Source: Fertoeibacter niger
GTDB lineage: Bacteria > Pseudomonadota > Alphaproteobacteria > Rhodobacterales > Rhodobacteraceae
NCBI RefSeq assembly: GCF_009380135.2
Contig: NZ_WHUT02000006.1
Span: 124,001-188,000 of the forward strand
DNA length: 64,000 bases
Reading direction: 5' to 3'
Shown here: in pieces, positions 1-64,000 of the stretch
Layout of the letters: each line of letters opens with the position of its first letter
How positions within the stretch are numbered: position 1 is the stretch's first letter
The notes under the pieces: model-generated
What the model saw: the letters and a program-made list of their open reading frames with translations, nothing else
What the model was told of the DNA's origin: nothing
Database searches by the model: none
Made by a program: the position numbers and the translations under genes

Positions 1-522
1 ATTGTCCGCGTGATCCAGACCTATGCGCGCGGGTCGGACCGCAAGGATTTCGCGATGATGCGCAGCGCCTATCACGACGGCGCCATCGACAACCACGGGC
101 CCGTCAACGGCGATGTGGACGACTTCCTGCGTTGGTCGAGCGGGCGGCAGGACCACGTGGCATCGTCGCTTCATCTGCTGGGCTCACCCGTCATCGACAT
201 CGCCGGAGACGTCGCCGTGGCCGAGACCTGCTGCCTGCTGTATCATTGGATTTCCGCGGGCACGGGAAACCCGCCCCTGCCAGCCCATACGGTCACGATG
301 GCTTGCCGCTATGTCGACCGTTTCGAACGGCGGCAGGGCCAATGGAAGATCGCGCACCGGACGGTCGCCTATGACGGTATCCGACGAGAGTTCCGCGACG
401 TCCATGGTCCCGAACCCATCGCACCGGGCTTCACCATGGGGCGGCGTTCGAAAGATGACATCATCTACCGCGCCCTTGCCGAACTTCAGTCGGCCCGGGA
501 CGAGCCTTCTTCGGGAGCCTAG
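1..522 (+). CDS. SnoaL-like / NTF2-fold protein, 5' partial
   Basis: The frame is open to the first base of the window, and residues before the first possible GTG (position 10) still look like family sequence, so the true start lies upstream. The visible part is about 170 residues. It begins with the typical SnoaL helix (YARGSDRKDF, then the YHDGAIDNHG segment), followed by the DxxD/RW region and a C-terminal beta sheet ending in WKIAHRTVAYD. SnoaL-fold proteins include epoxide hydrolases, polyketide cyclases and small dehydratases; which activity applies here cannot be read from the sequence. It lies at the edge of a catabolic cluster, so a role on an intermediate of that pathway is plausible but inferred. 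Confidence 0.75.
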   Translation: MVRVIQTYARGSDRKDFAMMRSAYHDGAIDNHGPVNGDVDDFLRWSSGRQDHVASSLHLLGSPVIDIAGDVAVAETCCLLYHWISAGTGNPPLPAHTVTMACRYVDRFERRQGQWKIAHRTVAYDGIRREFRDVHGPEPIAPGFTMGRRSKDDIIYRALAELQSARDEPSSGA

Positions 523-1023
523 GCTCGCGCCCCGGCGCGGCGCACCAGAAGACGATAACCGCGATGGTTCGCGTTATGGCCCTTGCGGGCGAGGTGGCGG
601 GTGGGTGCAGAGCTTGCCAATAGATGCGGGGCCGCGCAGGTATCGGCGCGGTTTCGCGGGTTGGGCCCGGGTCAGGAATGAGGGCCTGGCCACGCGCGCA
701 ACCATCTGTGGATGCACCTATTTTGGTGGCTGGACCACCGCGCGAGCGCCGATGGCAACCTGTCCCGGGCGGCAGGCCACATGTCAGTCCGGGCGCTATC
801 CAGCCCGCCGGGCAATTTCGCCTGTGCTGCGAGGCAACAAGGCTGCGCCCGGAGTTCACGATGGCTCCACCGCTTGATCCGGCTGTAGAGCGTCGTCGAA
901 GAACCACGATCAGCCGGGCAGGCGCCTCATCGGCATCCGATCCGCAAGGCGCGGAACGATGCCACCGATGACGCGCCGCTTACTCACCCGCCACGCAACC
1001 GACTGGTGCCCGAGGTTTGTAAC
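523..1023. other. 501-bp non-coding gap
   Basis: The stretch lies between the stop of the SnoaL-like gene and the stop of the minus-strand aldehyde dehydrogenase. Open frames here are arginine- and proline-rich and have no ribosome binding site or recognisable domain. I see no tRNA, no insertion-sequence ends and no strong terminator. Confidence 0.4.
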
Positions 1024-2505
1024 CTAAAGGCCGACGACGACCGACTTGATCTCCGTGAAAGCTTCGACCCCCGGCCGGCCATGTTCGCGGCCCCAGCCCG
1101 ACTGCTTGTAGCCGCCAGAGGGAACCGAGGCATCACGTTGGGCACCGTTGATATTGACAAGCCCGGACTTGAGCTTGCGGGCGATGCGATGCGCCAGTGA
1201 AAGGTCGCGCGTCCAGACATAGGCCGCAAGGCCATACAGTGTGGCATTGGCCTCCTCCAGAGCCGCCTCGAGATCATCATAGGCCTCGGCGCAAAGCACC
1301 GGGCCGAACACTTCGTTTTGTCGGACCGACATATGCCGGCTGGTGTCAGTCAGGACTGTCGGTGCCATGAAGTAGCCGGGTCGGTCGATCCGGTGCCCGC
1401 CGGTAACGACAGTGGCGCCTTCGTCCCGTGCGGTCTGGCAATGGGCCAGGATCCTGTCAAGCTGGAGCTGTGACACGACCGGGCCGAGGTCAGTTCCGGG
1501 CTCGGTGCCCGCGCCCACGCGAAGACGGGCAGCATGGTCGACAATGCCGGCCATGACCCTGTCGAAGACCGAGCGATGTGCATAAAGGCTGGCGCCGGCC
1601 GAGCAGACCTGACCTGCATTGAAGAAGATGCTGTTCGCGGCTGCGGGGATGGCGCGGTCCAGATCCGCGTCGGGAAGGATGATGGTCGGCGACTTGCCCC
1701 CGAGTTCGAGTGTCACGCGCTTCAGATTGCCCTTCGCCGCATCAAGCACCAGCTTGCCCACGGCGGTTGACCCTGTGAAAGAGATCTTGTCCACCCCCGG
1801 ATGGGCGCAAAGCGCCGCGCCAGCATCCTGGCCATGGCCGGTAACGACATTTACCACCCCCGGCGGAAAGCCCGCTTCCTGCACCAGTTCTGCCAGGCGA
1901 AGCGCTGTCAGAGGTGTCTGTTCTGCCGGTTTCAGGACCACGGTGCAGCCTGCCGCCAAGGCCGGGGCAATCTTGTTGGCGGCCTGGAACAGCGGAAAGT
2001 TCCACGCAACGATCAGCCCCGCCACGCCCACAGGCTCGCGCAGCGTATAGGCGTGCCAGGTCTCGGGGCCCATGGAACTGAGCGTTTCGCCCGCGATCTT
2101 GTTCGTCCATCCCGCAAAGTAACGAAAGCGTTCGGCAGCATCGGGCACGTCAACCCGCAGGGCCGAGGCGAGCGTCTTGCCATTGTCCAGGCTCTCGATC
2201 AGTGCCAGTTCCTGGGCATTCTCGTCGATCAGCCCGGCGAGTTTCCACATCAGCTTTGCGCGCTGCGACGCCGGGGTGGCGGACCACGCGCCTTCGAAGG
2301 CGGAGCGGGCGGCGCTGACGGCCAGGTCGATGTCCTGCGCGTCACCCCTTGCGACCGTTGCGATGATTCTGCCAGTGGCAGGGTCGCTGGTCGTGAAGGT
2401 CTGGCCGGATGCGGCGCTCGTCCATTCGCCATTGATGAAAAGCCCGTGATGCCGGGCCAGGAAGGACTCGACACGGGCGGTTACGGTAAGGTCAGTGTTG
2501 ACCAT
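1024..2505 (-). CDS. NAD(P)-dependent aldehyde dehydrogenase
   Basis: This 493-residue protein belongs to the classical ALDH superfamily (betaine-aldehyde / phenylacetaldehyde dehydrogenase type) and oxidises an aldehyde to a carboxylate in the cytoplasm. The catalytic glutamate lies in the LELGGKSP motif and the nucleophilic cysteine in NAGQVCSAGA. The cofactor-site segments AWNFPLFQAANK and SFTGSTAVGK are intact, and the length is normal. The frame is open further upstream to 2628, but the start at 2505 is preferred because AGAAGGAG lies 7 bases upstream and family similarity begins there. It is downstream of, and on the same strand as, an MmgE/PrpD gene (144-bp gap). It probably handles the aldehyde made by the GMC oxidoreductase encoded nearby; the substrate is not known. 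Confidence 0.9.
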   Translation of the reverse strand: MVNTDLTVTARVESFLARHHGLFINGEWTSAASGQTFTTSDPATGRIIATVARGDAQDIDLAVSAARSAFEGAWSATPASQRAKLMWKLAGLIDENAQELALIESLDNGKTLASALRVDVPDAAERFRYFAGWTNKIAGETLSSMGPETWHAYTLREPVGVAGLIVAWNFPLFQAANKIAPALAAGCTVVLKPAEQTPLTALRLAELVQEAGFPPGVVNVVTGHGQDAGAALCAHPGVDKISFTGSTAVGKLVLDAAKGNLKRVTLELGGKSPTIILPDADLDRAIPAAANSIFFNAGQVCSAGASLYAHRSVFDRVMAGIVDHAARLRVGAGTEPGTDLGPVVSQLQLDRILAHCQTARDEGATVVTGGHRIDRPGYFMAPTVLTDTSRHMSVRQNEVFGPVLCAEAYDDLEAALEEANATLYGLAAYVWTRDLSLAHRIARKLKSGLVNINGAQRDASVPSGGYKQSGWGREHGRPGVEAFTEIKSVVVGL

Positions 2506-2649
2506 TGCATGGCTCCTTCTGGTGCTATGGATGCCGCGGCTTCCGGCTCCGTCTTTGATGTGCCGCGGTCTTTCCGCGTCGGCTGCGGTCGGGCTCGTCC
2601 GGCGTGCCTCTGGTGGCGCTCTCGACAAGGCGCGCTTATGCGGGGTCCT

Positions 2650-4008
2650 TCATTCGGGTGAACAAAGGCGGGTGATCGCACGCATGTCCTGCAGGCTTTC
2701 TATCTGCCACAGGGTCTGCAGCAGGCGATCAGCCTTCAGTCCACCGCGGTTAAGCCGTGCCAGGGCGATGAACTTCTCGTTCAGGGCCGCGTTATCCAGC
2801 GGGCTGGCCGGGCTGCCGCGCGCATGCTCGACGTTGGCCATCAACACTCCGCCATCGGTCAGATGCACCTCGATCCGTGCGCCATCGAGGTCAATGCCGG
2901 GGGCCGCCATGGCCGTGACCTTCTGGCGCAACCGGCGGACATCCGGCCGCGACACGGCGGCATCCGAAAACTCCTCGACGCCCATCCGACCGGTCAATAG
3001 GGCACAGGCCACGGAATGCTGGATGCTGAGCTTGGCCTCGCGGCCCAAAAGCACGTCGGCACGGTTGGCGCGCTCGATCAGCAGGGGGTGGCCGGTGACG
3101 ACAATGCGCGCAATGCGGCCCTCATCGACCTTGCTTGAGAGTTGCAGGGCGGCGTCGATGACCGGGCCCAGGACCACGCCGCAGGGATAGGCCTTGAGGG
3201 CGTTGTTCTCGATCTCCCAGCGGTGGCCCAGGTTGTCGACAAGGGGCGCGGGGTGCGCATCCTTGGACGCCACCGCCAGAAATCCGCCCGGCCCTTCGAT
3301 CGCGTCAGGTGCCGCACCAAGACCCGACCCCGCGAAAGTCGCGGACAGCAGGCCGTCCCGCGCCGCGGCCCCGACACTGACGCTCTTGGCGGCGCTGCCC
3401 AGGTTCTCGACCAAGCCGCCCGCTCGCGATGCGGCGATACCCATGGCCGAGATCAGCGACGGCAGGTCAAGCCGCAGAATCCTGCCCGAAACCGCGGCGG
3501 CGGCGATGATGCCGCAGGTCGCCGTGACATGCGCGCCGCGCCGGTAGTGTCCGGGTGATACTGCCAGACCTAGGCGGCAGGCCAGTTCGATACCCAGAAC
3601 CAGTGCGGTCAGGAAGTCGCGACCCGACACCCCACCCTGTTGGGATAGCGCCAAGAGCGGCGCGAAAACGACTGCAGTCGGGTGGATCACGGTGGGAAAA
3701 TGCGTGTCGTCGAAATCGAGCACATTGGCACTTGCGGCATTGATGAAGCTGGCGCTGGCCCGGTCAAGCACCTCGTGACGGCCAATCACTACTGCCTGCG
3801 GAGGTCCGCTCAGCGGACGCAGGGTCGACAGCAGCCTTTGGATCGCGAAGTCCTGCACTCCTCCCAGCGAGTTGCCGACCGCATTGATCAGGCACCGGAT
3901 ACCCAGCGCGCGGATGTGTGGGGGCAGGTCGTCCCACTGCGTTTCCCGTACAAATCTTGCAACGCGGAACGTCGCGCTGTCATCGCCTGCGTCGTCGCTC
4001 GCGTTCAT
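2650..4008 (-). CDS. MmgE/PrpD family protein (copy 1)
   Basis: This 452-residue protein belongs to the MmgE/PrpD superfamily, which includes 2-methylcitrate dehydratase and cis-aconitate decarboxylase. Diagnostic segments are the INAASANVLDFDDTH block near residue 90, HPTAVVFAPLLAL, the glycine-rich GIAASRAGGL helix and the GLLSATFAGSG segment. The ATG at 4008 has GAGCGGGG just upstream and matches the family's usual N-terminus; a longer frame to 4161 is unlikely to be translated. A paralogue starts 182 bp away on the opposite strand. Beta-hydroxy/tricarboxylic acid dehydration or decarboxylation is the family chemistry; the actual substrate here is unknown. Confidence 0.85.
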   Translation of the reverse strand: MNASDDAGDDSATFRVARFVRETQWDDLPPHIRALGIRCLINAVGNSLGGVQDFAIQRLLSTLRPLSGPPQAVVIGRHEVLDRASASFINAASANVLDFDDTHFPTVIHPTAVVFAPLLALSQQGGVSGRDFLTALVLGIELACRLGLAVSPGHYRRGAHVTATCGIIAAAAVSGRILRLDLPSLISAMGIAASRAGGLVENLGSAAKSVSVGAAARDGLLSATFAGSGLGAAPDAIEGPGGFLAVASKDAHPAPLVDNLGHRWEIENNALKAYPCGVVLGPVIDAALQLSSKVDEGRIARIVVTGHPLLIERANRADVLLGREAKLSIQHSVACALLTGRMGVEEFSDAAVSRPDVRRLRQKVTAMAAPGIDLDGARIEVHLTDGGVLMANVEHARGSPASPLDNAALNEKFIALARLNRGGLKADRLLQTLWQIESLQDMRAITRLCSPE

Positions 4009-4190
4009 CGCCCCGCTCGATCCCGATCCATATGCGAGGACAATCTGGGGCAGGCTGCGCGAGGCGAACAATACCGTTTTGCGATATGCGCCATCGCGGA
4101 TCAGTCTTTGAGTCCGGTCGGTGCGCTCCCTAAAGTGGCAAAAGTCGGGCTGGTATCGCATGTCATTTCGGCTGGCGGGAGGAGTCGACC
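4009..4190. promoter_or_regulatory. Divergent promoter region of the two MmgE/PrpD genes
   Basis: The two MmgE/PrpD paralogues are transcribed away from each other across this 182-bp gap, so promoters and any operator for both must lie here. I could not assign convincing -35/-10 boxes by eye. The plus-strand gene has a strong GGGAGGAG ribosome site at the right edge. Confidence 0.4.
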
Positions 4191-5615
4191 ATGACCAATG
4201 TGTTGGACGCCAATCCTGGTGTGGCCAGGCTGGGCGCGGTGACCGCCGCGATGGCGGATTTCATTGACAACGCAACTTACGAGAATCTTCCGCCCGTTGT
4301 TGTGCACGAGGCGCGACGCGCCTTGGTCAGCTTTGTCGGCACCTGTTTTGCTGGTGCTCGCGATCCGGCGATTGAGAGGATCTTTCGCGTCTTGCAGGCT
4401 AACGCCGCGCCACCCTCATTCAGTTTGATCGGGCGAGCGGAAAAGACCGGGCTGTCGGAGGCTATATTTCTGAACGCGGCTTCGGCCAATGTCCTCGATT
4501 TCGACGACACACATCTTCCGACCCTTGCCCATCTGGGTGCGCCGATCTGGGCGGTGGTGCTGGCGCTTTGTGAACAGCGCCGCATTTCCGGTCGAGAGGC
4601 AATCCTGGCTTTCCTTCTGGGCGCTGAAACCGCGTGTCGGCTGGGCGCGATTCTGGGGCGAGAACATTACGACCGGGGGTGGCATGTCACCACGACCACC
4701 GGGGTGATCGGGGCCGCCGTCGCCGCTGCCCGGCTTGCGGCGCTGGATCGGCAAAGCATGGTCTGGGCGATTGGCATTGCCGCCAACCAGGCTGCGGGCC
4801 TGTGCCGCAACCTGGGGAGCAATGCCAAGAGCCTGGCCGTGGGCGGCGCGGCGCGCGACGGCTATCTTGCGGCGGTTTTTGCCGAGGCGGGAATCGACGC
4901 TTCGGGCGCCGCGCTGGACGGGCCGCGCGGGCTGATCCGGGTGATGTCGTCCAGCTTCATGACTGACATCGCCCCGGAGGATCTTGGAACACGGTGGGAA
5001 TTCCTTGGAAACAGCCACAAGCGCTATCCGCTTTGCGCACAACTGACGGCGCTGGTGGAGGCGAGCCTGTCCCTGCGCGCCGCGCCGGGCTTTCATGTCG
5101 AAGGACTGCATGAACTGACCGTCAGCGTCCCTGCTGCCCTTTGCCGGATAGCAGACCGTCCCGCTCCCCGAACCGGGCGCGACTGTGCCCTGAGCATCCA
5201 GCATGCGGTGGCGGTGACCTTGCTTTACGGATCCCCGGGGCTGGCGGCATTCGGCGATGACGCCGCATCGGACCCCGCCATCGTGGCCTTGCGCGCGAAG
5301 ATCCGGGTGACAGCGATGGGCGATGCTTTGGCGACTGCCATGACCTTGGTGGCAGATACCCTGGATGGACGGCGGCATCTTGCCGTGGGGTCAGAACCCG
5401 GCGCACAGCCCATGTCCGACGACGATCTGACGGGCAAGTCTGTCGCGCTTGTATCTGTCGCCTGCCCCGCCGCAGAGGCTCAGCGCCTGATCACCAGGCT
5501 GTGGGACGTGGATGGGGTGCCCGACCTGGGGGAGCAGGTTGCGGGCCTTCAATGCAGGGCCCGCCCGGGGGCTACGACACGACAAGAAAAGTCGCGAGGA
5601 CCGGCGGTGCAGTGA
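4191..5615 (+). CDS. MmgE/PrpD family protein (copy 2)
   Basis: This 474-residue protein is a paralogue of the divergent gene on its left. It shares the NAASANVLDFDDTHLPT block, the HVTTTTGVIGAAVAAARL segment, GIAANQAAGLCRNLGSNAKS, and the C-terminal CALSIQHAVAVTLLYG region. The ATG at 4191 follows GGGAGGAG at a good distance. It is followed after 32 bases by an MFS transporter on the same strand, suggesting one transcript. Family members act on tricarboxylic or beta-hydroxy acids. Keeping two divergent copies suggests either two related substrates or a heteromeric enzyme; this is inference. Confidence 0.87.
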   Translation: MTNVLDANPGVARLGAVTAAMADFIDNATYENLPPVVVHEARRALVSFVGTCFAGARDPAIERIFRVLQANAAPPSFSLIGRAEKTGLSEAIFLNAASANVLDFDDTHLPTLAHLGAPIWAVVLALCEQRRISGREAILAFLLGAETACRLGAILGREHYDRGWHVTTTTGVIGAAVAAARLAALDRQSMVWAIGIAANQAAGLCRNLGSNAKSLAVGGAARDGYLAAVFAEAGIDASGAALDGPRGLIRVMSSSFMTDIAPEDLGTRWEFLGNSHKRYPLCAQLTALVEASLSLRAAPGFHVEGLHELTVSVPAALCRIADRPAPRTGRDCALSIQHAVAVTLLYGSPGLAAFGDDAASDPAIVALRAKIRVTAMGDALATAMTLVADTLDGRRHLAVGSEPGAQPMSDDDLTGKSVALVSVACPAAEAQRLITRLWDVDGVPDLGEQVAGLQCRARPGATTRQEKSRGPAVQ

Positions 5616-5647
5616 CCGCGCGAACGCGAAATGGGGAGGAGAGGACT

Positions 5648-6967
5648 ATGGACCAAAAGGAACGCCGCAAGGCGGTGGCATCGGCTGCGGCTGGCCACAT
5701 GCTGGAATGGTATGATTTCGGCGTATATGCCTTCGTTGCCACCAATATTGCCATGCAGATATTTCCTTCGGACAATCCGACGGCATCGCTGCTGGCGACA
5801 TTCGCGGCATTCGGGGTGGGGTTTCTGTCGCGACCGCTGGGAGCGGTCGTCTTGGGGCGCTTTGCCGATGTCAGGGGTCGCAAGGCGGCACTTCTTTTGT
5901 CCTTTGGCCTCATGGGTCTTGCCACCGTCGGCCTGGGCCTTGTGCCCACCTATGACCAGATTGGCATCGCTGCGCCGCTTCTGGTGCTGTTGCTGCGCCT
6001 GACGCAGGGCTTCTCCGGCGGGGGGGAGTTCGGCCCCTCGGCATCTTACATGGTGTCATGGGCCGGGCCCGGGCGACGCGGTCTTTTCGGCAGCTTCAAC
6101 CAGATGGGCAGTGCGGTAGGCGCCCTTATGGGGTCGGGCATCGGCTTTGGCCTCAGCGCGGTGCTGACGCCCGAGCAGATGATGAGCTGGGGCTGGCGTG
6201 TGCCGTTCCTTTTCGGTGGGCTCTTGTTGCTGGTCGGCCTTTACCTTCGCCGCAATTCGCCCGAGGCACCGGAACAGCACCTGCGGCCGGTGCGGATCGA
6301 CACGACGGGACAGGTTCCGGAATCCCTCGTAACCAAGGCGGTGCGGCTGTTCATTCTGGCCGGAACCTGGGCTGCCCCCTACTATCTGATCCTGTTCTAC
6401 ATGCCCACCTATGCGCAGCGCGTGCTGGGTATCGACCAGCGCAGCGCCTTGCTTGCCAGCACGCTGATCTTCATCGTCTATACCGCTTGCGTCCCTTTGG
6501 TCGGGCATTTGTCCGATGTGATCGGTCGTCGCCGGACGATCCTGATCGGCTGCGCCAGCTGCATCCTGCTTAGCTATCCGGCGTTCCTTTACATGACAAC
6601 GATGGCCACCTTCGAAGCCTATTTGATTGGCCAGTTTGCCATGTCGATGTCGCTTCTGTTCATCTCGGCCACCTGCCCGACGACAATCGTCGAGCTGTTT
6701 CCGCCGCGCCGCATCACCTGGATCAACAGCAGCTACGCGCTGGCCTTGGCCATATTTGGCGGATTTACTCCGATGGCGGTGACCGCGGCGGTGTCGGCAA
6801 CGGGGTCGCAACTGGCGCCGGTGGCCTTCATCATGGCCAGTTGCGCGATCTGCGCCATCAACGTCTTTGGCATGCGTGAGACCGCATTTCTGCGGGCGGT
6901 TCCCGAAGGCGAGGGCCCTGACCAACCCGCGCAGTCACCAGATCTTGCGTCTTCGCTCGCGCGTTAG
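5648..6967 (+). CDS. MFS transporter, metabolite:H+ symporter (MHS) type
   Basis: This 439-residue inner-membrane protein has about 12 hydrophobic segments. The N-terminal HMLEWYDFGVYAF segment is characteristic of the MHS family (ProP, KgtP, ShiA, citrate permeases). The signature loops GRFADVRGRKAALL and GHLSDVIGRRRTI lie after the second and eighth segments. The ATG at 5648 follows GGGGAGGAGAGG; upstream in-frame codons belong to the end of the preceding gene. Members import organic acids with protons, so it probably carries the substrate or an intermediate of the surrounding pathway. Confidence 0.88.
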   Translation: MDQKERRKAVASAAAGHMLEWYDFGVYAFVATNIAMQIFPSDNPTASLLATFAAFGVGFLSRPLGAVVLGRFADVRGRKAALLLSFGLMGLATVGLGLVPTYDQIGIAAPLLVLLLRLTQGFSGGGEFGPSASYMVSWAGPGRRGLFGSFNQMGSAVGALMGSGIGFGLSAVLTPEQMMSWGWRVPFLFGGLLLLVGLYLRRNSPEAPEQHLRPVRIDTTGQVPESLVTKAVRLFILAGTWAAPYYLILFYMPTYAQRVLGIDQRSALLASTLIFIVYTACVPLVGHLSDVIGRRRTILIGCASCILLSYPAFLYMTTMATFEAYLIGQFAMSMSLLFISATCPTTIVELFPPRRITWINSSYALALAIFGGFTPMAVTAAVSATGSQLAPVAFIMASCAICAINVFGMRETAFLRAVPEGEGPDQPAQSPDLASSLAR

Positions 6968-6992
6968 CCCGAAGCAGAGACGCTGAAAGAAC

Positions 6993-7016
6993 TGGCCCCG
7001 CCTTCTTGCGGGGCCA
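6993..7016 (+). terminator. GC-rich hairpin between transporter and GMC gene
   Basis: A perfect 9-bp stem, TGGCCCCGC paired with GCGGGGCCA, encloses a 6-base CTTCTT loop, 25 bases after the transporter stop. No T-run follows, so it may be a partial or Rho-assisted terminator, or a processing site that separates expression of the two genes. Confidence 0.5.
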
Positions 7017-7047
7017 ATGCCGAAATTCCCGGGGCAGCATGCAGACC

Positions 7048-8685
7048 ATGAGTGACACCTTCGACTATCTCATCGTAGGCGCCGGATCGGCGGGCTGCGT
7101 GCTGGCCAACCGGCTGACCGAGGATGGCAGGATGACAGTTGCCCTGATCGAATCTGGTGGGCGTGACCGCAGCCCCTTGATCCATGTGCCGCTTGGCGTA
7201 GCGGGCCTTATCCGCCACCCGCGCCTGAACTGGCTGCACAAGACGGTTCCGCAGCGCCATGCGGCAGGACGCCGGATCGCCATGCCGGCGGGCCGGGTGC
7301 TGGGGGGCAGCAGCTCGATCAACGGCATGGTCTACATGCGGGGCCATCCCCTCGATTACGACGACTGGGCGAAAGCGGGCAACGAGGGGTGGTCCTACCG
7401 CGAGGTTCTGCCCTACTTCATACGCTCGGAAGACAATCTTACCTGGCGGCATTCCCCTTTCCACGGCACGGGCGGCAATCTCAGGGTCAGCGACCTCCGA
7501 TCCATCAACGATGTGAGCCGGGCCTTCGTCGCTGCAGGCCTGTCGCTGCAATATCGCCCTTGCGCCGATTTTGCCGGGCCGGACCCCGAAGGCTTCGGCT
7601 ACCGTCAGGTCACACAGCGCGATGGTCGGCGGGAATCAACGGCACGGGCATTCTACAATCCCGCAGCCCAACGACCGAACCTCACTCTGCGCCTTAGGCA
7701 GACGGTGCGGCGATTGGTTTTTCGCGAGGGCCGCGCCGTGGGTGTCGAGGTGGAGCGGGACGGTCAGACCCAGTTCCTGACCGCGCGACGAGAAGTGATC
7801 CTGACTGCGGGCGCGATCGGGTCGCCTGTGCTTCTGATGCGTTCCGGCGTAGGATGCGCGGCAGCGCTCGCCTCCAGCGGCATAACACCGGTTCATGATC
7901 TGCCGCAGGTTGGACGGAACCTGCAGGACCATGCCGCAGCGTCAATCCAGTTTCGCACCGACCATACTGGCCCCTACGGGATTTCCTGGAAAGTCCTTCC
8001 CCGCCTTGCATGGTCCGGAATCGACTACCTTCTGTTCCGTCGCGGGCTTCTCGCGTCCAATGCGCTGGAGGCAGCGGGTTTCATCCGCAGCCGCAATGAT
8101 CTCGACCGGCCAGACATCCAGTATACATTCATGGCGGGCTCGCGCAGTGCGAATGGCCGAATCGGGCGCGGGCACGGCTATGGTGCCTCTGTTATCCTGC
8201 TACGGCCTGGCAGCCGAGGGGAGATAACGCTGGATCCCCAAAGTCACGCGCCCTTGATCGACCCGCGGTTCTTCGAGGACGATACCGATATTGACGCCCT
8301 GGTTCGCGGTATCCGTATTGCGCGGCGCATCTTTGCGGCAGAGGCGTTCAACGAATATGCTGGACGTGAAATCCAGCCCGGGCCGGATGTATTGGCGGAC
8401 GAGGCGATAGCCGACTACATCCGCAATACCAGCGCAACGGCATTTCACCCGGTTGGCACCTGTCGAATGGGCCCTGACACAGGTTCCGTCGTCGATCCTC
8501 AGCTGCGGGTCCGCGGTCTCTCGGGGTTGCGAATTGCCGATGCCTCGGTGATGCCGAACATCGTATCGGGAAATACAAACGCGCCTACGATCATGATCGC
8601 GGAAAAGGCGTCAGATATGATCATGGGACGGCCTGCATTGGTCGCTGATGCGAAATCATCGACCACGGCATTCTGCCCTTTTTGA
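7048..8685 (+). CDS. GMC family FAD-dependent alcohol oxidoreductase
   Basis: This 545-residue choline-dehydrogenase-like flavoprotein oxidises an alcohol to an aldehyde. It carries the N-terminal FAD fold (LIVGAGSAGCVLANRL), the first GMC signature (GGSSSINGMVYMRG), the second (GAIGSPVLLMRSGVG), and the C-terminal catalytic pair in AFHPVGTCRMG and SGNTNAPTIM. The start at 7048 is chosen because the FAD fold begins directly after it; an ATG at 7039 is equally possible. No signal peptide is seen, so it should act in the cytoplasm or at the inner face of the membrane. Its product would suit the aldehyde dehydrogenase encoded at the left of the cluster. Confidence 0.88.
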   Translation: MSDTFDYLIVGAGSAGCVLANRLTEDGRMTVALIESGGRDRSPLIHVPLGVAGLIRHPRLNWLHKTVPQRHAAGRRIAMPAGRVLGGSSSINGMVYMRGHPLDYDDWAKAGNEGWSYREVLPYFIRSEDNLTWRHSPFHGTGGNLRVSDLRSINDVSRAFVAAGLSLQYRPCADFAGPDPEGFGYRQVTQRDGRRESTARAFYNPAAQRPNLTLRLRQTVRRLVFREGRAVGVEVERDGQTQFLTARREVILTAGAIGSPVLLMRSGVGCAAALASSGITPVHDLPQVGRNLQDHAAASIQFRTDHTGPYGISWKVLPRLAWSGIDYLLFRRGLLASNALEAAGFIRSRNDLDRPDIQYTFMAGSRSANGRIGRGHGYGASVILLRPGSRGEITLDPQSHAPLIDPRFFEDDTDIDALVRGIRIARRIFAAEAFNEYAGREIQPGPDVLADEAIADYIRNTSATAFHPVGTCRMGPDTGSVVDPQLRVRGLSGLRIADASVMPNIVSGNTNAPTIMIAEKASDMIMGRPALVADAKSSTTAFCPF

Positions 8686-8869
8686 CGAAATCCGCAATCA
8701 GAGCATAGAAGGCGCCATAGCGAAGTCCGGGCTCTCCGATTGGCGGGCCTCGAAGGAATGCTGTCTGTCGGCATTGCGGTCCTCCCAGGTATAGCGCCCA
8801 TGCCTCATAAGAATTGGAGTAACTGATCCGCTTGCGCCATTTTTGAATTTAGGGAGAGAGGGAAGTGGA

Positions 8870-9697
8870 ATGCCGGCAAAAGTCAGTCAAAATTTGCCAC
8901 GAACCGTCATCGTGGCAGGTGGCGCTCACGGAATTGGCGCGGCCTGCGCCGAACTGATCAGCCAAGATGGAAGTCATGTCGTCATTTGCGACAAGGACTT
9001 TCAGGCGGCCGAAGCGCTTGCAAAACGAATTGGCGGAAGCGCCCACTTTGCAGATCTTGCCGATACCGCCAGTATAGACTTGTTCCTTGACATTGTTCGC
9101 AAGGGTCATGCCCCTATCGACAGCCTCATAATCTGTGCTGGAATTCTTGGTGGAGAAACTGATCCGATTGAGGTCTGGGGGTCTGGTTGGATTCAGAATT
9201 GGAACACCTACTTCGAGGTCAATGTTCGCGGAACTTTTCAGCTTGCTCGGGGGATCGGGTGCGATATGGCCCGTCGCGGGCGGGGTAGTATCGTGGCCAT
9301 GGCATCTGTGACGGGGGCGAGGTCAACACCACTTCACGCATATGGAACCTCAAAGGCCGCCGTTATTCAGATTGCAAGAAATCTCGCTGCAGAGTGGGGG
9401 CCATCAAACGTTCGGGTAAACTCCATTTCTCCGGGCTATGTAATGACTGATGGTTTGAAGCATCTGATCGAAACTGGTCAGAGGGATCCCGCTAGAATTG
9501 CCGCCAGCGCAGTCATGAGACGAGTGATCCAGCCAGAGGAAATTGCTCAAGTCGCAAGATTTCTCATCGGAGACGAATCCTCGGGAATCACCGGTGTCGA
9601 CATTCCTGTGGACGCAGGCTGGCTACTTGCAGGCTCATGGATGCAATACGGCGGCTTTTCCGAAGACAGAAGGTGCCTAGTCGATCGAAACGAATAA
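8870..9697 (+). CDS. SDR family oxidoreductase
   Basis: This 275-residue classical short-chain dehydrogenase has the NAD(P)-binding glycine motif as GGAHGIG near residue 17. The catalytic Ser-Tyr-Lys set lies in MASVTG and YGTSK, and the C-terminal VNSISPGYV segment is typical. The ATG at 8870 is preceded by a purine-rich GGGAGAGAGGGAAG; an upstream TTG is less likely. Base composition is visibly less GC-rich than the flanking genes, as is that of the following ABC genes, hinting that this sub-block was assembled separately. It precedes the ABC importer by 13 bases and probably shares its transcript. Confidence 0.87.
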   Translation: MPAKVSQNLPRTVIVAGGAHGIGAACAELISQDGSHVVICDKDFQAAEALAKRIGGSAHFADLADTASIDLFLDIVRKGHAPIDSLIICAGILGGETDPIEVWGSGWIQNWNTYFEVNVRGTFQLARGIGCDMARRGRGSIVAMASVTGARSTPLHAYGTSKAAVIQIARNLAAEWGPSNVRVNSISPGYVMTDGLKHLIETGQRDPARIAASAVMRRVIQPEEIAQVARFLIGDESSGITGVDIPVDAGWLLAGSWMQYGGFSEDRRCLVDRNE

Positions 9698-9710
9698 AGG
9701 GAGGAAGAAA

Positions 9711-10904
9711 ATGAAATACTTGATCAGCACGGTTTTCGCCGTCGCCTTCGCGACGACTGCTGCAGCCGAAACCATCAAGATCGGTGTTCTGACAGATATG
9801 TCGGGCCCGTTGAGCGATTACTCCGGCCCAGGATCGGCACTGGCGGCCCGGATGGCGGTGGAAGATTTCGCCAAGGAGAACTCCGAGATCACGGTAGAAA
9901 TCGTGACTGCCGACACGCAGAACAAGGCCGATGTCGCAGGGTCGATCGGTCGCCGCTGGTTTGACCAGGAGGAGGTCGACGTGATTGTCGATGTGCCTGG
10001 GTCCGCAATTGTCCTGGCACTTTCACAGATTGCACTTGAAAAGAACAAGGTAATTCTGTCGACGTCGTCCTCTTCCTCACGGATTACGGGGTCTGAATGC
10101 AGCCCCAATACCCTCAACTGGACCTACAGTACATGGGCGCTGGCGAATGGAACCGGCCGCGCCGTGGTCGAGCAGGGCGGAGACAGCTGGTTCTTCCTGA
10201 CTCAGGATCAAGAGTACGGCCGTGACGTCCAGGCTGCAACGACGCGCGTGATCGAAGCCAGTGGCGGAACGGTACTCGGCTCGGTAAACCACCCGCTCGG
10301 CGTGGCAGACTTTTCTTCCTACCTTTTGCAAGCGCAAGCTTCGGGTGCGAAGGTGATTGGTCTGGCGAGTGCCGCTGCAGATACAATCAATGCGATCAAG
10401 CAGGCAAACGAATTCGGTATCGTGGTTTCGGGCCAAAAACTTGCGACACTGGTCCTTTTCATTACCGATGTACATGCCCTTGGCCTGAATGCTGCACAGG
10501 GGCTGCAATCAACGACTGCATTCTACTGGGATATGAACGACGATACGCGCGCATTTGCCGAGCGATTCGCGGATGCGCACAACGGGGCCAAACCCAGCCA
10601 GGTTCAGGCGGCGGTCTACTCCTCTGTTCTGGCGTATCTGCGCTCTGCGGGACAGTTGGGCAGTGCGGAAGATGGCAAAGCGGTGCTCGCAGGAATTCGC
10701 GAAATCGGTTGGTTCGAGGATCCGCTTTTTGGAAATTCCCGGCTACGGGCCGATGGCACTGTCGAGCATGCGATGTATCTCGCGGAGGTCAAATCTCCGG
10801 AGCGGTCACAGGGCCCATGGGATTATTACGAGATCCTCCAGACCATCCCCGCAGAGGAGGCGTTTCAGCCTGAATCTGAAACAAACTGCCCCTTGAACAA
10901 CTGA
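9711..10904 (+). CDS. Liv-type ABC transporter substrate-binding protein
   Basis: This 397-residue periplasmic binding protein of the branched-chain amino acid / amide family (HAAT) has a Sec signal peptide ending near TTAAAE at residue 20. The mature protein opens with IKIGVLTDMSGPLSDYSGPG, the family's first strand and loop. The conserved cysteine pair is present (SECSPN and the C-terminal TNCPLNN), and GGAAGAAA precedes the ATG. It is the first gene of a five-gene import operon. Many relatives in catabolic clusters bind aromatic or short organic acids instead of leucine, so the ligand is left open. Confidence 0.9.
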   Translation: MKYLISTVFAVAFATTAAAETIKIGVLTDMSGPLSDYSGPGSALAARMAVEDFAKENSEITVEIVTADTQNKADVAGSIGRRWFDQEEVDVIVDVPGSAIVLALSQIALEKNKVILSTSSSSSRITGSECSPNTLNWTYSTWALANGTGRAVVEQGGDSWFFLTQDQEYGRDVQAATTRVIEASGGTVLGSVNHPLGVADFSSYLLQAQASGAKVIGLASAAADTINAIKQANEFGIVVSGQKLATLVLFITDVHALGLNAAQGLQSTTAFYWDMNDDTRAFAERFADAHNGAKPSQVQAAVYSSVLAYLRSAGQLGSAEDGKAVLAGIREIGWFEDPLFGNSRLRADGTVEHAMYLAEVKSPERSQGPWDYYEILQTIPAEEAFQPESETNCPLNN

Positions 10905-10917
10905 CCGGCCGGTACCC

Positions 10918-11721
10918 ATGACCATCCTCACGCATCAAAGTCAGGAGCCCCTCAGGGGGGGGCTCCAATTGGGCGAGGATTGCGAGCTTGAAGTTCGCAA
11001 TCTCTCCTGCCAGTTCGGCAGCTTCAAGGCTGTCGACGATGTCAGCCTAAGGGTTCGGCGAGGCTCGATCCACGCGCTGATTGGGCCGAACGGGGCTGGA
11101 AAAACCACCTGTTTCAACCTCATCACCAGGTATCTGACGCCGACGAGTGGAAACATCATCTTCCGGGGCGAGGATATTACAAGCAAGAGCCCATCGCAAA
11201 TTGCGGATCGTGGTCTTGTTCGCTCGTTCCAGATTTGCTCGGTCTTCCAGAGCATGACCGTTCTGGAAAATGTCTGCCTCGCGCTTCAGCGAAAGACAGG
11301 AGATCAGTATGCGTTCTGGCGGTCCAAGAAGTCGCTGAAGAATCTGCATGAAACCGCCGTGTCATATATAGAGCCGGTTGGCCTTCTGCCTTGGCTGCAC
11401 AAACCCGCTTCGGACTTGTCCTATGGGCGAAAGCGCGCCTTGGAGTTTTCGGTGACCATGGCTCTAGAGCCCAAAATGATGCTTCTAGATGAGCCATTCG
11501 CGGGAATGGGACATGAAGATATTGGTGGAGTTGCCGCGCTGATCCAGGCCGAGGCCAAGGACCGTACGATTTTGATTGTGGAACACAATCTTTCGGTCGT
11601 TCAGAGCCTGTGTGACCGCGTCACGGTTCTTGTCCGTGGAAAGGTGGCTGCCGAGGGCGACTACAAGAGCGTCTCGCAGAACGATCAGGTTGTTCGGGCC
11701 TATCTGGGAGTTGATCCATGA
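10918..11721 (+). CDS. Liv-type ABC transporter ATP-binding protein (LivG-like)
   Basis: This 267-residue ATPase has Walker A GPNGAGKTT near residue 57 and Walker B MMLLDEPFAG. The signature is LSYGRKR where LSYGxQR is usual, and the switch histidine is in IVEHNL. A 25-residue N-terminal extension precedes the canonical EVRNLSCQFG start. It overlaps the next ATPase gene by 4 bases (ATGA), so translation is coupled. It energises the permease pair encoded downstream. Confidence 0.9.
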   Translation: MTILTHQSQEPLRGGLQLGEDCELEVRNLSCQFGSFKAVDDVSLRVRRGSIHALIGPNGAGKTTCFNLITRYLTPTSGNIIFRGEDITSKSPSQIADRGLVRSFQICSVFQSMTVLENVCLALQRKTGDQYAFWRSKKSLKNLHETAVSYIEPVGLLPWLHKPASDLSYGRKRALEFSVTMALEPKMMLLDEPFAGMGHEDIGGVAALIQAEAKDRTILIVEHNLSVVQSLCDRVTVLVRGKVAAEGDYKSVSQNDQVVRAYLGVDP

Positions 11722-12443
11722 CTGCAGACACCTACAGTTTGGTCAAGCCAGCGCTTGAGTTGCGCAATCTGTCGGCTTGGTATGGGGAAAGCCGTGCGCT
11801 CTATGATGTTTCGCTCGACGTAAAGCCGGGCGGTGTCGTCTCGCTTTTGGGACGCAACGGCGCCGGAAAGACGACAATCGTCAAATCGATTATGGGCCTG
11901 ATGAACCGCCGGGAGGGCAGTGTTCGATTTGAAAACAGGGAGACCATCGGGCTCTCCCCAAGAAAGATTGCCCTCCTTGGAATTGGGCTTGTGCCGGAGG
12001 AGCGCGGAATATTTGGCACTCTGACCGTGCAAGAGAACCTGATGTTGCCGCCGGTCGTGCGAGATGGCGGGATGACACTGGAGCGCATTTTTGATCTTTT
12101 TCCGAATGTTCGCGCAAGATTGACCGCGGCAGGAAATGCACTTTCCGGCGGTGAACAACAGATGCTGGCAATTGCCCGAATACTTCGCACTGGAGCTAGA
12201 GCGATACTTCTGGACGAGCCCACTGAAGGGCTGGCGCCGGTAATTGTACAGCAAATTCGCAAGACGATCGAGAGCATGAAGGAGATGGGCTTCACCATAC
12301 TTCTTGTGGAACAAAATTTCGACTTCGCGGCGCGGGTCTCCGATGCTTTTGTGGTCATCGAGAACGGTCGTGTGGTGGACAGGCTTGAGGGGCCACTCGG
12401 CAGCGCTGAGATCGAAAGCGTCAGGCGGTTTCTGAGTGTATGA
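11718..12443 (+). CDS. Liv-type ABC transporter ATP-binding protein (LivF-like)
   Basis: This 241-residue ATPase has Walker A GRNGAGKTT, Q-loop IMGLMNR, signature LSGGEQQMLAIAR, Walker B AILLDEPTEGL and switch LVEQNF. The length is normal for LivF. It starts inside the stop codon of the LivG-like gene. With that protein it forms the cytoplasmic ATPase heterodimer of the importer. Confidence 0.91.
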   Translation: MTADTYSLVKPALELRNLSAWYGESRALYDVSLDVKPGGVVSLLGRNGAGKTTIVKSIMGLMNRREGSVRFENRETIGLSPRKIALLGIGLVPEERGIFGTLTVQENLMLPPVVRDGGMTLERIFDLFPNVRARLTAAGNALSGGEQQMLAIARILRTGARAILLDEPTEGLAPVIVQQIRKTIESMKEMGFTILLVEQNFDFAARVSDAFVVIENGRVVDRLEGPLGSAEIESVRRFLSV

Positions 12444-12470
12444 CAATCTAAATAAACCGGGAGGGTGGCT

Positions 12471-13343
12471 TTGTCATTTCAACTTTTGGCGGGACAGCTT
12501 GTACTTGGTCTGATCAATGGATCCTTTTATGCGCTGCTGAGTCTGGGCTTGGCAATCATATTCGGAATCCTGAACATCGCGAACTTTGCGCATGGCGCGC
12601 AATACATGTTCGGGGCCATGCTTGCCTGGGGCCTGCTGGAATACGCAGGCATCGGTTACTGGTATGCGTTGCCACTGGTCTTCCTTGGGGCGGGGCTTCT
12701 TGGCCTTCTGACTGAGGCCATATTCATCCGAAGAATGTATCACGTTGACCCACTCTATGGGATTCTCTTGACCTTCGGCATCACACTGATGATGCAGGGA
12801 GTATTCCGAAATTACTACGGTGTGTCCGGGTTGCCCTACAGCGTGCCGGCCTCCCTGTCCGGGTCGTGGAACCTTGGGGTGATGTACCTGCCGATCTACC
12901 GTGTCTGGGTCATTGTGGCGGCAGTCGTTATCTGTTTCCTGACTTGGTACACCATAGAGAAAACCCGGATCGGGGCCAATCTTCGTGCTGCAACGGAGAA
13001 TCCAACTCTGGCAGAGGCTTTCGGCTTGAACGTCCCGCTTCTGAAGGCAGCGGCTTATGCTGGTGGAGTTGGCCTTGCCGGCCTGGCAGGAGCTTTTGCC
13101 GCACCGGTTTATTCAGTCAACCCGATGATGGGGTCCGAGATCGTGATTGTTGCCTTTGCGGTGGTGGTGATTGGCGGAATGGGTTCGATCAAAGGTGCGA
13201 TCATTGCCGGATTTTCGATGGGTGCGCTGGAGGGTCTTGCAAAGGTGTTCTGGCCGGAATTCTCGGCAATGGTCATCTATATCGTCATGGTCGCGGTTAT
13301 CCTTTACCGGCCCGGGGTTGATATTTTTGGACGAAAGGTTTGA
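12471..13343 (+). CDS. Liv-type ABC transporter permease (LivH-like), TTG start
   Basis: This 290-residue membrane protein has about eight hydrophobic segments and the LivH hallmarks SFYALLSLGLAIIFGILN and the AEAFGLNVPL loop. The strong GGGAGG at 12459-12464 sits directly against an upstream GTG at 12465 but 6 bases before the TTG at 12471, so TTG is chosen. Its stop overlaps the region just before the partner permease start. It forms the channel with the LivM-like protein. Confidence 0.88.
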   Translation: MSFQLLAGQLVLGLINGSFYALLSLGLAIIFGILNIANFAHGAQYMFGAMLAWGLLEYAGIGYWYALPLVFLGAGLLGLLTEAIFIRRMYHVDPLYGILLTFGITLMMQGVFRNYYGVSGLPYSVPASLSGSWNLGVMYLPIYRVWVIVAAVVICFLTWYTIEKTRIGANLRAATENPTLAEAFGLNVPLLKAAAYAGGVGLAGLAGAFAAPVYSVNPMMGSEIVIVAFAVVVIGGMGSIKGAIIAGFSMGALEGLAKVFWPEFSAMVIYIVMVAVILYRPGVDIFGRKV

Positions 13344-13348
13344 AAGAC

Positions 13349-14284
13349 ATGACATATCCGGCGGGTCGAATCCATGCGGTGCTGTTTGTAATTCTTTGTG
13401 GACTGGTGCTGCTCTTGCCCTTTGTGGTATACAAGATCCTTCTCATGAAGATCATGTGTTTCGCCATTTTTGCGATGGCGTTCAACCTCTTGTTGGGTTT
13501 CGGGGGGTTGATGTCTTTTGGCCATGCGGCATTTTTCGGCTTAGGTTCCTACATGGCGGCGCATGGCGCGAAGGAGCTTGGGTTTTCGGCGATTGAGTCG
13601 GTTGTTTTTGCGATGGTGTTGTCCGGGCTTCTTGGTTTGATTTTCGGATGGATCGCATTGAAGCGTCAGGGCATATACTTTGCTATGATTTCTCTGGCGC
13701 TGGCACAGCTCGTCTTTTATGCGATTTGGCGGGCAGATTTTGCGGGGGGCGAGAACGGGATTCAAGCAGTGCCAAGAGGAATGTTTCTGGGCATGGTCGA
13801 TCTGTCCAATGACTGGAACATCTATGTGCTTTTCACGCTGATCTTTCTTGGCTGCACGCTTTTGGTCTACCGTATCGTCCATTCCCCGTTTGGTCAGATA
13901 GTCAAGGGTATCCGTGACAACGAGGCGCGGGCGATCTCGATCGGCTATGACACCGCGCGTTTCAAGCTGATCCTGTTCGTTCTTTCGGCGACGCTTTCGG
14001 GGCTGGGTGGCGGTCTCAAGGCCATTGTCCTGCAGTTTGCGACGCTGACGGATGTTCATTGGGTGACCTCGGGTGAAGTGGTTCTGATGGTGCTGGTCGG
14101 CGGGATTGGCACCCTGGCCGGGCCGATCGTCGGCGCAGCGATCATGGTGGTTGTGCATGACTACCTCGCCTGGCTTGGGCCATGGGTCATGGTCGTCCAG
14201 GGGTCTATCTTCATCCTTACCGTTCTGCTGTTCCGTCAGGGGATCATTGGGACAATCGGACGCAAGCTGGGGATAAGCCTGTGA
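13349..14284 (+). CDS. Liv-type ABC transporter permease (LivM-like)
   Basis: This 311-residue membrane permease has the family core FNLLLGFGGLMSFGHAAFFG near residue 50 and the EAA-like RDNEARAISIGYD loop. The ATG at 13349 has GAAAGG about 10 bases upstream; a TTG at 13340 overlapping the previous gene is less likely. It closes the importer operon. Codons and composition match the preceding permease. Confidence 0.9.
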   Translation: MTYPAGRIHAVLFVILCGLVLLLPFVVYKILLMKIMCFAIFAMAFNLLLGFGGLMSFGHAAFFGLGSYMAAHGAKELGFSAIESVVFAMVLSGLLGLIFGWIALKRQGIYFAMISLALAQLVFYAIWRADFAGGENGIQAVPRGMFLGMVDLSNDWNIYVLFTLIFLGCTLLVYRIVHSPFGQIVKGIRDNEARAISIGYDTARFKLILFVLSATLSGLGGGLKAIVLQFATLTDVHWVTSGEVVLMVLVGGIGTLAGPIVGAAIMVVVHDYLAWLGPWVMVVQGSIFILTVLLFRQGIIGTIGRKLGISL

Positions 14285-14329
14285 TGCAGGTCTTCGGTGC
14301 GGCGTCTGCTATTCGAAACGAGGCGAAAT

Positions 14330-15112
14330 ATGCAGGTTGATCTGGCGGGACGTTCCGCGGTCGTGACTGGGGCGGGGGGCGGCATAGGGCGCAGCGTCGC
14401 ACTTAGGCTAGCCGCTTCTGGTGCGAAAGTAGCGGTGGTGGATATCAATGAAGCTGCGGCGACCGACGTCGCCGCAGAGATTGCATCCCGCGGCGGCACG
14501 GTGATGGCGTATGGTTTGGACGTGGGCGACCGTGCCGCTTACCAGGCTGCAGGACAGGCAATCGCAACCCGGTTCTCGGGGGTCGACATCCTGGTGTCCT
14601 GTGCGATCTGGATCAACTATCGGCCTTTTGGCCAGCTGGATGACGAGACGCTGGATCGCATTCTTCGAGTGGGGATCAGTGGCAGCCTTTGGGGTATCCA
14701 GATGGTGCAGGCCCATTGCAACCGGATGCGGGGAGCGTCGGTGATCAACCTCAGCTCGCCCTCGGTCCGCTTCGGAATTCCGGGTGCCACGGGATATACA
14801 GCAGCCAAGGCGGCCATTGATGCGGTCACCCGGCAACTGGCGGTGGAACTGGGGCCAGAAGGTATTCGTGTGAATGCGATTTCGCCGGGGACGACGCTAA
14901 CCCCCGGGACAAGTGTGGTGCTGGATGCTGATGGCTTTCAGCGCCGTGTTGACCGAACACCTCTGGGTAGGCTGTGCAAGGGTGAGGATGTTGCCGACGC
15001 TGCAGCCTTTCTGGCGTCGGATGCAAGCAGGTTCATCACCGGCCAGACAATCTGTGTAGACGGTGGGCTTTCAATCTCCGGGCCTTCGGGGCTGGCCCCG
15101 GCCAAGCCATGA
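14330..15112 (+). CDS. SDR family oxidoreductase
   Basis: This 260-residue classical SDR has the TGAGGGIG cofactor motif, the catalytic serine in INLSSPS and the YTAAK active-site pair, ending with FITGQTICVDGG. The start at 14330 follows ACGAGGCG at normal spacing. It lies 45 bp after the ABC permease on the same strand and is probably part of the same catabolic unit, oxidising a hydroxyl group (for example a beta-hydroxyacyl intermediate) before the thiolase further downstream. The substrate is not determinable. Confidence 0.87.
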   Translation: MQVDLAGRSAVVTGAGGGIGRSVALRLAASGAKVAVVDINEAAATDVAAEIASRGGTVMAYGLDVGDRAAYQAAGQAIATRFSGVDILVSCAIWINYRPFGQLDDETLDRILRVGISGSLWGIQMVQAHCNRMRGASVINLSSPSVRFGIPGATGYTAAKAAIDAVTRQLAVELGPEGIRVNAISPGTTLTPGTSVVLDADGFQRRVDRTPLGRLCKGEDVADAAAFLASDASRFITGQTICVDGGLSISGPSGLAPAKP

Positions 15113-15429
15113 CGATGCGCGGACAGAAAGGTTCCACCGGTCCGCCTACATGCCTTTTCACCGCTGATCCCGTTTCACTCCGCACCGAGCGATGCCCACG
15201 AAATTGCAGAGCCTGACATGGACCGCCTTTCCATCATGCAGACCGCCTTGCGCGCCGCGCAGGATATCCCTGACCTGGGCATCGGGTGTTCCGAGATGGT
15301 GGCAAGACCGGCGTTGGCCCTGTCGCCGGTCCTTTACAGGGAAGATGGCCTGCGCGTCTGTGGCGACCCACCGTTTGCAGGACGGAAGGGCTGCGGACTT
15401 TCCAATGCGAGAGAAAGGGCACAGTTGTG

Positions 15430-15669
15430 ATGACGACCGACCACATTGCCGGGAAGGGCAAGGCCAGGCAGCCAGATCGCGGAAATCTGCTTCTGACGGG
15501 GTTGACCAGCGCCACGCGGCTAGACAGTTCGCTTTGTGTCGTTGACGTGCCGCGGGAGCGGTTCGTCCCGAGCGAGAAACCAACGGCGATGCCGTTCGAA
15601 GCCTTGCGGCCCCGGGCAAAGCTGCATGCGGATAGCGCCCTGGTCGATCTGGAGTTTGGCAATGTCTGA
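15430..15669 (+). pseudogene. Possible remnant of a protein-L-isoaspartate methyltransferase N-terminus
   Basis: A 79-residue frame between the SDR and the thiolase ends with a VPRERFVP segment preceded by a helix of the form LTGLTSATRLDSSLCVV. Protein-L-isoaspartate methyltransferases have a near-identical VPRExFVP landmark at the end of their N-terminal helix, but the catalytic SAM domain is entirely missing here. It overlaps the thiolase start by 8 bases. It could be a decayed fragment or chance similarity. The rest of 15113-15429 shows nothing recognisable. Confidence 0.25.
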
Positions 15670-16864
15670 TGTCTTTATCTGCGACTACATCCGGACCCCC
15701 ATCGGCCGGTTTGGTGGTTCGCTCTCTTCCATACGCGCCGACGACCTGGGTGCTGTGCCATTGCAGGCCCTTGTTGCGCGCAACGCGGGGGTGGACTGGA
15801 CAGCGGTGGACGATGTGATCTTCGGCTGCGCCAATCAGGCGGGCGAAGACAATCGCGACGTCGCGCGCATGTCGCTCTTGCTTGCGGGGCTGCCAGAGTC
15901 GGTAGGCGGCACCACGATTAACCGGCTATGCGGCTCGGGCATGGACGCGGTGTTGACGGCGGCGCGGGCGATCCGCGCGGGCGAGGCAAGCTTGATGATC
16001 GCGGGCGGGGTCGAGAGCATGTCGCGCGCACCCTTTGTCATGCCCAAATCGGACAAGGCGTTCTCCCGGCGGGCAGAACTTCATGACACGACTATCGGCT
16101 GGCGTTTCATCAACCCGCTGATGCAGGCAGTCTACGGCATCGACTCGATGCCCGAGACCGGCGAAAACGTGGCCGAAGACTTCGCGATCAGTCGCGCTGA
16201 TCAGGATGCCTTTGCCCTGCGCTCGCAGGTCAAGGCAGCAGCGGCGCGGGACAGCGGAAGGCTGGCGCTGGAGATAGCGCCCGTCGCGATCCCGCAGCGA
16301 AGGGGGGCTGCGGAGGTGGTGGATTGTGATGAACATCCCCGCGACTCGACGATTGAGGCGTTGGCCGCGCTGCCGGCGCCGTTCCGCAAGGGCGGCACGG
16401 TGACTGCCGGCAATTCCAGCGGCGTGAGTGACGGCGCGGCCGCACTGATCCTCGCCTCGGCCGGGGGTGCGGCGAAGCATGGGCTGACGCCGATTGCCCG
16501 CGTGCTTGGCGGTGCGGTTGCAGGCGTTGCCCCCAGGATCATGGGCATCGGCCCTGCACCAGCCTCGGAGCGGCTCATGGCGCGGCTGGGTCTTGGCATT
16601 TCCGATTTCGACGTCATAGAACTGAACGAGGCTTTCGCGTCGCAGGGCCTGGCCACGCTGCGACGGCTAGGTGTAGGTGACGACGATCCGCGGGTGAACC
16701 CGAACGGTGGGGCCATAGCCCTCGGTCACCCGCTGGGCATGTCGGGCGCACGGATTACGGGGACGGCGGCGCTGGAATTGCACCTGAACAGGGGTAGGCG
16801 GTCCCTCTCCACCATGTGCGTCGGCGTGGGGCAGGGGATCGCGCTCGCGCTGGAAAGAGTCTAA
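15662..16864 (+). CDS. Acetyl-CoA acyltransferase (thiolase), PcaF/PaaJ-like
   Basis: This 400-residue type II thiolase has the acyl-enzyme cysteine in NRLCGSGMDAV near residue 90. The catalytic histidine is in GHPLGMSGAR and the second cysteine in TMCVGVGQG. The N-terminal FICDYIRTPIGRFGG and the 400-residue length are closest to beta-ketoadipyl-CoA thiolases, which cleave 3-oxoadipyl-CoA to succinyl-CoA and acetyl-CoA. GGAG lies just before the ATG at 15662; upstream in-frame residues to 15536 are arginine-rich read-through. It is the last gene of the catabolic cluster and gives the most direct hint that the pathway ends in a beta-keto acyl-CoA. Confidence 0.9.
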   Translation: MSDVFICDYIRTPIGRFGGSLSSIRADDLGAVPLQALVARNAGVDWTAVDDVIFGCANQAGEDNRDVARMSLLLAGLPESVGGTTINRLCGSGMDAVLTAARAIRAGEASLMIAGGVESMSRAPFVMPKSDKAFSRRAELHDTTIGWRFINPLMQAVYGIDSMPETGENVAEDFAISRADQDAFALRSQVKAAAARDSGRLALEIAPVAIPQRRGAAEVVDCDEHPRDSTIEALAALPAPFRKGGTVTAGNSSGVSDGAAALILASAGGAAKHGLTPIARVLGGAVAGVAPRIMGIGPAPASERLMARLGLGISDFDVIELNEAFASQGLATLRRLGVGDDDPRVNPNGGAIALGHPLGMSGARITGTAALELHLNRGRRSLSTMCVGVGQGIALALERV

Positions 16865-17354
16865 AGCAACCGGACGTTGCCGGAAGAGCCCGGATACCGG
16901 CGCGAAAACATATAGTTAGACGGGGTTTACGCCGACTTGCACGACGCACAGGGGAACTTGCATAAGCCGCATTATCGGATATCTCCGCCCCGATCCGGGC
17001 AGGGGCGGCGTTGCGGAGACCGCCCGGAGAGGCAGCGTTTAAACCACTGATAAACGGCGGATAATTGGCCGTGCAAGACACAGATGCAGCGCGCAAGGCA
17101 CGGAAATGAGGGCGCGGAACATGCAACATCTGCCGCAAGTTCCACTGGGCAGTTGCATGTTAGGGAAAGTCTTTTGAAAACAACAGAGTGGCGTCTAACT
17201 GCTGTATGGCATGTCCGTGTCAACATGCAACTGATTTTGGCGAAAGCGGCCCGCAGCTTTCGTTCGCCGGTCGTCGGTGCCGGTCGCTAAACCGCACGAG
17301 AGGCACCTCGAGGCGGTGCGTCCGATCAACTTACTGGGGCAGACTCCGCCGGAA
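16865..17354. other. 490-bp intergenic boundary of the accessory island
   Basis: There is no convincing gene between the thiolase and the end of the large defence-like gene. Composition falls relative to the left flank. The stretch contains three copies of a 10-bp word (see the repeat entry) and a 12-bp word that recurs at the other side of the island. No tRNA or integrase is present. Confidence 0.45.
17118..17231. repeat. Three copies of AACATGCAAC, possible integrase arm or regulator sites
   Basis: AACATGCAAC occurs forward at 17118-17127, inverted at 17152-17161 and forward at 17222-17231. The first copy overlaps TGCAACATCTGC (17122-17133), which occurs again at 30153-30164. Clustered short repeats beside a direct repeat that brackets an island are what phage integrase arm and core sites look like; that reading is inference. 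Confidence 0.35.
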
Positions 17355-20300
17355 TTAGTCGGCGGCATTTGCCTGGACACGATCTCGTAGTTCTCGCGAG
17401 AGTCGAACCGACAAGTACGGTTCGATCACCAAAAGGAGCTTGGCGAAACGTGAACAAGGCGGACGAGTCGTGGCCAAGGCCGCCTCGACCAACGGGCGGG
17501 CCAGTTGCGGATTCTTGAGGCGGAAGCTTTGGCGGTTGAGGGCCTCGCGCCACGAACGTTCGAGCCAATCGGCTGCGTGCGAGACCACCTCTCCGGCGAT
17601 CGGGTTATTGTCGTTCTCGACCAGGCGCAGGGTGATAAGGAAAAGCTGGTCGATGGCCGGTACCGAGCTATTCTCAACAGACTGGGCGACGGAAAGCGCA
17701 ACAGAGAGAAAGTCCTCAATTGGCCGCGCCTTTGACAAGTCGCGAATGTTTCCGACCTGTTCGGGGGAGAAAACGGGCCGCGAGGCGGAAGCGATTGTCT
17801 GCAGCAGGATCGACGCTTCTGCTGCATTGCCTCGAAGGGACATTCGAATGAAGACTGCTAGGGGGTAGACGGTATAGTTGTGCCGAACAGCAGCGAACGC
17901 GACTTCTGACAAAATCGGCACCCGACCTCGCGAGAAATTGAAGTCGTCACCAATGGGCCGGGCACCATCTAGTGTACTTAAGGCCGCCTCGACATCAATC
18001 ACCCGAGCAAGAGCTTCACCGATAAGCTGCCCGTTCTCATTGCGGATGGCGGCGCGAAGTTGAGTGACGGGCCTGCTCAGCTCGAGCTCGAAGAGCGCGC
18101 GAGCATCCCAGTTTGGTTTGTCGATCGCGCGTCCAATTCCGTGATCCACTCCCAAGAGTGCCTCGAGGTCAGCCAACATGTACCACAGCACCTCCACTGG
18201 TCCGCTCTTCGTCGTAAGCAGATCTTGGTGCTTTGCTGAGTTGCTGTTGGCACCCGCGACCATCGATAGCCGGAGCTCGCCGGTCCCACCCTTAGTCCCA
18301 AAAAGCTCCATCCGTGCCCATACCACAGTATGGCCAAAGAGCTTCCGGAGTGCGACGTCGTCGAACTCGTTGTTGGTGCGTCGAGTATCGATGAGGGGCA
18401 GGGCCTCTGCGAGCAGCGCCAGCACTGCAGGCCCTCGGCCTGCAAAAACATGCTGAACCGCAGCGTCCGCGAGAAGGCCGGCAGCCATGTTGGCCATAGA
18501 CGGTAGAGCGACAGCCCCCGCGTTGCGCGCAGCACGCTCGAACAGACGCGCTGCCTCTTCATTCTGGCCGAGGTTCGCGAGTCCAACCGCAAGTTCGCGC
18601 TGGAAGTGCGCCAGTTCGATCGCTCCGAATTCGACAGCCTCCTCAAGCCGCATGCCGATCGCCAACTGTTCGGGATAGCGGTGGGCGTGAAAATGGATGC
18701 GCGAGAGGGCGCGCAGGAGTCGGACATTGCCGGGATGCCGCGCCAAGGCTCCCTCGACGACGGCCAATGCGGCGGCGCCTTTACCTAGATCCTCGTCAAG
18801 GATTATGGCCGCAGTCTCGACCGCCCCTAACATAAAGCCGACCTCTTCCTGGCGGTCTAGCAGTTCAGCGAGGCGCAAATATTCCTGTGCGAGCGACTCG
18901 GTGCCCCTCTCCCCCTTCTTGAAGAGCGTCATCCAGGGCCCGCGCACCGCGAGTTCGTCGTTAATGAACTCTGCTGGGAGGGTAGCCAACAGGGTCATCC
19001 GTTCTGCTTCGGTACGTCGTTTCAGCGCCTCGAAGGTGCGGATCAGGGCCGCAACAGATTTGGCTTGACCGAGTTGGAGCTGGAAGAAGAAGGCTGCTGC
19101 GCGGTTACCAATTGGCGCGTCGGCTGAGGCCGCAGGTAGATCGTCCAAAGCTATCGGTGAGACTGCCATCAAATCACCGAAAACAAGACAAGCGTCGGGC
19201 AGATCGGTGAGAACCTCAATCGCTCCTTCGAGTCCAAGCAGTTTCCACAATACGTACAAATGAAGAGAGTCAGCGCCTTTAACTTCGGAGTCACTGAAGG
19301 TCTCATGCGGGATGGCGGAAAGCTCTTCGTGGAAAAGGCCCCACGCAGTCCTGAGTTTTTCCGTTTGTCCGCTCGCCGCTAGTAGGAGTAACTGGGCGCT
19401 TCTAACGATGGCATGGAGCGGGGTGGGGTTGGGAAACTGACCAGTGAGCGAAGTGTAGTGGCAAAAAACCGTTGACGACTCGGCCAACATCTGAAGATCG
19501 GCGTGCGGTGCGCTCAGCACGGCGAAAGCAGCCAAGGTCAACGACCGTTCTTCACGTCCGAGCAGCGCATAAGTGAAGATAGGATCGAGTTTATCCGCTC
19601 GCAGAGACTTCCGAGCAGTGTGATCTCGGGCCGCCGCAGCATGGAGGGCTGTGATTTCCTCTTTTGGCAGCATGGCTTCCGCTGACCCGCGGATAAGCGG
19701 TGACGCGCGGAACTCGTCATTTCCGACGCGTTCGATCCAAGGGCCTAGCAGCCGATCAAATGCTTCGCCTGGTCGAGCAACTGGCGGTGACGGTCGCGCG
19801 AGCGCCAATACGGTTTGCCGATCAAACACACCGATAAGGAGCGAAAGCCGATACAGCAGGTCTCGCGCGCCCTCTGGGATTTCTCCCATGATCCTGCGCC
19901 GCGTATCGTCCAGGACTTCTCGCGTCGCTGCGTCGTGGCCCAAAAGGGCCGCGAGGCTCCTGAACTCCGATTCCGGCCATCCCCGCTCGGCGAGTCCAAG
20001 CGCCAAGGCATGTGCAAGTTGGGGGTGACCACCCGAGCTTGCAATATGGATGTATCGGCCCCAATCGTTCGGATTACCGCCAAGGAGAGCGACCAGTTGC
20101 TCGATCTCTGCTTCTGACAACGCACCCAACTCGATACAGGCGTTGGTCGCCAAACCGCAGCTTCGCAACATCGTTAAATTGGGGCGGGACGAGCCTGTTA
20201 AAAGGATCTTTGCCCCTTTCCGCGTAAGCAGTTGAATAGTCTCTGCGAGAGCGCCCGCAACAGCCGCGTCGTGGATGTGCTCGACGTCGTCGAGCACCGC

Positions 20301-21377
20301 CCCGGCAATACCTTGAACCGTGGCCTCTGCGCCGGCCCGCCTGAGCTGTGTAATGGTGTCGGAGGGCCCGAGTCCCCTCAGACGCAAGGTGCCCCAAGGT
20401 CCTCCCACCAACTTGGCGGCGCGCATTGCCAGAGTGGACTTCCCGTGCCCAGTAGCGCCCACCAACCAAGCGCCTCCACCTTGGGCGAGGCTTTCTATGA
20501 CCGCGGTGAGTGGGGCCTGCCGATCGGGGAGCTCTGGAAACGTCGGGACGGCCGCGAGACTAAGCGCAGATGGTCGAGCGACAGGCATCCCATCGTAGGA
20601 CGTTCCGAAAGTGCTTGCAAAGGCCGTCAACGCCCCCCGCGGCAGGCTGACATGCGTTAATCCCTCGAACAACTCAAGGAAGTCAGCTCGGTTCAATCGG
20701 CGGTCCTCGGGTGTGGCGCTAGCTGAGCGCTCGAAAACTTGCGTTAATATCGCGCCTACGGTTCCCGAGCTCGCACTCGGGGAAACCCCGAAAGTGTAAC
20801 CGTGTTCGATGAGGAGTTGATCTAGTCGCCGCCGTTGCTCTTCTTGGCCAAGTGCCTCTGTGACCCAGTCGATACGTCGCAGTAGGTCCTCGCGCACTCT
20901 TTCGTCACACGCCTCGCGCAAGAAGTCGTGGGCAAGGGAGCCAAGAGGCATAGCCAAGAGGCGGTCGCGAAGGGGCTGGAGAGGAACCGCAGGCCCAGCG
21001 GCTTCTCGCCAGTAGGTCAAGCCAGCCACCCCGCGAACGCGATGGTTTTCGTTACGTTCCATCCCAATCGCGGAGGTCGTTAGGTACCGGATCGTCACAA
21101 TCCGGTCGGGATTGCGGGCCTGTAGATCGAACAGGCTGTTGATCGTCTCTAGTACGCTGGGAGAGTTAGTGGTGACCGACTCCGAGGTGTGTTTGACCTG
21201 CACGCCGTGCAGCGCATCCTGCGCGGCAACTGCGAAGTCCTCAGCAACCTCAAGATGGAGGTCCTCGTCAGGCCAGAGCGAGACCCAAGCAATCGCGGCT
21301 GTGGTCACTTGGTAGAGGAACCCCGCCATGGCTGGGACGGCCGTTCGGCGTGGGTCCCCGTGAACATGCTCATTCAA
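17355..21377 (-). CDS. STAND-type NTPase with N-terminal Cap4/DUF4297-like nuclease, putative anti-phage protein
   Basis: This is a 1340-residue single-gene protein. Residues about 15-110 match the DUF4297/Cap4 endonuclease layout: a GFLYQ segment, acidic pair in VAEDF, then QVKHTSE with the catalytic lysine at about 62. Residues about 285-480 form a P-loop NTPase with Walker A GATGHGKST (about 307-315), Walker B VLDDVE (about 361-366) and LLTGSSRP as sensor. A winged-helix-like stretch follows, then about 700 residues of TPR-like helices, the usual ligand-sensing part of STAND proteins such as Avs. The start is uncertain: TTG at 21377 has GAGG 8 bases upstream, while GTG at 21404 has none. 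It begins shortly after the prophage repressor stop on the same strand, so it is probably expressed with the repressor in the lysogenic state. The phage trigger is not predictable. Confidence 0.8.
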   Translation of the reverse strand: MNEHVHGDPRRTAVPAMAGFLYQVTTAAIAWVSLWPDEDLHLEVAEDFAVAAQDALHGVQVKHTSESVTTNSPSVLETINSLFDLQARNPDRIVTIRYLTTSAIGMERNENHRVRGVAGLTYWREAAGPAVPLQPLRDRLLAMPLGSLAHDFLREACDERVREDLLRRIDWVTEALGQEEQRRRLDQLLIEHGYTFGVSPSASSGTVGAILTQVFERSASATPEDRRLNRADFLELFEGLTHVSLPRGALTAFASTFGTSYDGMPVARPSALSLAAVPTFPELPDRQAPLTAVIESLAQGGGAWLVGATGHGKSTLAMRAAKLVGGPWGTLRLRGLGPSDTITQLRRAGAEATVQGIAGAVLDDVEHIHDAAVAGALAETIQLLTRKGAKILLTGSSRPNLTMLRSCGLATNACIELGALSEAEIEQLVALLGGNPNDWGRYIHIASSGGHPQLAHALALGLAERGWPESEFRSLAALLGHDAATREVLDDTRRRIMGEIPEGARDLLYRLSLLIGVFDRQTVLALARPSPPVARPGEAFDRLLGPWIERVGNDEFRASPLIRGSAEAMLPKEEITALHAAAARDHTARKSLRADKLDPIFTYALLGREERSLTLAAFAVLSAPHADLQMLAESSTVFCHYTSLTGQFPNPTPLHAIVRSAQLLLLAASGQTEKLRTAWGLFHEELSAIPHETFSDSEVKGADSLHLYVLWKLLGLEGAIEVLTDLPDACLVFGDLMAVSPIALDDLPAASADAPIGNRAAAFFFQLQLGQAKSVAALIRTFEALKRRTEAERMTLLATLPAEFINDELAVRGPWMTLFKKGERGTESLAQEYLRLAELLDRQEEVGFMLGAVETAAIILDEDLGKGAAALAVVEGALARHPGNVRLLRALSRIHFHAHRYPEQLAIGMRLEEAVEFGAIELAHFQRELAVGLANLGQNEEAARLFERAARNAGAVALPSMANMAAGLLADAAVQHVFAGRGPAVLALLAEALPLIDTRRTNNEFDDVALRKLFGHTVVWARMELFGTKGGTGELRLSMVAGANSNSAKHQDLLTTKSGPVEVLWYMLADLEALLGVDHGIGRAIDKPNWDARALFELELSRPVTQLRAAIRNENGQLIGEALARVIDVEAALSTLDGARPIGDDFNFSRGRVPILSEVAFAAVRHNYTVYPLAVFIRMSLRGNAAEASILLQTIASASRPVFSPEQVGNIRDLSKARPIEDFLSVALSVAQSVENSSVPAIDQLFLITLRLVENDNNPIAGEVVSHAADWLERSWREALNRQSFRLKNPQLARPLVEAALATTRPPCSRFAKLLLVIEPYLSVRLSRELRDRVQANAAD

Positions 21378-21426
21378 TCGTCCAACCTCACACGTAGTCG
21401 GCACACACTTTGTGCAGATAGCCGCC

Positions 21427-22119
21427 TCAATCCCTGGTCGTATGGCCCCACCACATCACTCGTCCGATGATGTTGAGGCTTTCGATTTTGCTGCCGGTCA
21501 GAACTTCGGGGCTAAAGGCCGGGTTGTCTGACATCAACATGACCAACCCCGGCTCGGGGCGCTCGATGCGCTTGATGCGGGCTTGGCCGTCCTGGAGCAG
21601 CGCGTAGATGGGTGGGGGCCGCCGACTATGTTCTGACCTTGCCCGCACTGGCGCCTCTGTTTTGGAGCGGTCGATTAAGACGAGGTCACCATCATGGATG
21701 CAGGGGTTCATGCTGTCCCCCTGGGCGCGGGCGAGCACAGAGTTGGAAGCCGACACACCGATCCGGGTCAGCCAGTCTCGGCGGAAGGCCAAATGGCTGA
21801 TCACGGCTTCGGCTGCGTTGTTTGCGCCAGAACCCGCGGCAAGAGTAGCATCGTACAAAGGGATGTTGGCGAACTCTGCCCCGTCCAGGTCCATCGTAGA
21901 AACGGTGCCTGTCTCACGAGGCGGGCCGAAGTAGCACTCTAAGCCCAGAACATCCGCAAGTCGCTCAAGAGCTTGGAAAGAGTAGCGTTTATCGTCAGAG
22001 CGCGCTGATCTCATGTTTTTGATGAGGGCATAGTTGCCCACAGCAAGCTTTGACGCGGCAGCGTCTGACAAGCTCTTTTTAGCCAAGGCTTCGTCGATGA
22101 TCGATAGAATCGGGTCCAT
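21427..22119 (-). CDS. CI-like phage repressor, XRE/S24 peptidase family
   Basis: This 230-residue protein has an N-terminal helix-turn-helix-like DNA-binding region (about residues 10-60) and a C-terminal S24 (LexA/CI) autoprotease. The serine is in GDSMNP (about 136), the lysine in ARIKRIE (about 183) and an Ala-Gly cleavage bond in LAAGSG (95-96). This predicts RecA-stimulated self-cleavage, tying the promoter region to DNA damage. No ribosome site precedes the ATG and a candidate -10 lies just upstream, so the message may be leaderless. It is followed closely by the STAND nuclease gene, so repressor and defence gene likely form one operon. Confidence 0.88.
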   Translation of the reverse strand: MDPILSIIDEALAKKSLSDAAASKLAVGNYALIKNMRSARSDDKRYSFQALERLADVLGLECYFGPPRETGTVSTMDLDGAEFANIPLYDATLAAGSGANNAAEAVISHLAFRRDWLTRIGVSASNSVLARAQGDSMNPCIHDGDLVLIDRSKTEAPVRARSEHSRRPPPIYALLQDGQARIKRIERPEPGLVMLMSDNPAFSPEVLTGSKIESLNIIGRVMWWGHTTRD

Positions 22120-22207
22120 CGAGTTTTTTTAGCCTAAATGGGCTAAATCGACAAGACATAGCCAAATAGGGCTTTACCAGTAAGGCTCATTTTGGCTAAT
22201 TTGGGGC
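22120..22207. promoter_or_regulatory. Divergent repressor-controlled promoter region with TAGCC-N6-GGCTA operators
   Basis: A perfect inverted repeat TAGCC-N6-GGCTA lies at 22130-22145, a near-identical copy at 22159-22174, and a lone GGCTA half-site at 22194-22198. Leftward, TTGTCG (22154-22149) and TAAAAA (22131-22126) are 17 bp apart and overlap the first operator. Rightward, TTTACC (22173-22178) and CTAATT (22196-22201) are 17 bp apart and overlap the half-site. Both start points would fall close to the ATG codons. The arrangement is the classical lambdoid immunity switch; binding by the adjacent repressor is inferred. Confidence 0.6.
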
Positions 22208-22456
22208 ATGGACCAGCGACACGCCCTCATCACACTCGCAGAAACGCTCGCCTCTCATGAAGGGGTGACACACTTCGCGATTTCCTACCGCGCCCTCGGC
22301 AAGGGCGATTTCTTCAAGAAAATGAAGGATCACGGGGCTGATTGCCGCACTACGACGGCGGCAAAGCTTATGCGTTTCTTCGATCAGGCGTGGCCTGCCG
22401 ACCTTGAGTGGCCCCCTGACATCCCCCGCCCCCCGAAAACCAACCAGGCCGCATGA
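22208..22456 (+). CDS. Small Cro-position phage regulatory protein
   Basis: This 82-residue protein is divergent from the repressor. The middle part (ISYRALGKGDFFKKMKDHG followed by TTAAKLMRFFDQAWP) has helix-turn-helix-like spacing and resembles small proteins found beside repressors in alphaproteobacterial prophages. Position and size suggest a Cro-like or anti-repressor role, but no named domain is certain. The predicted promoter places the transcript start almost at the ATG. It is followed by a truncated HU gene. Confidence 0.65.
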   Translation: MDQRHALITLAETLASHEGVTHFAISYRALGKGDFFKKMKDHGADCRTTTAAKLMRFFDQAWPADLEWPPDIPRPPKTNQAA

Positions 22457-22496
22457 CGCGGGCCGGGACGACATTTCACCAGCAAAGGACATCCCC

Positions 22497-22661
22497 ATGA
22501 AAACCTACGCGAAATCCGATCTGGTCGCCGAACTGGCGCTGGAGCATGAGATGACCCAGGTCGAGGCCCGCCGTGTGCTGGACACGGCGTTGCGGCTGAT
22601 CAGCATGCCGTGGCGGGCGCTGCCGTTGCCGTGGGCGTGCCGTTGGTCTCGATGTGGCTGA
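22497..22661 (+). pseudogene. Truncated HU/IHF-family DNA-binding protein, deletion junction
   Basis: About 35 N-terminal residues (KSDLVAELALEHEMTQVEAR and the following VLDTALRLI helix) match the HU/IHF dimerisation helices, with AAAGGA upstream of the ATG. The remaining half, including the DNA-binding arms, is missing. From about base 22602 the frame becomes an unrelated proline/tryptophan-rich tail and the sequence continues as tape-measure gene in another frame. The break marks an internal deletion that joined the early region to the tail module. Confidence 0.65.
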
Positions 22662-24529
22662 ATGCGGGCTCGGGGGCGGATGACCTTGGCAAGCGCCTTG
22701 GGGCGCTGGATGAATCGCTCAGCAGCTACATTGGCTATGCTGAACTGTCGGCACAGAAGACGGCTGACCTGACAGAGAAGTTCGGACAGTTTGCGGGGCA
22801 GGTGCGTGGTTTTTCTACCTACCTTGCAAGCGTGACACTTGGCCAGACATTCGACGATCTCAGGGCCTCCATTGATCCGCTGAAAGCAGGTTTGAAGGAT
22901 GTCGAGGCAGCAGCGCGGGGTGTGGCGGAGGCGCGAGCCGCCATTTCCGCTATTCCTGAAGATGATCCGTGGGCACTTCTGAACGCCCAAGACGCCTTGG
23001 CACTGTTTGAGGGAGAACTCGACGAGGCTGCCAAGCGCATGGGCCTGCTCCCAGAGCAGGCGCTGGCTCTTGCTGCGGCCATGGATGAAGTCGGCAAGGC
23101 AGCGAATTCACCAGAAGATATCGCTATCCGAGCAGGTGAAGCTCTTGCTGTTATCCAGCAGATCGCGCGCGACGGCCTCCAGCTCCCTGCGCCACTTAGG
23201 GAGGCGGCTGCGGCGCTGGAGGAAATGCAGCGTCGCGGGGCAGAAGCGAATGTCGAATTCGAGAGGATGCCAACAATCCTTGGCTCTGCCATTGATGCGG
23301 CCAATGCCGTGGCGGGGTCTGTCGGCGGGATAGGAGACGCGGCCCTCCGCGCGGCCGGCAACCTCTCTGTCATGGCAACCCGCATCTGGGAAGCTGCACG
23401 GGCGAGGGTGGCTTCGGCGACATGGGTTGACAACGATACCGGGGGCCTTGCATCGCAATATCGCCTCTACGGTCAAGGCAGGGTAGAAGGCGACAGGTTG
23501 GCCCGCGAGAGCGGCGACCTCTACGGCAACCGACCGATCCTGCCTGTCGTTGCGCCAGCGAGTGGCCGGGGTGGCGCGGGCGGCGGGGGCGGTGGCGGTG
23601 CTGGCCTTGGCGCTGTGTCCACCATCAAGGACGAACTCGCCCGGCTGAAACCGTCCTACGCGGCGGATGTGGCGGCGGCGGAGGCGTGGCGCGACAAGGC
23701 GCTGGCCTCGCTGAAGAAGGCGCAGGCCGGATACGCGACCTTCGCGGCCGATGTGGAGACGATCTTTCAGGAACGCATGGCCAAGGCCTATGAGGCCGAC
23801 CTGAAGCGGCGCGACGACTGGCAGTCGGGGGTGCAGCGGGCGCTGATCGAGATCAACAAGGATCAGCTGAGCTGGGCCGATGTCTCGGAAAACATCGTCA
23901 CCAAATGGTCGTCGGGCATGGAGGATGCCTTCGTGGCGATGGGGCGCACCGGCAAGTTCGAGGTGGGCAGCCTGGTGGATTATGTGCAGGAGCAGTTCGC
24001 GCGGCTGGCCTTCCAGCAGGTGATCCAGCCCGGGCTGAACTCCATCTTCGGGGCAATCACCGGGGCCCTTGGCATTGGTGGCCCCAGTGCGGCCGGCGCG
24101 GCGGCTGCGTCGATTTCCACCAATCACACCGGATCGCCTGGGGTGCAGCGCACCTATGCGCTGGGTCGGGCGGGCGGCGACCGGATGCGGCCCGATGAAC
24201 GGCTGACCATGATGCGGCGGGGTGAGGAGATCATGACCGCCCGGGCACTGGAGAATGCGGGCGCGCTGATCTCGGCCATGACGGCGGTGGCGGCGTCGGC
24301 GGCATCGGGGCAGCCTGCAGGCAGCACCATCGTGATCCAGCCGATGAACAACAGCTCGGTCCCGCTGCAAATGGAGGTCGAGGAACGCACCGACGAGCGG
24401 GGCCGTCAGCATTATGTCATGGCGGTGTCGGATGCTGTGGCCACAGGGCTGCGCGCGCCGGGCGGCAAGGCCCGCCGCACGCTGAAGGCCGATTTCGGGA
24501 TCGACCGGCAGGGCTCGGTGCTGCGATGA
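22610..24529 (+). CDS. Phage tail tape measure protein, N-terminally truncated
   Basis: This is a 639-residue remainder of a tail length-determining protein. The N-terminal part has the hydrophobic GAAVAVGVPLVSMW segment and long alanine-rich coiled-coil-like helices. The C-terminal part has the lambda gpH-like block (DVSENIVTKWSSGMEDAFV, then FARLAFQQVIQPGLNSIFG) and ends with a MRRGEEIMTARALENAG tail segment. Intact siphophage homologues start with further tape-measure sequence that is missing here because the gene is fused to the HU remnant. The GTG used as start is simply the first available codon. Function as a tail ruler is unlikely in this state. Confidence 0.75.
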   Translation: MAGAAVAVGVPLVSMWLNAGSGADDLGKRLGALDESLSSYIGYAELSAQKTADLTEKFGQFAGQVRGFSTYLASVTLGQTFDDLRASIDPLKAGLKDVEAAARGVAEARAAISAIPEDDPWALLNAQDALALFEGELDEAAKRMGLLPEQALALAAAMDEVGKAANSPEDIAIRAGEALAVIQQIARDGLQLPAPLREAAAALEEMQRRGAEANVEFERMPTILGSAIDAANAVAGSVGGIGDAALRAAGNLSVMATRIWEAARARVASATWVDNDTGGLASQYRLYGQGRVEGDRLARESGDLYGNRPILPVVAPASGRGGAGGGGGGGAGLGAVSTIKDELARLKPSYAADVAAAEAWRDKALASLKKAQAGYATFAADVETIFQERMAKAYEADLKRRDDWQSGVQRALIEINKDQLSWADVSENIVTKWSSGMEDAFVAMGRTGKFEVGSLVDYVQEQFARLAFQQVIQPGLNSIFGAITGALGIGGPSAAGAAAASISTNHTGSPGVQRTYALGRAGGDRMRPDERLTMMRRGEEIMTARALENAGALISAMTAVAASAASGQPAGSTIVIQPMNNSSVPLQMEVEERTDERGRQHYVMAVSDAVATGLRAPGGKARRTLKADFGIDRQGSVLR

Positions 24530-24951
24530 CCTATCCCCAATGGCCCGGCGAGCTGACCAAATTCGAACGTTCCGGCTGGCAGATGCAGCTGCAGGACGCG
24601 CGGCAACGCCGCCAGTCCGATGCCGGGCCGCCCGGCTACCGGCGCAGGTTTTCCGCAGCGGCGCGGATGGTGGCGGCCTCGCTGATCGTGGACCAGAACG
24701 AGCGGGCGATTTTCGACCGGTTCTATGCCGTCACGGTCGCGCAGGGCGCGCGGATGTTCTGGATGCCGGATCCCACCACGGACGGCCAGCCCCTGCTGAT
24801 GCCGGACGGCACACCGCTGCTGACCGGGGCGGGCGAGCCCTTGCTGATCGCCCGGCGCTGGCTGGTGCTGTTCGGAGATCCGCCCCCGGCCGAGACCATC
24901 CATCAGCAGGTGCAATACCGCAAATCCTTCAGCCTGGTGGTGCTGCCATGA
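24526..24951 (+). CDS. Phage minor tail protein, unknown family
   Basis: This 141-residue protein overlaps the tape-measure stop by 4 bases and the following gene's start by 4. The N-terminus (YPQWPGELTKFERSGW) and C-terminus (QVQYRKSFSLVVLP) suggest a compact tail-tip adaptor. In the middle a short PLL-containing unit is repeated three times (QPLLMPDG, TPLLTGAG, EPLLIARR). The position between tape measure and DUF1833/NlpC genes matches distal tail proteins of Rhodobacterales siphophages. No catalytic motif is seen. Confidence 0.6.
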   Translation: MTYPQWPGELTKFERSGWQMQLQDARQRRQSDAGPPGYRRRFSAAARMVAASLIVDQNERAIFDRFYAVTVAQGARMFWMPDPTTDGQPLLMPDGTPLLTGAGEPLLIARRWLVLFGDPPPAETIHQQVQYRKSFSLVVLP

Positions 24952-25469
24952 GACGTGTTTCCCTCAATGCCCGGATGATGCAGGACGCCGTGGCCTCGGA
25001 AGAGCTGTATGTCGTGCTGTTCGAGATCGAACATCCGGATCTGGAGGCCGCGATCCGGCTCTCGACCGACAATGCGGAGGTCGTGCAGGACGAACCCCGC
25101 ATCTATGGCACCCGGTCAAGCTGGCGCGGGGCCAACCCGGGGACCCAGCCCTTCTGGTGGATCATCGCCTCCGCCCTTCTGCCCTCGGACATGGAGGATG
25201 CGCCCGCCACCGCCACGGTGATCATCGAGACGGTCGATCAGGAGATGGCGACGCTGCTGCGCAGCTTCACCACGCCCGCCACGGTGCATCTGGCGGTGGT
25301 GCTGGCCTCCAGCCCATCGGTCATCGAGGCCGAATACAGCGACCTGATGATCACCACCTCCGACATCGGCGAGGAGATCACCCTGACCATCAGCCGCGAG
25401 GAGATCGAGCAGGAATATTATCCCATGGGCCGCATGACGCGCGACCACTTTCCGGGGCTGCATCTGTGA
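24948..25469 (+). CDS. DUF1833-type phage tail protein
   Basis: This 173-residue protein resembles DUF1833 tail proteins: an N-terminal helix followed by ELYVVLFEIEHPDLE, then a beta-rich body with TATVIIETVD and a C-terminal ITLTISREEIEQEYYPMGR with the aromatic ending typical of the family. The ATGA overlap with the previous gene and GTGA overlap with the next indicate coupled translation. It is a likely tail-tip structural component. Confidence 0.7.
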   Translation: MRRVSLNARMMQDAVASEELYVVLFEIEHPDLEAAIRLSTDNAEVVQDEPRIYGTRSSWRGANPGTQPFWWIIASALLPSDMEDAPATATVIIETVDQEMATLLRSFTTPATVHLAVVLASSPSVIEAEYSDLMITTSDIGEEITLTISREEIEQEYYPMGRMTRDHFPGLHL

Positions 25470-25882
25470 AGCCGCTCTGGAGCAACGATTTCATCGGCCT
25501 GCCCTATCTGGCCTTCGGGCGCAGCAGGGCGGGGTGCGACTGCTGGGGGCTGGCCTGCGTGATCCATGCCGAGCTGACCGGCATCCGCCTGCCGGATTAT
25601 CTGGGCTATGGATCGGTGGATGAGCATGCCGAGATTGCCGCGCTGATCGGCGGGGCGCAGGCCTCGCCGCTGTGGCGGCCGGTCAGTCTGGACGAAGCGC
25701 AGGCGCTGGATGTCGTCGTGTTCCGCCGCGGGCGGCATGCCACCCATATCGGGGTGGTGATCCGTCCCGGGCTGATGATCCACATGGCGGACGAGGATTG
25801 CGCCAAGCTCTCGGTCTATCTGACCGGGCCGTGGAAGCAGCGGCTGGCAGGGCATTTCCGCTGGGCGGGGGTGCGGCCATGA
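25466..25882 (+). CDS. NlpC/P60-family phage tail cell-wall hydrolase
   Basis: This 138-residue C40 peptidase has the catalytic cysteine in GCDCWGLAC near residue 24, the histidine in HATHIGVV and a third polar residue in MIHMADEDC. Such proteins sit at the tail tip of siphophages and cut peptidoglycan peptides during DNA injection. A GTG start overlaps the upstream stop. Length is normal, and this is one of the few tail genes that looks fully intact. Confidence 0.82.
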   Translation: MKPLWSNDFIGLPYLAFGRSRAGCDCWGLACVIHAELTGIRLPDYLGYGSVDEHAEIAALIGGAQASPLWRPVSLDEAQALDVVVFRRGRHATHIGVVIRPGLMIHMADEDCAKLSVYLTGPWKQRLAGHFRWAGVRP

Positions 25883-26634
25883 CCGGCAAAGCCCTCATTC
25901 CCGTGCTGGCCGCGCCGCATCTGGACCCCGCTGCGGGGCGGATCGCGCTGGATTTGCCCGAAGGGCTGACCTTGGCGCAGATCCTTTCCACTGTGCTGCC
26001 CGGGGCCACGCCCGATGAGCTGCTGCGCTGCCGCGTGGCGCTGGTGACGGAACAGGGGTCGCAGATCGTGCTGCCGGGTGTTTGGCATCGCGTGCGTCCC
26101 CGGCCCGGGGTGCGTGTGGTGATCCGGGTCATCCCCGGCAAGGATGGCCTGCGCTCGCTGCTGTCGATCGTCGTCTCGATCGCCGCAATTGCCGCCGGGC
26201 AGTTTTGGGGGCTGAAGGTCGGACAGTTGCTCGGTCTGGGGGCAGGGACAGCCGGTGCGGTCGGGTCAGCCCTGGTGGGCGTGGGTGTGTCGATCGTGGG
26301 CAACCTCCTGATCAACGCCCTGATCCCGCCTGACAAGCCCGAAAGCCGCGACGCGCAGAACCGCTATCTCGATCCGCCCTATTGGGGCTGCGAGGGCGAC
26401 TATGGCAAGGCGCTGTTCGCCCCGCAGGATTTTGCCCGGCTGGCGGCGGTTCTGGGGGCGTTGAAAGGGCGCTTCATCCTGTCCTTAAATGACGTTCAAG
26501 GCGTGCGGGATACCTTCGCGGCGTTCCAGATGGCCCCGGTCAAGACCACCTATACGATTGCCTCAAAGGGTGCTGTGCCCGACCGGGCGGAACTGCTGAT
26601 CTCCAACTTCACCCTGCCGGGTGTCACGCCATGA
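25879..26634 (+). CDS. Chimeric ORF: tail host-specificity protein (J-like) N-terminus fused to D12-class adenine methylase C-terminus
   Basis: Residues 1 to about 150 match the start of tail J/tip proteins: a beta domain, the VRVVIRVIPGKDGLRSLLS segment, a membrane-like glycine/alanine stretch and NLLINALIPPDKPE. The sequence then switches to a Dam/D12 methyltransferase C-terminus: the YLDPPYW catalytic motif, the GRFILSLNDVQGVRDTF segment and TYTIASK. The join is near bases 26340-26355 and keeps the frame. The J protein normally exceeds 1000 residues, and the methylase has lost its SAM-binding N-terminus, so neither activity is expected. This is the second deletion junction in the island. 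Confidence 0.72.
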   Translation: MTGKALIPVLAAPHLDPAAGRIALDLPEGLTLAQILSTVLPGATPDELLRCRVALVTEQGSQIVLPGVWHRVRPRPGVRVVIRVIPGKDGLRSLLSIVVSIAAIAAGQFWGLKVGQLLGLGAGTAGAVGSALVGVGVSIVGNLLINALIPPDKPESRDAQNRYLDPPYWGCEGDYGKALFAPQDFARLAAVLGALKGRFILSLNDVQGVRDTFAAFQMAPVKTTYTIASKGAVPDRAELLISNFTLPGVTP

Positions 26635-26846
26635 CGCCCGCAAGCCGTGACGTGGAAATGCGTTGTTCGGGCTGTGCCCGGCTGCTATTCAAGATGGAAC
26701 CGCAGGCCCTGCGTGGTAGGGTCTCGGTCAAATGCCCGCGCTGCCGGGCCTTCAATCACCTGAGGCCACAGACGAGCCCCCCGCCCGAGCGCGCCAGCGC
26801 CGTCGAGGAACGCGCGTGTGGCTCTTCATTCCCCCCAAAGACATGA
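26631..26846 (+). CDS. Com-family zinc-finger regulator
   Basis: This 71-residue protein has two CxxC pairs (MRCSGC and VKCPRC) arranged as in phage Mu Com, an RNA-binding activator of mom translation. LLFK between the pairs is also a Com landmark. It overlaps the chimeric methylase ORF by 4 bases and the cytosine methyltransferase by 29. Com-like genes next to DNA-modification genes are common in prophages, so it probably controls translation of the methyltransferase; that link is inferred. Confidence 0.75.
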   Translation: MTPASRDVEMRCSGCARLLFKMEPQALRGRVSVKCPRCRAFNHLRPQTSPPPERASAVEERACGSSFPPKT

Positions 26847-27711
26847 CGATTTTCGCGGCATCAGCCTTTGCGCCGGTGTCGGAGGCCTTGATCTCGGCCT
26901 GCACATCGCAGTGCCCGGATACCGCACTGTATGTCATGTCGAGCGAAACAGTTTCGCCGCAGCCACTCTCGTGGCGCGGATGGCAGACGCGTCCCTGGCT
27001 GCGGCTCCTGTCTGGGACGATCTGCGATCCTTCGACGGCCGCCCGTGGCGCGGCCGCGTTCATATCGTCACTGCCGGTTATCCCTGCCAGCCCTTCAGCC
27101 TTTGCGGAAACCGCCGTGGAGCCGACGACCCCCGCCACCTCTGGCCCGATGTCGCCCGGATCGTCGCCGAGGCCGCACCCCCCTTCGTCTTCCTCGAGAA
27201 CGTACCCGGGCATCTGTCCCTCGGTCTCGACATCGTCGCCGGAGACCTTCAGGCAATGGGCTACCGCGTTGCAGCGTGCCTCGTATCAGCGGCGGAAGTC
27301 GGTGGGCCGCATACCCGCGAAAGGCTGTTCCTACTGGCCCACGCCGACCTTCAAGGGCTCGGGCAACCGGGCCTGCGTGACGCTGAGCCCGGCAGGGATC
27401 TCCTTCCGCACCGACCGGAACCAGACGGGCAAACAGGTGGCGCTGAAGAATGCGGCCCTGGCCTGGACGCTGATGTGGGATCTGATGACGGCTGCGGGCT
27501 GGACGCCGCAGCGCCCCCGCTCTTCCCACCGCTGCCGGGTGGTTTTGCTGAATGGGGAGAAGCACTCAGACGGCACCCTGAGCTCAAACCCTGCGTTCAG
27601 CGACTGGGTGATGGGCTGGCCACCTGGCTGGACCGATCCGCTGCAGCCGGTAACGGTGTGGTCCCCCTGGCTGCGGCTAGCGCGTGGCGCATGCTGAGGG
27701 GGGAGGTGTGA
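26818..27711 (+). CDS. DNA (cytosine-5) methyltransferase
   Basis: This 297-residue C5 methyltransferase has motif I SLCAGVGGLDLGL, motif IV GYPCQPFS (catalytic Cys about 90), motif VI FLENVPG and motif VIII GGPHTRERLFLLA. The end contains ADGLA-like GDGLATWLDR and AAGNGVVPLAAASAWR (motifs IX-X). GAGGAA lies 7 bases before the GTG start. The variable target region between motifs VIII and IX is short, so the enzyme is compact, as in phages. From about 27326 to the end a second frame also looks protein-coding. It sits 112 bp upstream of the GHKL-nuclease gene and may protect host DNA from it. Confidence 0.82.
   Translation: MALHSPQRHDDFRGISLCAGVGGLDLGLHIAVPGYRTVCHVERNSFAAATLVARMADASLAAAPVWDDLRSFDGRPWRGRVHIVTAGYPCQPFSLCGNRRGADDPRHLWPDVARIVAEAAPPFVFLENVPGHLSLGLDIVAGDLQAMGYRVAACLVSAAEVGGPHTRERLFLLAHADLQGLGQPGLRDAEPGRDLLPHRPEPDGQTGGAEECGPGLDADVGSDDGCGLDAAAPPLFPPLPGGFAEWGEALRRHPELKPCVQRLGDGLATWLDRSAAAGNGVVPLAAASAWRMLRGEV
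27326..27697 (+). other. Second coding-like frame inside the cytosine methyltransferase
   Basis: In the frame one base ahead of the methyltransferase, the translation reads YWPTPTFKGSGNRACV, then TGKQVALKNAALAWTLMWDL, and ends NPAFSDWVMGWPPGWTDP before a stop at 27697. WPTPT repeats and an MGWPxGWTD ending are hallmarks of the C-terminal region of phage-encoded cytosine methyltransferases, so this is not a typical shadow frame. There is no good start codon in front of it. It could be a remnant reached by frameshifting or a genuinely dual-coded region. Confidence 0.4.
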
Positions 27712-27823
27712 GGAAGAATTTAGGACGCGACCATCGACTGAAAATGGCGTAGCCACACATTGGAGGGAGTGACTCTCGACCCCTTGGCGATAGACTGTCG
27801 AGCTTGGATGAAAGAGATTCCTC

Positions 27824-29965
27824 ATGACCACATTGAACGAAAACCTCAAAAATCGTATCCGGAAGCTGATGAAGCCAGCAAACCAGGCACAAGCCTTGCA
27901 GCCGTTTTTCGAAGCGGTCAGCAACGCGGTCATGGCGGTAGAAGACCTAGAGTTGGGCGATGTACGCGACGGAACCATCGAAATCAGCATCACCGGGTTA
28001 GGAGGCGACAATGTTGAGATTGCTGTTCTGGATCGCGGCATCGGTCTCGACCCACTTCGCTTTGAAGCATTCTGCCAGATCGACACCGAGTTCAAGAAGG
28101 ATCGCGGTGGCAAGGGTGTGGGGCGCCTATACTGGCTCGACGCATTCAGGAAAATCGAGGTTGAAAGTCAGTACCGAGACGAGGGCGGTTTCAAACAGCG
28201 GGCATTTGACTTTCGCCTGACTGATGTTGAACAGATCGTTGACAAGGCACCAAAACTTGCTTGGCGACCCGAAGAGACTGGTACAATGGTTCGCTTCGAA
28301 GGATTGTCCCTCGGGCCATACAAAGAGCACTTCTCTAAAACGGCTGAGACCCTCAAAAACTATCTTGCAGCTGAGTTCATTGCTCCGTTTCTCAGCGGGA
28401 ACTCTCCCCAAATTAAACTGACACTCAGTGCTGTGGCAGGTAAGCCGGTGGAGGTATTTTATCCGAGTGCAGTGTCGCAGCTGGTCATCGTCGGACCAGA
28501 GCCACTTGGCCCTATAGAGTTGCCCAGCGGAGAGAACCTTACCGTGAAGGGATTTCTTTGCGACGCCAAGGCAAGCCGTGGACTGGACGGAAAACACCAA
28601 GTCCATCTCCTCGGCAATGGCCGGACGATTCAGTCTCGGAAGGTAGACGATCTACTCGGTATCAGCCAGCTCGAGCACGAAGGTGCGCAGGGGCTAACGC
28701 TCCACCTGATTGTTCAGGGAGACTTTCTTGATCAGCGGACGACAGAGAGTCGGACAGCCTTCACGATACCTGAAGATGAGCTGAAAGCGATTGTGAAAGC
28801 CGTTGTGACTGACGCGCGAAAGAACTTTATCGCAGATCAGGTAAAAAAGTTCGACGACATGCGTCGCGCAACCTTTCAGGCGTTCTTGAGAGAGCAGCCA
28901 ATTTTTGCCTATGGCGATACCGATGAAATCTTTACCAGCCTCCCGGTTGGCGCCACCACACCAGAGGCGTATGCTCAGGCACTGGTCGTGCCGCGGATGC
29001 GAGCAGAAAAGAACCGCGAGACTGTCCTGACAAACCTGGTCAACGCGCTCGTTTCTGGCAAGCAAATTCCTGAAGACTTCTCAAAGATAGTGATCGAGGC
29101 AGCGGGGGCTGTCCAAGAGAACGAGCGGACCTCTCTTGCTCACCATGCAGCACGTCGGCGAGTGGTTCTAGATCTCCTTGATCAACTGATCCGACGTGTC
29201 AGAAAGAGCAAGAGCCAAGGCGAGGACGTCTATCACTTGGAGAAGACATTGCACTCACTACTTGTACCAATGCGACGAATTGGTACTGATCCTGGCAAAT
29301 GGGAAAGCGCGGGTCATGATTTGTGGATCGTAGACGAACGCTTGGCTTTCACGTCTTCTTTTGCCTCTGACCTGCCGCTGCGAGAGTTTGTAATCGGCAG
29401 TGAACTTGAGGATCGGCCCGACATTGTCTTGTGGGACGTAGGATTTAGCCTTGGCGCAGTCGACGAGGTGGGTGGGATTGGTGAAGTGGACGACGCTCGC
29501 GCGCTTTCCGAAGTGTTCATAGTAGAGCTGAAGCACCCAGGTCGTGAAAACTACGGCAAAGATGAACGCATCGAAGACCAAGTGAGAAAGTACGCTGCGG
29601 CGATTATGAACAGCCAGGTCGAGAGCTTTGGTCGGCGTCGGATCAAGGTTTCGAAGGATTGTCAGTTTCACTGCCTGGTTGTCGCGGACTTTCTCGGTCG
29701 GCTCGGAGACGAAGTGTCAGGTTGGGATCCAATTTATAACGAGCGTGGGCGTCAGCGCAGGCTCGGCGGGAAATTCGCGGGCGTCACGATCGAAGCTGTT
29801 GAATGGGATTATGTGCTGGACACTGCAAGAACGCAGAACCGGGCATTATTGTCCGCGGCGGGGCTGCAGAAGCCCGGCAAGACCAAGTTTGTGCGTCACC
29901 CTGAGCCTGACCAGTCCAAGGAAGATGCCGACGCGTCGAAGTTACTGACTGGCGCGACCGAGTAG
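27824..29965 (+). CDS. GHKL (MORC/MutL-like) ATPase with C-terminal PD-(D/E)XK nuclease, putative defence protein
   Basis: This 713-residue protein opens with a GHKL ATPase: N-box FFEAVSNAV (Glu30, Asn34), G1 box LDRGIGL (Asp70), G2 box GGKGVGRL (95-102) and a later GTMVRF. Residues about 190-320 look like the S5-like transducer domain. The C-terminal third has a PD-(D/E)XK nuclease: RPDIVLWD (Asp533), FIVELKHP (Glu568, Lys570) and DQVRKY (Gln586, Tyr590). This pairing matches the prokaryotic paraMORC ATPases described in restriction-like contexts by comparative genomics. AAAGAGA precedes the ATG. The gene is less GC-rich than its flanks, so it was probably acquired as cargo. With the methyltransferase upstream it could form a restriction-modification-like pair; this is inference. 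Confidence 0.8.
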   Translation: MTTLNENLKNRIRKLMKPANQAQALQPFFEAVSNAVMAVEDLELGDVRDGTIEISITGLGGDNVEIAVLDRGIGLDPLRFEAFCQIDTEFKKDRGGKGVGRLYWLDAFRKIEVESQYRDEGGFKQRAFDFRLTDVEQIVDKAPKLAWRPEETGTMVRFEGLSLGPYKEHFSKTAETLKNYLAAEFIAPFLSGNSPQIKLTLSAVAGKPVEVFYPSAVSQLVIVGPEPLGPIELPSGENLTVKGFLCDAKASRGLDGKHQVHLLGNGRTIQSRKVDDLLGISQLEHEGAQGLTLHLIVQGDFLDQRTTESRTAFTIPEDELKAIVKAVVTDARKNFIADQVKKFDDMRRATFQAFLREQPIFAYGDTDEIFTSLPVGATTPEAYAQALVVPRMRAEKNRETVLTNLVNALVSGKQIPEDFSKIVIEAAGAVQENERTSLAHHAARRRVVLDLLDQLIRRVRKSKSQGEDVYHLEKTLHSLLVPMRRIGTDPGKWESAGHDLWIVDERLAFTSSFASDLPLREFVIGSELEDRPDIVLWDVGFSLGAVDEVGGIGEVDDARALSEVFIVELKHPGRENYGKDERIEDQVRKYAAAIMNSQVESFGRRRIKVSKDCQFHCLVVADFLGRLGDEVSGWDPIYNERGRQRRLGGKFAGVTIEAVEWDYVLDTARTQNRALLSAAGLQKPGKTKFVRHPEPDQSKEDADASKLLTGATE

Positions 29966-30146
29966 ATCGGAAGCTTGGGCAAGCGTCTGAGCCTTCGACA
30001 CACAGGGAGTGCCTCACCTTCACAAGCTCGCTGCAGGCTCCACCCTAACCGAGCTCGGTCACGCCGCCTTTGCGGCAGATGGCAAGTTGAAGGGCCGTGA
30101 TTGGCCCCCTTTTAACCTTCGTTTAAGGCGACGCTGCGGAAAACCC

Positions 30147-30230
30147 ATCTGCTGCAACATCTGCTGTCAAACCCTGCAAAATCTGCTGTCACGCCACAGT
30201 CACGCCACAGCCACACACGCCACAGCCACA
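30147..30230. repeat. Clustered short direct repeats
   Basis: ATCTGCTG occurs at 30147, 30159 and 30181. CACGCCACAG occurs at 30190, 30201 and 30216. TGCAACATCTGC at 30153-30164 repeats a word found at 17122-17133 on the other side of the island. The cluster may be part of an attachment site or replication slippage; sequence alone does not decide. Confidence 0.4.
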
Positions 30231-30301
30231 CTTGTCCACAGAAGTTTCACCAAGAAAGTGCTTTACAGGGTTCCCCCCTCGCCTCACAATATCTAGTAAG
30301 G

Positions 30302-30369
30302 GCAGCATCCGGCAACGCTGCTACTTGCCAGACACCCAGCCTCTTGTGGGTCCAGGCTCACGGGAGGCT
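30302..30369 (+). promoter_or_regulatory. Structured leader upstream of the YbjN-like gene
   Basis: Two hairpins are predicted: GCAGC (30302-30306) with GCTGC (30317-30321), and AGCCTC (30338-30343) with GAGGCT (30364-30369), the latter with an inner GTG/CAC stem. They lie 19-86 bases before the ATG. They could be a 5' leader or a weak terminator of the island transcript; I do not recognise a known riboswitch. Confidence 0.3.
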
Positions 30370-30387
30370 TCATGAAGAGGCCAGGCG

Positions 30388-30888
30388 ATGTCGTTTTCCG
30401 AAACCTACGCATCCGATGAAATCCACCCCATAGATATAGTGGAAACGCTGGCCGAACACCATGAATGGGAGTTTGACCGCGTGACCGATGACCAGATCGC
30501 CATGGCGGTCGAGGGGCAGTGGCGCACCTATTCCCTTACCCTCGCCTGGTCAGCGCAGGATGAAACGCTGCGGCTGATCTGCACCTTCGAGATGGAGCCG
30601 CCGGAACATCGGATCGGCGATCTTTACGATGTGCTGAACCGTTGCAACGACATGGTCTGGACCGGCGCCTTTACCTGGTGGGCGGAACAGAAGCTGATGG
30701 TCTGGCGCTATGGCCTTGTGCTGGCGGGCGGGCAGGTGGCGGGGCCGGAGCAGATCGACCGGCTGATTTCCTCGGCGGTGATGGCCTCGGAACGGTTCTA
30801 TCCGGCGTTCCAGATGGTCGCCTGGGCCGAACACACGCCTGCCGATGCCATGAAGGTTGCGATTGCAGAGGCTTACGGGCGGGCCTAA
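30388..30888 (+). CDS. YbjN domain-containing protein
   Basis: This 166-residue cytoplasmic protein of the YbjN/TY-Chap family has the HPIDIVETLAEHHEWEFDR opening, a beta-rich middle (YSLTLAWSAQDETLRLIC) and FTWWAEQKLMVWRYGL. Family members are linked to stress and type III chaperone-like folds, but the biochemical role is unknown. It is followed by proC after 30 bp on the same strand, an order common in Rhodobacterales, so it is likely co-transcribed. Confidence 0.85.
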   Translation: MSFSETYASDEIHPIDIVETLAEHHEWEFDRVTDDQIAMAVEGQWRTYSLTLAWSAQDETLRLICTFEMEPPEHRIGDLYDVLNRCNDMVWTGAFTWWAEQKLMVWRYGLVLAGGQVAGPEQIDRLISSAVMASERFYPAFQMVAWAEHTPADAMKVAIAEAYGRA

Positions 30889-30918
30889 CCTGCCCCCGGA
30901 ATGTGACCGGGGGAAGCG

Positions 30919-31731
30919 ATGGTTCTGGATCAGGTAAAGGCACGCGGGCTGGTGCTGCTGGGCTGCGGCAAGATGGGCTCGGCCATGTTGCAGGGCTGGC
31001 TGGCACAAGGGCTGCCGGCAGCGTCGGTCTGGGTGAATGATCCGCATCCTTCGGACTGGCTGGCAGCGCAGGGTGTGCACCTCAACGCGGCGCTGCCTGA
31101 CGCCCCGGCCATCGTGCTGATTGCGGTCAAGCCGCAAATGATGGCTGCGGCGCTGCCAACGCTGGCGGGTTATGGCGGGGGGGCCACGCTGTTCCTGTCG
31201 ATCGCGGCGGGCACCACCATTGCGACCTATGAGCAGATGCTGGGCACGGGCACGCCGGTGATCCGTGCCATGCCCAACACGCCGGCGGCTGTGGGCCGCG
31301 GCATGACGGCCATCACCGGCAATGCGCTGGCGACATCCGCGCATCTGGAACTGGCCGAGGCGCTGTTGGCCGCCGTGGGCCAGGTGGTGCGGCTGGAGGG
31401 TGAGCATCAGATGGATGCCGTCACCGCCGTGTCAGGCTCTGGCCCGGCCTATGTGTTCCACCTGATCGAGGCGCTGGCGGCGGCGGGCGAGGCCGAAGGC
31501 CTGTCGGGCCCCCTTGCCATGCAATTGGCCCGCGCGACGGTGACAGGGGCGGGCGAACTGGCGCATCGTGCCCCGGAAAGCGCCAGCCAGTTGCGCATCA
31601 ACGTCACCTCGCCCGGCGGCACCACGGCGGCGGCGCTGGCGGTGCTGATGGACGCGGACACCGGCTTGACCGCCCTGCTGCGCCGCGCGGTCAAGGCGGC
31701 GGCAGACCGGGGGCGGGAGCTGGGCAAATGA
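30919..31731 (+). CDS. proC: Pyrroline-5-carboxylate reductase
   Basis: This 270-residue enzyme reduces 1-pyrroline-5-carboxylate to proline with NAD(P)H, the last step of proline synthesis. The N-terminal Rossmann motif is LGCGKMGSAMLQGW and the central RAMPNTPAAVGRGMTAI is diagnostic. The C-terminal dimerisation domain begins with TAVSGSGPAYVF and ends in INVTSPGGTTAAAL. GGGGGAAGCG provides the ribosome site. It overlaps the csaA-like gene by 4 bases. Confidence 0.95.
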   Translation: MVLDQVKARGLVLLGCGKMGSAMLQGWLAQGLPAASVWVNDPHPSDWLAAQGVHLNAALPDAPAIVLIAVKPQMMAAALPTLAGYGGGATLFLSIAAGTTIATYEQMLGTGTPVIRAMPNTPAAVGRGMTAITGNALATSAHLELAEALLAAVGQVVRLEGEHQMDAVTAVSGSGPAYVFHLIEALAAAGEAEGLSGPLAMQLARATVTGAGELAHRAPESASQLRINVTSPGGTTAAALAVLMDADTGLTALLRRAVKAAADRGRELGK

Positions 31732-32060
31732 TCAGCCATGACGATTTCATGCAGGTGGATATCCGTGTGGGCACAATCACCCGCGCCGAACCTTTCCCCG
31801 AGGCGCGAAAGCCCGCGATAAAACTCTGGGTCGATTTCGGCGGTGACATCGGCGAGAAACGGTCATCGGCGCAGATCACCCGGCATTACTCGCCCGAAGG
31901 GCTGGTGGGGCTGCAGGTGCTGGCCGTGGTGAACTTTCCGCCGCGCCAGATCGGCAAGGTGCTGTCCGAGGTGCTGGTGCTGGGCGTGCCGGACGCGGAC
32001 GGCGAGGTTGTGTTGATCGGGCCGGGCCATGCCGTGCCGGATGGGGGAAGGATGTTCTGA
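31728..32060 (+). CDS. csaA: tRNA-binding domain protein (CsaA-like)
   Basis: This 110-residue protein consists of a single EMAP-II/tRNA_bind OB fold: DFMQVDIRVGTITRAE at the start and ALVVVNFPPR-like VLAVVNFPPRQIG in the middle, with the GVPDADGEVVLIGP closing strand. CsaA proteins are dimeric and have chaperone or export-related activity in other bacteria. Overlaps of 4 bases with proC and 1 base with the next gene suggest one operon. Confidence 0.88.
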   Translation: MISHDDFMQVDIRVGTITRAEPFPEARKPAIKLWVDFGGDIGEKRSSAQITRHYSPEGLVGLQVLAVVNFPPRQIGKVLSEVLVLGVPDADGEVVLIGPGHAVPDGGRMF

Positions 32061-33010
32061 TGGAAAAGCTGTTGATCACGCGCCGCCTGCCTGAAAAGGT
32101 GCTGCAGGCCGCTCGCGCGCGGTTTGATGTGACGTTGCGCGACAATACAACACCGGTGGATGCCGATGAATTGCGCGCCGCGCTGCGCGACCATGACGCG
32201 GTGCTGCCCACGCTGGGCGACCTGTTCCGCGCCGATGTCTTTGCCGATGTGCCGCGGCCGCGCGCAAAGATCCTTGCCAATTTCGGGGTGGGCTACAATC
32301 ACATCGACGCTGGCGCGGCGCAGGCTGCGGGGCTGGTCGTGACCAACACGCCGGGCGCAGTGACCGATGCCACCGCCGACATCGCGCTGACACTGATCCT
32401 GATGACCGCGCGGCGGGCGGGCGAGGGTGAGCGGCTGTTGCGCGCGGGCCAGTGGCACGGCTGGGCCCCGGTGCAGATGCTGGGCCAGCATGTGACGGGC
32501 AAAAGGCTGGGCGTGATCGGCATGGGGCGGATCGGCAAGGCGATTGCGCGGCGTTGCCATTATGGCTTTGGCATGGAAGTGGTGTTCTACAACCGCTCGC
32601 CCGTCGCCGACCCCGGCCTGCCGTCCCGGCAAGTCGATCTGGCCGAGGCGATGGCCGCCGATTTCGTCGTGGTCGCCGTGCCCGGCAGCCCCGCCACCCA
32701 CCACATGATCAATGCCGAGGTGCTGGGCAAGATGCGACCCACTGGCATTTTCGTGAACATCAGCCGTGGCGATGTGGTGGACGAGGCCGCGCTGATTGCC
32801 ACTTTGCAGGCGGGCCGCATCGCGGGGGCGGGTCTCGATGTCTATGAATTCGAACCAAAGGTGCCCGCCGATTTGATCGCCTTGGAAAACGTGGTGCTGC
32901 TGCCGCATCTGGGCACGGCGGCGCTGGAGGTGCGCGAGGCGATGGGTCTGATGGCGCTGGAGAATATCATCGCCTTTTTCGATGGGCGCGACCCGCCGAA
33001 CCGGGTGTAG
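32060..33010 (+). CDS. D-2-hydroxyacid dehydrogenase (glyoxylate/hydroxypyruvate reductase-like)
   Basis: This 316-residue D-isomer-specific 2-hydroxyacid dehydrogenase has the NAD motif GMGRIGKAIARR. The catalytic arginine is in NISRGDVVDE, the glutamate in YEFEPKVP and the histidine in LPHLGTAAL. Similarity is strongest to glyoxylate reductase / D-glycerate dehydrogenase (GYNHIDAGAAQAAG, TNTPGAVTDATADIAL). The start codon overlaps the previous stop by one base. A long inverted repeat that may act as terminator follows the stop. Confidence 0.9.
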   Translation: MEKLLITRRLPEKVLQAARARFDVTLRDNTTPVDADELRAALRDHDAVLPTLGDLFRADVFADVPRPRAKILANFGVGYNHIDAGAAQAAGLVVTNTPGAVTDATADIALTLILMTARRAGEGERLLRAGQWHGWAPVQMLGQHVTGKRLGVIGMGRIGKAIARRCHYGFGMEVVFYNRSPVADPGLPSRQVDLAEAMAADFVVVAVPGSPATHHMINAEVLGKMRPTGIFVNISRGDVVDEAALIATLQAGRIAGAGLDVYEFEPKVPADLIALENVVLLPHLGTAALEVREAMGLMALENIIAFFDGRDPPNRV

Positions 33011-33019
33011 CGGCATGTA

Positions 33020-33103
33020 TTCTTGCTGGCTTAAATATCCCCGCCGGAGGCACGCAACGCAGGCCGCAGAGGCCTCCGGCGGGGATATTTGGGCCAGCAA
33101 GAA
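33020..33103. repeat. Long inverted repeat, Rhodobacterales REP-like intergenic element
   Basis: A 31-bp arm at 33020-33050 is repeated inverted at 33073-33103 with two mismatches and a 22-bp loop. The core is AAATATCCCCGCCGGAGG. A single arm with the same sequence recurs at 57698-57728. It lies between two plus-strand genes and could act as a terminator or mRNA stabiliser; the second copy shows it is a dispersed element. Confidence 0.75.
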
Positions 33104-33121
33104 ACGCGGAGACTCCGGTTC

Positions 33122-33793
33122 ATGATCATCTCGCGCGGGCGGCGGTTCATTTTCGTGCATATCCCCAAGACAGGTGGCACGGCGCTGAGCCTTGCGCTGG
33201 AGGCGCGGGCGATGAAGGACGACATTCTGATTGGCGACACGCCCAAGGCCCGGGCGCGGCGCGGGCGGTTGAAGGGGGTCAAGGCGCAGGGGCGGCTGTG
33301 GAAGCATTCGACCCTGGCCGATATTTCGGGGCTGGTCAGCGACGCCGAGGTGGCCGATTTCTTCACGCTGGCGCTGGTGCGCAACCCATGGGACCGGGCG
33401 GTCAGCTATTACCACTGGCTGCGGGCGCAGAGTTTCGCGCATCCGGCGGTGGGGCTGGCCAAATCACAGGGGTTTTCCGGGTTCCTGAACCATCCGCAGA
33501 CCCAGACCTCGCTGCGGCTGTGGCCTGCCGCCGCCTATCTGCGCGACCGGCACGGGGCCGAGCGCGCCAGCCTGTTCCTGCGGTTGGAGCATCTGGAGAC
33601 CGATCTGGCCCCGTTCGAGACGCATCTGGGTTTCCGCCTGACGCCGCTGGCGCGGGTGAACGAATCCGCCCGGGTGGCCGATTGGCGCGGCTACTATTCC
33701 GACGCCGATGCGGCCCTGCTGGCGGATCTGTGCGCCGAGGATGTGGCGCGGTTTCGCTACCGCTTTGACGACGCCGTAGCCCCACGCGGATGA
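33122..33793 (+). CDS. Sulfotransferase family 2 protein
   Basis: This 223-residue protein has the PAPS-binding FVHIPKTGGTALS loop at the N-terminus and the FTLALVRNPWDRAVSYYHW segment that binds the 3'-phosphate, as in the sulfotransferase family 2 / Sulfotransfer_2 fold. It would transfer sulfate from PAPS to an unknown acceptor, often a cell-surface glycan. The ATG at 33122 lies directly before the fold. The REP-like repeat precedes it and a strong hairpin follows it. Confidence 0.85.
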   Translation: MIISRGRRFIFVHIPKTGGTALSLALEARAMKDDILIGDTPKARARRGRLKGVKAQGRLWKHSTLADISGLVSDAEVADFFTLALVRNPWDRAVSYYHWLRAQSFAHPAVGLAKSQGFSGFLNHPQTQTSLRLWPAAAYLRDRHGAERASLFLRLEHLETDLAPFETHLGFRLTPLARVNESARVADWRGYYSDADAALLADLCAEDVARFRYRFDDAVAPRG

Positions 33794-33812
33794 CCCGCCC
33801 CACGGGGGCGGG
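33794..33812. terminator. Hairpin between convergent genes
   Basis: CCCGCCCC (33794-33801) pairs perfectly with GGGGCGGG (33805-33812) across a 3-base loop, directly after the sulfotransferase stop and just before the stop of the convergent FadJ gene. No T-run is seen on either strand; a bidirectional terminator is likely. Confidence 0.5.
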
Positions 33813-33823
33813 CCATGGCGGCC

Positions 33824-36016
33824 TCAGGCGGCCTTGGGCTGGGGGGCAAAGCGGGTGTAGAACTGCTGCCCCTTGGCCGACATGTCGCGCAGCAGGGCGG
33901 GGGCGGCAAAGCGCGCGCCATGCGTCTCGGCCAGCGCATCGCAGATTTCCACGGCGCGGGGTGCCCCGATCATGTCAAGCCAGGACAAAGGCCCGCCCGA
34001 CCATGGCGCAAAGCCCCAGCCCAGAATGGCCCCCACATCGCCCTCGCGGATGTCCATCAGCACGCCGTCTTCCAGCGCGCGCACGGCCTCCAGCACCTGC
34101 GCGAACAGCAGGCGGTGCTGCACTTCGGCCAGATCGGGCTGCGCCTTGGCTGCCGGCCAGGCCGCTGCCAGACCGTCCCACAGGCCCAGCCGTTTGCCCG
34201 CAGCGTCATAGGCATAGAAACCGGCATTGGCCTTTTTGCCCAGACGGCCCTGATCTGCCATCGCGAACAACACCTTGTCAACCGCGCCATCGGGATAGGC
34301 GTCGCCCATCGCGGCGCGGGTGGCCTTGGCGATCTTGACCCCCAGGTCGATCGAGGTTTCATCGACCAGTTGCAGCGGCCCAAGCGGCATGCCCACCAGT
34401 TTCGCCGCATTCTCGATCAGCGCGGGTTCCACGCCTTCGGCTACCATGCGGATGCCTTCGTTGATATAGGGGATGATGCAGCGGTTGGCATAGAAGAAGC
34501 GTGCGTCATTCACCACGATGGGCGTCTTGCGGATCTGGCGCACGAAATCCAGCGCCTTGGCCACGGCGCGGTCGCCGGTCTGTTGCCCCCGGATGATTTC
34601 CACCAGCATCATCTTGTCGACCGGGCTGAAGAAATGGATGCCGATGAACTGGTCGGGGCGCTGACTGGCGCGGGCCAGATCGCTGATCGGCAGGGTGGAG
34701 GTGTTGGTGGCAAAGATGCAGTCGGGGCCTACCGCCTCTTCAACCTTGCGGGTGACATCGGCCTTGACCGCCATATCCTCGAACACCGCCTCGACGATCA
34801 GGTCGCAGCCCGCCAGTGCGGCGTAATCGGTGGTGGCGGTGATGCGGGCCAGAACCTCGGCCTTCTTTTCGGCCGTCACCTTCTTTCGCTGCATGCCCTT
34901 GTCGAGCAGGCCCTCGGAATAGCCCTTGCCCTTGTCGGCGGCCTCTTGCGCCGCGTCGATCAGCACCACCTCGATGCCCGCATTGGCACTGACATAGGCG
35001 ATGCCCGCGCCCATCATGCCCGCGCCGATGATGCCCACCTTTTGCACCGACTGATCGGGCGCCTCGGGGCGCACCGCGCCCTTGTCCAGCGCCTCCTTGT
35101 TGATGAACAGGCTGCGGATCATCGCGCCGGATGACGGGTTCATCAGCACCGAGGTGAACCAGCGCGCCTCGATCTTCAGGGCGGTGTCAAAGGGCACCAG
35201 CGCACCCTCATAGACCGCCGAAAGCAGCGCCTTGGCGGCGGGGTAGACCCCCATCGTCTTGCCATGCACCATGGCCGAGGCGCCCACAAAGGTCATGAAG
35301 CCTGCCGGGTGATAGGGCGCGCCGCCGGGCATCTTGTAGCCTTTCTGATCCCACGGCTTTACCAGATCGGTGTCTTTCGCCGCCAGAATCCATTCCTTTG
35401 CCCGGGCCAGCAGGTCTTCGGGGGCCACCACCTCATCCACGATCCCGGCCAGTTTCGCGGCTTTCGGATCACTCAGCTTGCCCTCCAGCAGGAAGGGGGC
35501 GGCGATCATCGCGCCAAGTTTGCGCACCAGACGGGTTGTGCCGCCCGCACCGGGAAAGATGCCGACCATGATTTCGGGCAGGCCGATCTTGGCCTTGGGG
35601 TTGTCCGCCGCGATGATGCGGTGGCACGAAAGCGGCAGTTCCAGCCCGATGCCAAGGGCCGTGCCGGGCAGGGCGGCGACCACGGGTTTGCCGCCTTTCA
35701 GGGTTTTCGCATCCATCCCGGCGCGTTCGATCTTGCGCATGACGCCGTGCATCATCATCACGCCATCAAAGATGCCCTGCGCGCCGCCGTCATCCTTCAT
35801 CTTGGCGATGACGTTAAGGTCCATCCCGCCCGCGAAATCCTTCTTCCCCGAGGTCAGGATGATGCCCTTCACGCCCGCATCGGCCAGCGCCTGATCCATC
35901 AGCCCGTTCAGCTCGGCAAAGCCCGCCAGTGACATCACGTTCATGGATTTGCCGGGCACGTCCCAGGTGATCGTGGCTACGCCGTCGGCATCGGTGGTCA
36001 GGGTGAAATCGGTCAT
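33824..36016 (-). CDS. fadJ: Fatty-acid oxidation multifunctional enzyme (enoyl-CoA hydratase / 3-hydroxyacyl-CoA dehydrogenase)
   Basis: This 730-residue protein has an N-terminal crotonase domain with an oxyanion segment (KDFAGGMDL) and the catalytic glutamates in LGIGLELPLSC and GLPEIMVGIFPGAGG. The central NAD-binding domain begins with GIIGAGMMGAGIAY, and the 3HCDH C-terminal domains contain HFFSPVDKM and GFYAYD. It performs hydration and NAD-dependent oxidation of enoyl-CoA in beta-oxidation. It overlaps the upstream bicupin gene by 4 bases and ends the minus-strand operon that also contains thiolase and acyl-CoA dehydrogenase. Size and domain order are normal. Confidence 0.93.
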   Translation of the reverse strand: MTDFTLTTDADGVATITWDVPGKSMNVMSLAGFAELNGLMDQALADAGVKGIILTSGKKDFAGGMDLNVIAKMKDDGGAQGIFDGVMMMHGVMRKIERAGMDAKTLKGGKPVVAALPGTALGIGLELPLSCHRIIAADNPKAKIGLPEIMVGIFPGAGGTTRLVRKLGAMIAAPFLLEGKLSDPKAAKLAGIVDEVVAPEDLLARAKEWILAAKDTDLVKPWDQKGYKMPGGAPYHPAGFMTFVGASAMVHGKTMGVYPAAKALLSAVYEGALVPFDTALKIEARWFTSVLMNPSSGAMIRSLFINKEALDKGAVRPEAPDQSVQKVGIIGAGMMGAGIAYVSANAGIEVVLIDAAQEAADKGKGYSEGLLDKGMQRKKVTAEKKAEVLARITATTDYAALAGCDLIVEAVFEDMAVKADVTRKVEEAVGPDCIFATNTSTLPISDLARASQRPDQFIGIHFFSPVDKMMLVEIIRGQQTGDRAVAKALDFVRQIRKTPIVVNDARFFYANRCIIPYINEGIRMVAEGVEPALIENAAKLVGMPLGPLQLVDETSIDLGVKIAKATRAAMGDAYPDGAVDKVLFAMADQGRLGKKANAGFYAYDAAGKRLGLWDGLAAAWPAAKAQPDLAEVQHRLLFAQVLEAVRALEDGVLMDIREGDVGAILGWGFAPWSGGPLSWLDMIGAPRAVEICDALAETHGARFAAPALLRDMSAKGQQFYTRFAPQPKAA

Positions 36017-36993
36017 GTCGCGCTCCTTGGGGCAGGCGAGCCATCGCGGCGGGTATAGCGCCGGGCCGGGCCGTCCTTGTGGGTGATGAGGTCGTGATCG
36101 GGGTAATGGATAGTGTCGGTGCGGTTGCGGGTGCCGATGGTCAGATAGCTGGCATCGGTTGTGCCGCGGTTTTCAAGGCTGTGGCCCACGGGTGTGGCCG
36201 CTGGCCAGCAGGCGGCATCGCCGGGGCGCAGGATGGATTCGGTGTCCTCGACCAGCACCAGATCGCCGGACAGGAGATAAACCATTTCGTCCTCCGTCTC
36301 GTGCCAGTGGCGAAAGCCGGCTCGCGATCCGGGCGGCAAAACCTCCAGATGCGCGCCGAACTGCGTCAGCCCGCCGGGGTCGCCGATGACGGCATGGCTG
36401 TAGGGGCCAGCGCCGCCCCCCAGCACGGGATGCACCGGGTCGGGCTCTGCCACCCAGGCCAGCACCAGCGGCGGCAGCGGCGCGCGTCCCTGTTCCGGCA
36501 GCGGCAGGCGGCGGGCCAGCCGCAGATGATCGGGCAGCGGGCCACCGCGCAGCACATGGCCCGAGGCATCCTCCACCTGCCAGTTGTCGCCCAGCTCGCG
36601 CTGTGTGCGGCCAATGTCGGGGTAGTGCACCACATCGTCGCGCAGCCGCATTCCCGCGACCAGACAGGTGCAGGGGGCCGTGCCCCGGTTCACCAGATGA
36701 TGCGCATTGGCGACGCCCGCGGGCCAGCACACCGCCTGACCGGCACGCAGGGGCCAGGGGCCGGTATCGTCGATCACCGTGGCTTCACCGGCGATCATGT
36801 AGACCAGCTCATCTTCCATGCTGTGCCAGTGCCGGTCCGACGACCGCGCGCCGGGATACAGCACCTCGACAAACACGCCGAACTGCGTCAGCCCGCCCGC
36901 ACCCGACAGGTCTTGCCGGTCAAGCGCGCCCATGCTGGCGGCCTGATCCGCATCGCGCGGCACAAAAGCGGTCTCGGTCCCGCGCAGGATCAT
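36013..36993 (-). CDS. Bicupin protein
   Basis: This 326-residue protein has two cupin domains that are clearly paralogous. Each carries GGLTQFG, a PG-x-RHWH metal-binding set (RHWHSMEDELVY in domain 1 as DRHWHSMEDELVY, FRHWHETEDEMVY in domain 2), a GDAACWPA or GQAVCWPA turn and a terminal HYPD. The metal-binding His/Glu residues are all present. It overlaps the upstream single-cupin gene by 4 bases and fadJ by 4. Substrate unknown; it might be a dioxygenase, isomerase or sugar/acyl-binding protein. The start at 36993 is preferred because upstream residues do not fit the family. Confidence 0.8.
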   Translation of the reverse strand: MILRGTETAFVPRDADQAASMGALDRQDLSGAGGLTQFGVFVEVLYPGARSSDRHWHSMEDELVYMIAGEATVIDDTGPWPLRAGQAVCWPAGVANAHHLVNRGTAPCTCLVAGMRLRDDVVHYPDIGRTQRELGDNWQVEDASGHVLRGGPLPDHLRLARRLPLPEQGRAPLPPLVLAWVAEPDPVHPVLGGGAGPYSHAVIGDPGGLTQFGAHLEVLPPGSRAGFRHWHETEDEMVYLLSGDLVLVEDTESILRPGDAACWPAATPVGHSLENRGTTDASYLTIGTRNRTDTIHYPDHDLITHKDGPARRYTRRDGSPAPRSAT

Positions 36994-37460
36994 CGGGGGC
37001 CATCCCAGTCGCTGCCATCCTTGTAGGTGAAGCGGGCAGCACCGCCGCCGATATGCACCATCAGATCGACATCGGAATAGGTGGCCACCTCGGCCGGGGC
37101 CTTGGTGCCCACGACCAGAAACCGCGCGGGCCGGTCGGTGCGGTTCAGGAAATGATGGCCATCGGTCGAACCCGCCGGAAAGGCCGCGCAATCACCCGCA
37201 CGCATCAGGGTTTCGCCCGCATCCTGCACCATCACGCATTCGCCCTCGGTGATCATGACGAACTCATCCTCGTGCCGGTGCCAGTGGCGCAGCGACGACA
37301 TCGCCCCTGGCTCCAGCGTCACCAGATTGACGCCGAACTGCGTCAGCCCCCCGGCCTCGCCCAGCCTGAGGCTGGAGCGGCCCTTGACCATCGCCGCATA
37401 GGGCTCGGGGTAGATCGAGCCAGTTTTCACCGGCACAAGCGCGAGGTCAAGTTTCGGCAT
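36990..37460 (-). CDS. Single-cupin protein
   Basis: This 156-residue cupin is paralogous to both halves of the bicupin downstream: GGLTQFGVNLVTLEPG, LRHWHRHEDEFVMI, GDCAAFPAG, HHFLNR and a C-terminal YSDVDLMVH where the others have HYPD. Its start overlaps the thiolase stop, and its stop overlaps the bicupin start, so all four genes are translationally coupled. A binding or small-molecule processing role within the fatty-acid operon is inferred. Confidence 0.8.
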   Translation of the reverse strand: MPKLDLALVPVKTGSIYPEPYAAMVKGRSSLRLGEAGGLTQFGVNLVTLEPGAMSSLRHWHRHEDEFVMITEGECVMVQDAGETLMRAGDCAAFPAGSTDGHHFLNRTDRPARFLVVGTKAPAEVATYSDVDLMVHIGGGAARFTYKDGSDWDGPR

Positions 37461-38671
37461 CACAGCCGCTCGATAATGGTGGCGGCCCCCATGCCGCTGG
37501 CGATGCAAAGCGTGGCCAGACCCACGCCCTTGCCCGAACGTTCCAGTTCATCCAGCAGCGTGCCGATGATGATGGCCCCGGTGGCGCCCAAGGGATGCCC
37601 CATGGCGATCGACCCGCCATTCACGTTGACCCGCGCCGGATCGACATTGAACGCCTGCTGGAACCGCAGCACGACCGACGCAAAGGCCTCGTTCACCTCG
37701 AACAGGTCGATGTCGGAAATGCCCATGCCGCTGTCGGCCAGGATTTTCTGCGTGACCGGCACGGGGCCTGTCAGCATGATGGTGGGATCAGTGCCGATTT
37801 TCGCGGTTGCGCGAATGCGGGCGCGGGGTTTCAGGCCAAACTTCTCGCCGAATTCCTTGTTGCCGATCAGCACGGCGGCGGCGCCATCGACGATGCCGCT
37901 GGAGTTGCCCGCATGGTGGATATGTTCGATCCGTTCCAGATGCGGGTATTTCAGCAGCGCGATCTTGTCGAAACCGGGCATCTGTTCGCCCATGTCCTTG
38001 AAGGCCGGTTTCAGCGCCCCCAGTGCCTGCATGTCGGTGCCGGGGCGCATGTATTCGTCGGTGGCAAGGATCGGCAGGCCGTTCTGGTCGCGAATGGTGA
38101 TGACAGACCGGGCAAAGCGGTTGTCCTTCCATGCCTCGGCGGCGCGACGCTGGCTTTCCATCGCCAGTTGATCGGCATCATCACGGGTAAAACCGTATTC
38201 GGTGGCGATGATGTCGGCCGAAATGCCCTGGGGCACGAAATAGGTCTTCATCGCCAGCGCCGGGTCAACGGCAATCGCCGCGCCGTCCGACCCCATGGCC
38301 ACGCGGCCCATCATTTCCACGCCCCCGGCGATATAGGCCATGCCCGCCCCGCCGCGGATCTGGTTGGCGGCGATGTTCACCGCCTCCATCCCCGACGCGC
38401 AGAACCGGTTGATGGCCAGACCCGGTATCGACTGGTCAAGGTCAGATGCCAGCACCGCGGTGCGGGCAAGGCAGCCGCCCTGTTCGCCCACCTGGGTCAC
38501 GTTGCCCCAGATCACATCCTCCACCGCGTGCCCGTCCAGCGCGTTGCGTTCCTTCACCGCGTTCAGGATCTTGGCCGACAGCGCCACGGCGGTCAGTTCA
38601 TGCAGGCTGCCATCGGGGCGGCCCTTGCCACGCGGGCTGCGCACGGCGTCGTAGATGTAAGCGTCGGTCAT
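37460..38671 (-). CDS. fadA: Acetyl-CoA C-acyltransferase (FadA-type thiolase)
   Basis: This 403-residue thiolase cleaves 3-ketoacyl-CoA and completes the beta-oxidation cycle with FadJ. The nucleophilic cysteine is in NRFCASGMEAV, the histidine in GHPLGATGAI and the second cysteine in LATLCIASGMG. The N-terminal AYIYDAVRSPRGKGRPDG is typical of the FadA/FadI group. It overlaps the upstream small gene by 4 bases. Confidence 0.92.
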   Translation of the reverse strand: MTDAYIYDAVRSPRGKGRPDGSLHELTAVALSAKILNAVKERNALDGHAVEDVIWGNVTQVGEQGGCLARTAVLASDLDQSIPGLAINRFCASGMEAVNIAANQIRGGAGMAYIAGGVEMMGRVAMGSDGAAIAVDPALAMKTYFVPQGISADIIATEYGFTRDDADQLAMESQRRAAEAWKDNRFARSVITIRDQNGLPILATDEYMRPGTDMQALGALKPAFKDMGEQMPGFDKIALLKYPHLERIEHIHHAGNSSGIVDGAAAVLIGNKEFGEKFGLKPRARIRATAKIGTDPTIMLTGPVPVTQKILADSGMGISDIDLFEVNEAFASVVLRFQQAFNVDPARVNVNGGSIAMGHPLGATGAIIIGTLLDELERSGKGVGLATLCIASGMGAATIIERL

Positions 38672-39000
38672 TTCTGGAGCCTCTTCATTTCGATGATGTC
38701 GGACGCGATTGCGTGGATGTCCAATATCTCTTCTGCTGTTTTTACGAGATCGAGGTCAGACAAGTCAGCTACACTCAACTCTGCCCAACTCATCCCTTCA
38801 TGCCGGTTCATGCTCAACTTTTCCTTCAAGTCGCCAAACCGAACCGCCAAATCGGAAGAAATTGAACGAACTTCTTCTACAGCAATAGTCTTGAAACCAT
38901 CGTCGTAGGCCTTCGGCAAGCGCACTCGCATTTCTTCTAAACCCAATGTGAGATGGGAAATTGTGCGATACATCCGTTCGGTTACATATGCGTCACTCAT
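38668..39000 (-). CDS. Conserved-looking hypothetical protein in the fatty-acid operon
   Basis: This 110-residue acidic, helix-rich protein has no domain I recognise. The ATG at 39000 has an excellent AAAGGAG 6 bases upstream, and its stop overlaps the thiolase start, so it is translated. Composition is lower in GC than the neighbours and heptad-like patterns (GLEEMRVRLPKAYDD) suggest helical packing. It may have been inserted into the operon. Confidence 0.6.
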   Translation of the reverse strand: MSDAYVTERMYRTISHLTLGLEEMRVRLPKAYDDGFKTIAVEEVRSISSDLAVRFGDLKEKLSMNRHEGMSWAELSVADLSDLDLVKTAEEILDIHAIASDIIEMKRLQK

Positions 39001-39081
39001 GGCTTTCTCCTTTGTGAATTGCCAGGTTTGAGTGTCGCACACTTTGGTCTGGGGGCTCATGCACGAGCATTTTCTCTCAGT

Positions 39082-39714
39082 TTACGCCCGGTCACTCGGA
39101 TTGCCGGGCATCATGTCATAGGGGTGCGCCCAGCCGGGCAGGGCGGAAATCCGGTCAAGCCAGCTGTCGATATGCGGCCAGTCGGCGCGGGCGAAACCAA
39201 ACGGTTCGGGGTAGTAAAGGTAGCCGCAGCAGGCGGTGTCAGCGATGGTGATCTGGTCGCCCACCATCCAGTTGCGCCCCGCCAGATGGTCGTTCAGCAC
39301 GGTATAGGCGGCTTTCAGACGGCCATGCATGAAGGGGATCACGCCTTCGGGGCGCTTGTCTTCGGGCAGGAAGTTCATCAGGAACCGGGTCATGCCCGCC
39401 TGCGACGACAGTTTGTGATTGTCCCAGAACACCCAGCGCAGCACGTCGCGCCGTTCCGCTGCCGAACGCCCGCCCAGCTTGCCGGTTTTGGAGGACACAT
39501 AATCCTGGATCACCCCCGATTGCGTCAGCACCAGATCGCCATCGGTGAATACCGGCACCTCGCCCATCGGGTTCAGCGCGCGGAATTCCGGGGTGCGGGT
39601 CTCGCCGTTGAAGAAATCGACAAAGACCGGCTCCCATTCCATGTCGGCCAGCGTCAGGGTCAGCGCCGCCTTGTAGGCATTGCCCGATTCGCCAAAGCAG
39701 TAAAGTTTCGCCAT
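39082..39714 (-). CDS. Glutathione S-transferase family protein
   Basis: This 210-residue protein has an N-terminal thioredoxin-like domain (KLYCFGESGNAYKAAL, with NPMGEVPVFTDGD containing the cis-proline that binds glutathione, and QSGVIQDY) and an all-helical C-terminal domain with NWMVGDQITIADTACCGY. It conjugates or reduces electrophiles with glutathione. The ATG at 39714 is favoured because GGGAG lies 7 bases upstream. It sits inside the beta-oxidation cluster, where GSTs are common in Rhodobacterales. Confidence 0.9.
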   Translation of the reverse strand: MAKLYCFGESGNAYKAALTLTLADMEWEPVFVDFFNGETRTPEFRALNPMGEVPVFTDGDLVLTQSGVIQDYVSSKTGKLGGRSAAERRDVLRWVFWDNHKLSSQAGMTRFLMNFLPEDKRPEGVIPFMHGRLKAAYTVLNDHLAGRNWMVGDQITIADTACCGYLYYPEPFGFARADWPHIDSWLDRISALPGWAHPYDMMPGNPSDRA

Positions 39715-39775
39715 CGTCATCTCCCGTTTCCCGGCTGATCCGGGCCCGGCTTGTCCGGGACTGCGCATGGGGCGC

Positions 39776-39988
39776 TCATTTCTTGCGGGCGTCCAGTTCC
39801 GAATTGAACAGGCGCAGCCGGTGGGTCAGGTTGTCGTGGTGGATCACGCTGCTGTAGTTTTCAAAGATGAACGACACCGCCTCGCCCTCGTCCAGCCCAG
39901 CCTCATGGGCGAAGGTTTTAAGGCGGCGGTAGCCGTCTTCGGTCATGGCGATGGGAAAGCGGCGGGTCAGGCGAAAGCGTTTGGGCAC
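39776..39988 (-). CDS. Small hypothetical protein, GTG start
   Basis: This 70-residue protein starts at GTG 39988 with AGGAG about 7 bases upstream. It is basic at the N-terminus (PKRFRLTRRF) and continues with a helix-turn pattern (TEDGYRRLKTFAHEAGLDEGEAVSFIFENYSS is the core, residues about 15-45) reminiscent of ribbon-helix-helix or small regulatory proteins. Function unknown; it is located within the fatty-acid oxidation cluster. Confidence 0.6.
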   Translation of the reverse strand: MPKRFRLTRRFPIAMTEDGYRRLKTFAHEAGLDEGEAVSFIFENYSSVIHHDNLTHRLRLFNSELDARKK

Positions 39989-40019
39989 GGGTAGGCTCCT
40001 CTGCGGGGCGGATGCGGGA

Positions 40020-40223
40020 TCAGTCGCGTTTGCCCTTGAAGTAAGCATGGATCGCCATCGCATGGCCATGGCCAAGGCCGAAGTCGGCCTTCAGCCAGTC
40101 GGTGATGACGGTCGCCTTGGCCAAAGGCTCCAGCAGGCCCTTTTGCGCCGCCAGCGCCTTCAGATCCTCTGGCGACTTGCCGGTTTTGGCATGCACATTG
40201 TCCAGATAGGCCTGAAACGACAT
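40020..40223 (-). CDS. DUF4287 domain-containing protein
   Basis: This 67-residue protein matches DUF4287 (SFQAYLDNVHAKTGKSPEDL, then a helix ending with GLGHGHAMAIHAYFKGK). The C-terminal histidine-rich motif is the family's landmark. Role unknown. It follows the acyl-CoA dehydrogenase on the same strand with an 80-bp gap. Confidence 0.82.
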   Translation of the reverse strand: MSFQAYLDNVHAKTGKSPEDLKALAAQKGLLEPLAKATVITDWLKADFGLGHGHAMAIHAYFKGKRD

Positions 40224-40302
40224 TGTCTCCCCCTTAATCCGCGGCGCCGGGCAGCACAGATTTTTCGTGCGAAAAATCCTCAGCCGCCCGGCCTTTCGCC
40301 CC

Positions 40303-42081
40303 TCAGAACGCCTCGGCCGGCAGCGCCATCACCGGCTCGGCCCCGGTTTCGATCCGGGCCAGATGCATGGCGGTGGCGGGCAGTTGCCGGGCCATGTAGT
40401 AGCGGCCCGTCGCAATCTTGGCCTCGTAATAATCGCGGTCGCTGGCACCCTCGTCCAGTGCCGCCATCGCAGCCTTGGCCATGCGCGCCCACATCAGACC
40501 CAGGCAGACATGGCCCATCATGTGCATGAAATCATACGACCCGGCCAGGGCTGCATTCGGGTTCTTCATCCCGGCCTGCATGAAATACATGCCCGCCGCC
40601 TGAACATCCTTTGACGCCTTCTTCAGCGGGTCAAGGAAGCCGGGTTTCAGCCGGGCGTCACCTTCGTTTTCCTTGATGAAATCCTTCACCATGGCAAAGA
40701 AGGCCAGCACATGCTTGCCGCCGTCCTGCGTCAGCTTGCGGCCCACCAGATCAAGCGCCTGAATGCCGTTGGCCCCTTCATAGATCTGGGTGATGCGGGC
40801 GTCGCGGGCAAACTGGCTCATGCCCCATTCCTCGATATAGCCATGCCCGCCGAACACCTGCTGCGCGGCCACCGCCGTGTCAAAACCCTTGTCGGTCAGG
40901 AAGCCCTTGATCACCGGGGTCAGCAGCGAAATCATGCCCTCGGCGGCCTGATCGCCCTGCCGCACGGAACGGTCGATCAGATGCGCGCCCCAGAAGGTGA
41001 AAGCGCGGGCGCCTTCGACAAAGCTTTTCTGATCCATCAGGTTGCGGCGGATGTCGGGATGCACGATCAGCGGGTCGGCGGGTCCGCCGGGGTTTTCGGT
41101 GCCGGTCACGGCGCGGCCTTGCAGGCGGTCGCGGGCATAGGCCACGGCATTCTGATAGGCGGCCTCGGCCACCGCATAGCCTTGCAGGCCCACGCCCAGC
41201 CGCGCCTCGTTCATCATGGTGAACATGGCGCGCATGCCCTTGTGTTCCTCGCCCAGCAGCCAGCCAACAGCGCCGTCATAATTCATGACACAGGTGGCAT
41301 TGCCGTGGATGCCCATCTTTTCCTCGATCTTGCCGACCGACAGGGCGTTGCGGTCGCCAAGGCTGCCGTCCGCATTCACCAGATACTTCGGCACGATGAA
41401 CAGGCTGATGCCCTTGGTGCCCTCACCCCCGCCCGGGGCCTTGGCCAGCACCAGGTGGATGATGTTTTCCGCCAGATCATGCTCGCCGGCCGAAATGAAG
41501 ATCTTCTGCCCCGTGATGCGGTAGCTGCCGTCGCCCTGCGGCTCGGCCTTGGTGCGCATCATGCCCAGATCGGTGCCGGCATGCGGCTCGGTCAGGTTCA
41601 TCGTGCCGGTCCAGTCGCAGGCAACCATTTTTGGCAGATAGGTGGATTTCTGTTCCGCCGTGCCATGGGCGTGGATCGCCGAATAGGCGCCATGCGTCAG
41701 GCCCTGATACATGTTGAAGGCCATGTTGGCGGAAATGAACATCTCGCCCACCGCGGTCGCCGCCACATAGGGCAGGCCCTGGCCACCATATTCCGGGTCA
41801 CAGTCGAGCGCCGTCCAGCCGCCCTCTTTCATCGCGGCGAACGCCTCGGCAAAGCCCGATGGCGTGCGGACCACGCCGTTTTCAAGCCGGCAGCCCTCGC
41901 GGTCGCCCGACACGTTCAGCGGCGCCAGCACGTCACGCGCAATCTTGCCCGCTTCTTCCAGCACCGCCGCAGTGAAGCCTTCGTCCAGATCCTCATAGCC
42001 GGGGATGCCGGTTTCGGTCACTTTCAGGACATTGTGCAGGATGAATTGCATGTCCTTCACGGGGGCGGTGTAGCTGGGCAT
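40303..42081 (-). CDS. Acyl-CoA dehydrogenase (long, C-terminally extended type)
   Basis: This 592-residue FAD enzyme has the core ACAD domains with [13 protein letters not shown] (FAD/substrate loop) and the C-terminal [10 protein letters not shown] signature, plus a catalytic-base region around [12 protein letters not shown]. An extra C-terminal domain of about 130 residues is present, as in AcdH/DmdC-type dehydrogenases. It introduces the trans double bond in the first step of beta-oxidation of an acyl-CoA. The start at 42081 follows GAGACCGAGA. Immediately upstream is a MerR regulator in the same direction. Confidence 0.9.
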
Positions 42082-42100
42082 TCTCGGTCTCTCCCTGTCT

Positions 42101-42493
42101 TTATTCGGCGGCCTTGCGGAACCCGGCAATCGCCGATTCACCCCAGGCCAGCTGGTCTTTCAGTTCTGCAATCGCCTCGTCCAGTTCGGCGCGCTGCGCC
42201 TCCATCTGGGCCAGACGTTTGCGGGCAATCTCGTAGGTGCGGATAAGCTGCACCTCCTGGCTGCCATCGCGGTCATACAGATCCAGCAATTGCCGGATGT
42301 CTTCCAGACTGAAGCCAAAACGCTTGCCGCGCAGGATCAGCTTCAGCCGCGCACGGTCGCGCCGGGTAAACAGGCGCTTGGTGCCTTGGCGTATCGGGAA
42401 CAACAGTTCCTTCGACTCGTAAAAGCGCAGGGTGCGGGGTGTTACATCAAAGGCCGCGCACATCTCGCTGATGGACATTACATCGTTGGTCAT
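42101..42493 (-). CDS. MerR-family transcriptional regulator (proximal)
   Basis: This 130-residue protein has the MerR helix-turn-helix ([19 protein letters not shown], then [10 protein letters not shown]) and a coiled-coil dimerisation helix ([20 protein letters not shown] region). It lacks the cysteines of metal-sensing MerR proteins, so it is probably one of the acyl-CoA-responsive type found with beta-oxidation genes. Transcribed just upstream of the acyl-CoA dehydrogenase; palindromic sites lie in its promoter. Confidence 0.87.
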
Positions 42494-42572
42494 CGTCTCT
42501 CTCGCAGGATCATCCTCAGGGCAATTCATGCCGCAGCAGATGGTTCCCTTGCGCAGAGCTTACTAGATCAGT

Positions 42573-42625
42573 TGACGTTAACGTAAATGTAACGTCACGT
42601 CAGAAAACCGCTGACGTTATGTCAG
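42573..42625. promoter_or_regulatory. Palindromic candidate operators of the fatty-acid operon
   Basis: TGACGTTA-N9-TAACGTCA occupies 42573-42597 as a perfect 8-bp inverted repeat, and CTGACGTTATGTCAG at 42611-42625 is a second palindrome sharing the TGACGTTA half. They lie 80-132 bp before the proximal MerR start, between the two MerR genes. One or both MerR proteins are the probable ligands; this is inferred from position and symmetry. Confidence 0.6.
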
Positions 42626-42676
42626 TTTTGTAAGGTGGATCGGCGGGATTTTGCAGGCAGTCTGCGGGCCGCCGGA

Positions 42677-43042
42677 TCAGATCTGCGCGGCTGCCGTATC
42701 GCGCAGGGCCCGCAGATCGGCGATCGTCACCTCCAGCTCGGCCTGCTGGCGGGTCAGTTCGGCCAGCTGCCGGTCGGCCATCCCGATCCAGGCTTCAAGC
42801 TGGGTCTTGTTGCCCTTTTGCTGGTAGATCAGCAGCCATTGGCGGATTTCCTCCAGCGAAAAGCCAAACCGGCGGCCCCGCAGGATAAGCGTCAGCCGGG
42901 CCACCTCACGCGCGCCATAGAACCGCGCGCGGCCTTCCTTCTGCGGTTGCAGCAGTTCGATGTATTCGTAATAGCGCAGCGTGCGCGGGGTCACGTCGAA
43001 CTTCGCGCACATTTCCTTGAAGGTCAGCATGGTGTCTGGCAT
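42677..43042 (-). CDS. MerR-family transcriptional regulator (distal)
   Basis: This 121-residue protein is a paralogue of the proximal MerR protein: [19 protein letters not shown], then [14 protein letters not shown] and [14 protein letters not shown]. No metal-binding cysteine pattern is seen. It is upstream of the fatty-acid operon and divergent from a thioesterase gene. The two similar regulators could bind together or antagonise one another. Confidence 0.87.
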
Positions 43043-43176
43043 GGCGCATCTCCCTTGTCATCAGGTTAGGGCCAACGGGCAAAGCGCGCAATCGTTCCGG
43101 TTGTTTGCCCCTTGCGGCCCCAGGTGGAACGGCGGTTAATGCGCTGACCTGCCACCCCCGCCCCGCCGAGGACGCC

Positions 43177-43617
43177 ATGAGTGATACCGAGACCCGCGCC
43201 CGCCAGTTCGTGAATGCACTGCCGCATTGCCGCGCGCTGGGGATGGAACTGGACAGTATCGGTGACGGGCGGGCGCAGGTGTCCATGGCCTATGACGCGC
43301 GGTTCATCGGTGATCCGGCGACAGGAGTGATTCACGGCGGCGCGGTATCGGCGCTGATGGATACCGCCTCCGGCACCGCCGTGATGGTGCATCCGACGCG
43401 CCCGGGCAGCACCGCCACGCTGGATTTGCGCATTGACTACATGCGCCCGGCGACCCCCGGCCAGCGCATCACGGCGCGGGCCGAATGCTATCATGTCACC
43501 CGTTCGGTGGCCTTCATCCGCGTGACGGCGACCGATGATGACGAATCGCGCCCCGTCGCCACGGCCACGGGGGCCTTTACCGTAGAACGCCCCGCCGCCA
43601 AGGGAGGCACCACATGA
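43177..43617 (+). CDS. PaaI-family (hotdog) thioesterase
   Basis: This 146-residue hotdog-fold protein has the [17 protein letters not shown] segment containing the active-site helix and [10 protein letters not shown] strand. It hydrolyses acyl- or phenylacetyl-CoA. The ATG at 43177 follows CCGAGGACG. The stop overlaps the next hotdog gene by 4 bases, so the two paralogous thioesterases are coupled. Confidence 0.86.
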
Positions 43618-44126
43618 TCCGCCCCCGCCCCGAACCCGTGCAGGTGATCAAGCAGCGCCGCGATGCCGCCTTGCGCGCGCTGGTGGGTGGCGTGCCCTAT
43701 ATCGCATTCCTTGGCATCCAGTTCGACCGGCGGGGGGACGAGCTGACCGCAATCCTGCCGTTCACCGAAAGCCTGATCGGCAACCCGATTCTCCCTGCCC
43801 TGCATGGCGGTGCCACCGCGGCGTTTCTTGAGGTGGCGGCGATCATCGAGCTGAGCTGGTCAACCCTGTGGGAAGACATGGAACAAGGCCGCATCGACCC
43901 GGCCGCAGGCACCTTGCCGCGCCTGCCCAAGACCATTGATTTCACCGTGGATTACCTGCGCGCCGGTCTGCCGCGCGATGCCTATGCACGCGCGCGGGTC
44001 AACCGTTCGGGCCGCCGCTATGCTTCGGTGCATGTCGAGGCCTGGCAGGACAACCGCAGCCGGCTGTTCGCGCAGGCCACCGGGCATTTCCTGATGCCGG
44101 AACGCGATGCCTCCACCAAAGCCTGA
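43614..44126 (+). CDS. PaaI-family (hotdog) thioesterase, second copy
   Basis: This 170-residue hotdog protein has the [18 protein letters not shown] active-site helix and [16 protein letters not shown]. It is 25 residues longer at the N-terminus than its neighbour. It overlaps the upstream gene by 4 bases and the MATE exporter by 20, so the three form one transcript. Two adjacent hotdog genes may encode a heteromer. Confidence 0.84.
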
Positions 44127-45447
44127 ACCCGACGCGACGGCCAGGGCCATCACGCACCGACGCATCCTGCGCATGGCGGTGCCCATCGTGCTGTCGAATG
44201 CCACGGTGCCGCTGCTGGGCGCGGTGGATACCGGGGTGGTGGGGCAGCTGGGGCTGGCTGCACCCATCGGGGCCGTCGGGCTGGGGGCTGTGGTGCTGGC
44301 CACCGTTTACTGGATTTTCAGCTTTCTGCGCATGGGCACATCGGGGCTGGCCGCGCAGGCGCATGGCGCGGGCGATCTGGCAGAACGTTCGGCCATATTG
44401 CTGCGCGCGCTGATCATCGGCGGGGTGGCAGGGCTGCTGTTCGTGGTGCTGCAAGCCCCGATGATGGCCGGGGCCTTTGCACTGGCCCCAGCCAGTGCCG
44501 AGGTGGAGGGGCTGGCCCGGCAATACCTGTCGATCCGCCTCTGGGGTGCGCCTGCCACCATCGCGCTTTATGCAATCACCGGCTGGCTGGTGGCGCTGGA
44601 GCGGATGCGCGGCATCCTGTGGCTGCAATTGTGGATGAACGGGCTGAATATCGCGCTGGATCTGTGGTTCGTGCTGGGCCTGGGCTGGGGCGTGCCGGGT
44701 GTCGCCGCCGCCACGCTGATTGCCGAATGGACAGGGCTTGCGCTGGGGCTGTGGCTGTGCCGCGATGCCTTTGGCCCGGTGTTGGGGGCGGCGCGGGCGC
44801 GGCTGGCTGATCGGGCGGCGCTGCGGCTGATGATCGGGGTGAACCGGGACATCATGGTGCGATCAGTGCTGTTGCAGGCCTGTTTCACCACCTTCATCTT
44901 TTACGGCGCGGGCTTTGGCGATGTGACGCTGGCCGCCAACCAGGTGCTGTTGCAGTTTCTGGAGGTGTCGGCCTATGCGCTGGATGGTTTCGCCTTTGCC
45001 GCCGAGGCGCTGGTGGGGCAGGCGGTGGGGGCGCGGTCGGTGGCGGGGGTGCGGCGGTCATCGGTGATGCTGGGGCAATGGGGGGCCGGGGGCGCGCTGC
45101 TGCTGGCGCTGGTGTTCGCGCTGGCAGGGCCAGCGATCATCGACCTGATGGCCACGGATGCCGGGGTGCGCGCCGAGGCGCGGCTGTATCTGCCCTGGCT
45201 GGTCGCGGCCCCGCTGATCGGCGTGACCAGCTGGATCCTTGACGGGGTGTTCATCGGTGCCACGCAGACACGGGCGATGATGCTGACCATCATGGTGTCG
45301 GTGGCGATCTATGCGGTGGCGCTGCTGGCCTTCGTGCCGCTGATGGGCAACCACGGTCTTTGGGCCGCGCTGATGGTTCTGAACGTGGCGCGGGGTGTGA
45401 CGATGCTGCTGGCCTATCCGGGGGTGGAACGGCGGGCGCTGGGCTGA
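44107..45447 (+). CDS. MATE-family multidrug/organic efflux transporter (DinF-like)
   Basis: This 446-residue inner-membrane protein has 12 predicted helices and the MATE landmarks PIVLSNATVPLLGAVDTGVVGQ at the N-terminus and GFAFAAEALVGQAVG in the second half. It exports drugs or metabolites in exchange for protons or sodium. It starts inside the end of the preceding thioesterase gene, and a strong hairpin follows its stop. Confidence 0.9.
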   Translation: MPPPKPEPDATARAITHRRILRMAVPIVLSNATVPLLGAVDTGVVGQLGLAAPIGAVGLGAVVLATVYWIFSFLRMGTSGLAAQAHGAGDLAERSAILLRALIIGGVAGLLFVVLQAPMMAGAFALAPASAEVEGLARQYLSIRLWGAPATIALYAITGWLVALERMRGILWLQLWMNGLNIALDLWFVLGLGWGVPGVAAATLIAEWTGLALGLWLCRDAFGPVLGAARARLADRAALRLMIGVNRDIMVRSVLLQACFTTFIFYGAGFGDVTLAANQVLLQFLEVSAYALDGFAFAAEALVGQAVGARSVAGVRRSSVMLGQWGAGGALLLALVFALAGPAIIDLMATDAGVRAEARLYLPWLVAAPLIGVTSWILDGVFIGATQTRAMMLTIMVSVAIYAVALLAFVPLMGNHGLWAALMVLNVARGVTMLLAYPGVERRALG

Positions 45448-45461
45448 TTGTGCGGGCGGAG

Positions 45462-45484
45462 CCGGGGGGTTTCACACCCCCCGG
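45462..45484. terminator. Strong hairpin after the MATE gene
   Basis: CCGGGGGG (45462-45469) pairs with CCCCCCGG (45477-45484) across a TTTCACA loop. It lies 15 bases after the MATE stop and 72 bases before the convergent gene's stop, so it can terminate transcription from either side. A GGATATTTG motif follows shortly after, as in other intergenic spacers of this genome. Confidence 0.6.
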
Positions 45485-45555
45485 ACCCCCCGTGGGATAT
45501 TTGTGTCTGGAAAGAGGGAAAAGAGGCGGCAGTCACAGGGGTGCTGCGCCCATGG

Positions 45556-46317
45556 TCAGAGCCGCACCAGCCGGAACGCCGTCGATGCCCCCCAGCCTGC
45601 CCCCACCGCCAGCAGCAAGGACAACAGGCCGTAAAGCAGCGGCTTGTCCTGTGCCATGGTGAAGATCAGCCGTTCCATGCCGGTTTTCTGCACGCCGATG
45701 CTGCGTTCCAGCGCATCCACCACCATGCCGCCGCGCGTCAGGAAGATGCGCACGCGGTAATCGCCCTCGGTCAGGTTGGCGGGCAATTCCACATCAGCGC
45801 GGAACAGCGTGTCTTCGCTGAGCGTGACCTGGCCTTCGTTCAGGATATAACGCCCCTCGGCTGCCCGGATGCGCAGTAGCGCGTCCAGAAAGCTGGGCGC
45901 TTCTTCGGCATCGTCGCTGATCCCCACGGCACGCACGGCACTGGCAATGGTGATGCGCTGGCGCAGGTTTTCGGTGTTGGACAGGATGTCATCCAGCGGG
46001 CCGGTGGTGTGGATGGCGTAAAAGCTGGGAGCCCGGCTGATGTTCACCGCCTCGGCATTCACCCAGATGCCCGCCCGGCGCTCTTTCTTGCGCACCACCA
46101 GCGGCGTTGACGGGCCTTCGACCGTTACTATCACCTCCAGCTTCGGCTCATCCGGGGCAGCCGCCTCACGCTTGACCGCACCATAGATCAGGATTTCGGA
46201 CCCGCTGAAATCCGCCGTGATCGCCACGCTGGTCTGGCTGAGGCCCGCGACGATGCGTTCCTCTTGCGCCATGGCGGGCACGGTCAGCAGCCACAGGGCC
46301 AAAGCCGCGCGGATCAT
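45556..46317 (-). CDS. TIGR02186-family membrane-anchored protein
   Basis: This 253-residue protein has an N-terminal signal peptide (LLTVPAMAQ), a beta-rich periplasmic domain with VAGLSQTSVAITADFSGSEI, and a C-terminal transmembrane helix (LLYGLLSLLLAVGAGWG). The family is known almost only as a partner of TSUP sulfite-exporter permeases in alphaproteobacteria. Here it overlaps that permease by 4 bases, downstream of it. It is a likely accessory or periplasmic partner of the permease. Confidence 0.87.
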   Translation of the reverse strand: MIRAALALWLLTVPAMAQEERIVAGLSQTSVAITADFSGSEILIYGAVKREAAAPDEPKLEVIVTVEGPSTPLVVRKKERRAGIWVNAEAVNISRAPSFYAIHTTGPLDDILSNTENLRQRITIASAVRAVGISDDAEEAPSFLDALLRIRAAEGRYILNEGQVTLSEDTLFRADVELPANLTEGDYRVRIFLTRGGMVVDALERSIGVQKTGMERLIFTMAQDKPLLYGLLSLLLAVGAGWGASTAFRLVRL

Positions 46318-47234
46318 GGCAGCACCCCCGGCCCCACCGAGTAAAGCTCGGACGGGCGCAGCAGCAGGTCAAGCGCGATCTTGCCGCAGACTGCCAGCAC
46401 CAGAAGCGCCAGCAGGATGCGCAGCTGTTCCGCCTTCAGCCGCACCCCCACACGCGCGCCCATCTGCGCGCCGATCACCCCGCCAAGGATCAAAAGCAGC
46501 GCCAGCACCATATCAACGGTCTGCGAGGTGACGGCATGCATCAGCGTGGTGAAGGCGGTGACGAATATGATCTGGAACAGCGATGTGCCGATGACCACCT
46601 TGGTCGGCATGCCCAGCAGATAGATCATCGCGGGCACCATGATGAACCCGCCGCCCACCCCCATGATGGCCGCCAGAAACCCCACCAGCGCCCCCACCAT
46701 CATCGGTGGCAGCACCGAGATATAAAGCCCCGAGGCGCGGAATTTCATCTTCAGCGGCAGCTTGTGCACCCACAGATGCACGTGGGACCGCCGGATCGGA
46801 GCATTGGCGCGGTTGGCCCTGCGCAGGCTGCGCAGGCTTTCCTGCAACATCAAGGCCCCCACCAGCCCCAGAAACAGCACATAGGCCAACTGCACGAACA
46901 GATCGACCTGCCCTGCCGCCGTCAGCAGGGCAAAGACCCATATCCCCAGCCCCGACCCCAGCATGCCCCCCGCCAGCAGCACCCCGCCCATGCGGAAATC
47001 GACCGCCTTGCGCTTCATCTGCGCCAGCACGCCGGACACGGATGAGGCCACCACCTGATTGGCCCCGGTGGCCACCGCCACGGCGGGCGGAATGCCGATG
47101 AAGAACAGCAGGGGCGTGATCAGAAACCCGCCACCCACGCCGAACATGCCAGACAGAAACCCCACGATTCCGCCAAGGCCCAGCAAAAGAAAGGCATTGA
47201 CCGATACTTCGGCGATGGGAAGGTAAAGCTGCAT
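46314..47234 (-). CDS. TSUP (TauE/SafE) family permease, sulfite exporter-like
   Basis: This 306-residue membrane protein has eight or more helices in two related halves, each with a GFLSGMFGVGGGFLITPLL or GFLAAIMGVGGGFIMVPAM repeat, the TSUP hallmark. The substrate class is sulfite or organosulfonates. The CDS lies upstream of the TIGR02186 gene on the minus strand with a 4-base overlap. Confidence 0.9.
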   Translation of the reverse strand: MQLYLPIAEVSVNAFLLLGLGGIVGFLSGMFGVGGGFLITPLLFFIGIPPAVAVATGANQVVASSVSGVLAQMKRKAVDFRMGGVLLAGGMLGSGLGIWVFALLTAAGQVDLFVQLAYVLFLGLVGALMLQESLRSLRRANRANAPIRRSHVHLWVHKLPLKMKFRASGLYISVLPPMMVGALVGFLAAIMGVGGGFIMVPAMIYLLGMPTKVVIGTSLFQIIFVTAFTTLMHAVTSQTVDMVLALLLILGGVIGAQMGARVGVRLKAEQLRILLALLVLAVCGKIALDLLLRPSELYSVGPGVLP

Positions 47235-47332
47235 GGGCGGGTGATCAGCGTTCTGGCGGGGCTTCAGGCGGGCTGAACCCAGACTGACGCTGCAGGGCAG
47301 CGCTTGTCAAACACTTGTCCCGGCTGGGGGAT

Positions 47333-48133
47333 TCATCGCAGCCCGCGCAGGAATTCGCGCAACACCCGTTCCAGTTTCGTGGCGCCGATGGGGGCCATGG
47401 CCTTGGTGTGTTCATGGCTGATCTGTTCGTCGCTCATCCCCGCCGCCATGTTGGTGACGGTGGAAATGGCTGCAACGCGCAGGCCCAGAAACCGCGCGAG
47501 GATCACCTCGGGCACGGTGGACATGCCCACCGCATCACCGCCCAGAATGCGGATGGCGCGGATTTCGGCCGGTGTTTCAAAGGATGGGCCGGAATACCAC
47601 GCATAGCACCCCTCGGGCAAAAAGATATGCAGCGTCTTGGCGGCCGCCAGCAGCGCCGTGCGCAGATCTGGGTCATGCGCGGCTGTCATCGGCACGAAAC
47701 GGTCATCGGTCTTTTCACCGATCAGCGGGTTCAGCCCGCTGAAATTGATGTGATCGTTCAGCAGCATCAGATCGCCGGGCCGCACATCGGGGCGCAGGCT
47801 GCCCGCCGCATTGGTGGCGATCAGCGATTCCGCCCCCAGCGCCTTCAACACCGTCAGCGGCAGGCGCATGGCCGAAGGGTTGCCGTTTTCATAGTAATGC
47901 TCACGCGCGCCGAAAACGGCCACGCGCACCCCTTCCAGATCGCCGATCACGAGGTTCGGGTTGTGCCCCGACACGCCCACATGCGGAAAGCCCGGCAGAT
48001 CGGCATAGGGAATGGCCACGCCATCAACCGCATGGGCCAGATGGCCAAGGCCCGACCCCAGGATCAGCCCAAGTTTGACCGGGGCATCCCCGGCCCGCTC
48101 ACGGATCAGGGCGGCCAGCGTTTCGGCGCTCAT
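47333..48133 (-). CDS. Purine-nucleoside phosphorylase (trimeric type)
   Basis: This 266-residue enzyme phosphorolyses purine nucleosides to base and (deoxy)ribose-1-phosphate. Landmarks are LGLILGSGLGHLA, phosphate-binding FGAREHYYENG, TNAAGSLRPDVRPGDLMLL and the base-binding YSGPSFETPAEIR. It sits directly downstream (1 base) of the nucleoside ABC permease genes, so imported nucleosides are cleaved by a co-expressed enzyme. Confidence 0.92.
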   Translation of the reverse strand: MSAETLAALIRERAGDAPVKLGLILGSGLGHLAHAVDGVAIPYADLPGFPHVGVSGHNPNLVIGDLEGVRVAVFGAREHYYENGNPSAMRLPLTVLKALGAESLIATNAAGSLRPDVRPGDLMLLNDHINFSGLNPLIGEKTDDRFVPMTAAHDPDLRTALLAAAKTLHIFLPEGCYAWYSGPSFETPAEIRAIRILGGDAVGMSTVPEVILARFLGLRVAAISTVTNMAAGMSDEQISHEHTKAMAPIGATKLERVLREFLRGLR

Positions 48134-48134
48134 G

Positions 48135-49103
48135 TCAACGTTCCTTCACATAGGGCTGGCCGCCCGCGCGGGGCGGTATGGCCTTGCCGACGAAACCGGC
48201 CAGCACCAGCACGGTCAGCACATAGGGCAGGGCATCCAGCGCAGGCACCGGCACCTTGAAGCGCAGCACCGCCTCGACCACATCGGGCCGAAGCGCCAGC
48301 GCCTGAAAGAAGCCGAACAGCAGCGTGGCCCACAGCGCGGCCCAGGGCCGCCATTTGGCGAATATCAGTGCGGCCAGCGCGATATAGCCCCGCCCCGCCG
48401 TCATCTCGCGCCCGAAACCGGCCTGCAGCGCCGTGGCCATATAGGCCCCCGCCAGACCGCACAGCACCCCGGTGATCGCCACGGCGGCATAGCGCAGCGC
48501 CACCACAGACACGCCCGCCGTATCCACCGAGGCGGGGTTTTCACCCACGGCCCGCAGCCGCAGACCAAACCGCGTGCGGTAAAGCACCCACCACGACAAA
48601 GGCACCAGCGCCAGCGCCAGATAGACCAGAATGGAATGCCCCGAGATCACCTCGGCGTAAAGCGGGCCAAGAACCGGCACACCGCGCAATTCCTCGGCAA
48701 AGGGCAGGGTCAGCGGGTTGAACCGCGCGTCGCCGGTCAGCGGCGGGGTGCGCCCGCCCTGGCCGAACATGCGCTGTGCGATCAGCACCGTAACGCCCGA
48801 GGCCACGAAATTCAGTGCCACCCCCGCGATCAACTGGTTGCCGCGGAATGTGATCGAGGCGATGCCATGCAGCGCGGCCAGCACCAGCGAGGCCCCTATG
48901 CCCGCACAAAGCCCCAGCCAGACAGAGCCGCTCAACGCCGCCACGGCACCCGAAGCCATGGCCGCCATCAGCATCTTGCCCTCAAGCCCGATGTCGAAAA
49001 TGCCGGCCCGCTCTGAAAACAGGCCCGCAAGGCAGGCCAGCAGCAACGGCGTCGCCAGCCGCAGGGTGGAGTCAAGAATTTGCAGAAGTGTCGCGTAATC
49101 CAT
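48135..49103 (-). CDS. Nucleoside ABC transporter permease (second subunit)
   Basis: This 322-residue membrane permease of the BmpA-linked BPD_transp_2 family has about nine helices; LLACLAGLFSERAGIFDIGLEGKMLM and FGLRLRAVGENPASVDTAGV (EAA-like loop) are typical. It overlaps its partner by 1 base. Partner, ATPase and binding protein are encoded upstream. Confidence 0.91.
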   Translation of the reverse strand: MDYATLLQILDSTLRLATPLLLACLAGLFSERAGIFDIGLEGKMLMAAMASGAVAALSGSVWLGLCAGIGASLVLAALHGIASITFRGNQLIAGVALNFVASGVTVLIAQRMFGQGGRTPPLTGDARFNPLTLPFAEELRGVPVLGPLYAEVISGHSILVYLALALVPLSWWVLYRTRFGLRLRAVGENPASVDTAGVSVVALRYAAVAITGVLCGLAGAYMATALQAGFGREMTAGRGYIALAALIFAKWRPWAALWATLLFGFFQALALRPDVVEAVLRFKVPVPALDALPYVLTVLVLAGFVGKAIPPRAGGQPYVKER

Positions 49104-50251
49104 CAGGCCACCCTTGCCGTGCGGAAACTGAAGGCCCAGCGCAGCAGCATCCGCACCATCTGGTCCAGCGCGCCGGTGAACAAGATCACCAGACCCTGCA
49201 CCACGATGCGCAATTCAATGGGGATCGATGTCCACAGCCCCAGCTCCGCCCCACCCTGATACAGGAACCCGAACAGGATCGCCGCCAGAAACACCCCCAG
49301 CGGGTGATTGCGCCCCATCAGCGCTACCGCGATGCCGATGAAACCGGCACCTTCGGACGAGTTTTGCAGCAGCCGTTCCGCCTCGCCCATCACGTTGTTG
49401 ATGCTCATCAGCCCCGCCAGCCCGCCGGAAATCAGCATGGTAATCATGGTGATGCGCACCGGGTTGATGCCCGCGTATTTCGCCGCCGCCTCGGATTTGC
49501 CAAATGCGCGGATCTGATAGCCCAGTCGCGTGCGCCACAAAAGCAGCCAGACGACATAGCAGGCGGCCAGCGCGATCAGCAGCGTGACATTGGCGGGGAC
49601 GTTTTGATAGGTCTGCAATCCGTCGGCACCAAGAATCGGCATCCCCGAACTGTCCACCCGCAGGAAAAGCTCGCGCAGGCCGGGAATGTCGCTCAGCGAC
49701 GGCAGTTTCGCGCCCTCGGGGAAACGGGCCGTCGCAGGGTCCATCTGCCCCGCCGGGCGCAGCACATCGACCAGCAGATAGACGATCACCGCCGCAGCGA
49801 TATAGTTGAACATGATCGTGGTGATAACGATATGGCTGCCGCGTTTCGCTTGCAGATAGGCCGGTATCGCCGCCCAGGCCGCGCCAAAGGCAGCCGCGCC
49901 CAGACTGGCGGCCAGCAAGGCCAGCGTCCAGTGCGGCCATGGCAGCGCCAGACAGACCAGCGCCACACCAAGCCCGCCGATCTGCGCCTGCCCCTCGCCG
50001 CCGATGTTGAACAGGCCCGCGTGAAACGCCACTGTCACCGCCAGCCCGGTGAACATGAAGCTGGTGGCGTAATACAGCGTATAGCCCCAGCCATAGGCCG
50101 ACCCCAGCGCCCCATCCACCATCACGTTGAACGCCTCGACCGGGCTTTGCCCGATGGCCAGCAGCACCATTGCGGAAAAGAACGCCGCCAGCAGCAGCGA
50201 GATCAGCGGCACCAGCGCCACATCGGCCCATTTCGGCAGACGGTCCATCAC
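49103..50251 (-). CDS. Nucleoside ABC transporter permease (first subunit)
   Basis: This 382-residue permease has about ten helices, VAFHAGLFNIGGEGQAQIGG near the middle and LGYQIRAFGKSEAAAKYAGI as coupling loop. It overlaps the ATPase gene by 4 bases. With the second permease it forms the membrane channel of a BMP-type nucleoside importer. Confidence 0.91.
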   Translation of the reverse strand: MMDRLPKWADVALVPLISLLLAAFFSAMVLLAIGQSPVEAFNVMVDGALGSAYGWGYTLYYATSFMFTGLAVTVAFHAGLFNIGGEGQAQIGGLGVALVCLALPWPHWTLALLAASLGAAAFGAAWAAIPAYLQAKRGSHIVITTIMFNYIAAAVIVYLLVDVLRPAGQMDPATARFPEGAKLPSLSDIPGLRELFLRVDSSGMPILGADGLQTYQNVPANVTLLIALAACYVVWLLLWRTRLGYQIRAFGKSEAAAKYAGINPVRITMITMLISGGLAGLMSINNVMGEAERLLQNSSEGAGFIGIAVALMGRNHPLGVFLAAILFGFLYQGGAELGLWTSIPIELRIVVQGLVILFTGALDQMVRMLLRWAFSFRTARVA

Positions 50252-51834
50252 GCGGCCTTTCCGGCAACACCGGCCATCATCAGGCCCAGGTCACGCTCAT
50301 CGGTTGTGGCGGGGTCGCGGATGCCCATGATCTGCCCGTCGAACATCACGGCGATACGGTCTGACAGGCTCATGATCTCGTCCAGTTCAACGCTCACCAG
50401 CAATATCGCCTTGCCCGCGTCGCGCAGCGCCACGATCTGCTTGTGGATGAATTCGATGGCCCCGATGTCCACGCCGCGCGTGGGCTGGCCGATCAGCAAG
50501 AGGTCGGGGTTGCGTTCGATTTCCCGCGCCACGATGATTTTCTGCTGGTTCCCGCCCGAGAAGTTCTTGGCCGCCAGCAAGGGGTTGGGCGGGCGCACAT
50601 CGAAACGCGCCATTTTTTTCTCGGTATCGGCCCGCAAGGCGTCATTGTCCATGAACAGGGCGTTTTTCTGGTATTCCGGCGCGTGGTGATAGCCGAAGGC
50701 GACGTTTTCCCAGGCCGCGAAATCCATGATCATGCCCAGATGCTGCCGGTCTTCGGGCACATGGGCGATGCCCTGCGCACGGCGGCTTTGCCCGTCGGAA
50801 TGTTTGCCGGTCAAATCCAGTTCCACCCCGTTCAGCCGGATTGTGCCGGTGCCGCGCGCGATGCCGCCCAGAACCTCCAGCAGTTCCGACTGCCCGTTGC
50901 CTGCCACCCCCGCAATGCCCAGAATTTCGCCCGCGCGGATCGTCAGGCTGACGCCTTTCAGCCTTTCCACCTTGTTTTCGTCACGCACCGACAGGTTTTC
51001 CACCTCCAGCACCACCTTGCCCGGGGTCGCCGCGCGCTTTTCGACCTGCAACAGCACCTTGCGGCCCACCATCAGCTCGGCCAGTTGCTCGGGGCTGGTT
51101 TCCGCCGTTTTCACCGTGGCGGTCATCTGGCCGCGCCGCATGACCGAAACGGTATCGGTAATCTCCATGATCTCGCGCAGTTTGTGGGTGATCAGGATGA
51201 TGGTCTTGCCCTGATCTTTCAATCCCTTGAGGATGCGGAACAGATGGTCGGCCTCGGCCGGGGTCAGCACGCCGGTCGGCTCGTCCAGAATAAGAATATC
51301 GGCCTGCCGATACAGCGCCTTGAGAATCTCCACCCGCTGCTGGTGGCCCACCGACAGATCCTCGATCAGCGCGTCGGGGTTCACGTCCAGCCCGTATTCG
51401 CGCGACAGATCCGCCAGAACGCGCCGCGCCTTGGCCAGCGAGGGGCGCAACAGCCCGCCATCCTCGGCCCCCAGGATCACGTTTTCCAGCACAGTGAAAT
51501 TCTGCACCAGCTTGAAATGCTGGAAAACCATCCCGATGCCGGCGCGGATGGCGCTCTGGCTGTCGGGGATGGCGGTCAGCTTGCCGCCGATCAGGATCTC
51601 GCCCGCGTCGGCCTTGTAGAACCCGTAGAGGATCGACATCAGCGTCGATTTTCCCGCACCATTCTCGCCGATGATGCCGTGGATCGAGCCACGTTTCACC
51701 TGAATGGAAATGTCCTTGTTGGCCTGCACCGGACCGAAGGCCTTGGAAATGCCACGCAATTCGATGGCCAGCGGGGCCCCTGCATCGGGTAGGGCGGCAG
51801 TTGCCTGCCGCCCCATATCATTGCCCGAAACCAT
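50248..51834 (-). CDS. Nucleoside ABC transporter ATP-binding protein (fused pair)
   Basis: This 528-residue protein fuses two ABC domains, as in sugar and nucleoside importers. Domain 1 has Walker A GENGAGKST and signature LSVGHQQRVEI. Domain 2 has AGVAGNGQSEL in place of a strict Walker A and signature FSGGNQQK with LLIGQPTRGVD. The degenerate second site is normal for this family. It follows the binding protein gene with no gap. Confidence 0.92.
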   Translation of the reverse strand: MVSGNDMGRQATAALPDAGAPLAIELRGISKAFGPVQANKDISIQVKRGSIHGIIGENGAGKSTLMSILYGFYKADAGEILIGGKLTAIPDSQSAIRAGIGMVFQHFKLVQNFTVLENVILGAEDGGLLRPSLAKARRVLADLSREYGLDVNPDALIEDLSVGHQQRVEILKALYRQADILILDEPTGVLTPAEADHLFRILKGLKDQGKTIILITHKLREIMEITDTVSVMRRGQMTATVKTAETSPEQLAELMVGRKVLLQVEKRAATPGKVVLEVENLSVRDENKVERLKGVSLTIRAGEILGIAGVAGNGQSELLEVLGGIARGTGTIRLNGVELDLTGKHSDGQSRRAQGIAHVPEDRQHLGMIMDFAAWENVAFGYHHAPEYQKNALFMDNDALRADTEKKMARFDVRPPNPLLAAKNFSGGNQQKIIVAREIERNPDLLLIGQPTRGVDIGAIEFIHKQIVALRDAGKAILLVSVELDEIMSLSDRIAVMFDGQIMGIRDPATTDERDLGLMMAGVAGKAA

Positions 51835-52830
51835 TCAGAACGTCGCGGCCGGGCAGGTGTTGTCGCTCATGTAGTCATGCACAACCAGTTCGCCCGAGAT
51901 GATCTTGGCAGCGGCGGCATCGACCGCAGCTTTCATTTCCGGGGTCACGAGGGCCGCGTTGTGTTCGTCCAGCGCATAGCCCACGCCTTCGGATTTCAGA
52001 TCCTTCACGGTGATGCCGCCGGTCATTTCTGTGCCTTCGGTGAAGGCGTCATACACGGCGTTGTCGACGCGCTTCAGCATCGAGGTCAGCACCTTGCCCG
52101 GGAACAGGTAGTTCTGGTTGCTGTCAACGCCGATCGAGAGGATCCCCTCATCCGCTGCCGCTTGCAGAACACCGATGCCGGTGCCGCCCGCCGCCGCATA
52201 GATCACGTCCGCGCCTTGGCTTTTCTGCGATTTGGCCAGTTCGGCACCTTTCACCGGGTCGTTCCACGCCGCCGGGGTGGTGCCGGTCATGTTCAGGATC
52301 ACCTTGGCATCCGGGTTCGCGGCCACCACACCCTGCGCATAGCCGCAGCCGAAACGGCGGATCAGCGGAATGTCCATGCCGCCGATGAAGCCCACAGTCG
52401 CGGAGGTCGAGGCAAGCCCGGCCATCATGCCAACGAGGTATGAGCCCTCATGCTCGGTGAACACCACCGACTTCACGTTGGGCTGCTCAACCACCATGTC
52501 GATGATGGCGAATTTCGTGTCGGGGAAATCGGGGGCCACCTGGTTCAGCACATCGCCAAAGGCAAAGCCGGTCATCACGATCGGGTTCGATCCGGCCTCG
52601 GCCAGACGGCGCAGCGCCTGTTCGCGCTGGGCCTCGGACTGCATTTCCAGTTCCTTGAACGTGCCGCCGGTTTCGGTCGCCCAGCGGGTCGCACCGTTGA
52701 ACGCGGCTTCGTTGAACGACTTGTCGAACTTGCCGCCAAGGTCAAAGATCACGGCAGGCTCGGCTGCGGCCACGCCGGATGTCAGCGCCAGCGTCGCCGC
52801 TGCGCCAAGCAGTTTGTGGATGAGGGTCAT
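51835..52830 (-). CDS. BMP-family nucleoside-binding periplasmic protein
   Basis: This 331-residue periplasmic binding protein of the BMP/PnrA type has a Sec signal peptide ending in GVAAAEPA. The mature protein starts with VIFDLGGKFDKSFNEAAFNG, the family's nucleoside-binding opening. No lipobox cysteine is present, so it is soluble. GGAGA precedes the ATG at 52830. It is the first gene of the importer-PNP operon. Confidence 0.92.
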   Translation of the reverse strand: MTLIHKLLGAAATLALTSGVAAAEPAVIFDLGGKFDKSFNEAAFNGATRWATETGGTFKELEMQSEAQREQALRRLAEAGSNPIVMTGFAFGDVLNQVAPDFPDTKFAIIDMVVEQPNVKSVVFTEHEGSYLVGMMAGLASTSATVGFIGGMDIPLIRRFGCGYAQGVVAANPDAKVILNMTGTTPAAWNDPVKGAELAKSQKSQGADVIYAAAGGTGIGVLQAAADEGILSIGVDSNQNYLFPGKVLTSMLKRVDNAVYDAFTEGTEMTGGITVKDLKSEGVGYALDEHNAALVTPEMKAAVDAAAAKIISGELVVHDYMSDNTCPAATF

Positions 52831-52932
52831 GGATGTCTCCCGGTTGTCATTGCTTGCGCCCGCCGTGGCACGGTGCCGCGCGCTGCGGCCCGCTCGCGGC
52901 AGGATCAGAAGCCAATGTAGGGCGGGAACGGG

Positions 52933-52944
52933 TTGACGGGTCAA
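52933..52944. promoter_or_regulatory. TTGAC-N2-GTCAA palindrome upstream of the nucleoside operon
   Basis: A 12-bp inverted repeat TTGACGGGTCAA lies 103-114 bp before the first gene of the nucleoside importer operon, in an AT-richer stretch that also contains TTGATC (minus strand). It is a candidate operator or promoter element for that operon; no regulator gene is adjacent. Confidence 0.35.
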
Positions 52945-53019
52945 TAGATATTTATGTGACGCTGCCCGGGTTTTTATCTTTCGATCAAATATCCGGCAGG
53001 CGGCGGGTGTGCCCCGGGG

Positions 53020-53433
53020 TCAGACCAGCGCGCGCGTGAGGATCAGCGCATCGGTCCGCCGGCCGTCGGGCGCGTGGTAATAGCCCCGCCGGCGGCCCTG
53101 CACGGCAAATCCAGCCTGAGTGTAAAGGGCAAGGGCGCCGGTATTGTCGGCAGCCACTTCCAGAAACGCGGTCGCTGCACCGCGCGCCGCCGCCTCGGCC
53201 AGAAAACCCGCCAGCAAACTGCGCCCGATTCCCTGCCGCCGTGCCTCGGGGGCGGTGGCCAGGGTGATGAGTTCCGCCTCATCCGCCACCACGCGGCCCA
53301 GAAGAAAGCCCTGCGATTCGTGCAGCAGGAACGCGCCGGGGCTGGAAAGCGTCGCAATGAACTCGGCAGCGGGCCACGGCGGGGGCGTGGTGAAGCAGCG
53401 TGCATGCAGGGCGGCCAGCGCGTCGGGTGTCAT
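53020..53433 (-). CDS. rimI: Ribosomal-protein-alanine N-acetyltransferase
   Basis: This 137-residue GNAT protein has the acetyl-CoA loop (RRQGIGRSLLAG) and an FLEVAADNTGALALYTQAGF segment, both typical of RimI. It acetylates the N-terminus of ribosomal protein S18. Position directly after tsaB (4-base overlap) is the classic arrangement. Confidence 0.9.
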   Translation of the reverse strand: MTPDALAALHARCFTTPPPWPAAEFIATLSSPGAFLLHESQGFLLGRVVADEAELITLATAPEARRQGIGRSLLAGFLAEAAARGAATAFLEVAADNTGALALYTQAGFAVQGRRRGYYHAPDGRRTDALILTRALV

Positions 53434-54092
53434 GGCAGCGCATCAAGGATGACGGGCGGCGGGTCAGATGGTGGCGCGGCATCGGCCCCGCGCAGATAGA
53501 ACGGGGCAGGGCGTGGCTGGGGTGTGGCAAGGCGCAACAGCGCTTCGCGCCCGATGGCTACGGCAATGGGGAAAAGCGGGGGCAGAACCACCGCGCCGGG
53601 CCGCAGAACGGCCAGCGCACAGGCGGCCGAACCAGCCAGACAAGGTGCCGTGATCGCCATGGACAAACTGTCCAGCGCCCCGATCTGCGCCGCAGACCCG
53701 CCCGCCGCGCCGAATTCCTGCGCATAGGCCTCGCCCCGGCGGGCGTCCTCGATCACCGCCACAGGGCGCGGCTGGCCATGTGCCAGCGCCGCAAAACGGG
53801 TGACGCCGATGGCGGGCACGTTCAGCCCCAGCGCCAGCCCGCGCGCGGCCGCCACAGCGATGCGGACGCCGGTAAAATTTCCCGGCCCGGTGCCCACGGC
53901 CAGCGCGGCCAGATCACGCCAGCCTGCGCCGCCCTTGGCCAGAACCTCTTCCAGCAGGGGCATCAGCCGTTCGGCCTGCCCCTTTTCCATCGGTTCTTCC
54001 CGCGCCGCCAGCACGGCATCACCACGCAACAAAGCGGCCGCGCAATGCGCGGCCGATGTGTCAAAGGCCAGGATCAGCGGCTCAGGCGGCAA
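53430..54092 (-). CDS. tsaB: tRNA threonylcarbamoyladenosine biosynthesis protein TsaB
   Basis: This 220-residue protein of the ASKHA fold starts with LAFDTSAAHCAAAL and contains GTGPGNFTGVRIAVAAARGL. It partners TsaD and TsaE to install threonylcarbamoyl on tRNA A37. It overlaps rimI by 4 bases and the nfu gene by 11. Confidence 0.92.
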   Translation of the reverse strand: MPPEPLILAFDTSAAHCAAALLRGDAVLAAREEPMEKGQAERLMPLLEEVLAKGGAGWRDLAALAVGTGPGNFTGVRIAVAAARGLALGLNVPAIGVTRFAALAHGQPRPVAVIEDARRGEAYAQEFGAAGGSAAQIGALDSLSMAITAPCLAGSAACALAVLRPGAVVLPPLFPIAVAIGREALLRLATPQPRPAPFYLRGADAAPPSDPPPVILDALP

Positions 54093-54654
54093 CGGGCCGC
54101 ACTTCCAGCACTTCGGGAATGTAGTGGCGCAGCAGGTTCTCGATCCCCATCTTCAGCGTCAGGGTCGACGAGGGGCAACCCGCGCAGGCCCCCTGCATGT
54201 GCAGATAGACCACGCCCCGGTCAAAGCCGTGGAAGGTGATGTCGCCACCATCCTGCGCCACGGCGGGCCGCACGCGGGTATCCAGCAATTCCTTGATCTG
54301 GCGCACAACATCGCCATCTTCGCCGGTGTGCTCGGCATGCCCGCCACCATGGCTGACCGCCGATTGTTCACCCTCGATCACCGGGGCGCCAGACTGGTAA
54401 TGCTCCATGATCGCGCCCAGGATGGCGGGTTTGATATGGTCCCATGCCACTGTTTCCGCCTTTGTCACCGTCACGAAATCGGTGCCGAAGAACACGCCGG
54501 TCACGCCGCCCGTTGCAAAGACCCGCCGCGCGAGGGGCGATTTTTCCGCCGCGTCGGCGCTGGGGAAATCGGCCGTGCCCATCTCCAGCACGGTCTGGCC
54601 GGGCAGGAATTTCAGCGTGGCGGGGTTGGGCGTGGATTCGGTCTGGATGAACAT
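54082..54654 (-). CDS. NifU-family Fe-S cluster scaffold/carrier protein
   Basis: This 190-residue Nfu-type protein has an N-terminal Nfu_N domain (FIQTESTPNPATLKFLPG) and a C-terminal NifU domain with the CxxC cluster ligands in GACAGCPSS. It carries 4Fe-4S clusters to target enzymes. The ATG at 54654 is chosen because the family begins with MFIQTE. Upstream of tsaB, a common order in Rhodobacterales. Confidence 0.92.
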   Translation of the reverse strand: MFIQTESTPNPATLKFLPGQTVLEMGTADFPSADAAEKSPLARRVFATGGVTGVFFGTDFVTVTKAETVAWDHIKPAILGAIMEHYQSGAPVIEGEQSAVSHGGGHAEHTGEDGDVVRQIKELLDTRVRPAVAQDGGDITFHGFDRGVVYLHMQGACAGCPSSTLTLKMGIENLLRHYIPEVLEVRPVAA

Positions 54655-54727
54655 GGCAATCTCCAACGGTTCCTGTCGGATATGCGCCCTGCCGCCGCCC
54701 GAGTCAAGGTTTGGAACGGTTCTAAAC

Positions 54728-55585
54728 TCAGGCCACCGCCGCGCGGTAGACATACCATGTGGCATGGCCCAGCAACGGCAGCACGATCACCAGACCCAGA
54801 AGCGCCGGAATGGCCCCCAGCGCCAGCGACCCGGCCACGATCATCCCCCAGACCGCCACCGGCCCCGGGTTCAGCAGCGCCACCTTGACCGAGGTGACAA
54901 CCGCCACCACCACGCCCACGTTGCGGTCAAGCAGCAGCGGAAAGGATACGATGCTCATCGCCAGCACCAATGCGGCGAACAGGAACCCCACCGCGCAGCC
55001 GATGACGATCATCGCCCAGCCCGCCCCGGTGCCCAGCACCAGCTGCGCGAATGCCATCAGCCCGCGCGGCGTGTCGGCCCCGATGGTCAGCGTGGCGATC
55101 AGGTCGGCCACCATCACCCAGATCACAAAGATCAGCGCATGCAGCAGCGCAAGCAAGACCACCCCGCCGAATTTCGGCGATTGCAGCACGTCAAGATAGG
55201 CCAGCCAGTTCACCGGCTCACCCCGTTCCCGCCGGCGGCTCATCTCGTAAAGACCCACGGCGGCGACCGGCCCGACCAGCGCAAAGCCTGACAATACCGG
55301 GAAAATCAGCTGCACCGCATCGCCGCGCAGGGCAAAGGCGGCCAGCACCGCCCCGATGATCGGGTAGAGCAGGCAGACAAATACCACATCGCTGCGGAAC
55401 GCGCCCAGATCCTCGGCCCCCTTGCGCAGGGCCAGCCGCAGGTCATCGACCGTGATCCTGCGGGGCACCGGCATCGCCTCGGCCTCGGCCTTGCCAAATG
55501 TGTCGCCCACGGATGCGGCATGGTCCAGCACGGCACCCGTGCCGCCGACAAGCCACGACAGCGGGTTTCCGATGGTCTTGGTCAT
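54728..55585 (-). CDS. DUF2189 membrane protein
   Basis: This 285-residue inner-membrane protein has six predicted helices and begins with a cytoplasmic segment containing PRRITVDDLRLALRKGAEDL, the DUF2189 start. Function unknown; relatives are found across Rhodobacterales and are sometimes annotated as cytochrome c oxidase subunit I-like, without supporting residues here. Confidence 0.85.
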   Translation of the reverse strand: MTKTIGNPLSWLVGGTGAVLDHAASVGDTFGKAEAEAMPVPRRITVDDLRLALRKGAEDLGAFRSDVVFVCLLYPIIGAVLAAFALRGDAVQLIFPVLSGFALVGPVAAVGLYEMSRRRERGEPVNWLAYLDVLQSPKFGGVVLLALLHALIFVIWVMVADLIATLTIGADTPRGLMAFAQLVLGTGAGWAMIVIGCAVGFLFAALVLAMSIVSFPLLLDRNVGVVVAVVTSVKVALLNPGPVAVWGMIVAGSLALGAIPALLGLVIVLPLLGHATWYVYRAAVA

Positions 55586-55898
55586 CTGTGATCCTCCATG
55601 GGTCCGGTGCAGGACGCAGGGCAGGCACCGGATGCGACGGCATTGCAGGGCGAATGTGGCGCAGATCAGTGTATTGAAGTGAAGAATAGCACGATTCCCT
55701 GCCCGCGCGCGGTCACAATTCCGGGTTGTGGAGAAGCTAGCACAGCCTAAACGACGCTACCCCATTTAAGCGGCAGGAGAGTGCTAGCGGCTTTACGCAG
55801 CGAGCTGAATAGTTGAAAAAGAAGTTACTCGAAAGTCCGAACACCGCGCAAACGCTTCAATTGGTTTGATGTGAGTCGAATGCCTTGGAGCCTTCAAT
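55586..55898. other. 313-bp AT-richer gap
   Basis: No gene, hairpin terminator or tRNA is evident. Composition is noticeably more AT-rich than the surroundings, like the small gene that follows, suggesting that this short block was acquired or is not under coding constraint. Confidence 0.35.
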
Positions 55899-56150
55899 TC
55901 AACTCAGATGGTAGGGGTGACGGGTTCGCGTGCCCTTGAATGTGGATTTCAGCGAGCAGCCATCATGTTTTTGCATATGCTCAAAATGCGCGCGTTGCCC
56001 GGTAGTTCCCATGCGGTGTGCTCTCACTTGACCATGGCACTCGGGGCATCGAATTGATCCAACCCGTTTCGCACCCAATATGTCTTCAATTGTGCGCCGC
56101 ACCCATTGAGTGGCGACCTTTTCTTCACATATGTCCCGCTCATCTATCAT
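55899..56150 (-). CDS. Small zinc-binding protein, CoiA-like
   Basis: This 83-residue protein has CPECHG, then AHFEHMQKHDGC, a Cys/His set that resembles the metal-binding part of competence protein CoiA and related small proteins. It has no visible ribosome site and is AT-richer than the neighbours. Function unknown; DNA-related role is possible by analogy only. Confidence 0.55.
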   Translation of the reverse strand: MIDERDICEEKVATQWVRRTIEDILGAKRVGSIRCPECHGQVRAHRMGTTGQRAHFEHMQKHDGCSLKSTFKGTRTRHPYHLS

Positions 56151-56251
56151 TTAGGAAGTATGTGCATTTGCTACCGTGGTGGCAACAGAAACCTTGGCAA
56201 AGCACCGGTTCGTTGAGCCGCAAAACGACGACCAAGAATCCGGCCAACTAC

Positions 56252-56707
56252 TCACGTAATCGCCTCCAGCCGCTCCTTGGTCATGTCACCGGGCACGATG
56301 GTGATCGGGATGGGCAGGTTGCCGGAATTGCGGCTCATCTGCGTGACCAATGGCCCGGGCCCCGATTTGTCGGTGCCCGCGCCCAGCACCAGCACGCCGA
56401 TTTCGGTATCCTCGCGCACCTGGGCCAGGATCTCCTGTACCGGGTCGCCCTCGCGGATCACCAGTTCGGGGTTCACGCCCTGCCGGTCGCGCATCCATTT
56501 GGCAAAGACCTCGAAATGCGCCTCGATCCGCTCGCGCGCTTCGGTGCGCATCAGATCGGCCACGCCCATCCAGTGCTGGTATTCCTCGGGCGGGATGATC
56601 GACAGGATCTGCACACCCGCGCCGGTATGGGCCGCGCGCAGCGCCGCATAGCGCATCGCGTTCAGGCATTCGCGGCTGTCATCCAGCACGACCAGAAACT
56701 TCCGCAT
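56252..56707 (-). CDS. Universal stress protein (UspA family)
   Basis: This 151-residue UspA protein starts with FLVVLDDSRECLNAMRYA, and the ATP-binding-type end GAGTDKSGPGPLV lies near residue 115. Cytoplasmic stress protein; it probably binds a nucleotide through the G-2x-G-9x-G pattern. Stands alone on the minus strand upstream of the aminotransferase gene's stop. Confidence 0.88.
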   Translation of the reverse strand: MRKFLVVLDDSRECLNAMRYAALRAAHTGAGVQILSIIPPEEYQHWMGVADLMRTEARERIEAHFEVFAKWMRDRQGVNPELVIREGDPVQEILAQVREDTEIGVLVLGAGTDKSGPGPLVTQMSRNSGNLPIPITIVPGDMTKERLEAIT

Positions 56708-56764
56708 CGCATATCCCCCATGCAGCGCCCGATCATGGCCGATCAGGGGCCCGGCTGTCCAGCC

Positions 56765-57628
56765 TCAGGCCGAATGCGCCCAATCCATGTAAAGCTGCCG
56801 CACGCGCCGCGTCACCGGGCCATGCTGATACTGGGTGTCCTCGAACGCGCGCACCGGCGTGACCTTGGCCAGGTTGCCCGACAGGAACACCTCGTCGGCG
56901 TCATGGAAATCGGCAAAGGTCAGCACAGCCTCGCGCACCTCCACCCCGTCGGCACGCAGGTTGGCGATATGGCGCGCGCGGGTGATGCCCGACAGGAAGG
57001 TGCCATTGGCGATCGGCGTGAACACCACCCCGTCCTTGACCATGAACACATTGGCCGTCGCGGTTTCGGCGACATTGCCCATGGCATCGGCCACCAGCGC
57101 ATTGCCGAAACCCTTGGATTTCGCCTCGACCAGCATGCGCGCGTTGTTGGGGTAAAGGCAGCCCGCCTTGGCGTTGCAGACCGCATCCTCCAGAACGGGG
57201 CGGCGAAAGCGGGTGCGGGTCAGGGTGGTGGTTGCCTCAGGCGCAGGCATCGGCACCTCTTCGAGGCACAGCGCAAACCCGGTGCTGCCCGGCTTGGGGT
57301 CGATGCCCAGATCCGACGAGCCATCCAAGGCCCAATACATCGGCCGGACATACACCGCCTGCGCCGCGCCGTAGGCCCGCAACCCCTCACGGGCGATGGC
57401 CTCCATCTCGTCTGCCGCGACCGTTGGGGTGATCATCAGCGCCTCGGCGCTGCGATTCACACGCGCGCAGTGTTTGGCCAGATCGGGGGCCACGCCGTCA
57501 AAATAGCGCGCGCCGTCAAACACCGAGGAGCCCTGCCAGATGCCGTGATCGGCGGCATGCATCACCGCCACGTTGCCCTCATGCCAGCGCCCGTCGAAAT
57601 AGGTGCGGATGTTCCTGCCGAATGCCAT
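56765..57628 (-). CDS. ilvE: Branched-chain amino acid aminotransferase
   Basis: This 287-residue PLP fold-type IV aminotransferase has the catalytic lysine in VCNAKAGCLYPNN and the PLP-phosphate site in GTFLSGITRARHI. RYFDGVAPDLAKHCARVN is the usual N-terminal substrate loop. It interconverts valine, leucine or isoleucine with their 2-keto acids. D-amino acid transaminase-like activity cannot be excluded. Confidence 0.9.
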   Translation of the reverse strand: MAFGRNIRTYFDGRWHEGNVAVMHAADHGIWQGSSVFDGARYFDGVAPDLAKHCARVNRSAEALMITPTVAADEMEAIAREGLRAYGAAQAVYVRPMYWALDGSSDLGIDPKPGSTGFALCLEEVPMPAPEATTTLTRTRFRRPVLEDAVCNAKAGCLYPNNARMLVEAKSKGFGNALVADAMGNVAETATANVFMVKDGVVFTPIANGTFLSGITRARHIANLRADGVEVREAVLTFADFHDADEVFLSGNLAKVTPVRAFEDTQYQHGPVTRRVRQLYMDWAHSA

Positions 57629-57697
57629 GCCATGCTCCTGTCCTGCGGGTGCAGTTAATCACTCCGCCACGGCAGGGTCCAGTCGCACCGCCCCGCA

Positions 57698-57728
57698 TTC
57701 TTGCTGGCCCAAATATCCCCGCCGGAGG
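57698..57728. repeat. Single arm of the REP-like element
   Basis: This 31-bp stretch equals the right arm of the inverted repeat at 33073-33103 read on the opposite strand. Here no second arm follows. It lies between the aminotransferase start and the VOC gene's stop. Confidence 0.75.
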
Positions 57729-57763
57729 CCTCTGCCGTCAGCCTCGGGCACGGACTCGCGCCG

Positions 57764-58261
57764 TCAGCCCGCTTCGGCCAGCAATGCGTTCAGATCCAGC
57801 CGGGCATTGGTCATCACCAGGCTGCCCGCCGCGTCGCGCGGCCATTCCGCCTCGGGCCGGTCGCGGTAAAGTTCCACCCCGTTGCCATCGGGGTCCGTCA
57901 GATACAGCGCCTCGGATACGCCATGATCTGCCGCGCCGTCCAGCGGGATGCCCGCCGCGATCAGCCGTTGCAGCGCGGCCCCCAGACTGGCGCGGTCGGG
58001 AAACAAAACAGCGGTGTGGTAAAGCCCGGTATGCCCTGCGGGGGGAGGCGTGCCACCCCTGCTTTCCCAGGTGTTCAGGCCGATGTGGTGGTGATAGCCG
58101 CCCGCCGACAGGAACGCGGCCTGCGTGCCATAGCGCTGGGTCAGCTCAAACCCCAGAACGCCGCTGTAAAAGCCGATCGCGCGCTCCAGGTCGGCCACTT
58201 TCAGATGCACATGGCCAATGCGCGTGGCGGCCGGAAGCACGGGGGAAACGGGAAGGCTCAT
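57764..58261 (-). CDS. VOC-family protein (CatE-like dioxygenase/glyoxalase superfamily)
   Basis: This 165-residue vicinal-oxygen-chelate protein has the first metal residue in RIGHVHLKV, a second histidine in LYHTAVLF and the metal glutamate in NGVELYRDRP. The HHHIGLNTWESRG segment is typical of the CatE/catechol-2,3-dioxygenase-like group. Only one full module pair is present, shorter than CatE. AGGAG precedes the ATG at 58261. Confidence 0.87.
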   Translation of the reverse strand: MSLPVSPVLPAATRIGHVHLKVADLERAIGFYSGVLGFELTQRYGTQAAFLSAGGYHHHIGLNTWESRGGTPPPAGHTGLYHTAVLFPDRASLGAALQRLIAAGIPLDGAADHGVSEALYLTDPDGNGVELYRDRPEAEWPRDAAGSLVMTNARLDLNALLAEAG

Positions 58262-58377
58262 GGTGTTGCTCCTGCTGTCTTGCTTCAAGACTAGCCTGTG
58301 CGACTGCGGCACATAAGGCACAGGGCTGCACAGAGGTTGCGCGCAACGGCCTACAAGCGATCGGGCTGAAGGAAAAA

Positions 58378-58404
58378 CCCCGGACCTGGGGTTAAGGTCC
58401 GGGG
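58378..58404 (-). terminator. Rho-independent terminator on the minus strand
   Basis: Read on the minus strand, CCCCGGACC and GGTCCGGGG form a perfect 9-bp stem with a 9-base loop, followed at once by TTTTT. No minus-strand gene lies directly upstream, so it may end a small RNA (see next entry). Confidence 0.7.
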
Positions 58405-58620
58405 AACCATCGGGCCGACAGGTTCCGGACGGGGAGACCGGAACCCTTGGGGGGACGTGGCCGCCCCGACTCGGCGGCCAGCAGCCGCAAAATTCAGTTT
58501 CGCAGCCCAATGAATCGATCCCGTGACGATGGGCAGGCACCATGAGCCACGCAATCGTGACTTGTGTTTGGGCACCTCTACGGGCGACTGTCTACGCATT
58601 CGGAAACTAGAATGTGACGG
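58378..58620 (-). ncRNA. Candidate small RNA ending at the minus-strand terminator
   Basis: Upstream of the terminator on the minus strand lie two further perfect hairpins: GGCCGCC/GGCGGCC (58459-58479) and GGTTCCGG/CCGGAACC (58421-58445). The three stems in a row in a 372-bp gap, with a U-run at the end, suggest a structured transcript. The 5' end is not defined; the left limit of the interval is the terminator. It does not match tmRNA, 6S, RNase P or SRP RNA as far as I can judge. Confidence 0.35.
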
Positions 58621-58633
58621 AGATGCCAGGAAT

Positions 58634-59191
58634 ATGAACAGCTTGACCCTTTCGCGCCGCCGGGTGCTGGCCCTGTCGGCTTGCGCCGCAGCCGGGCTCG
58701 CGGCCCCGCAACTGGCGCTGGCGCAAGTGCGCAACAATATCTCGGGCTTTCGTAGCATCGATTGGCGCGACCATTTCGCCAGCCTGAAGAACGGGGCGAT
58801 TCTGGCCGATACGCAGTCGAAAGCCGTGCATTTCTGGTCAGAGGATGAAGCAGTCTACCGTCTGTTCCCGTCTTCGGTGCCGATCAGCGAGGAATTGACC
58901 CGCCGCGGGTTGACCGAAGTGATCCGCAAGGTCGAAGGCCCGACCTGGACACCCACGCCCTCGATGCGCGAGCGTGACCCGAGCCTGCCCGCGATGGTTC
59001 CCGCCGGGCCGGAAAACCCGCTGGGCACCCATGCGCTGTATCTGTCGTGGCAATACTACCGGGTGCACGGCACGCATGACACGCGCAAGATCGGGCGTCC
59101 GTCATCCGATGGCTGCATCGGGCTTTACAACGAACATATCGCAGAACTTTACCCACTGGCGAAGGTCGGCACGCAGGTGCGGCTGATCTGA
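58634..59191 (+). CDS. L,D-transpeptidase (YkuD) family protein with Tat-type signal
   Basis: This 185-residue protein has a twin-arginine-like signal (SRRRVLALS, then a hydrophobic stretch ending in LALAQ) and a YkuD domain with the catalytic set RVHGTHDTRKIG and SSDGCIGLYNEHI. It should cross-link peptidoglycan or attach proteins in the periplasm. The usual SHGCIR motif is changed to SDGCIG, while the nucleophilic cysteine stays. The start at 58634 precedes the signal. Confidence 0.85.
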   Translation: MNSLTLSRRRVLALSACAAAGLAAPQLALAQVRNNISGFRSIDWRDHFASLKNGAILADTQSKAVHFWSEDEAVYRLFPSSVPISEELTRRGLTEVIRKVEGPTWTPTPSMRERDPSLPAMVPAGPENPLGTHALYLSWQYYRVHGTHDTRKIGRPSSDGCIGLYNEHIAELYPLAKVGTQVRLI

Positions 59192-59194
59192 CGG

Positions 59195-60298
59195 CTAACC
59201 CGCAAGGCGGCGCAGCAGACGCAGGCCCAGGCTTTGCGCTGCGCCGCCCAGCACACCCACGGCTGCGCCCAGCAGCCCCGCCAGCCCCGCAAACATCTGC
59301 CACAGCGCATCCGACCAGCGCAGGGTGGCGCGCAGGAAGCGCGATTTGCCCAGCACCTCGATCCGGCCAACCACCCGGGGCCCCAGCGCCTCGGCGGCAT
59401 TGGCCAGACGTCGCGCCTCGGCCCCGTCATCGACATAGCGCAAAAGGTGCAGTGCCTCGGTGGTGCCGGTGGCGTCGCGCAACCGGCCCAGATCGGTGGC
59501 CAATGCGCCCAGCGGGGCCAAGGCATCCACCCGCACCACCGCTGCCAGATCATCGGCAGAGCGCACGGCGGGCAGGGCGGCCAGATCGACCCCGGCGCGC
59601 AGTTGCGTGGTGATCACGCGGGTCAGCGCGGGCGACAGCAGGCCCATCCGGCGCGCGAGCTTGCCCAGACCCGCCCCTACCTTGACCACCGCCGACGACC
59701 CCCCGGTGGCGATCACCAGCGCCGTGGCCGACAGGCCCACCACCGACAGCGCAAGGTCGATCTCGTCCACCTCGCCCCCGGTGATGCTGGCCACGCCCGC
59801 CCGTGAAATCCCCGCGATGTCGCCCAGCGGCGTCAGTGCCACGGGTGCCTGACACATCAGCGCCAGTTGCAGGTTGCAGGTGGCGGCATCCCAGATGCAG
59901 GTGGCGCAATCACCGGCGTTGGCCCAGAATCCGCTGTCGGCATCCCATGCCGCCGCACGCTGCGCCAGCAGGGCGGGGGGCAGGGCGATGCCGCGTTCGG
60001 CGGCCACGCCCTCAACCGCCTCAATCGCCAGCCAGTTGCGCGGGTCTTCGGCCAGCAGGCTTGTCAGGCGGGCGGCGATCACCTGCGGCGTGGCCTCTGC
60101 CGCCAGCATCCGGTCGGTGGCCGCGATGATCTCGGCCGCACCGCGTTCCGCAAAGGGCCGCACCAGCGGGTCGCGGGCAATCTCGGCCCCCGTCCAGACC
60201 GTCAGCGCCAGCGAGGCCACCAGCAGCAGATGCAGCGTGGCACGGCTGCCCGAGCGGAGCATCGCGCGCGGCAAGGGGGGCAGACGCGGCATTGGCAT
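59195..60298 (-). CDS. Hypothetical membrane protein with cysteine cluster
   Basis: This 367-residue protein has an N-terminal hydrophobic anchor (LHLLLVASLALTVWTG), a helical region with a compact cluster of four cysteines (DCATC, then AATC and LMC), two more hydrophobic stretches and a hydrophobic C-terminus (LAGLLGAAVGVLGGA). No family recognised. It is adjacent to trpS on the same strand but with a 25-bp gap. Confidence 0.6.
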   Translation of the reverse strand: MPMPRLPPLPRAMLRSGSRATLHLLLVASLALTVWTGAEIARDPLVRPFAERGAAEIIAATDRMLAAEATPQVIAARLTSLLAEDPRNWLAIEAVEGVAAERGIALPPALLAQRAAAWDADSGFWANAGDCATCIWDAATCNLQLALMCQAPVALTPLGDIAGISRAGVASITGGEVDEIDLALSVVGLSATALVIATGGSSAVVKVGAGLGKLARRMGLLSPALTRVITTQLRAGVDLAALPAVRSADDLAAVVRVDALAPLGALATDLGRLRDATGTTEALHLLRYVDDGAEARRLANAAEALGPRVVGRIEVLGKSRFLRATLRWSDALWQMFAGLAGLLGAAVGVLGGAAQSLGLRLLRRLAG

Positions 60299-60323
60299 CG
60301 CCCGATCCCCCCTCAGCCCGCCG

Positions 60324-61367
60324 TCATGCCCGGCGTGAGCGGATCATGCCCACGATGTCGTAAACCTCATCCATCACGGGCCGGGCAATCGCGTCGGCAC
60401 GGTCGGCCCCTTCGCCCAGAATGCGGTCGATCTCGGCCGGGTCCTGCATCAGCCGGTTCATCTCGCTGGTGATCGGTTCCAGTTTCGCCACCGCCAGATC
60501 GGCCAGCGCGGGTTTGAAGGTGCCGAACTGCGCACCGGCATATTCGGCGATCACCGCGTCGGCGCTCATGTCCGCAAGGGCCGCATAGATGTTCACCAGA
60601 TTGCGCGCGTCGGGGCGGTCTTTCAACCCGTCCAGATGGTCGGGCAGCGGTTCGGCGTCGGTCTTGGCCTTGCGGATTTTTTTCCCGATGGTGTCGGCGT
60701 CATCGGTCAGGTTGATGCGGCTTTGGTCCGACGGGTCGGATTTCGACATTTTCTTGGTGCCGTCGCGCAGGCTCATCACGCGCGTGGCCGCCCCTTCGAT
60801 CACCGGCTCGGTGATGGGAAAGAAATTCACGCCATAATCGTTATTGAATTTCAGCGCGATGTCGCGGGTCAGTTCGATATGCTGTTTCTGGTCCTCGCCC
60901 ACCGGCACATGGGTGGCCTTGTAGGCCAGAATGTCGGCGGCCATCAGCGCGGGATAGGCGAACAGGCCCAGCGAGACGTTTTCGCTGTTCTTGCCAGCCT
61001 TGTCCTTGAACTGGGTCATCCGGCTCATCCAGCCCATGCGGGCCACGGTGTTGAAAATCCACGCCAATTCCACATGCGCCGTAACCTGGCTCTGGTTGAA
61101 CAGGATCGACCGCGCGGGGTCGATGCCTGCCGCGATGAATCCTGCCGCCGCCTCGCGCGTTTGCTGGCGCAGTTTGGCGGGGTCTTGCCAGACGGTGATC
61201 GCGTGCATGTCAACCAGACAATAGACCGTCTCGATCCCCTCGTCCTGCTTTTGCACGAAACGTTTCAGCGCGCCCAGATAATTGCCCAGCGTCAGCCCGC
61301 CCGAAGGCTGGATGCCGGAAAAGATGCGCGTGGGGAAAGCCTGAGGCGTTTGGACCGGCTCGGCCAT
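60324..61367 (-). CDS. trpS: Tryptophan--tRNA ligase
   Basis: This 347-residue class I aminoacyl-tRNA synthetase has [18 protein letters not shown] (HIGH region), the [20 protein letters not shown] core and [13 protein letters not shown] (KMSKS loop). The length is normal. Divergent from the rhomboid-like gene, with promoters in the 88-bp gap. Confidence 0.94.
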
Positions 61368-61455
61368 GGGATACTCCGCTGTGGAAAAGGTTGCGGTTTC
61401 GGCTTATCGCTGTGGGCAAGGGCCGTCAATCAAGAGGCCCGTGCATGAGGCCCCG

Positions 61456-62142
61456 ATGCAGGACAATCTGACAGCCCCGCCGCTGAACCCGCTGCCGCCC
61501 GTCGTCTGGGCGCTGGCGCTGCCGATGATCGCCATGGAACTGGTGCTGAGTCTGGGCGGCGCGGGCCTTGCCGGTGGCCCCGGGGCGGTGGGCTGGCGGC
61601 TGGATGCGGTGCAGCGTTTCGCCTTTTCGCCCGAACTGATGCGCGCGATGATCGAGGCGGGGCAATACCCCTGGCAGGGCGTGATGCGGCTGTTCACCTA
61701 TCCCTTTGTGCATGCCGCCTTTACCCATGCCTTGTTCGCCGTGGTGATCCTGCTGGCACTGGGCAAGATGGTGGGCGAGATCTTCCGCTGGTGGGCGGTG
61801 CTGGTGGTGTTCTTTGGCGCGGGGCTGGCGGGGGCTGCGGCCTATACGTTTCTGCCCTTCATCGACGCGCCGCTGTTTGGCGGTTATCCGCCGGTCTATG
61901 GGCTGATCGGGGCATTCACCTTTCTTTTGTGGGTCAATCTGGCGGCCAAGGGGGCGAACCAGTTTCGCGCCTTCACCATGATCGGCTTTCTGATGGGCAT
62001 ACAGTTGCTGTTCGGCCTGCTGTTCGGCGGCGGGTGGGATTGGGTGGCGGACATCTCGGGCTTTGCCGCCGGGTTCCTGCTGTCGTTCGTGGTCAGCCCC
62101 GGCGGCTGGGCGCGGGTGAAGCAGAAGATCCGTCAACGCTGA
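61456..62142 (+). CDS. Rhomboid-like membrane protein without catalytic residues
   Basis: This 228-residue protein has six hydrophobic segments and rhomboid layout: a WR-like first loop, FTYPFVHAAFTHALF in helix 2, GYPPVYGLIGAF in helix 4 and ADISGFAAGFLLSFV in helix 6. The GxSG serine is replaced by proline/valine and the helix 6 histidine by aspartate, so it should be an inactive pseudoprotease. It overlaps the murJ stop tail-to-tail by 10 bases. Confidence 0.75.
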   Translation: MQDNLTAPPLNPLPPVVWALALPMIAMELVLSLGGAGLAGGPGAVGWRLDAVQRFAFSPELMRAMIEAGQYPWQGVMRLFTYPFVHAAFTHALFAVVILLALGKMVGEIFRWWAVLVVFFGAGLAGAAAYTFLPFIDAPLFGGYPPVYGLIGAFTFLLWVNLAAKGANQFRAFTMIGFLMGIQLLFGLLFGGGWDWVADISGFAAGFLLSFVVSPGGWARVKQKIRQR

Positions 62143-63677
62143 CGGCGCAGCACGGATTTCAGATCGTGCAGCCGGAAGGCGCCGATCAGATGGCCGATGC
62201 CGAAATAGCTGATGATGCCAAGGCTCACCAACGCCAGCAGCGCCAGATAGCGCCATGACGGCAGCGCCAGCGGCACGGCCAGCGCCAGTGCCCCGCCCCA
62301 CAGGATCAGCCCCATCGCCCCCGAGGCAATCATGATGCGCGGCAGACGTTGCAGAAAACGCTGATCCAGCAGCGCCGCCTCGCCCATGGCGCGTGACCCG
62401 CGCCACAATTGCCACACCATGACCCAGCCGGAAACGGTGGTGGCCAAGGCGGCGGCCATGAAGCCGATCAGCGGCATCAGCCCCACGGCAAACACCAGAT
62501 TGACCACCATGCAGACCAGCGCGTAGTGGAACGGGCGGCGGGTATCTTCGCGGGCGTAATACAGCGGCTGCAAGACCTTGTGCAGCACGAAGGCGGGCAG
62601 GCCAAGGCCGTAAGCCGCCAGCGCCAGCGCGGTGTTGAACGTGTCCAGCGGGCCGAACTCGCCTCGCTGGAACAGCACGGCCGTCAGCGGCAGGGCAATG
62701 ACCACCAGCGCCACGGCGGCGGGCAGCGTCAGCATCAGGGCAAACTCGGCCCCCCGGTTGAAACTGTCGCGGCTGCCCAGCGGATCATTGGCCCGCAGGC
62801 GGCGCGACAGGTCGGGCAGCAGCACGGTGCCGATGGCGATGCCCACGACCCCCAGCGGCAGTTGATAGAGGCGGTCGGCGTAGGACAGCCAGGCCACCGC
62901 GCCTTCGGTGAAACTGGCGACCTGCCTCCCCACCAGCAGGTTGATCTGCACCACCCCGCCCGCCAGAACCGCCGGGCCCGCAATCACCGCCAGACGCCGC
63001 AACTCGGGCGTCAGGCGCGGCCAGCGCAGCGCCAGCCGGAACCCCGCCCGATGCGCCGAATACCATGTGAAGGCCAGTTGCGCGATGCCGGTCAGCGGCA
63101 CCGTCCAGGCCAGCGTCAGCCCCATGTCCCAACCCGCGCGGGCGGCCATCAGCATGGCGGCAATGAACATCAGGTTCATCAACACGGGCACGAAACTGGC
63201 CTCGGTAAATCGGCCAAAGGCGTTCAGCACACCCGACAGCAGCGCCACCAAGGATATGAACAGGATATAGGAGAACGAGATGCGCCCGAACATCACCGCC
63301 ATGTCGAACCGCGCGTCGCCCACAAATCCGCTGGCCATGGCCCAGACCAGCCAGGGCATCGCCAACGTGCCCAGAACGGTGAACACCACCAGCACCCCCG
63401 CCAGCCCGGCAAAGGCATCGGCGGCAAAACCCTGCGCATCCTCGCCGCCTTGCAGCTTTTTCGAGAACATCGGCACGAAGGCCATGTTGAACGCGCCTTC
63501 GGCAAAGAACCGGCGGAACATGTTGGGCAAGGAAAACGCGATCAGGAATGCCTCGGCCACCGGCCCGGCGCCCAGATAGGCCGCCATCATCACGTCGCGG
63601 ACAAAGCCCACCACGCGGCTGCCCAATGTCCAGCCGCCGACGGTCAGAAACCCCTTCATCAGGCGCACAGGTTTCAC
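62133..63677 (-). CDS. murJ: Lipid II flippase MurJ
   Basis: This 514-residue membrane protein has about 14 helices and the MviN/MurJ opening FLTVGGWTLGSRVVGFVRD, AFNMAFVPMFSK with conserved arginine in loop FRRFFAEGA and the PLGVVGIAIGTVLLP segment. It flips lipid II across the inner membrane for cell-wall synthesis. It overlaps the glnD stop by 4 bases, the normal glnD-murJ(-trpS) order in Rhodobacterales. Confidence 0.93.
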   Translation of the reverse strand: MKPVRLMKGFLTVGGWTLGSRVVGFVRDVMMAAYLGAGPVAEAFLIAFSLPNMFRRFFAEGAFNMAFVPMFSKKLQGGEDAQGFAADAFAGLAGVLVVFTVLGTLAMPWLVWAMASGFVGDARFDMAVMFGRISFSYILFISLVALLSGVLNAFGRFTEASFVPVLMNLMFIAAMLMAARAGWDMGLTLAWTVPLTGIAQLAFTWYSAHRAGFRLALRWPRLTPELRRLAVIAGPAVLAGGVVQINLLVGRQVASFTEGAVAWLSYADRLYQLPLGVVGIAIGTVLLPDLSRRLRANDPLGSRDSFNRGAEFALMLTLPAAVALVVIALPLTAVLFQRGEFGPLDTFNTALALAAYGLGLPAFVLHKVLQPLYYAREDTRRPFHYALVCMVVNLVFAVGLMPLIGFMAAALATTVSGWVMVWQLWRGSRAMGEAALLDQRFLQRLPRIMIASGAMGLILWGGALALAVPLALPSWRYLALLALVSLGIISYFGIGHLIGAFRLHDLKSVLRRQR

Positions 63678-64000
63678 GTTCCGGCCCTTGCAGCGCCTTC
63701 GGCGATCGCTTGGCGCAGCTTGCGGTCCAGCGTGTCCTGTTTCGATTTGGTGTGCAGTTTCAGCCCGAACATGTCCTTCACATAGAACGTGTCCACCACC
63801 TGCGCGCCATAGGTCGCGATCACCGCCGAGGCGATATAGATGTTGTTGGCCGCCAGTGTGCGCGTCAGGTCATACAGCAGCCCGGGCCGGTCGCGGGTAT
63901 CCACCTCGATGATGGTGTAGATTTCGGACCCCTCGTTGTCGAAGGCGATATGGGTGGGAAAGCGGAATTCGCTGTCGCGTTTTTTCACCTTGTCGCGATC
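63674..64000 (-). CDS. glnD: Bifunctional uridylyltransferase GlnD, C-terminal ACT domain, partial
   Basis: The visible 108 residues are the C-terminal ACT domain: IIEVDTRDRPGLLYDLTRTL, then IASAVIATYGAQVVDTFYVKD and the KLRQAI end. They bind glutamine in nitrogen-sensing GlnD, which (de)uridylylates PII proteins. The frame continues past the window edge, so the nucleotidyltransferase and HD domains are outside. Confidence 0.9.
   Translation of the reverse strand, partial: DRDKVKKRDSEFRFPTHIAFDNEGSEIYTIIEVDTRDRPGLLYDLTRTLAANNIYIASAVIATYGAQVVDTFYVKDMFGLKLHTKSKQDTLDRKLRQAIAEGAARAGT

What the first reader, a model, noticed from the sequence alone, without database searches (positions are those of the whole stretch)
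17355..22119. Prophage repressor operon carrying a giant Cap4-nuclease STAND NTPase
The S24 repressor (stop 21427) is followed on the same strand, within about 50 bases, by a 1340-residue protein with a QVK nuclease motif, a GATGHGKST P-loop, LDD Walker B and TPR-like C-terminus. Avs-type STAND proteins with Cap4 nucleases recognise phage proteins; here the gene sits in the immunity operon, so it would be expressed in the lysogen from the repressor promoter. The C-terminal sensor does not match one I can name, so the recognised phage protein may be new.
Basis: partly seen in the sequence, partly recalled or inferred. Interest (0 to 1): 0.82.

Follow-up and report, generated by a model that had tools for sequence, protein, structure and literature searches.

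The report
Phage-borne NLR-like nuclease defence gene
A decayed Mu-like virus in this bacterial genome carries, just behind its repressor gene, a large predicted sensor protein with a DNA-cutting domain that probably kills infected cells to stop other viruses; in some related viruses the same spot holds restriction or other candidate defence genes.

Summary
Fold models give a Cap4/LmuA-type nuclease (residues 23-251), a STAND NTPase (276-620; best matches a STAND-TPR protein, Apaf-1, MalT) and a TPR-like superhelix. Foldseek's first hit for the N-terminal half is Avs3. No PADLOC Avs model matched, so it resembles Avs but belongs to an unnamed family (66 loci in one genome scan, 15 plasmid records; some within 7 kb of CBASS, Qat, SIR2 or TIR genes).
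Among 25 distinct loci with repressor and such sites, the slot is 19 bp to 6.4 kb long; in 8 it holds restriction, modification or candidate-defence genes, a lower bound from a partial scan. No other slot was found to hold this STAND family. Cotranscription, activity and trigger are untested. Known kind of protein, unnamed family, new carrier position.

The parts
17355..21404 (-). Cap4-STAND-TPR gene, 1349 aa from GTG (alternative TTG start at 21377, 1340 aa)
   Evidence: full-length homologues
20652..21338 (-). N-terminal Cap4/LmuA-type nuclease domain, residues 23-251 (E52, E55-D56, Q69-V-K71)
   Evidence: PADLOC LmuA 1.7e-8, LmuA in 35 of 45 members; Pfam Cap4_nuclease in 11 of 45; fold matches HerA-DUF Z 17.9, LmuA Z 16.0, Cap4 Z 13.4
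19545..20579 (-). STAND NTPase (Walker A 316-324, Walker B 371-373, GHPQ 459-462) with winged-helix part, residues 276-620
   Evidence: VIA: 6mfv STAND-TPR Z 22.7, Apaf-1 3sfz Z 21.3, MalT 8bob Z 21.0; conservation
17358..19544 (-). C-terminal all-helical TPR-like superhelix, residues 621-1349, presumed sensor
   Evidence: model of residues 590-1349, mean pLDDT 88.9; LGN Z 15.1 with rmsd 9.2, MalT domain III Z 12.9
21427..22119 (-). S24 (CI/LexA-like) repressor with GDSM (134), IKRI (182, Lys183) and AAG (94-96); their catalytic and cleavage roles are recalled
   Evidence: Pfam PF00717 1.6e-18, phrog_4 3.9e-29, motif positions
22120..22207 (.). Divergent intergenic region with TAGCC/GGCTA inverted repeats, presumed operators
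   Evidence: sequence, repeats I1, I2, I4
22208..22456 (+). Early gene of the Mu-like phage (phrog_7669), divergent from the repressor
   Evidence: 5.9e-29; same place in several relatives
22497..22600 (+). 5' piece of an HU-like gene, apparently cut by a deletion (ends approximate)
   Evidence: sub-threshold Pfam Bac_DNA_binding 0.024, phrog_379 0.0055, sequence
22610..24529 (+). 3' part of a tail tape-measure gene (start not meaningful)
   Evidence: Pfam PF09718 4.5e-11, phrog_19487 2.7e-17
24540..25469 (+). Minor tail protein
   Evidence: phrog_396 1.8e-17
25672..26634 (+). Tail fibre J piece running on into the C-terminal end of a DNA methyltransferase
   Evidence: phrog_31 residues 119-232, phrog_56 residues 232-314
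26732..27697 (+). DNA methyltransferase-like remnant
   Evidence: phrog_1008 2.6e-12
17118..17231 (-). Left-end triad: three exact GTTGCATGTT sites in -/+/- order, presumed transposase-binding sites
16866..16900 (.). Approximate left border of the remnant, next to the stop codon of a thiolase gene; the outermost consensus of relatives looks incomplete
   Evidence: by eye

Best explanation
The gene encodes a single-chain NLR-like antiphage protein. Inferred mechanism: in the resting lysogen it is an inactive monomer; the TPR superhelix binds a component made by an invading phage (or a GTA-like particle); ATP binding in the STAND NTPase drives oligomerisation; the Cap4-type domains come together, cut double-stranded DNA and abort the infection. 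It is lysogenic cargo: it lies between the repressor gene and the left end of a Mu-like phage, in the repressor's direction, so it is most simply transcribed by read-through from the repressor promoter and stays on while lytic genes are off. The phage has since decayed, leaving repressor, presumed operators and cargo as a fixed island. Shown: domains, motif conservation, position, left-end sites, missing transposition genes. Inferred: cotranscription, oligomerisation, nuclease activity, trigger.
For: Fold and family matches; nuclease-type and Walker residues nearly invariant in 54 proteins; homologues within 7 kb of CBASS (L004), Qat (L006), SIR2 (L011) and TIR (L015) genes; same strand, 22-49 bp gap, no promoter- or terminator-like site in it; left-end triad beyond the gene with the word, order and spacing of Rhodovulum phage vB_RhkS_P1; restriction, modification or candidate-defence cargo in the same slot elsewhere.
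Against: No transcript data; the promoter scan covers sigma-70 consensus only. Only 1 of 78 other homologue loci has an S24 gene upstream and none has MuA or MuB in its flanks, so the family does not depend on phage carriage. K71 is Arg in 7 of 54. No transposase or MuB in the window. The Avs3 match is domain by domain, not a superposition of the whole half (TM 0.27, rmsd 22; VIA Z 15.0 with rmsd 16.4). The nearest homologue found is 46% identical, too far to measure recent selection on this copy.
Confidence: 0.75

Rival explanations
1. A defence-island gene that landed beside a dead prophage after the phage decayed; it has its own regulation and was never phage cargo.
For: No MuA or MuB near any of 78 homologue loci; plasmid homologues lie in defence-like neighbourhoods; the phage is defective; a gene of plasmid-related type (27824-29965) lies at the other edge.
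Against: The left-end triad lies outside the gene, so the gene is inside the phage end; the gap to the repressor is 22-49 bp; relatives carry other genes in this same slot. Insertion by recombination after decay is not excluded.
Confidence: 0.15
2. Lysogenic cargo whose job is to guard the prophage: it senses loss of the repressor, or a competing Mu-like phage of another immunity type, rather than unrelated lytic phages.
For: It sits in the immunity region; one other homologue (L025) also follows an S24 gene.
Against: 77 of 78 other homologue loci show no S24 gene in the flanks searched, so sensing an S24 repressor is unlikely to be the family's general job.
Confidence: 0.1
3. A regulator of the MalT/Apaf type with a degenerate nuclease domain, not a defence effector.
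For: MalT is among the best fold matches (Z 21.0); K71 is Arg in 7 of 54 proteins.
Against: This copy keeps E52, D56, Q69 and K71; defence-type neighbours of homologues.
Confidence: 0.05

Closest known systems
Avs3 (AVAST type 3; PDB 8dgc)
   Same: Cap4-type nuclease (recalled for Avs3), STAND NTPase, helical C-terminus; first Foldseek hit of the N-terminal half, E 1.7e-10; VIA Z 15.0 over residues 23-571
   Different: Match is by separate domains (rmsd 16-22); no PADLOC Avs family hit; 1349 residues against 2028 in the solved chain; Avs3 is not among the rows shown for the C-terminal half
LmuA, the Cap4 nuclease of Lamassu
   Same: Nuclease domain: PADLOC LmuA 1.7e-8, fold Z 16.0
   Different: LmuA is a separate subunit working with an SMC-like partner (recalled); here the nuclease is fused to a STAND sensor
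STAND NTPases of the P4-like satellite hotspot (PMC9122126, passages seen)
   Same: STAND plus C-terminal repeat protein as defence cargo of a mobile element; the paper also reports a hotspot between cI and integrase of a Vibrio P2-related phage
   Different: N-terminal domains named there are TIR, SIR2, Mrr_cat and BpuSI_N; 'Mu-like' does not occur in its text
Mu-like phages RC1, vB_RhkS_P1, vB_PeaS-P1, vB_ThpS-P1
   Same: Repressor near the left end, opposite transposase and transposition genes, ParB-like gene annotated in three of the four; left-end triad in two of the four
   Different: The slot there holds small or unknown genes (a YbjQ-like gene in RC1); the window copy lacks transposition genes

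Membership tests
AVAST/Avs | Central STAND NTPase | tested here: met
   6mfv Z 22.7, rmsd 3.8, 295 aligned; Apaf-1 Z 21.3; motifs
AVAST/Avs | N-terminal effector domain (nuclease type) | tested here: met
AVAST/Avs | C-terminal helical/TPR-like sensor | tested here: met
   fold only
AVAST/Avs | Sensor of the same family as Avs1-5 | tested here: inconclusive
   No Avs family among PADLOC hits at E<=1 (that this PADLOC version holds Avs models is recalled); Avs not in the rows shown for the C-terminal half, which excludes nothing
AVAST/Avs | Binds a conserved phage protein (terminase or portal, recalled) and blocks infection | not testable with these tools
   needs experiment
Cap4/DUF4297 nucleases | Sequence and fold match with PD-(D/E)XK-type residues | tested here: met
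   LmuA 35 of 45 and DUF4297 26 of 45 members; Cap4_nuclease 11 of 45, not the window member; fold Z 13.4-17.9
Lamassu | LmuA next to an SMC-like LmuB | tested here: not met
   neighbours are a repressor and a thiolase; nuclease is fused to STAND
Mu-like transposable phage | MuA and MuB transposition genes | tested here: not met
   none in the window with profiles made from relatives; hence a remnant only
Mu-like transposable phage | Left-end repressor and repeated left-end sites | tested here: met
   binding by a transposase not tested

The most novel reading that the evidence does not exclude
Mu-like phages of this kind have a dedicated defence-cargo slot between the repressor gene and the left-end transposase sites, read from the immunity promoter and loaded with interchangeable systems (type III R-M, methylases, DUF5131 and DUF488 candidate systems, a KAP/HEPN-like pair, and here an unnamed Cap4-STAND family); the slot can be mined with the word-independent X-rc(X)-X left-end signature.
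Probability: 0.5. Interest if true: 0.6.

Novelty: new variant of a known kind. Interest (0 to 1): 0.5.

Why it matters
Phage-carried NLR-like proteins bear on how innate-immunity modules spread. This case gives a defined position, a DNA signature that finds it without annotation, and several unstudied candidate systems. It also makes testable whether a STAND protein can be held safely in a lysogen under repressor control.

Tried and rejected
Close copies: order search 2 of 292 genomes, one the window's own and the other a 26% match over residues 18-238 with two stops; 1 of 101 relatives, own; none in phage records; none in viral contigs with single-sequence patterns. Solved-structure sequence searches: single protein, one hit at E 0.38; N-half profile, 393 hits of which the 60 shown are P-loop AAA+ ATPases, uninformative; C-half profile, 8 weak hits. 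Avs structures are not in the rows shown for the C-terminal half; this excludes nothing. The single word GTTGCATGTT with one mismatch is not over-represented in the window (4 found, 3.82 expected, 57 of 100 shuffles reach it); only the exact, ordered cluster is telling. Right-end copies: two scattered two-mismatch words in 26000-30500, no cluster. Flanking direct repeats: none convincing. Empty site: four relatives keep ybjN-proC from about window 30230 rightwards; no thiolase match in the four stretches fetched, which reach 1.9 to 7 kb upstream of ybjN, so the left flank could not be matched. Triad control: 0 in 400 kb of mononucleotide-shuffled window sequence, one strand, and 0 for the patterns read backwards in 292 genomes.

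Dropped or kept before the slot count: L119 (type IIG R-M behind a repressor) and L118 were left out because no triad was found; the other S24 loci without a triad are L113, L121, L123, L124, L125, L128, L130. 14 of 32 viral stretches had no S24 hit upstream and were left out. L141, L169 and L170 were taken as repeats of L112, L117 and L131 (same slot length; same ORF or contig length where seen). L164 (AAA ATPase plus subtilase) stays in the 25 but is not counted as defence cargo, because its MuA lies on the wrong side. Slot ORFs of L114, L139, L144, L150, L154, L160, L161, L162, and second ORFs of some others, went to no family library (12 of 12 searches used); L153 and L165 have almost no slot. 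So 8 of 25 is a lower bound.

Full report
Observation. The ORF at 17355-21404 (-) and the S24 ORF at 21427-22119 (-) are real and as described. The repressor belongs to Peptidase_S24 (1.6e-18) and to phage repressor families (3.9e-29).

Protein. The window protein alone gives one good family hit, PADLOC LmuA over residues 19-113 (1.7e-8); Pfam hits are all below their cut-offs and NCBIfam gives none. Homologues: 15 plasmid records, 5 covering at least 80% of the query, and 66 loci from one scan of genome contigs, the best 46% identical (Rubellimicrobium). Fifty-four full-length proteins (window, 44 genome loci, 9 plasmid loci) were aligned. G28, Q32, E52, D56 and Walker K322 are invariant; K71 is K in 47 and R in 7; D373 is kept in 53; the GHPQ motif, which I take for the STAND GxP motif (recalled), in 52-54. 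The least conserved 50-residue blocks are 1201-1250, 701-750, 251-300 (the stretch between nuclease and NTPase), 751-800 and 1101-1150; four of the five lie in the C-terminal half. Two loci (L063, L076) match only in the N-terminal 250 residues and have ORFs of 2136-2140 codons.

Fold. Two models from 45-row alignments: residues 1-620 (mean pLDDT 84.5, pTM 0.58) and 590-1349 (88.9, pTM 0.81). Foldseek's first hit for the first is Avs3 (1.7e-10, but TM 0.27 and rmsd 22, so domain by domain). VIA-align puts residues 276-620 on a STAND-TPR protein (6mfv, Z 22.7, rmsd 3.8, 295 aligned), Apaf-1 (Z 21.3) and MalT (Z 21.0), and residues 23-251 on HerA-DUF (Z 17.9), LmuA (Z 16.0), Hachiman (Z 13.7) and Cap4 (Z 13.4); Avs3 itself scores Z 15.0 with rmsd 16.4. 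The C-terminal half is a TPR-like superhelix (LGN Z 15.1, rmsd 9.2; MalT domain III Z 12.9); such helical matches show arrangement only. Relatives confirm the nuclease: LmuA in 35 of 45, DUF4297 in 26 of 45, Cap4_nuclease in 11 of 45.

Neighbours of homologues. Twelve plasmid loci were fetched, one without annotation. Within 7 kb of the homologue lie a CBASS cyclase and S-4TM effector (L004), Qat genes (L006), a SIR2 gene (L011) and a TIR gene (L015); in the others I name no system with certainty.

The prophage. S24 matches of any strength occur in 64 of 292 genomes of the order. Fifteen stretches around the better ones were fetched. In eight, a transposase-like ORF of about 650-730 codons was picked by eye (used as the MuA profile); Pfam confirmed the one tested (L112, Bacteriophage Mu transposase 5.5e-39), and one MuB-like ORF (L118) hit AAA_22 and TniB. 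A phrog_7669 homologue is divergent from the repressor in several. Close sequenced phages are Rhodobacter RC1, Rhodovulum RS1 and vB_RhkS_P1, vB_PeaS-P1 and vB_ThpS-P1. PMC5488378 (passages) calls the last two Mu-like and implies an HU-beta gene in vB_PeaS-P1, which fits the HU piece here. In the window an HU-like 5' piece is followed directly by tape-measure, tail and methyltransferase pieces, and no MuA or MuB is found.

Left end. Behind the gene lie three exact GTTGCATGTT sites at 17118 (-), 17152 (+) and 17222 (-). Phage vB_RhkS_P1 and prophages L112 and L115 have the word TTGCATGTT in the same order and spacing behind their repressors. A word-independent scan for X, rc(X), X (9 bases, at most one mismatch in all, spacings 69-72 and 103-107) finds a triad behind the repressor in 9 of 18 S24 loci (L112, L114, L115, L116, L117, L120, L122, L129, L131), with at least four different words, once in the window, and never in 400 kb of shuffled sequence. 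Exact patterns of two of the words hit 3 and 2 of 292 genomes, the reversed control none. Mu's ends carry three transposase sites (stated in PMC4378225, passages), so I read the triad as transposase sites; binding is untested. The gene is therefore inside the phage end, between repressor and left end. The outermost consensus of relatives looks incomplete here (by eye).

The slot. Exact triads in viral contigs: 24 stretches with one word, 8 with another; 18 of the 32 have an S24 gene upstream. With the 10 above and without three repeats, 25 distinct loci remain. Slots run from 19 to 6445 bp. Restriction, modification or candidate-defence genes occur in 8 of 25: window (STAND), L115 (N6/N4 methylase), L116 (D12 methylase), L117 (DUF488 = PDC-M19A, and D12 methylase), L122 (DUF5131 = PDC-M41B, with PDC-M41A), L140 (D12 methylase), L147 (N6/N4 methylase and type III res), L167 (KAP NTPase and a sub-threshold HEPN hit). 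Of the other slot genes tested, L112, L120, L129, L131 and the first of L157 hit no Pfam family, and L151 holds a DinB-type polymerase. Lone methylases may protect the phage from host restriction rather than defend the host. The STAND family was found in no other slot (blastp; no match in phage records); a family profile gave only a weak AAA hit in L164 (6e-4). The sample was chosen by repressor or triad similarity and only partly scanned, so 8 of 25 is no frequency estimate, and no enrichment test was made.

Regulation. The scan shows no promoter-like or terminator-like site between repressor and gene; totals in the region are at the shuffled level (1 against 1.8, 7 against 6.2). Inverted TAGCC/GGCTA repeats lie between repressor and phrog_7669. 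Read-through is inference. In Pseudomonas phage Fc02 an exclusion gene lies upstream of the repressor, apparently on the same transcript (PMC9936078, abstract).

Literature. Listings of searches showed no report of this STAND family or of this slot in Mu-like phages; the library holds open-licence papers only, and few papers were opened. PMC9122126 (passages) reports STAND cargo in P4-like satellites and a cI-integrase hotspot in a Vibrio P2-related phage; PMC12724215 (passages) a defence gene in the Gifsy-1 immunity region; PMC4378225 (passages) plasticity regions in Pseudomonas Mu-like phages. PMC13236601 (abstract and outline) ties an NLR-like system to gene transfer agents in Caulobacter, a reason to count GTAs among possible triggers.

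Verdict. A known kind of protein (Cap4-STAND, Avs-like in architecture) from an unnamed family, carried by a defective Mu-like prophage at a position that in related phages also holds restriction and candidate-defence genes. 

Noticed in passing
window 27824-29965 (+): 713-aa protein with a sub-threshold HATPase_c hit (9.1e-5) and low GC, just right of the remnant; homologues on 53 plasmid records (Agrobacterium 17, Rhizobium 5); a distant one (22%, E 9e-14) lies directly upstream of the STAND homologue in L007.
   Followed up: partly
L025 5008-9984: Qipengyuania homologue also follows an S24 repressor, about 320 bp upstream; by eye the surroundings look like a conjugative island with OLD-like and UvrD-like genes downstream.
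   Followed up: partly
L117 (= L169), 5266-11496: Another locus with S24 repressor, tape-measure and minor tail genes in direct succession and no transposase in the stretch, as in the window: a second decayed element or a different lineage.
   Followed up: no
L006, L007, L011: In Agrobacterium plasmids the homologues lie near RHE_PE00001-family genes, in L006 and L007 with a site-specific integrase beside them: perhaps a cargo island.
   Followed up: no
L147, locus coordinates 766-6806 (-): N6/N4 methylase and type III res pair between repressor and left end of a viral contig, in a 6.4-kb slot.
   Followed up: partly
L164 3961-7546: AAA ATPase plus subtilase pair between an S24 gene and a triad; the MuA gene lies on the other side, so the layout is unclear.
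   Followed up: partly
L063, L076: N-terminal domain of this family on ORFs of 2136-2140 codons, suggesting swapping of the rest of the protein.
   Followed up: no
L186 6203-6397: Stretch 71% identical to window 26364-26558 (methyltransferase piece) lies just upstream of ybjN in a relative.
   Followed up: no
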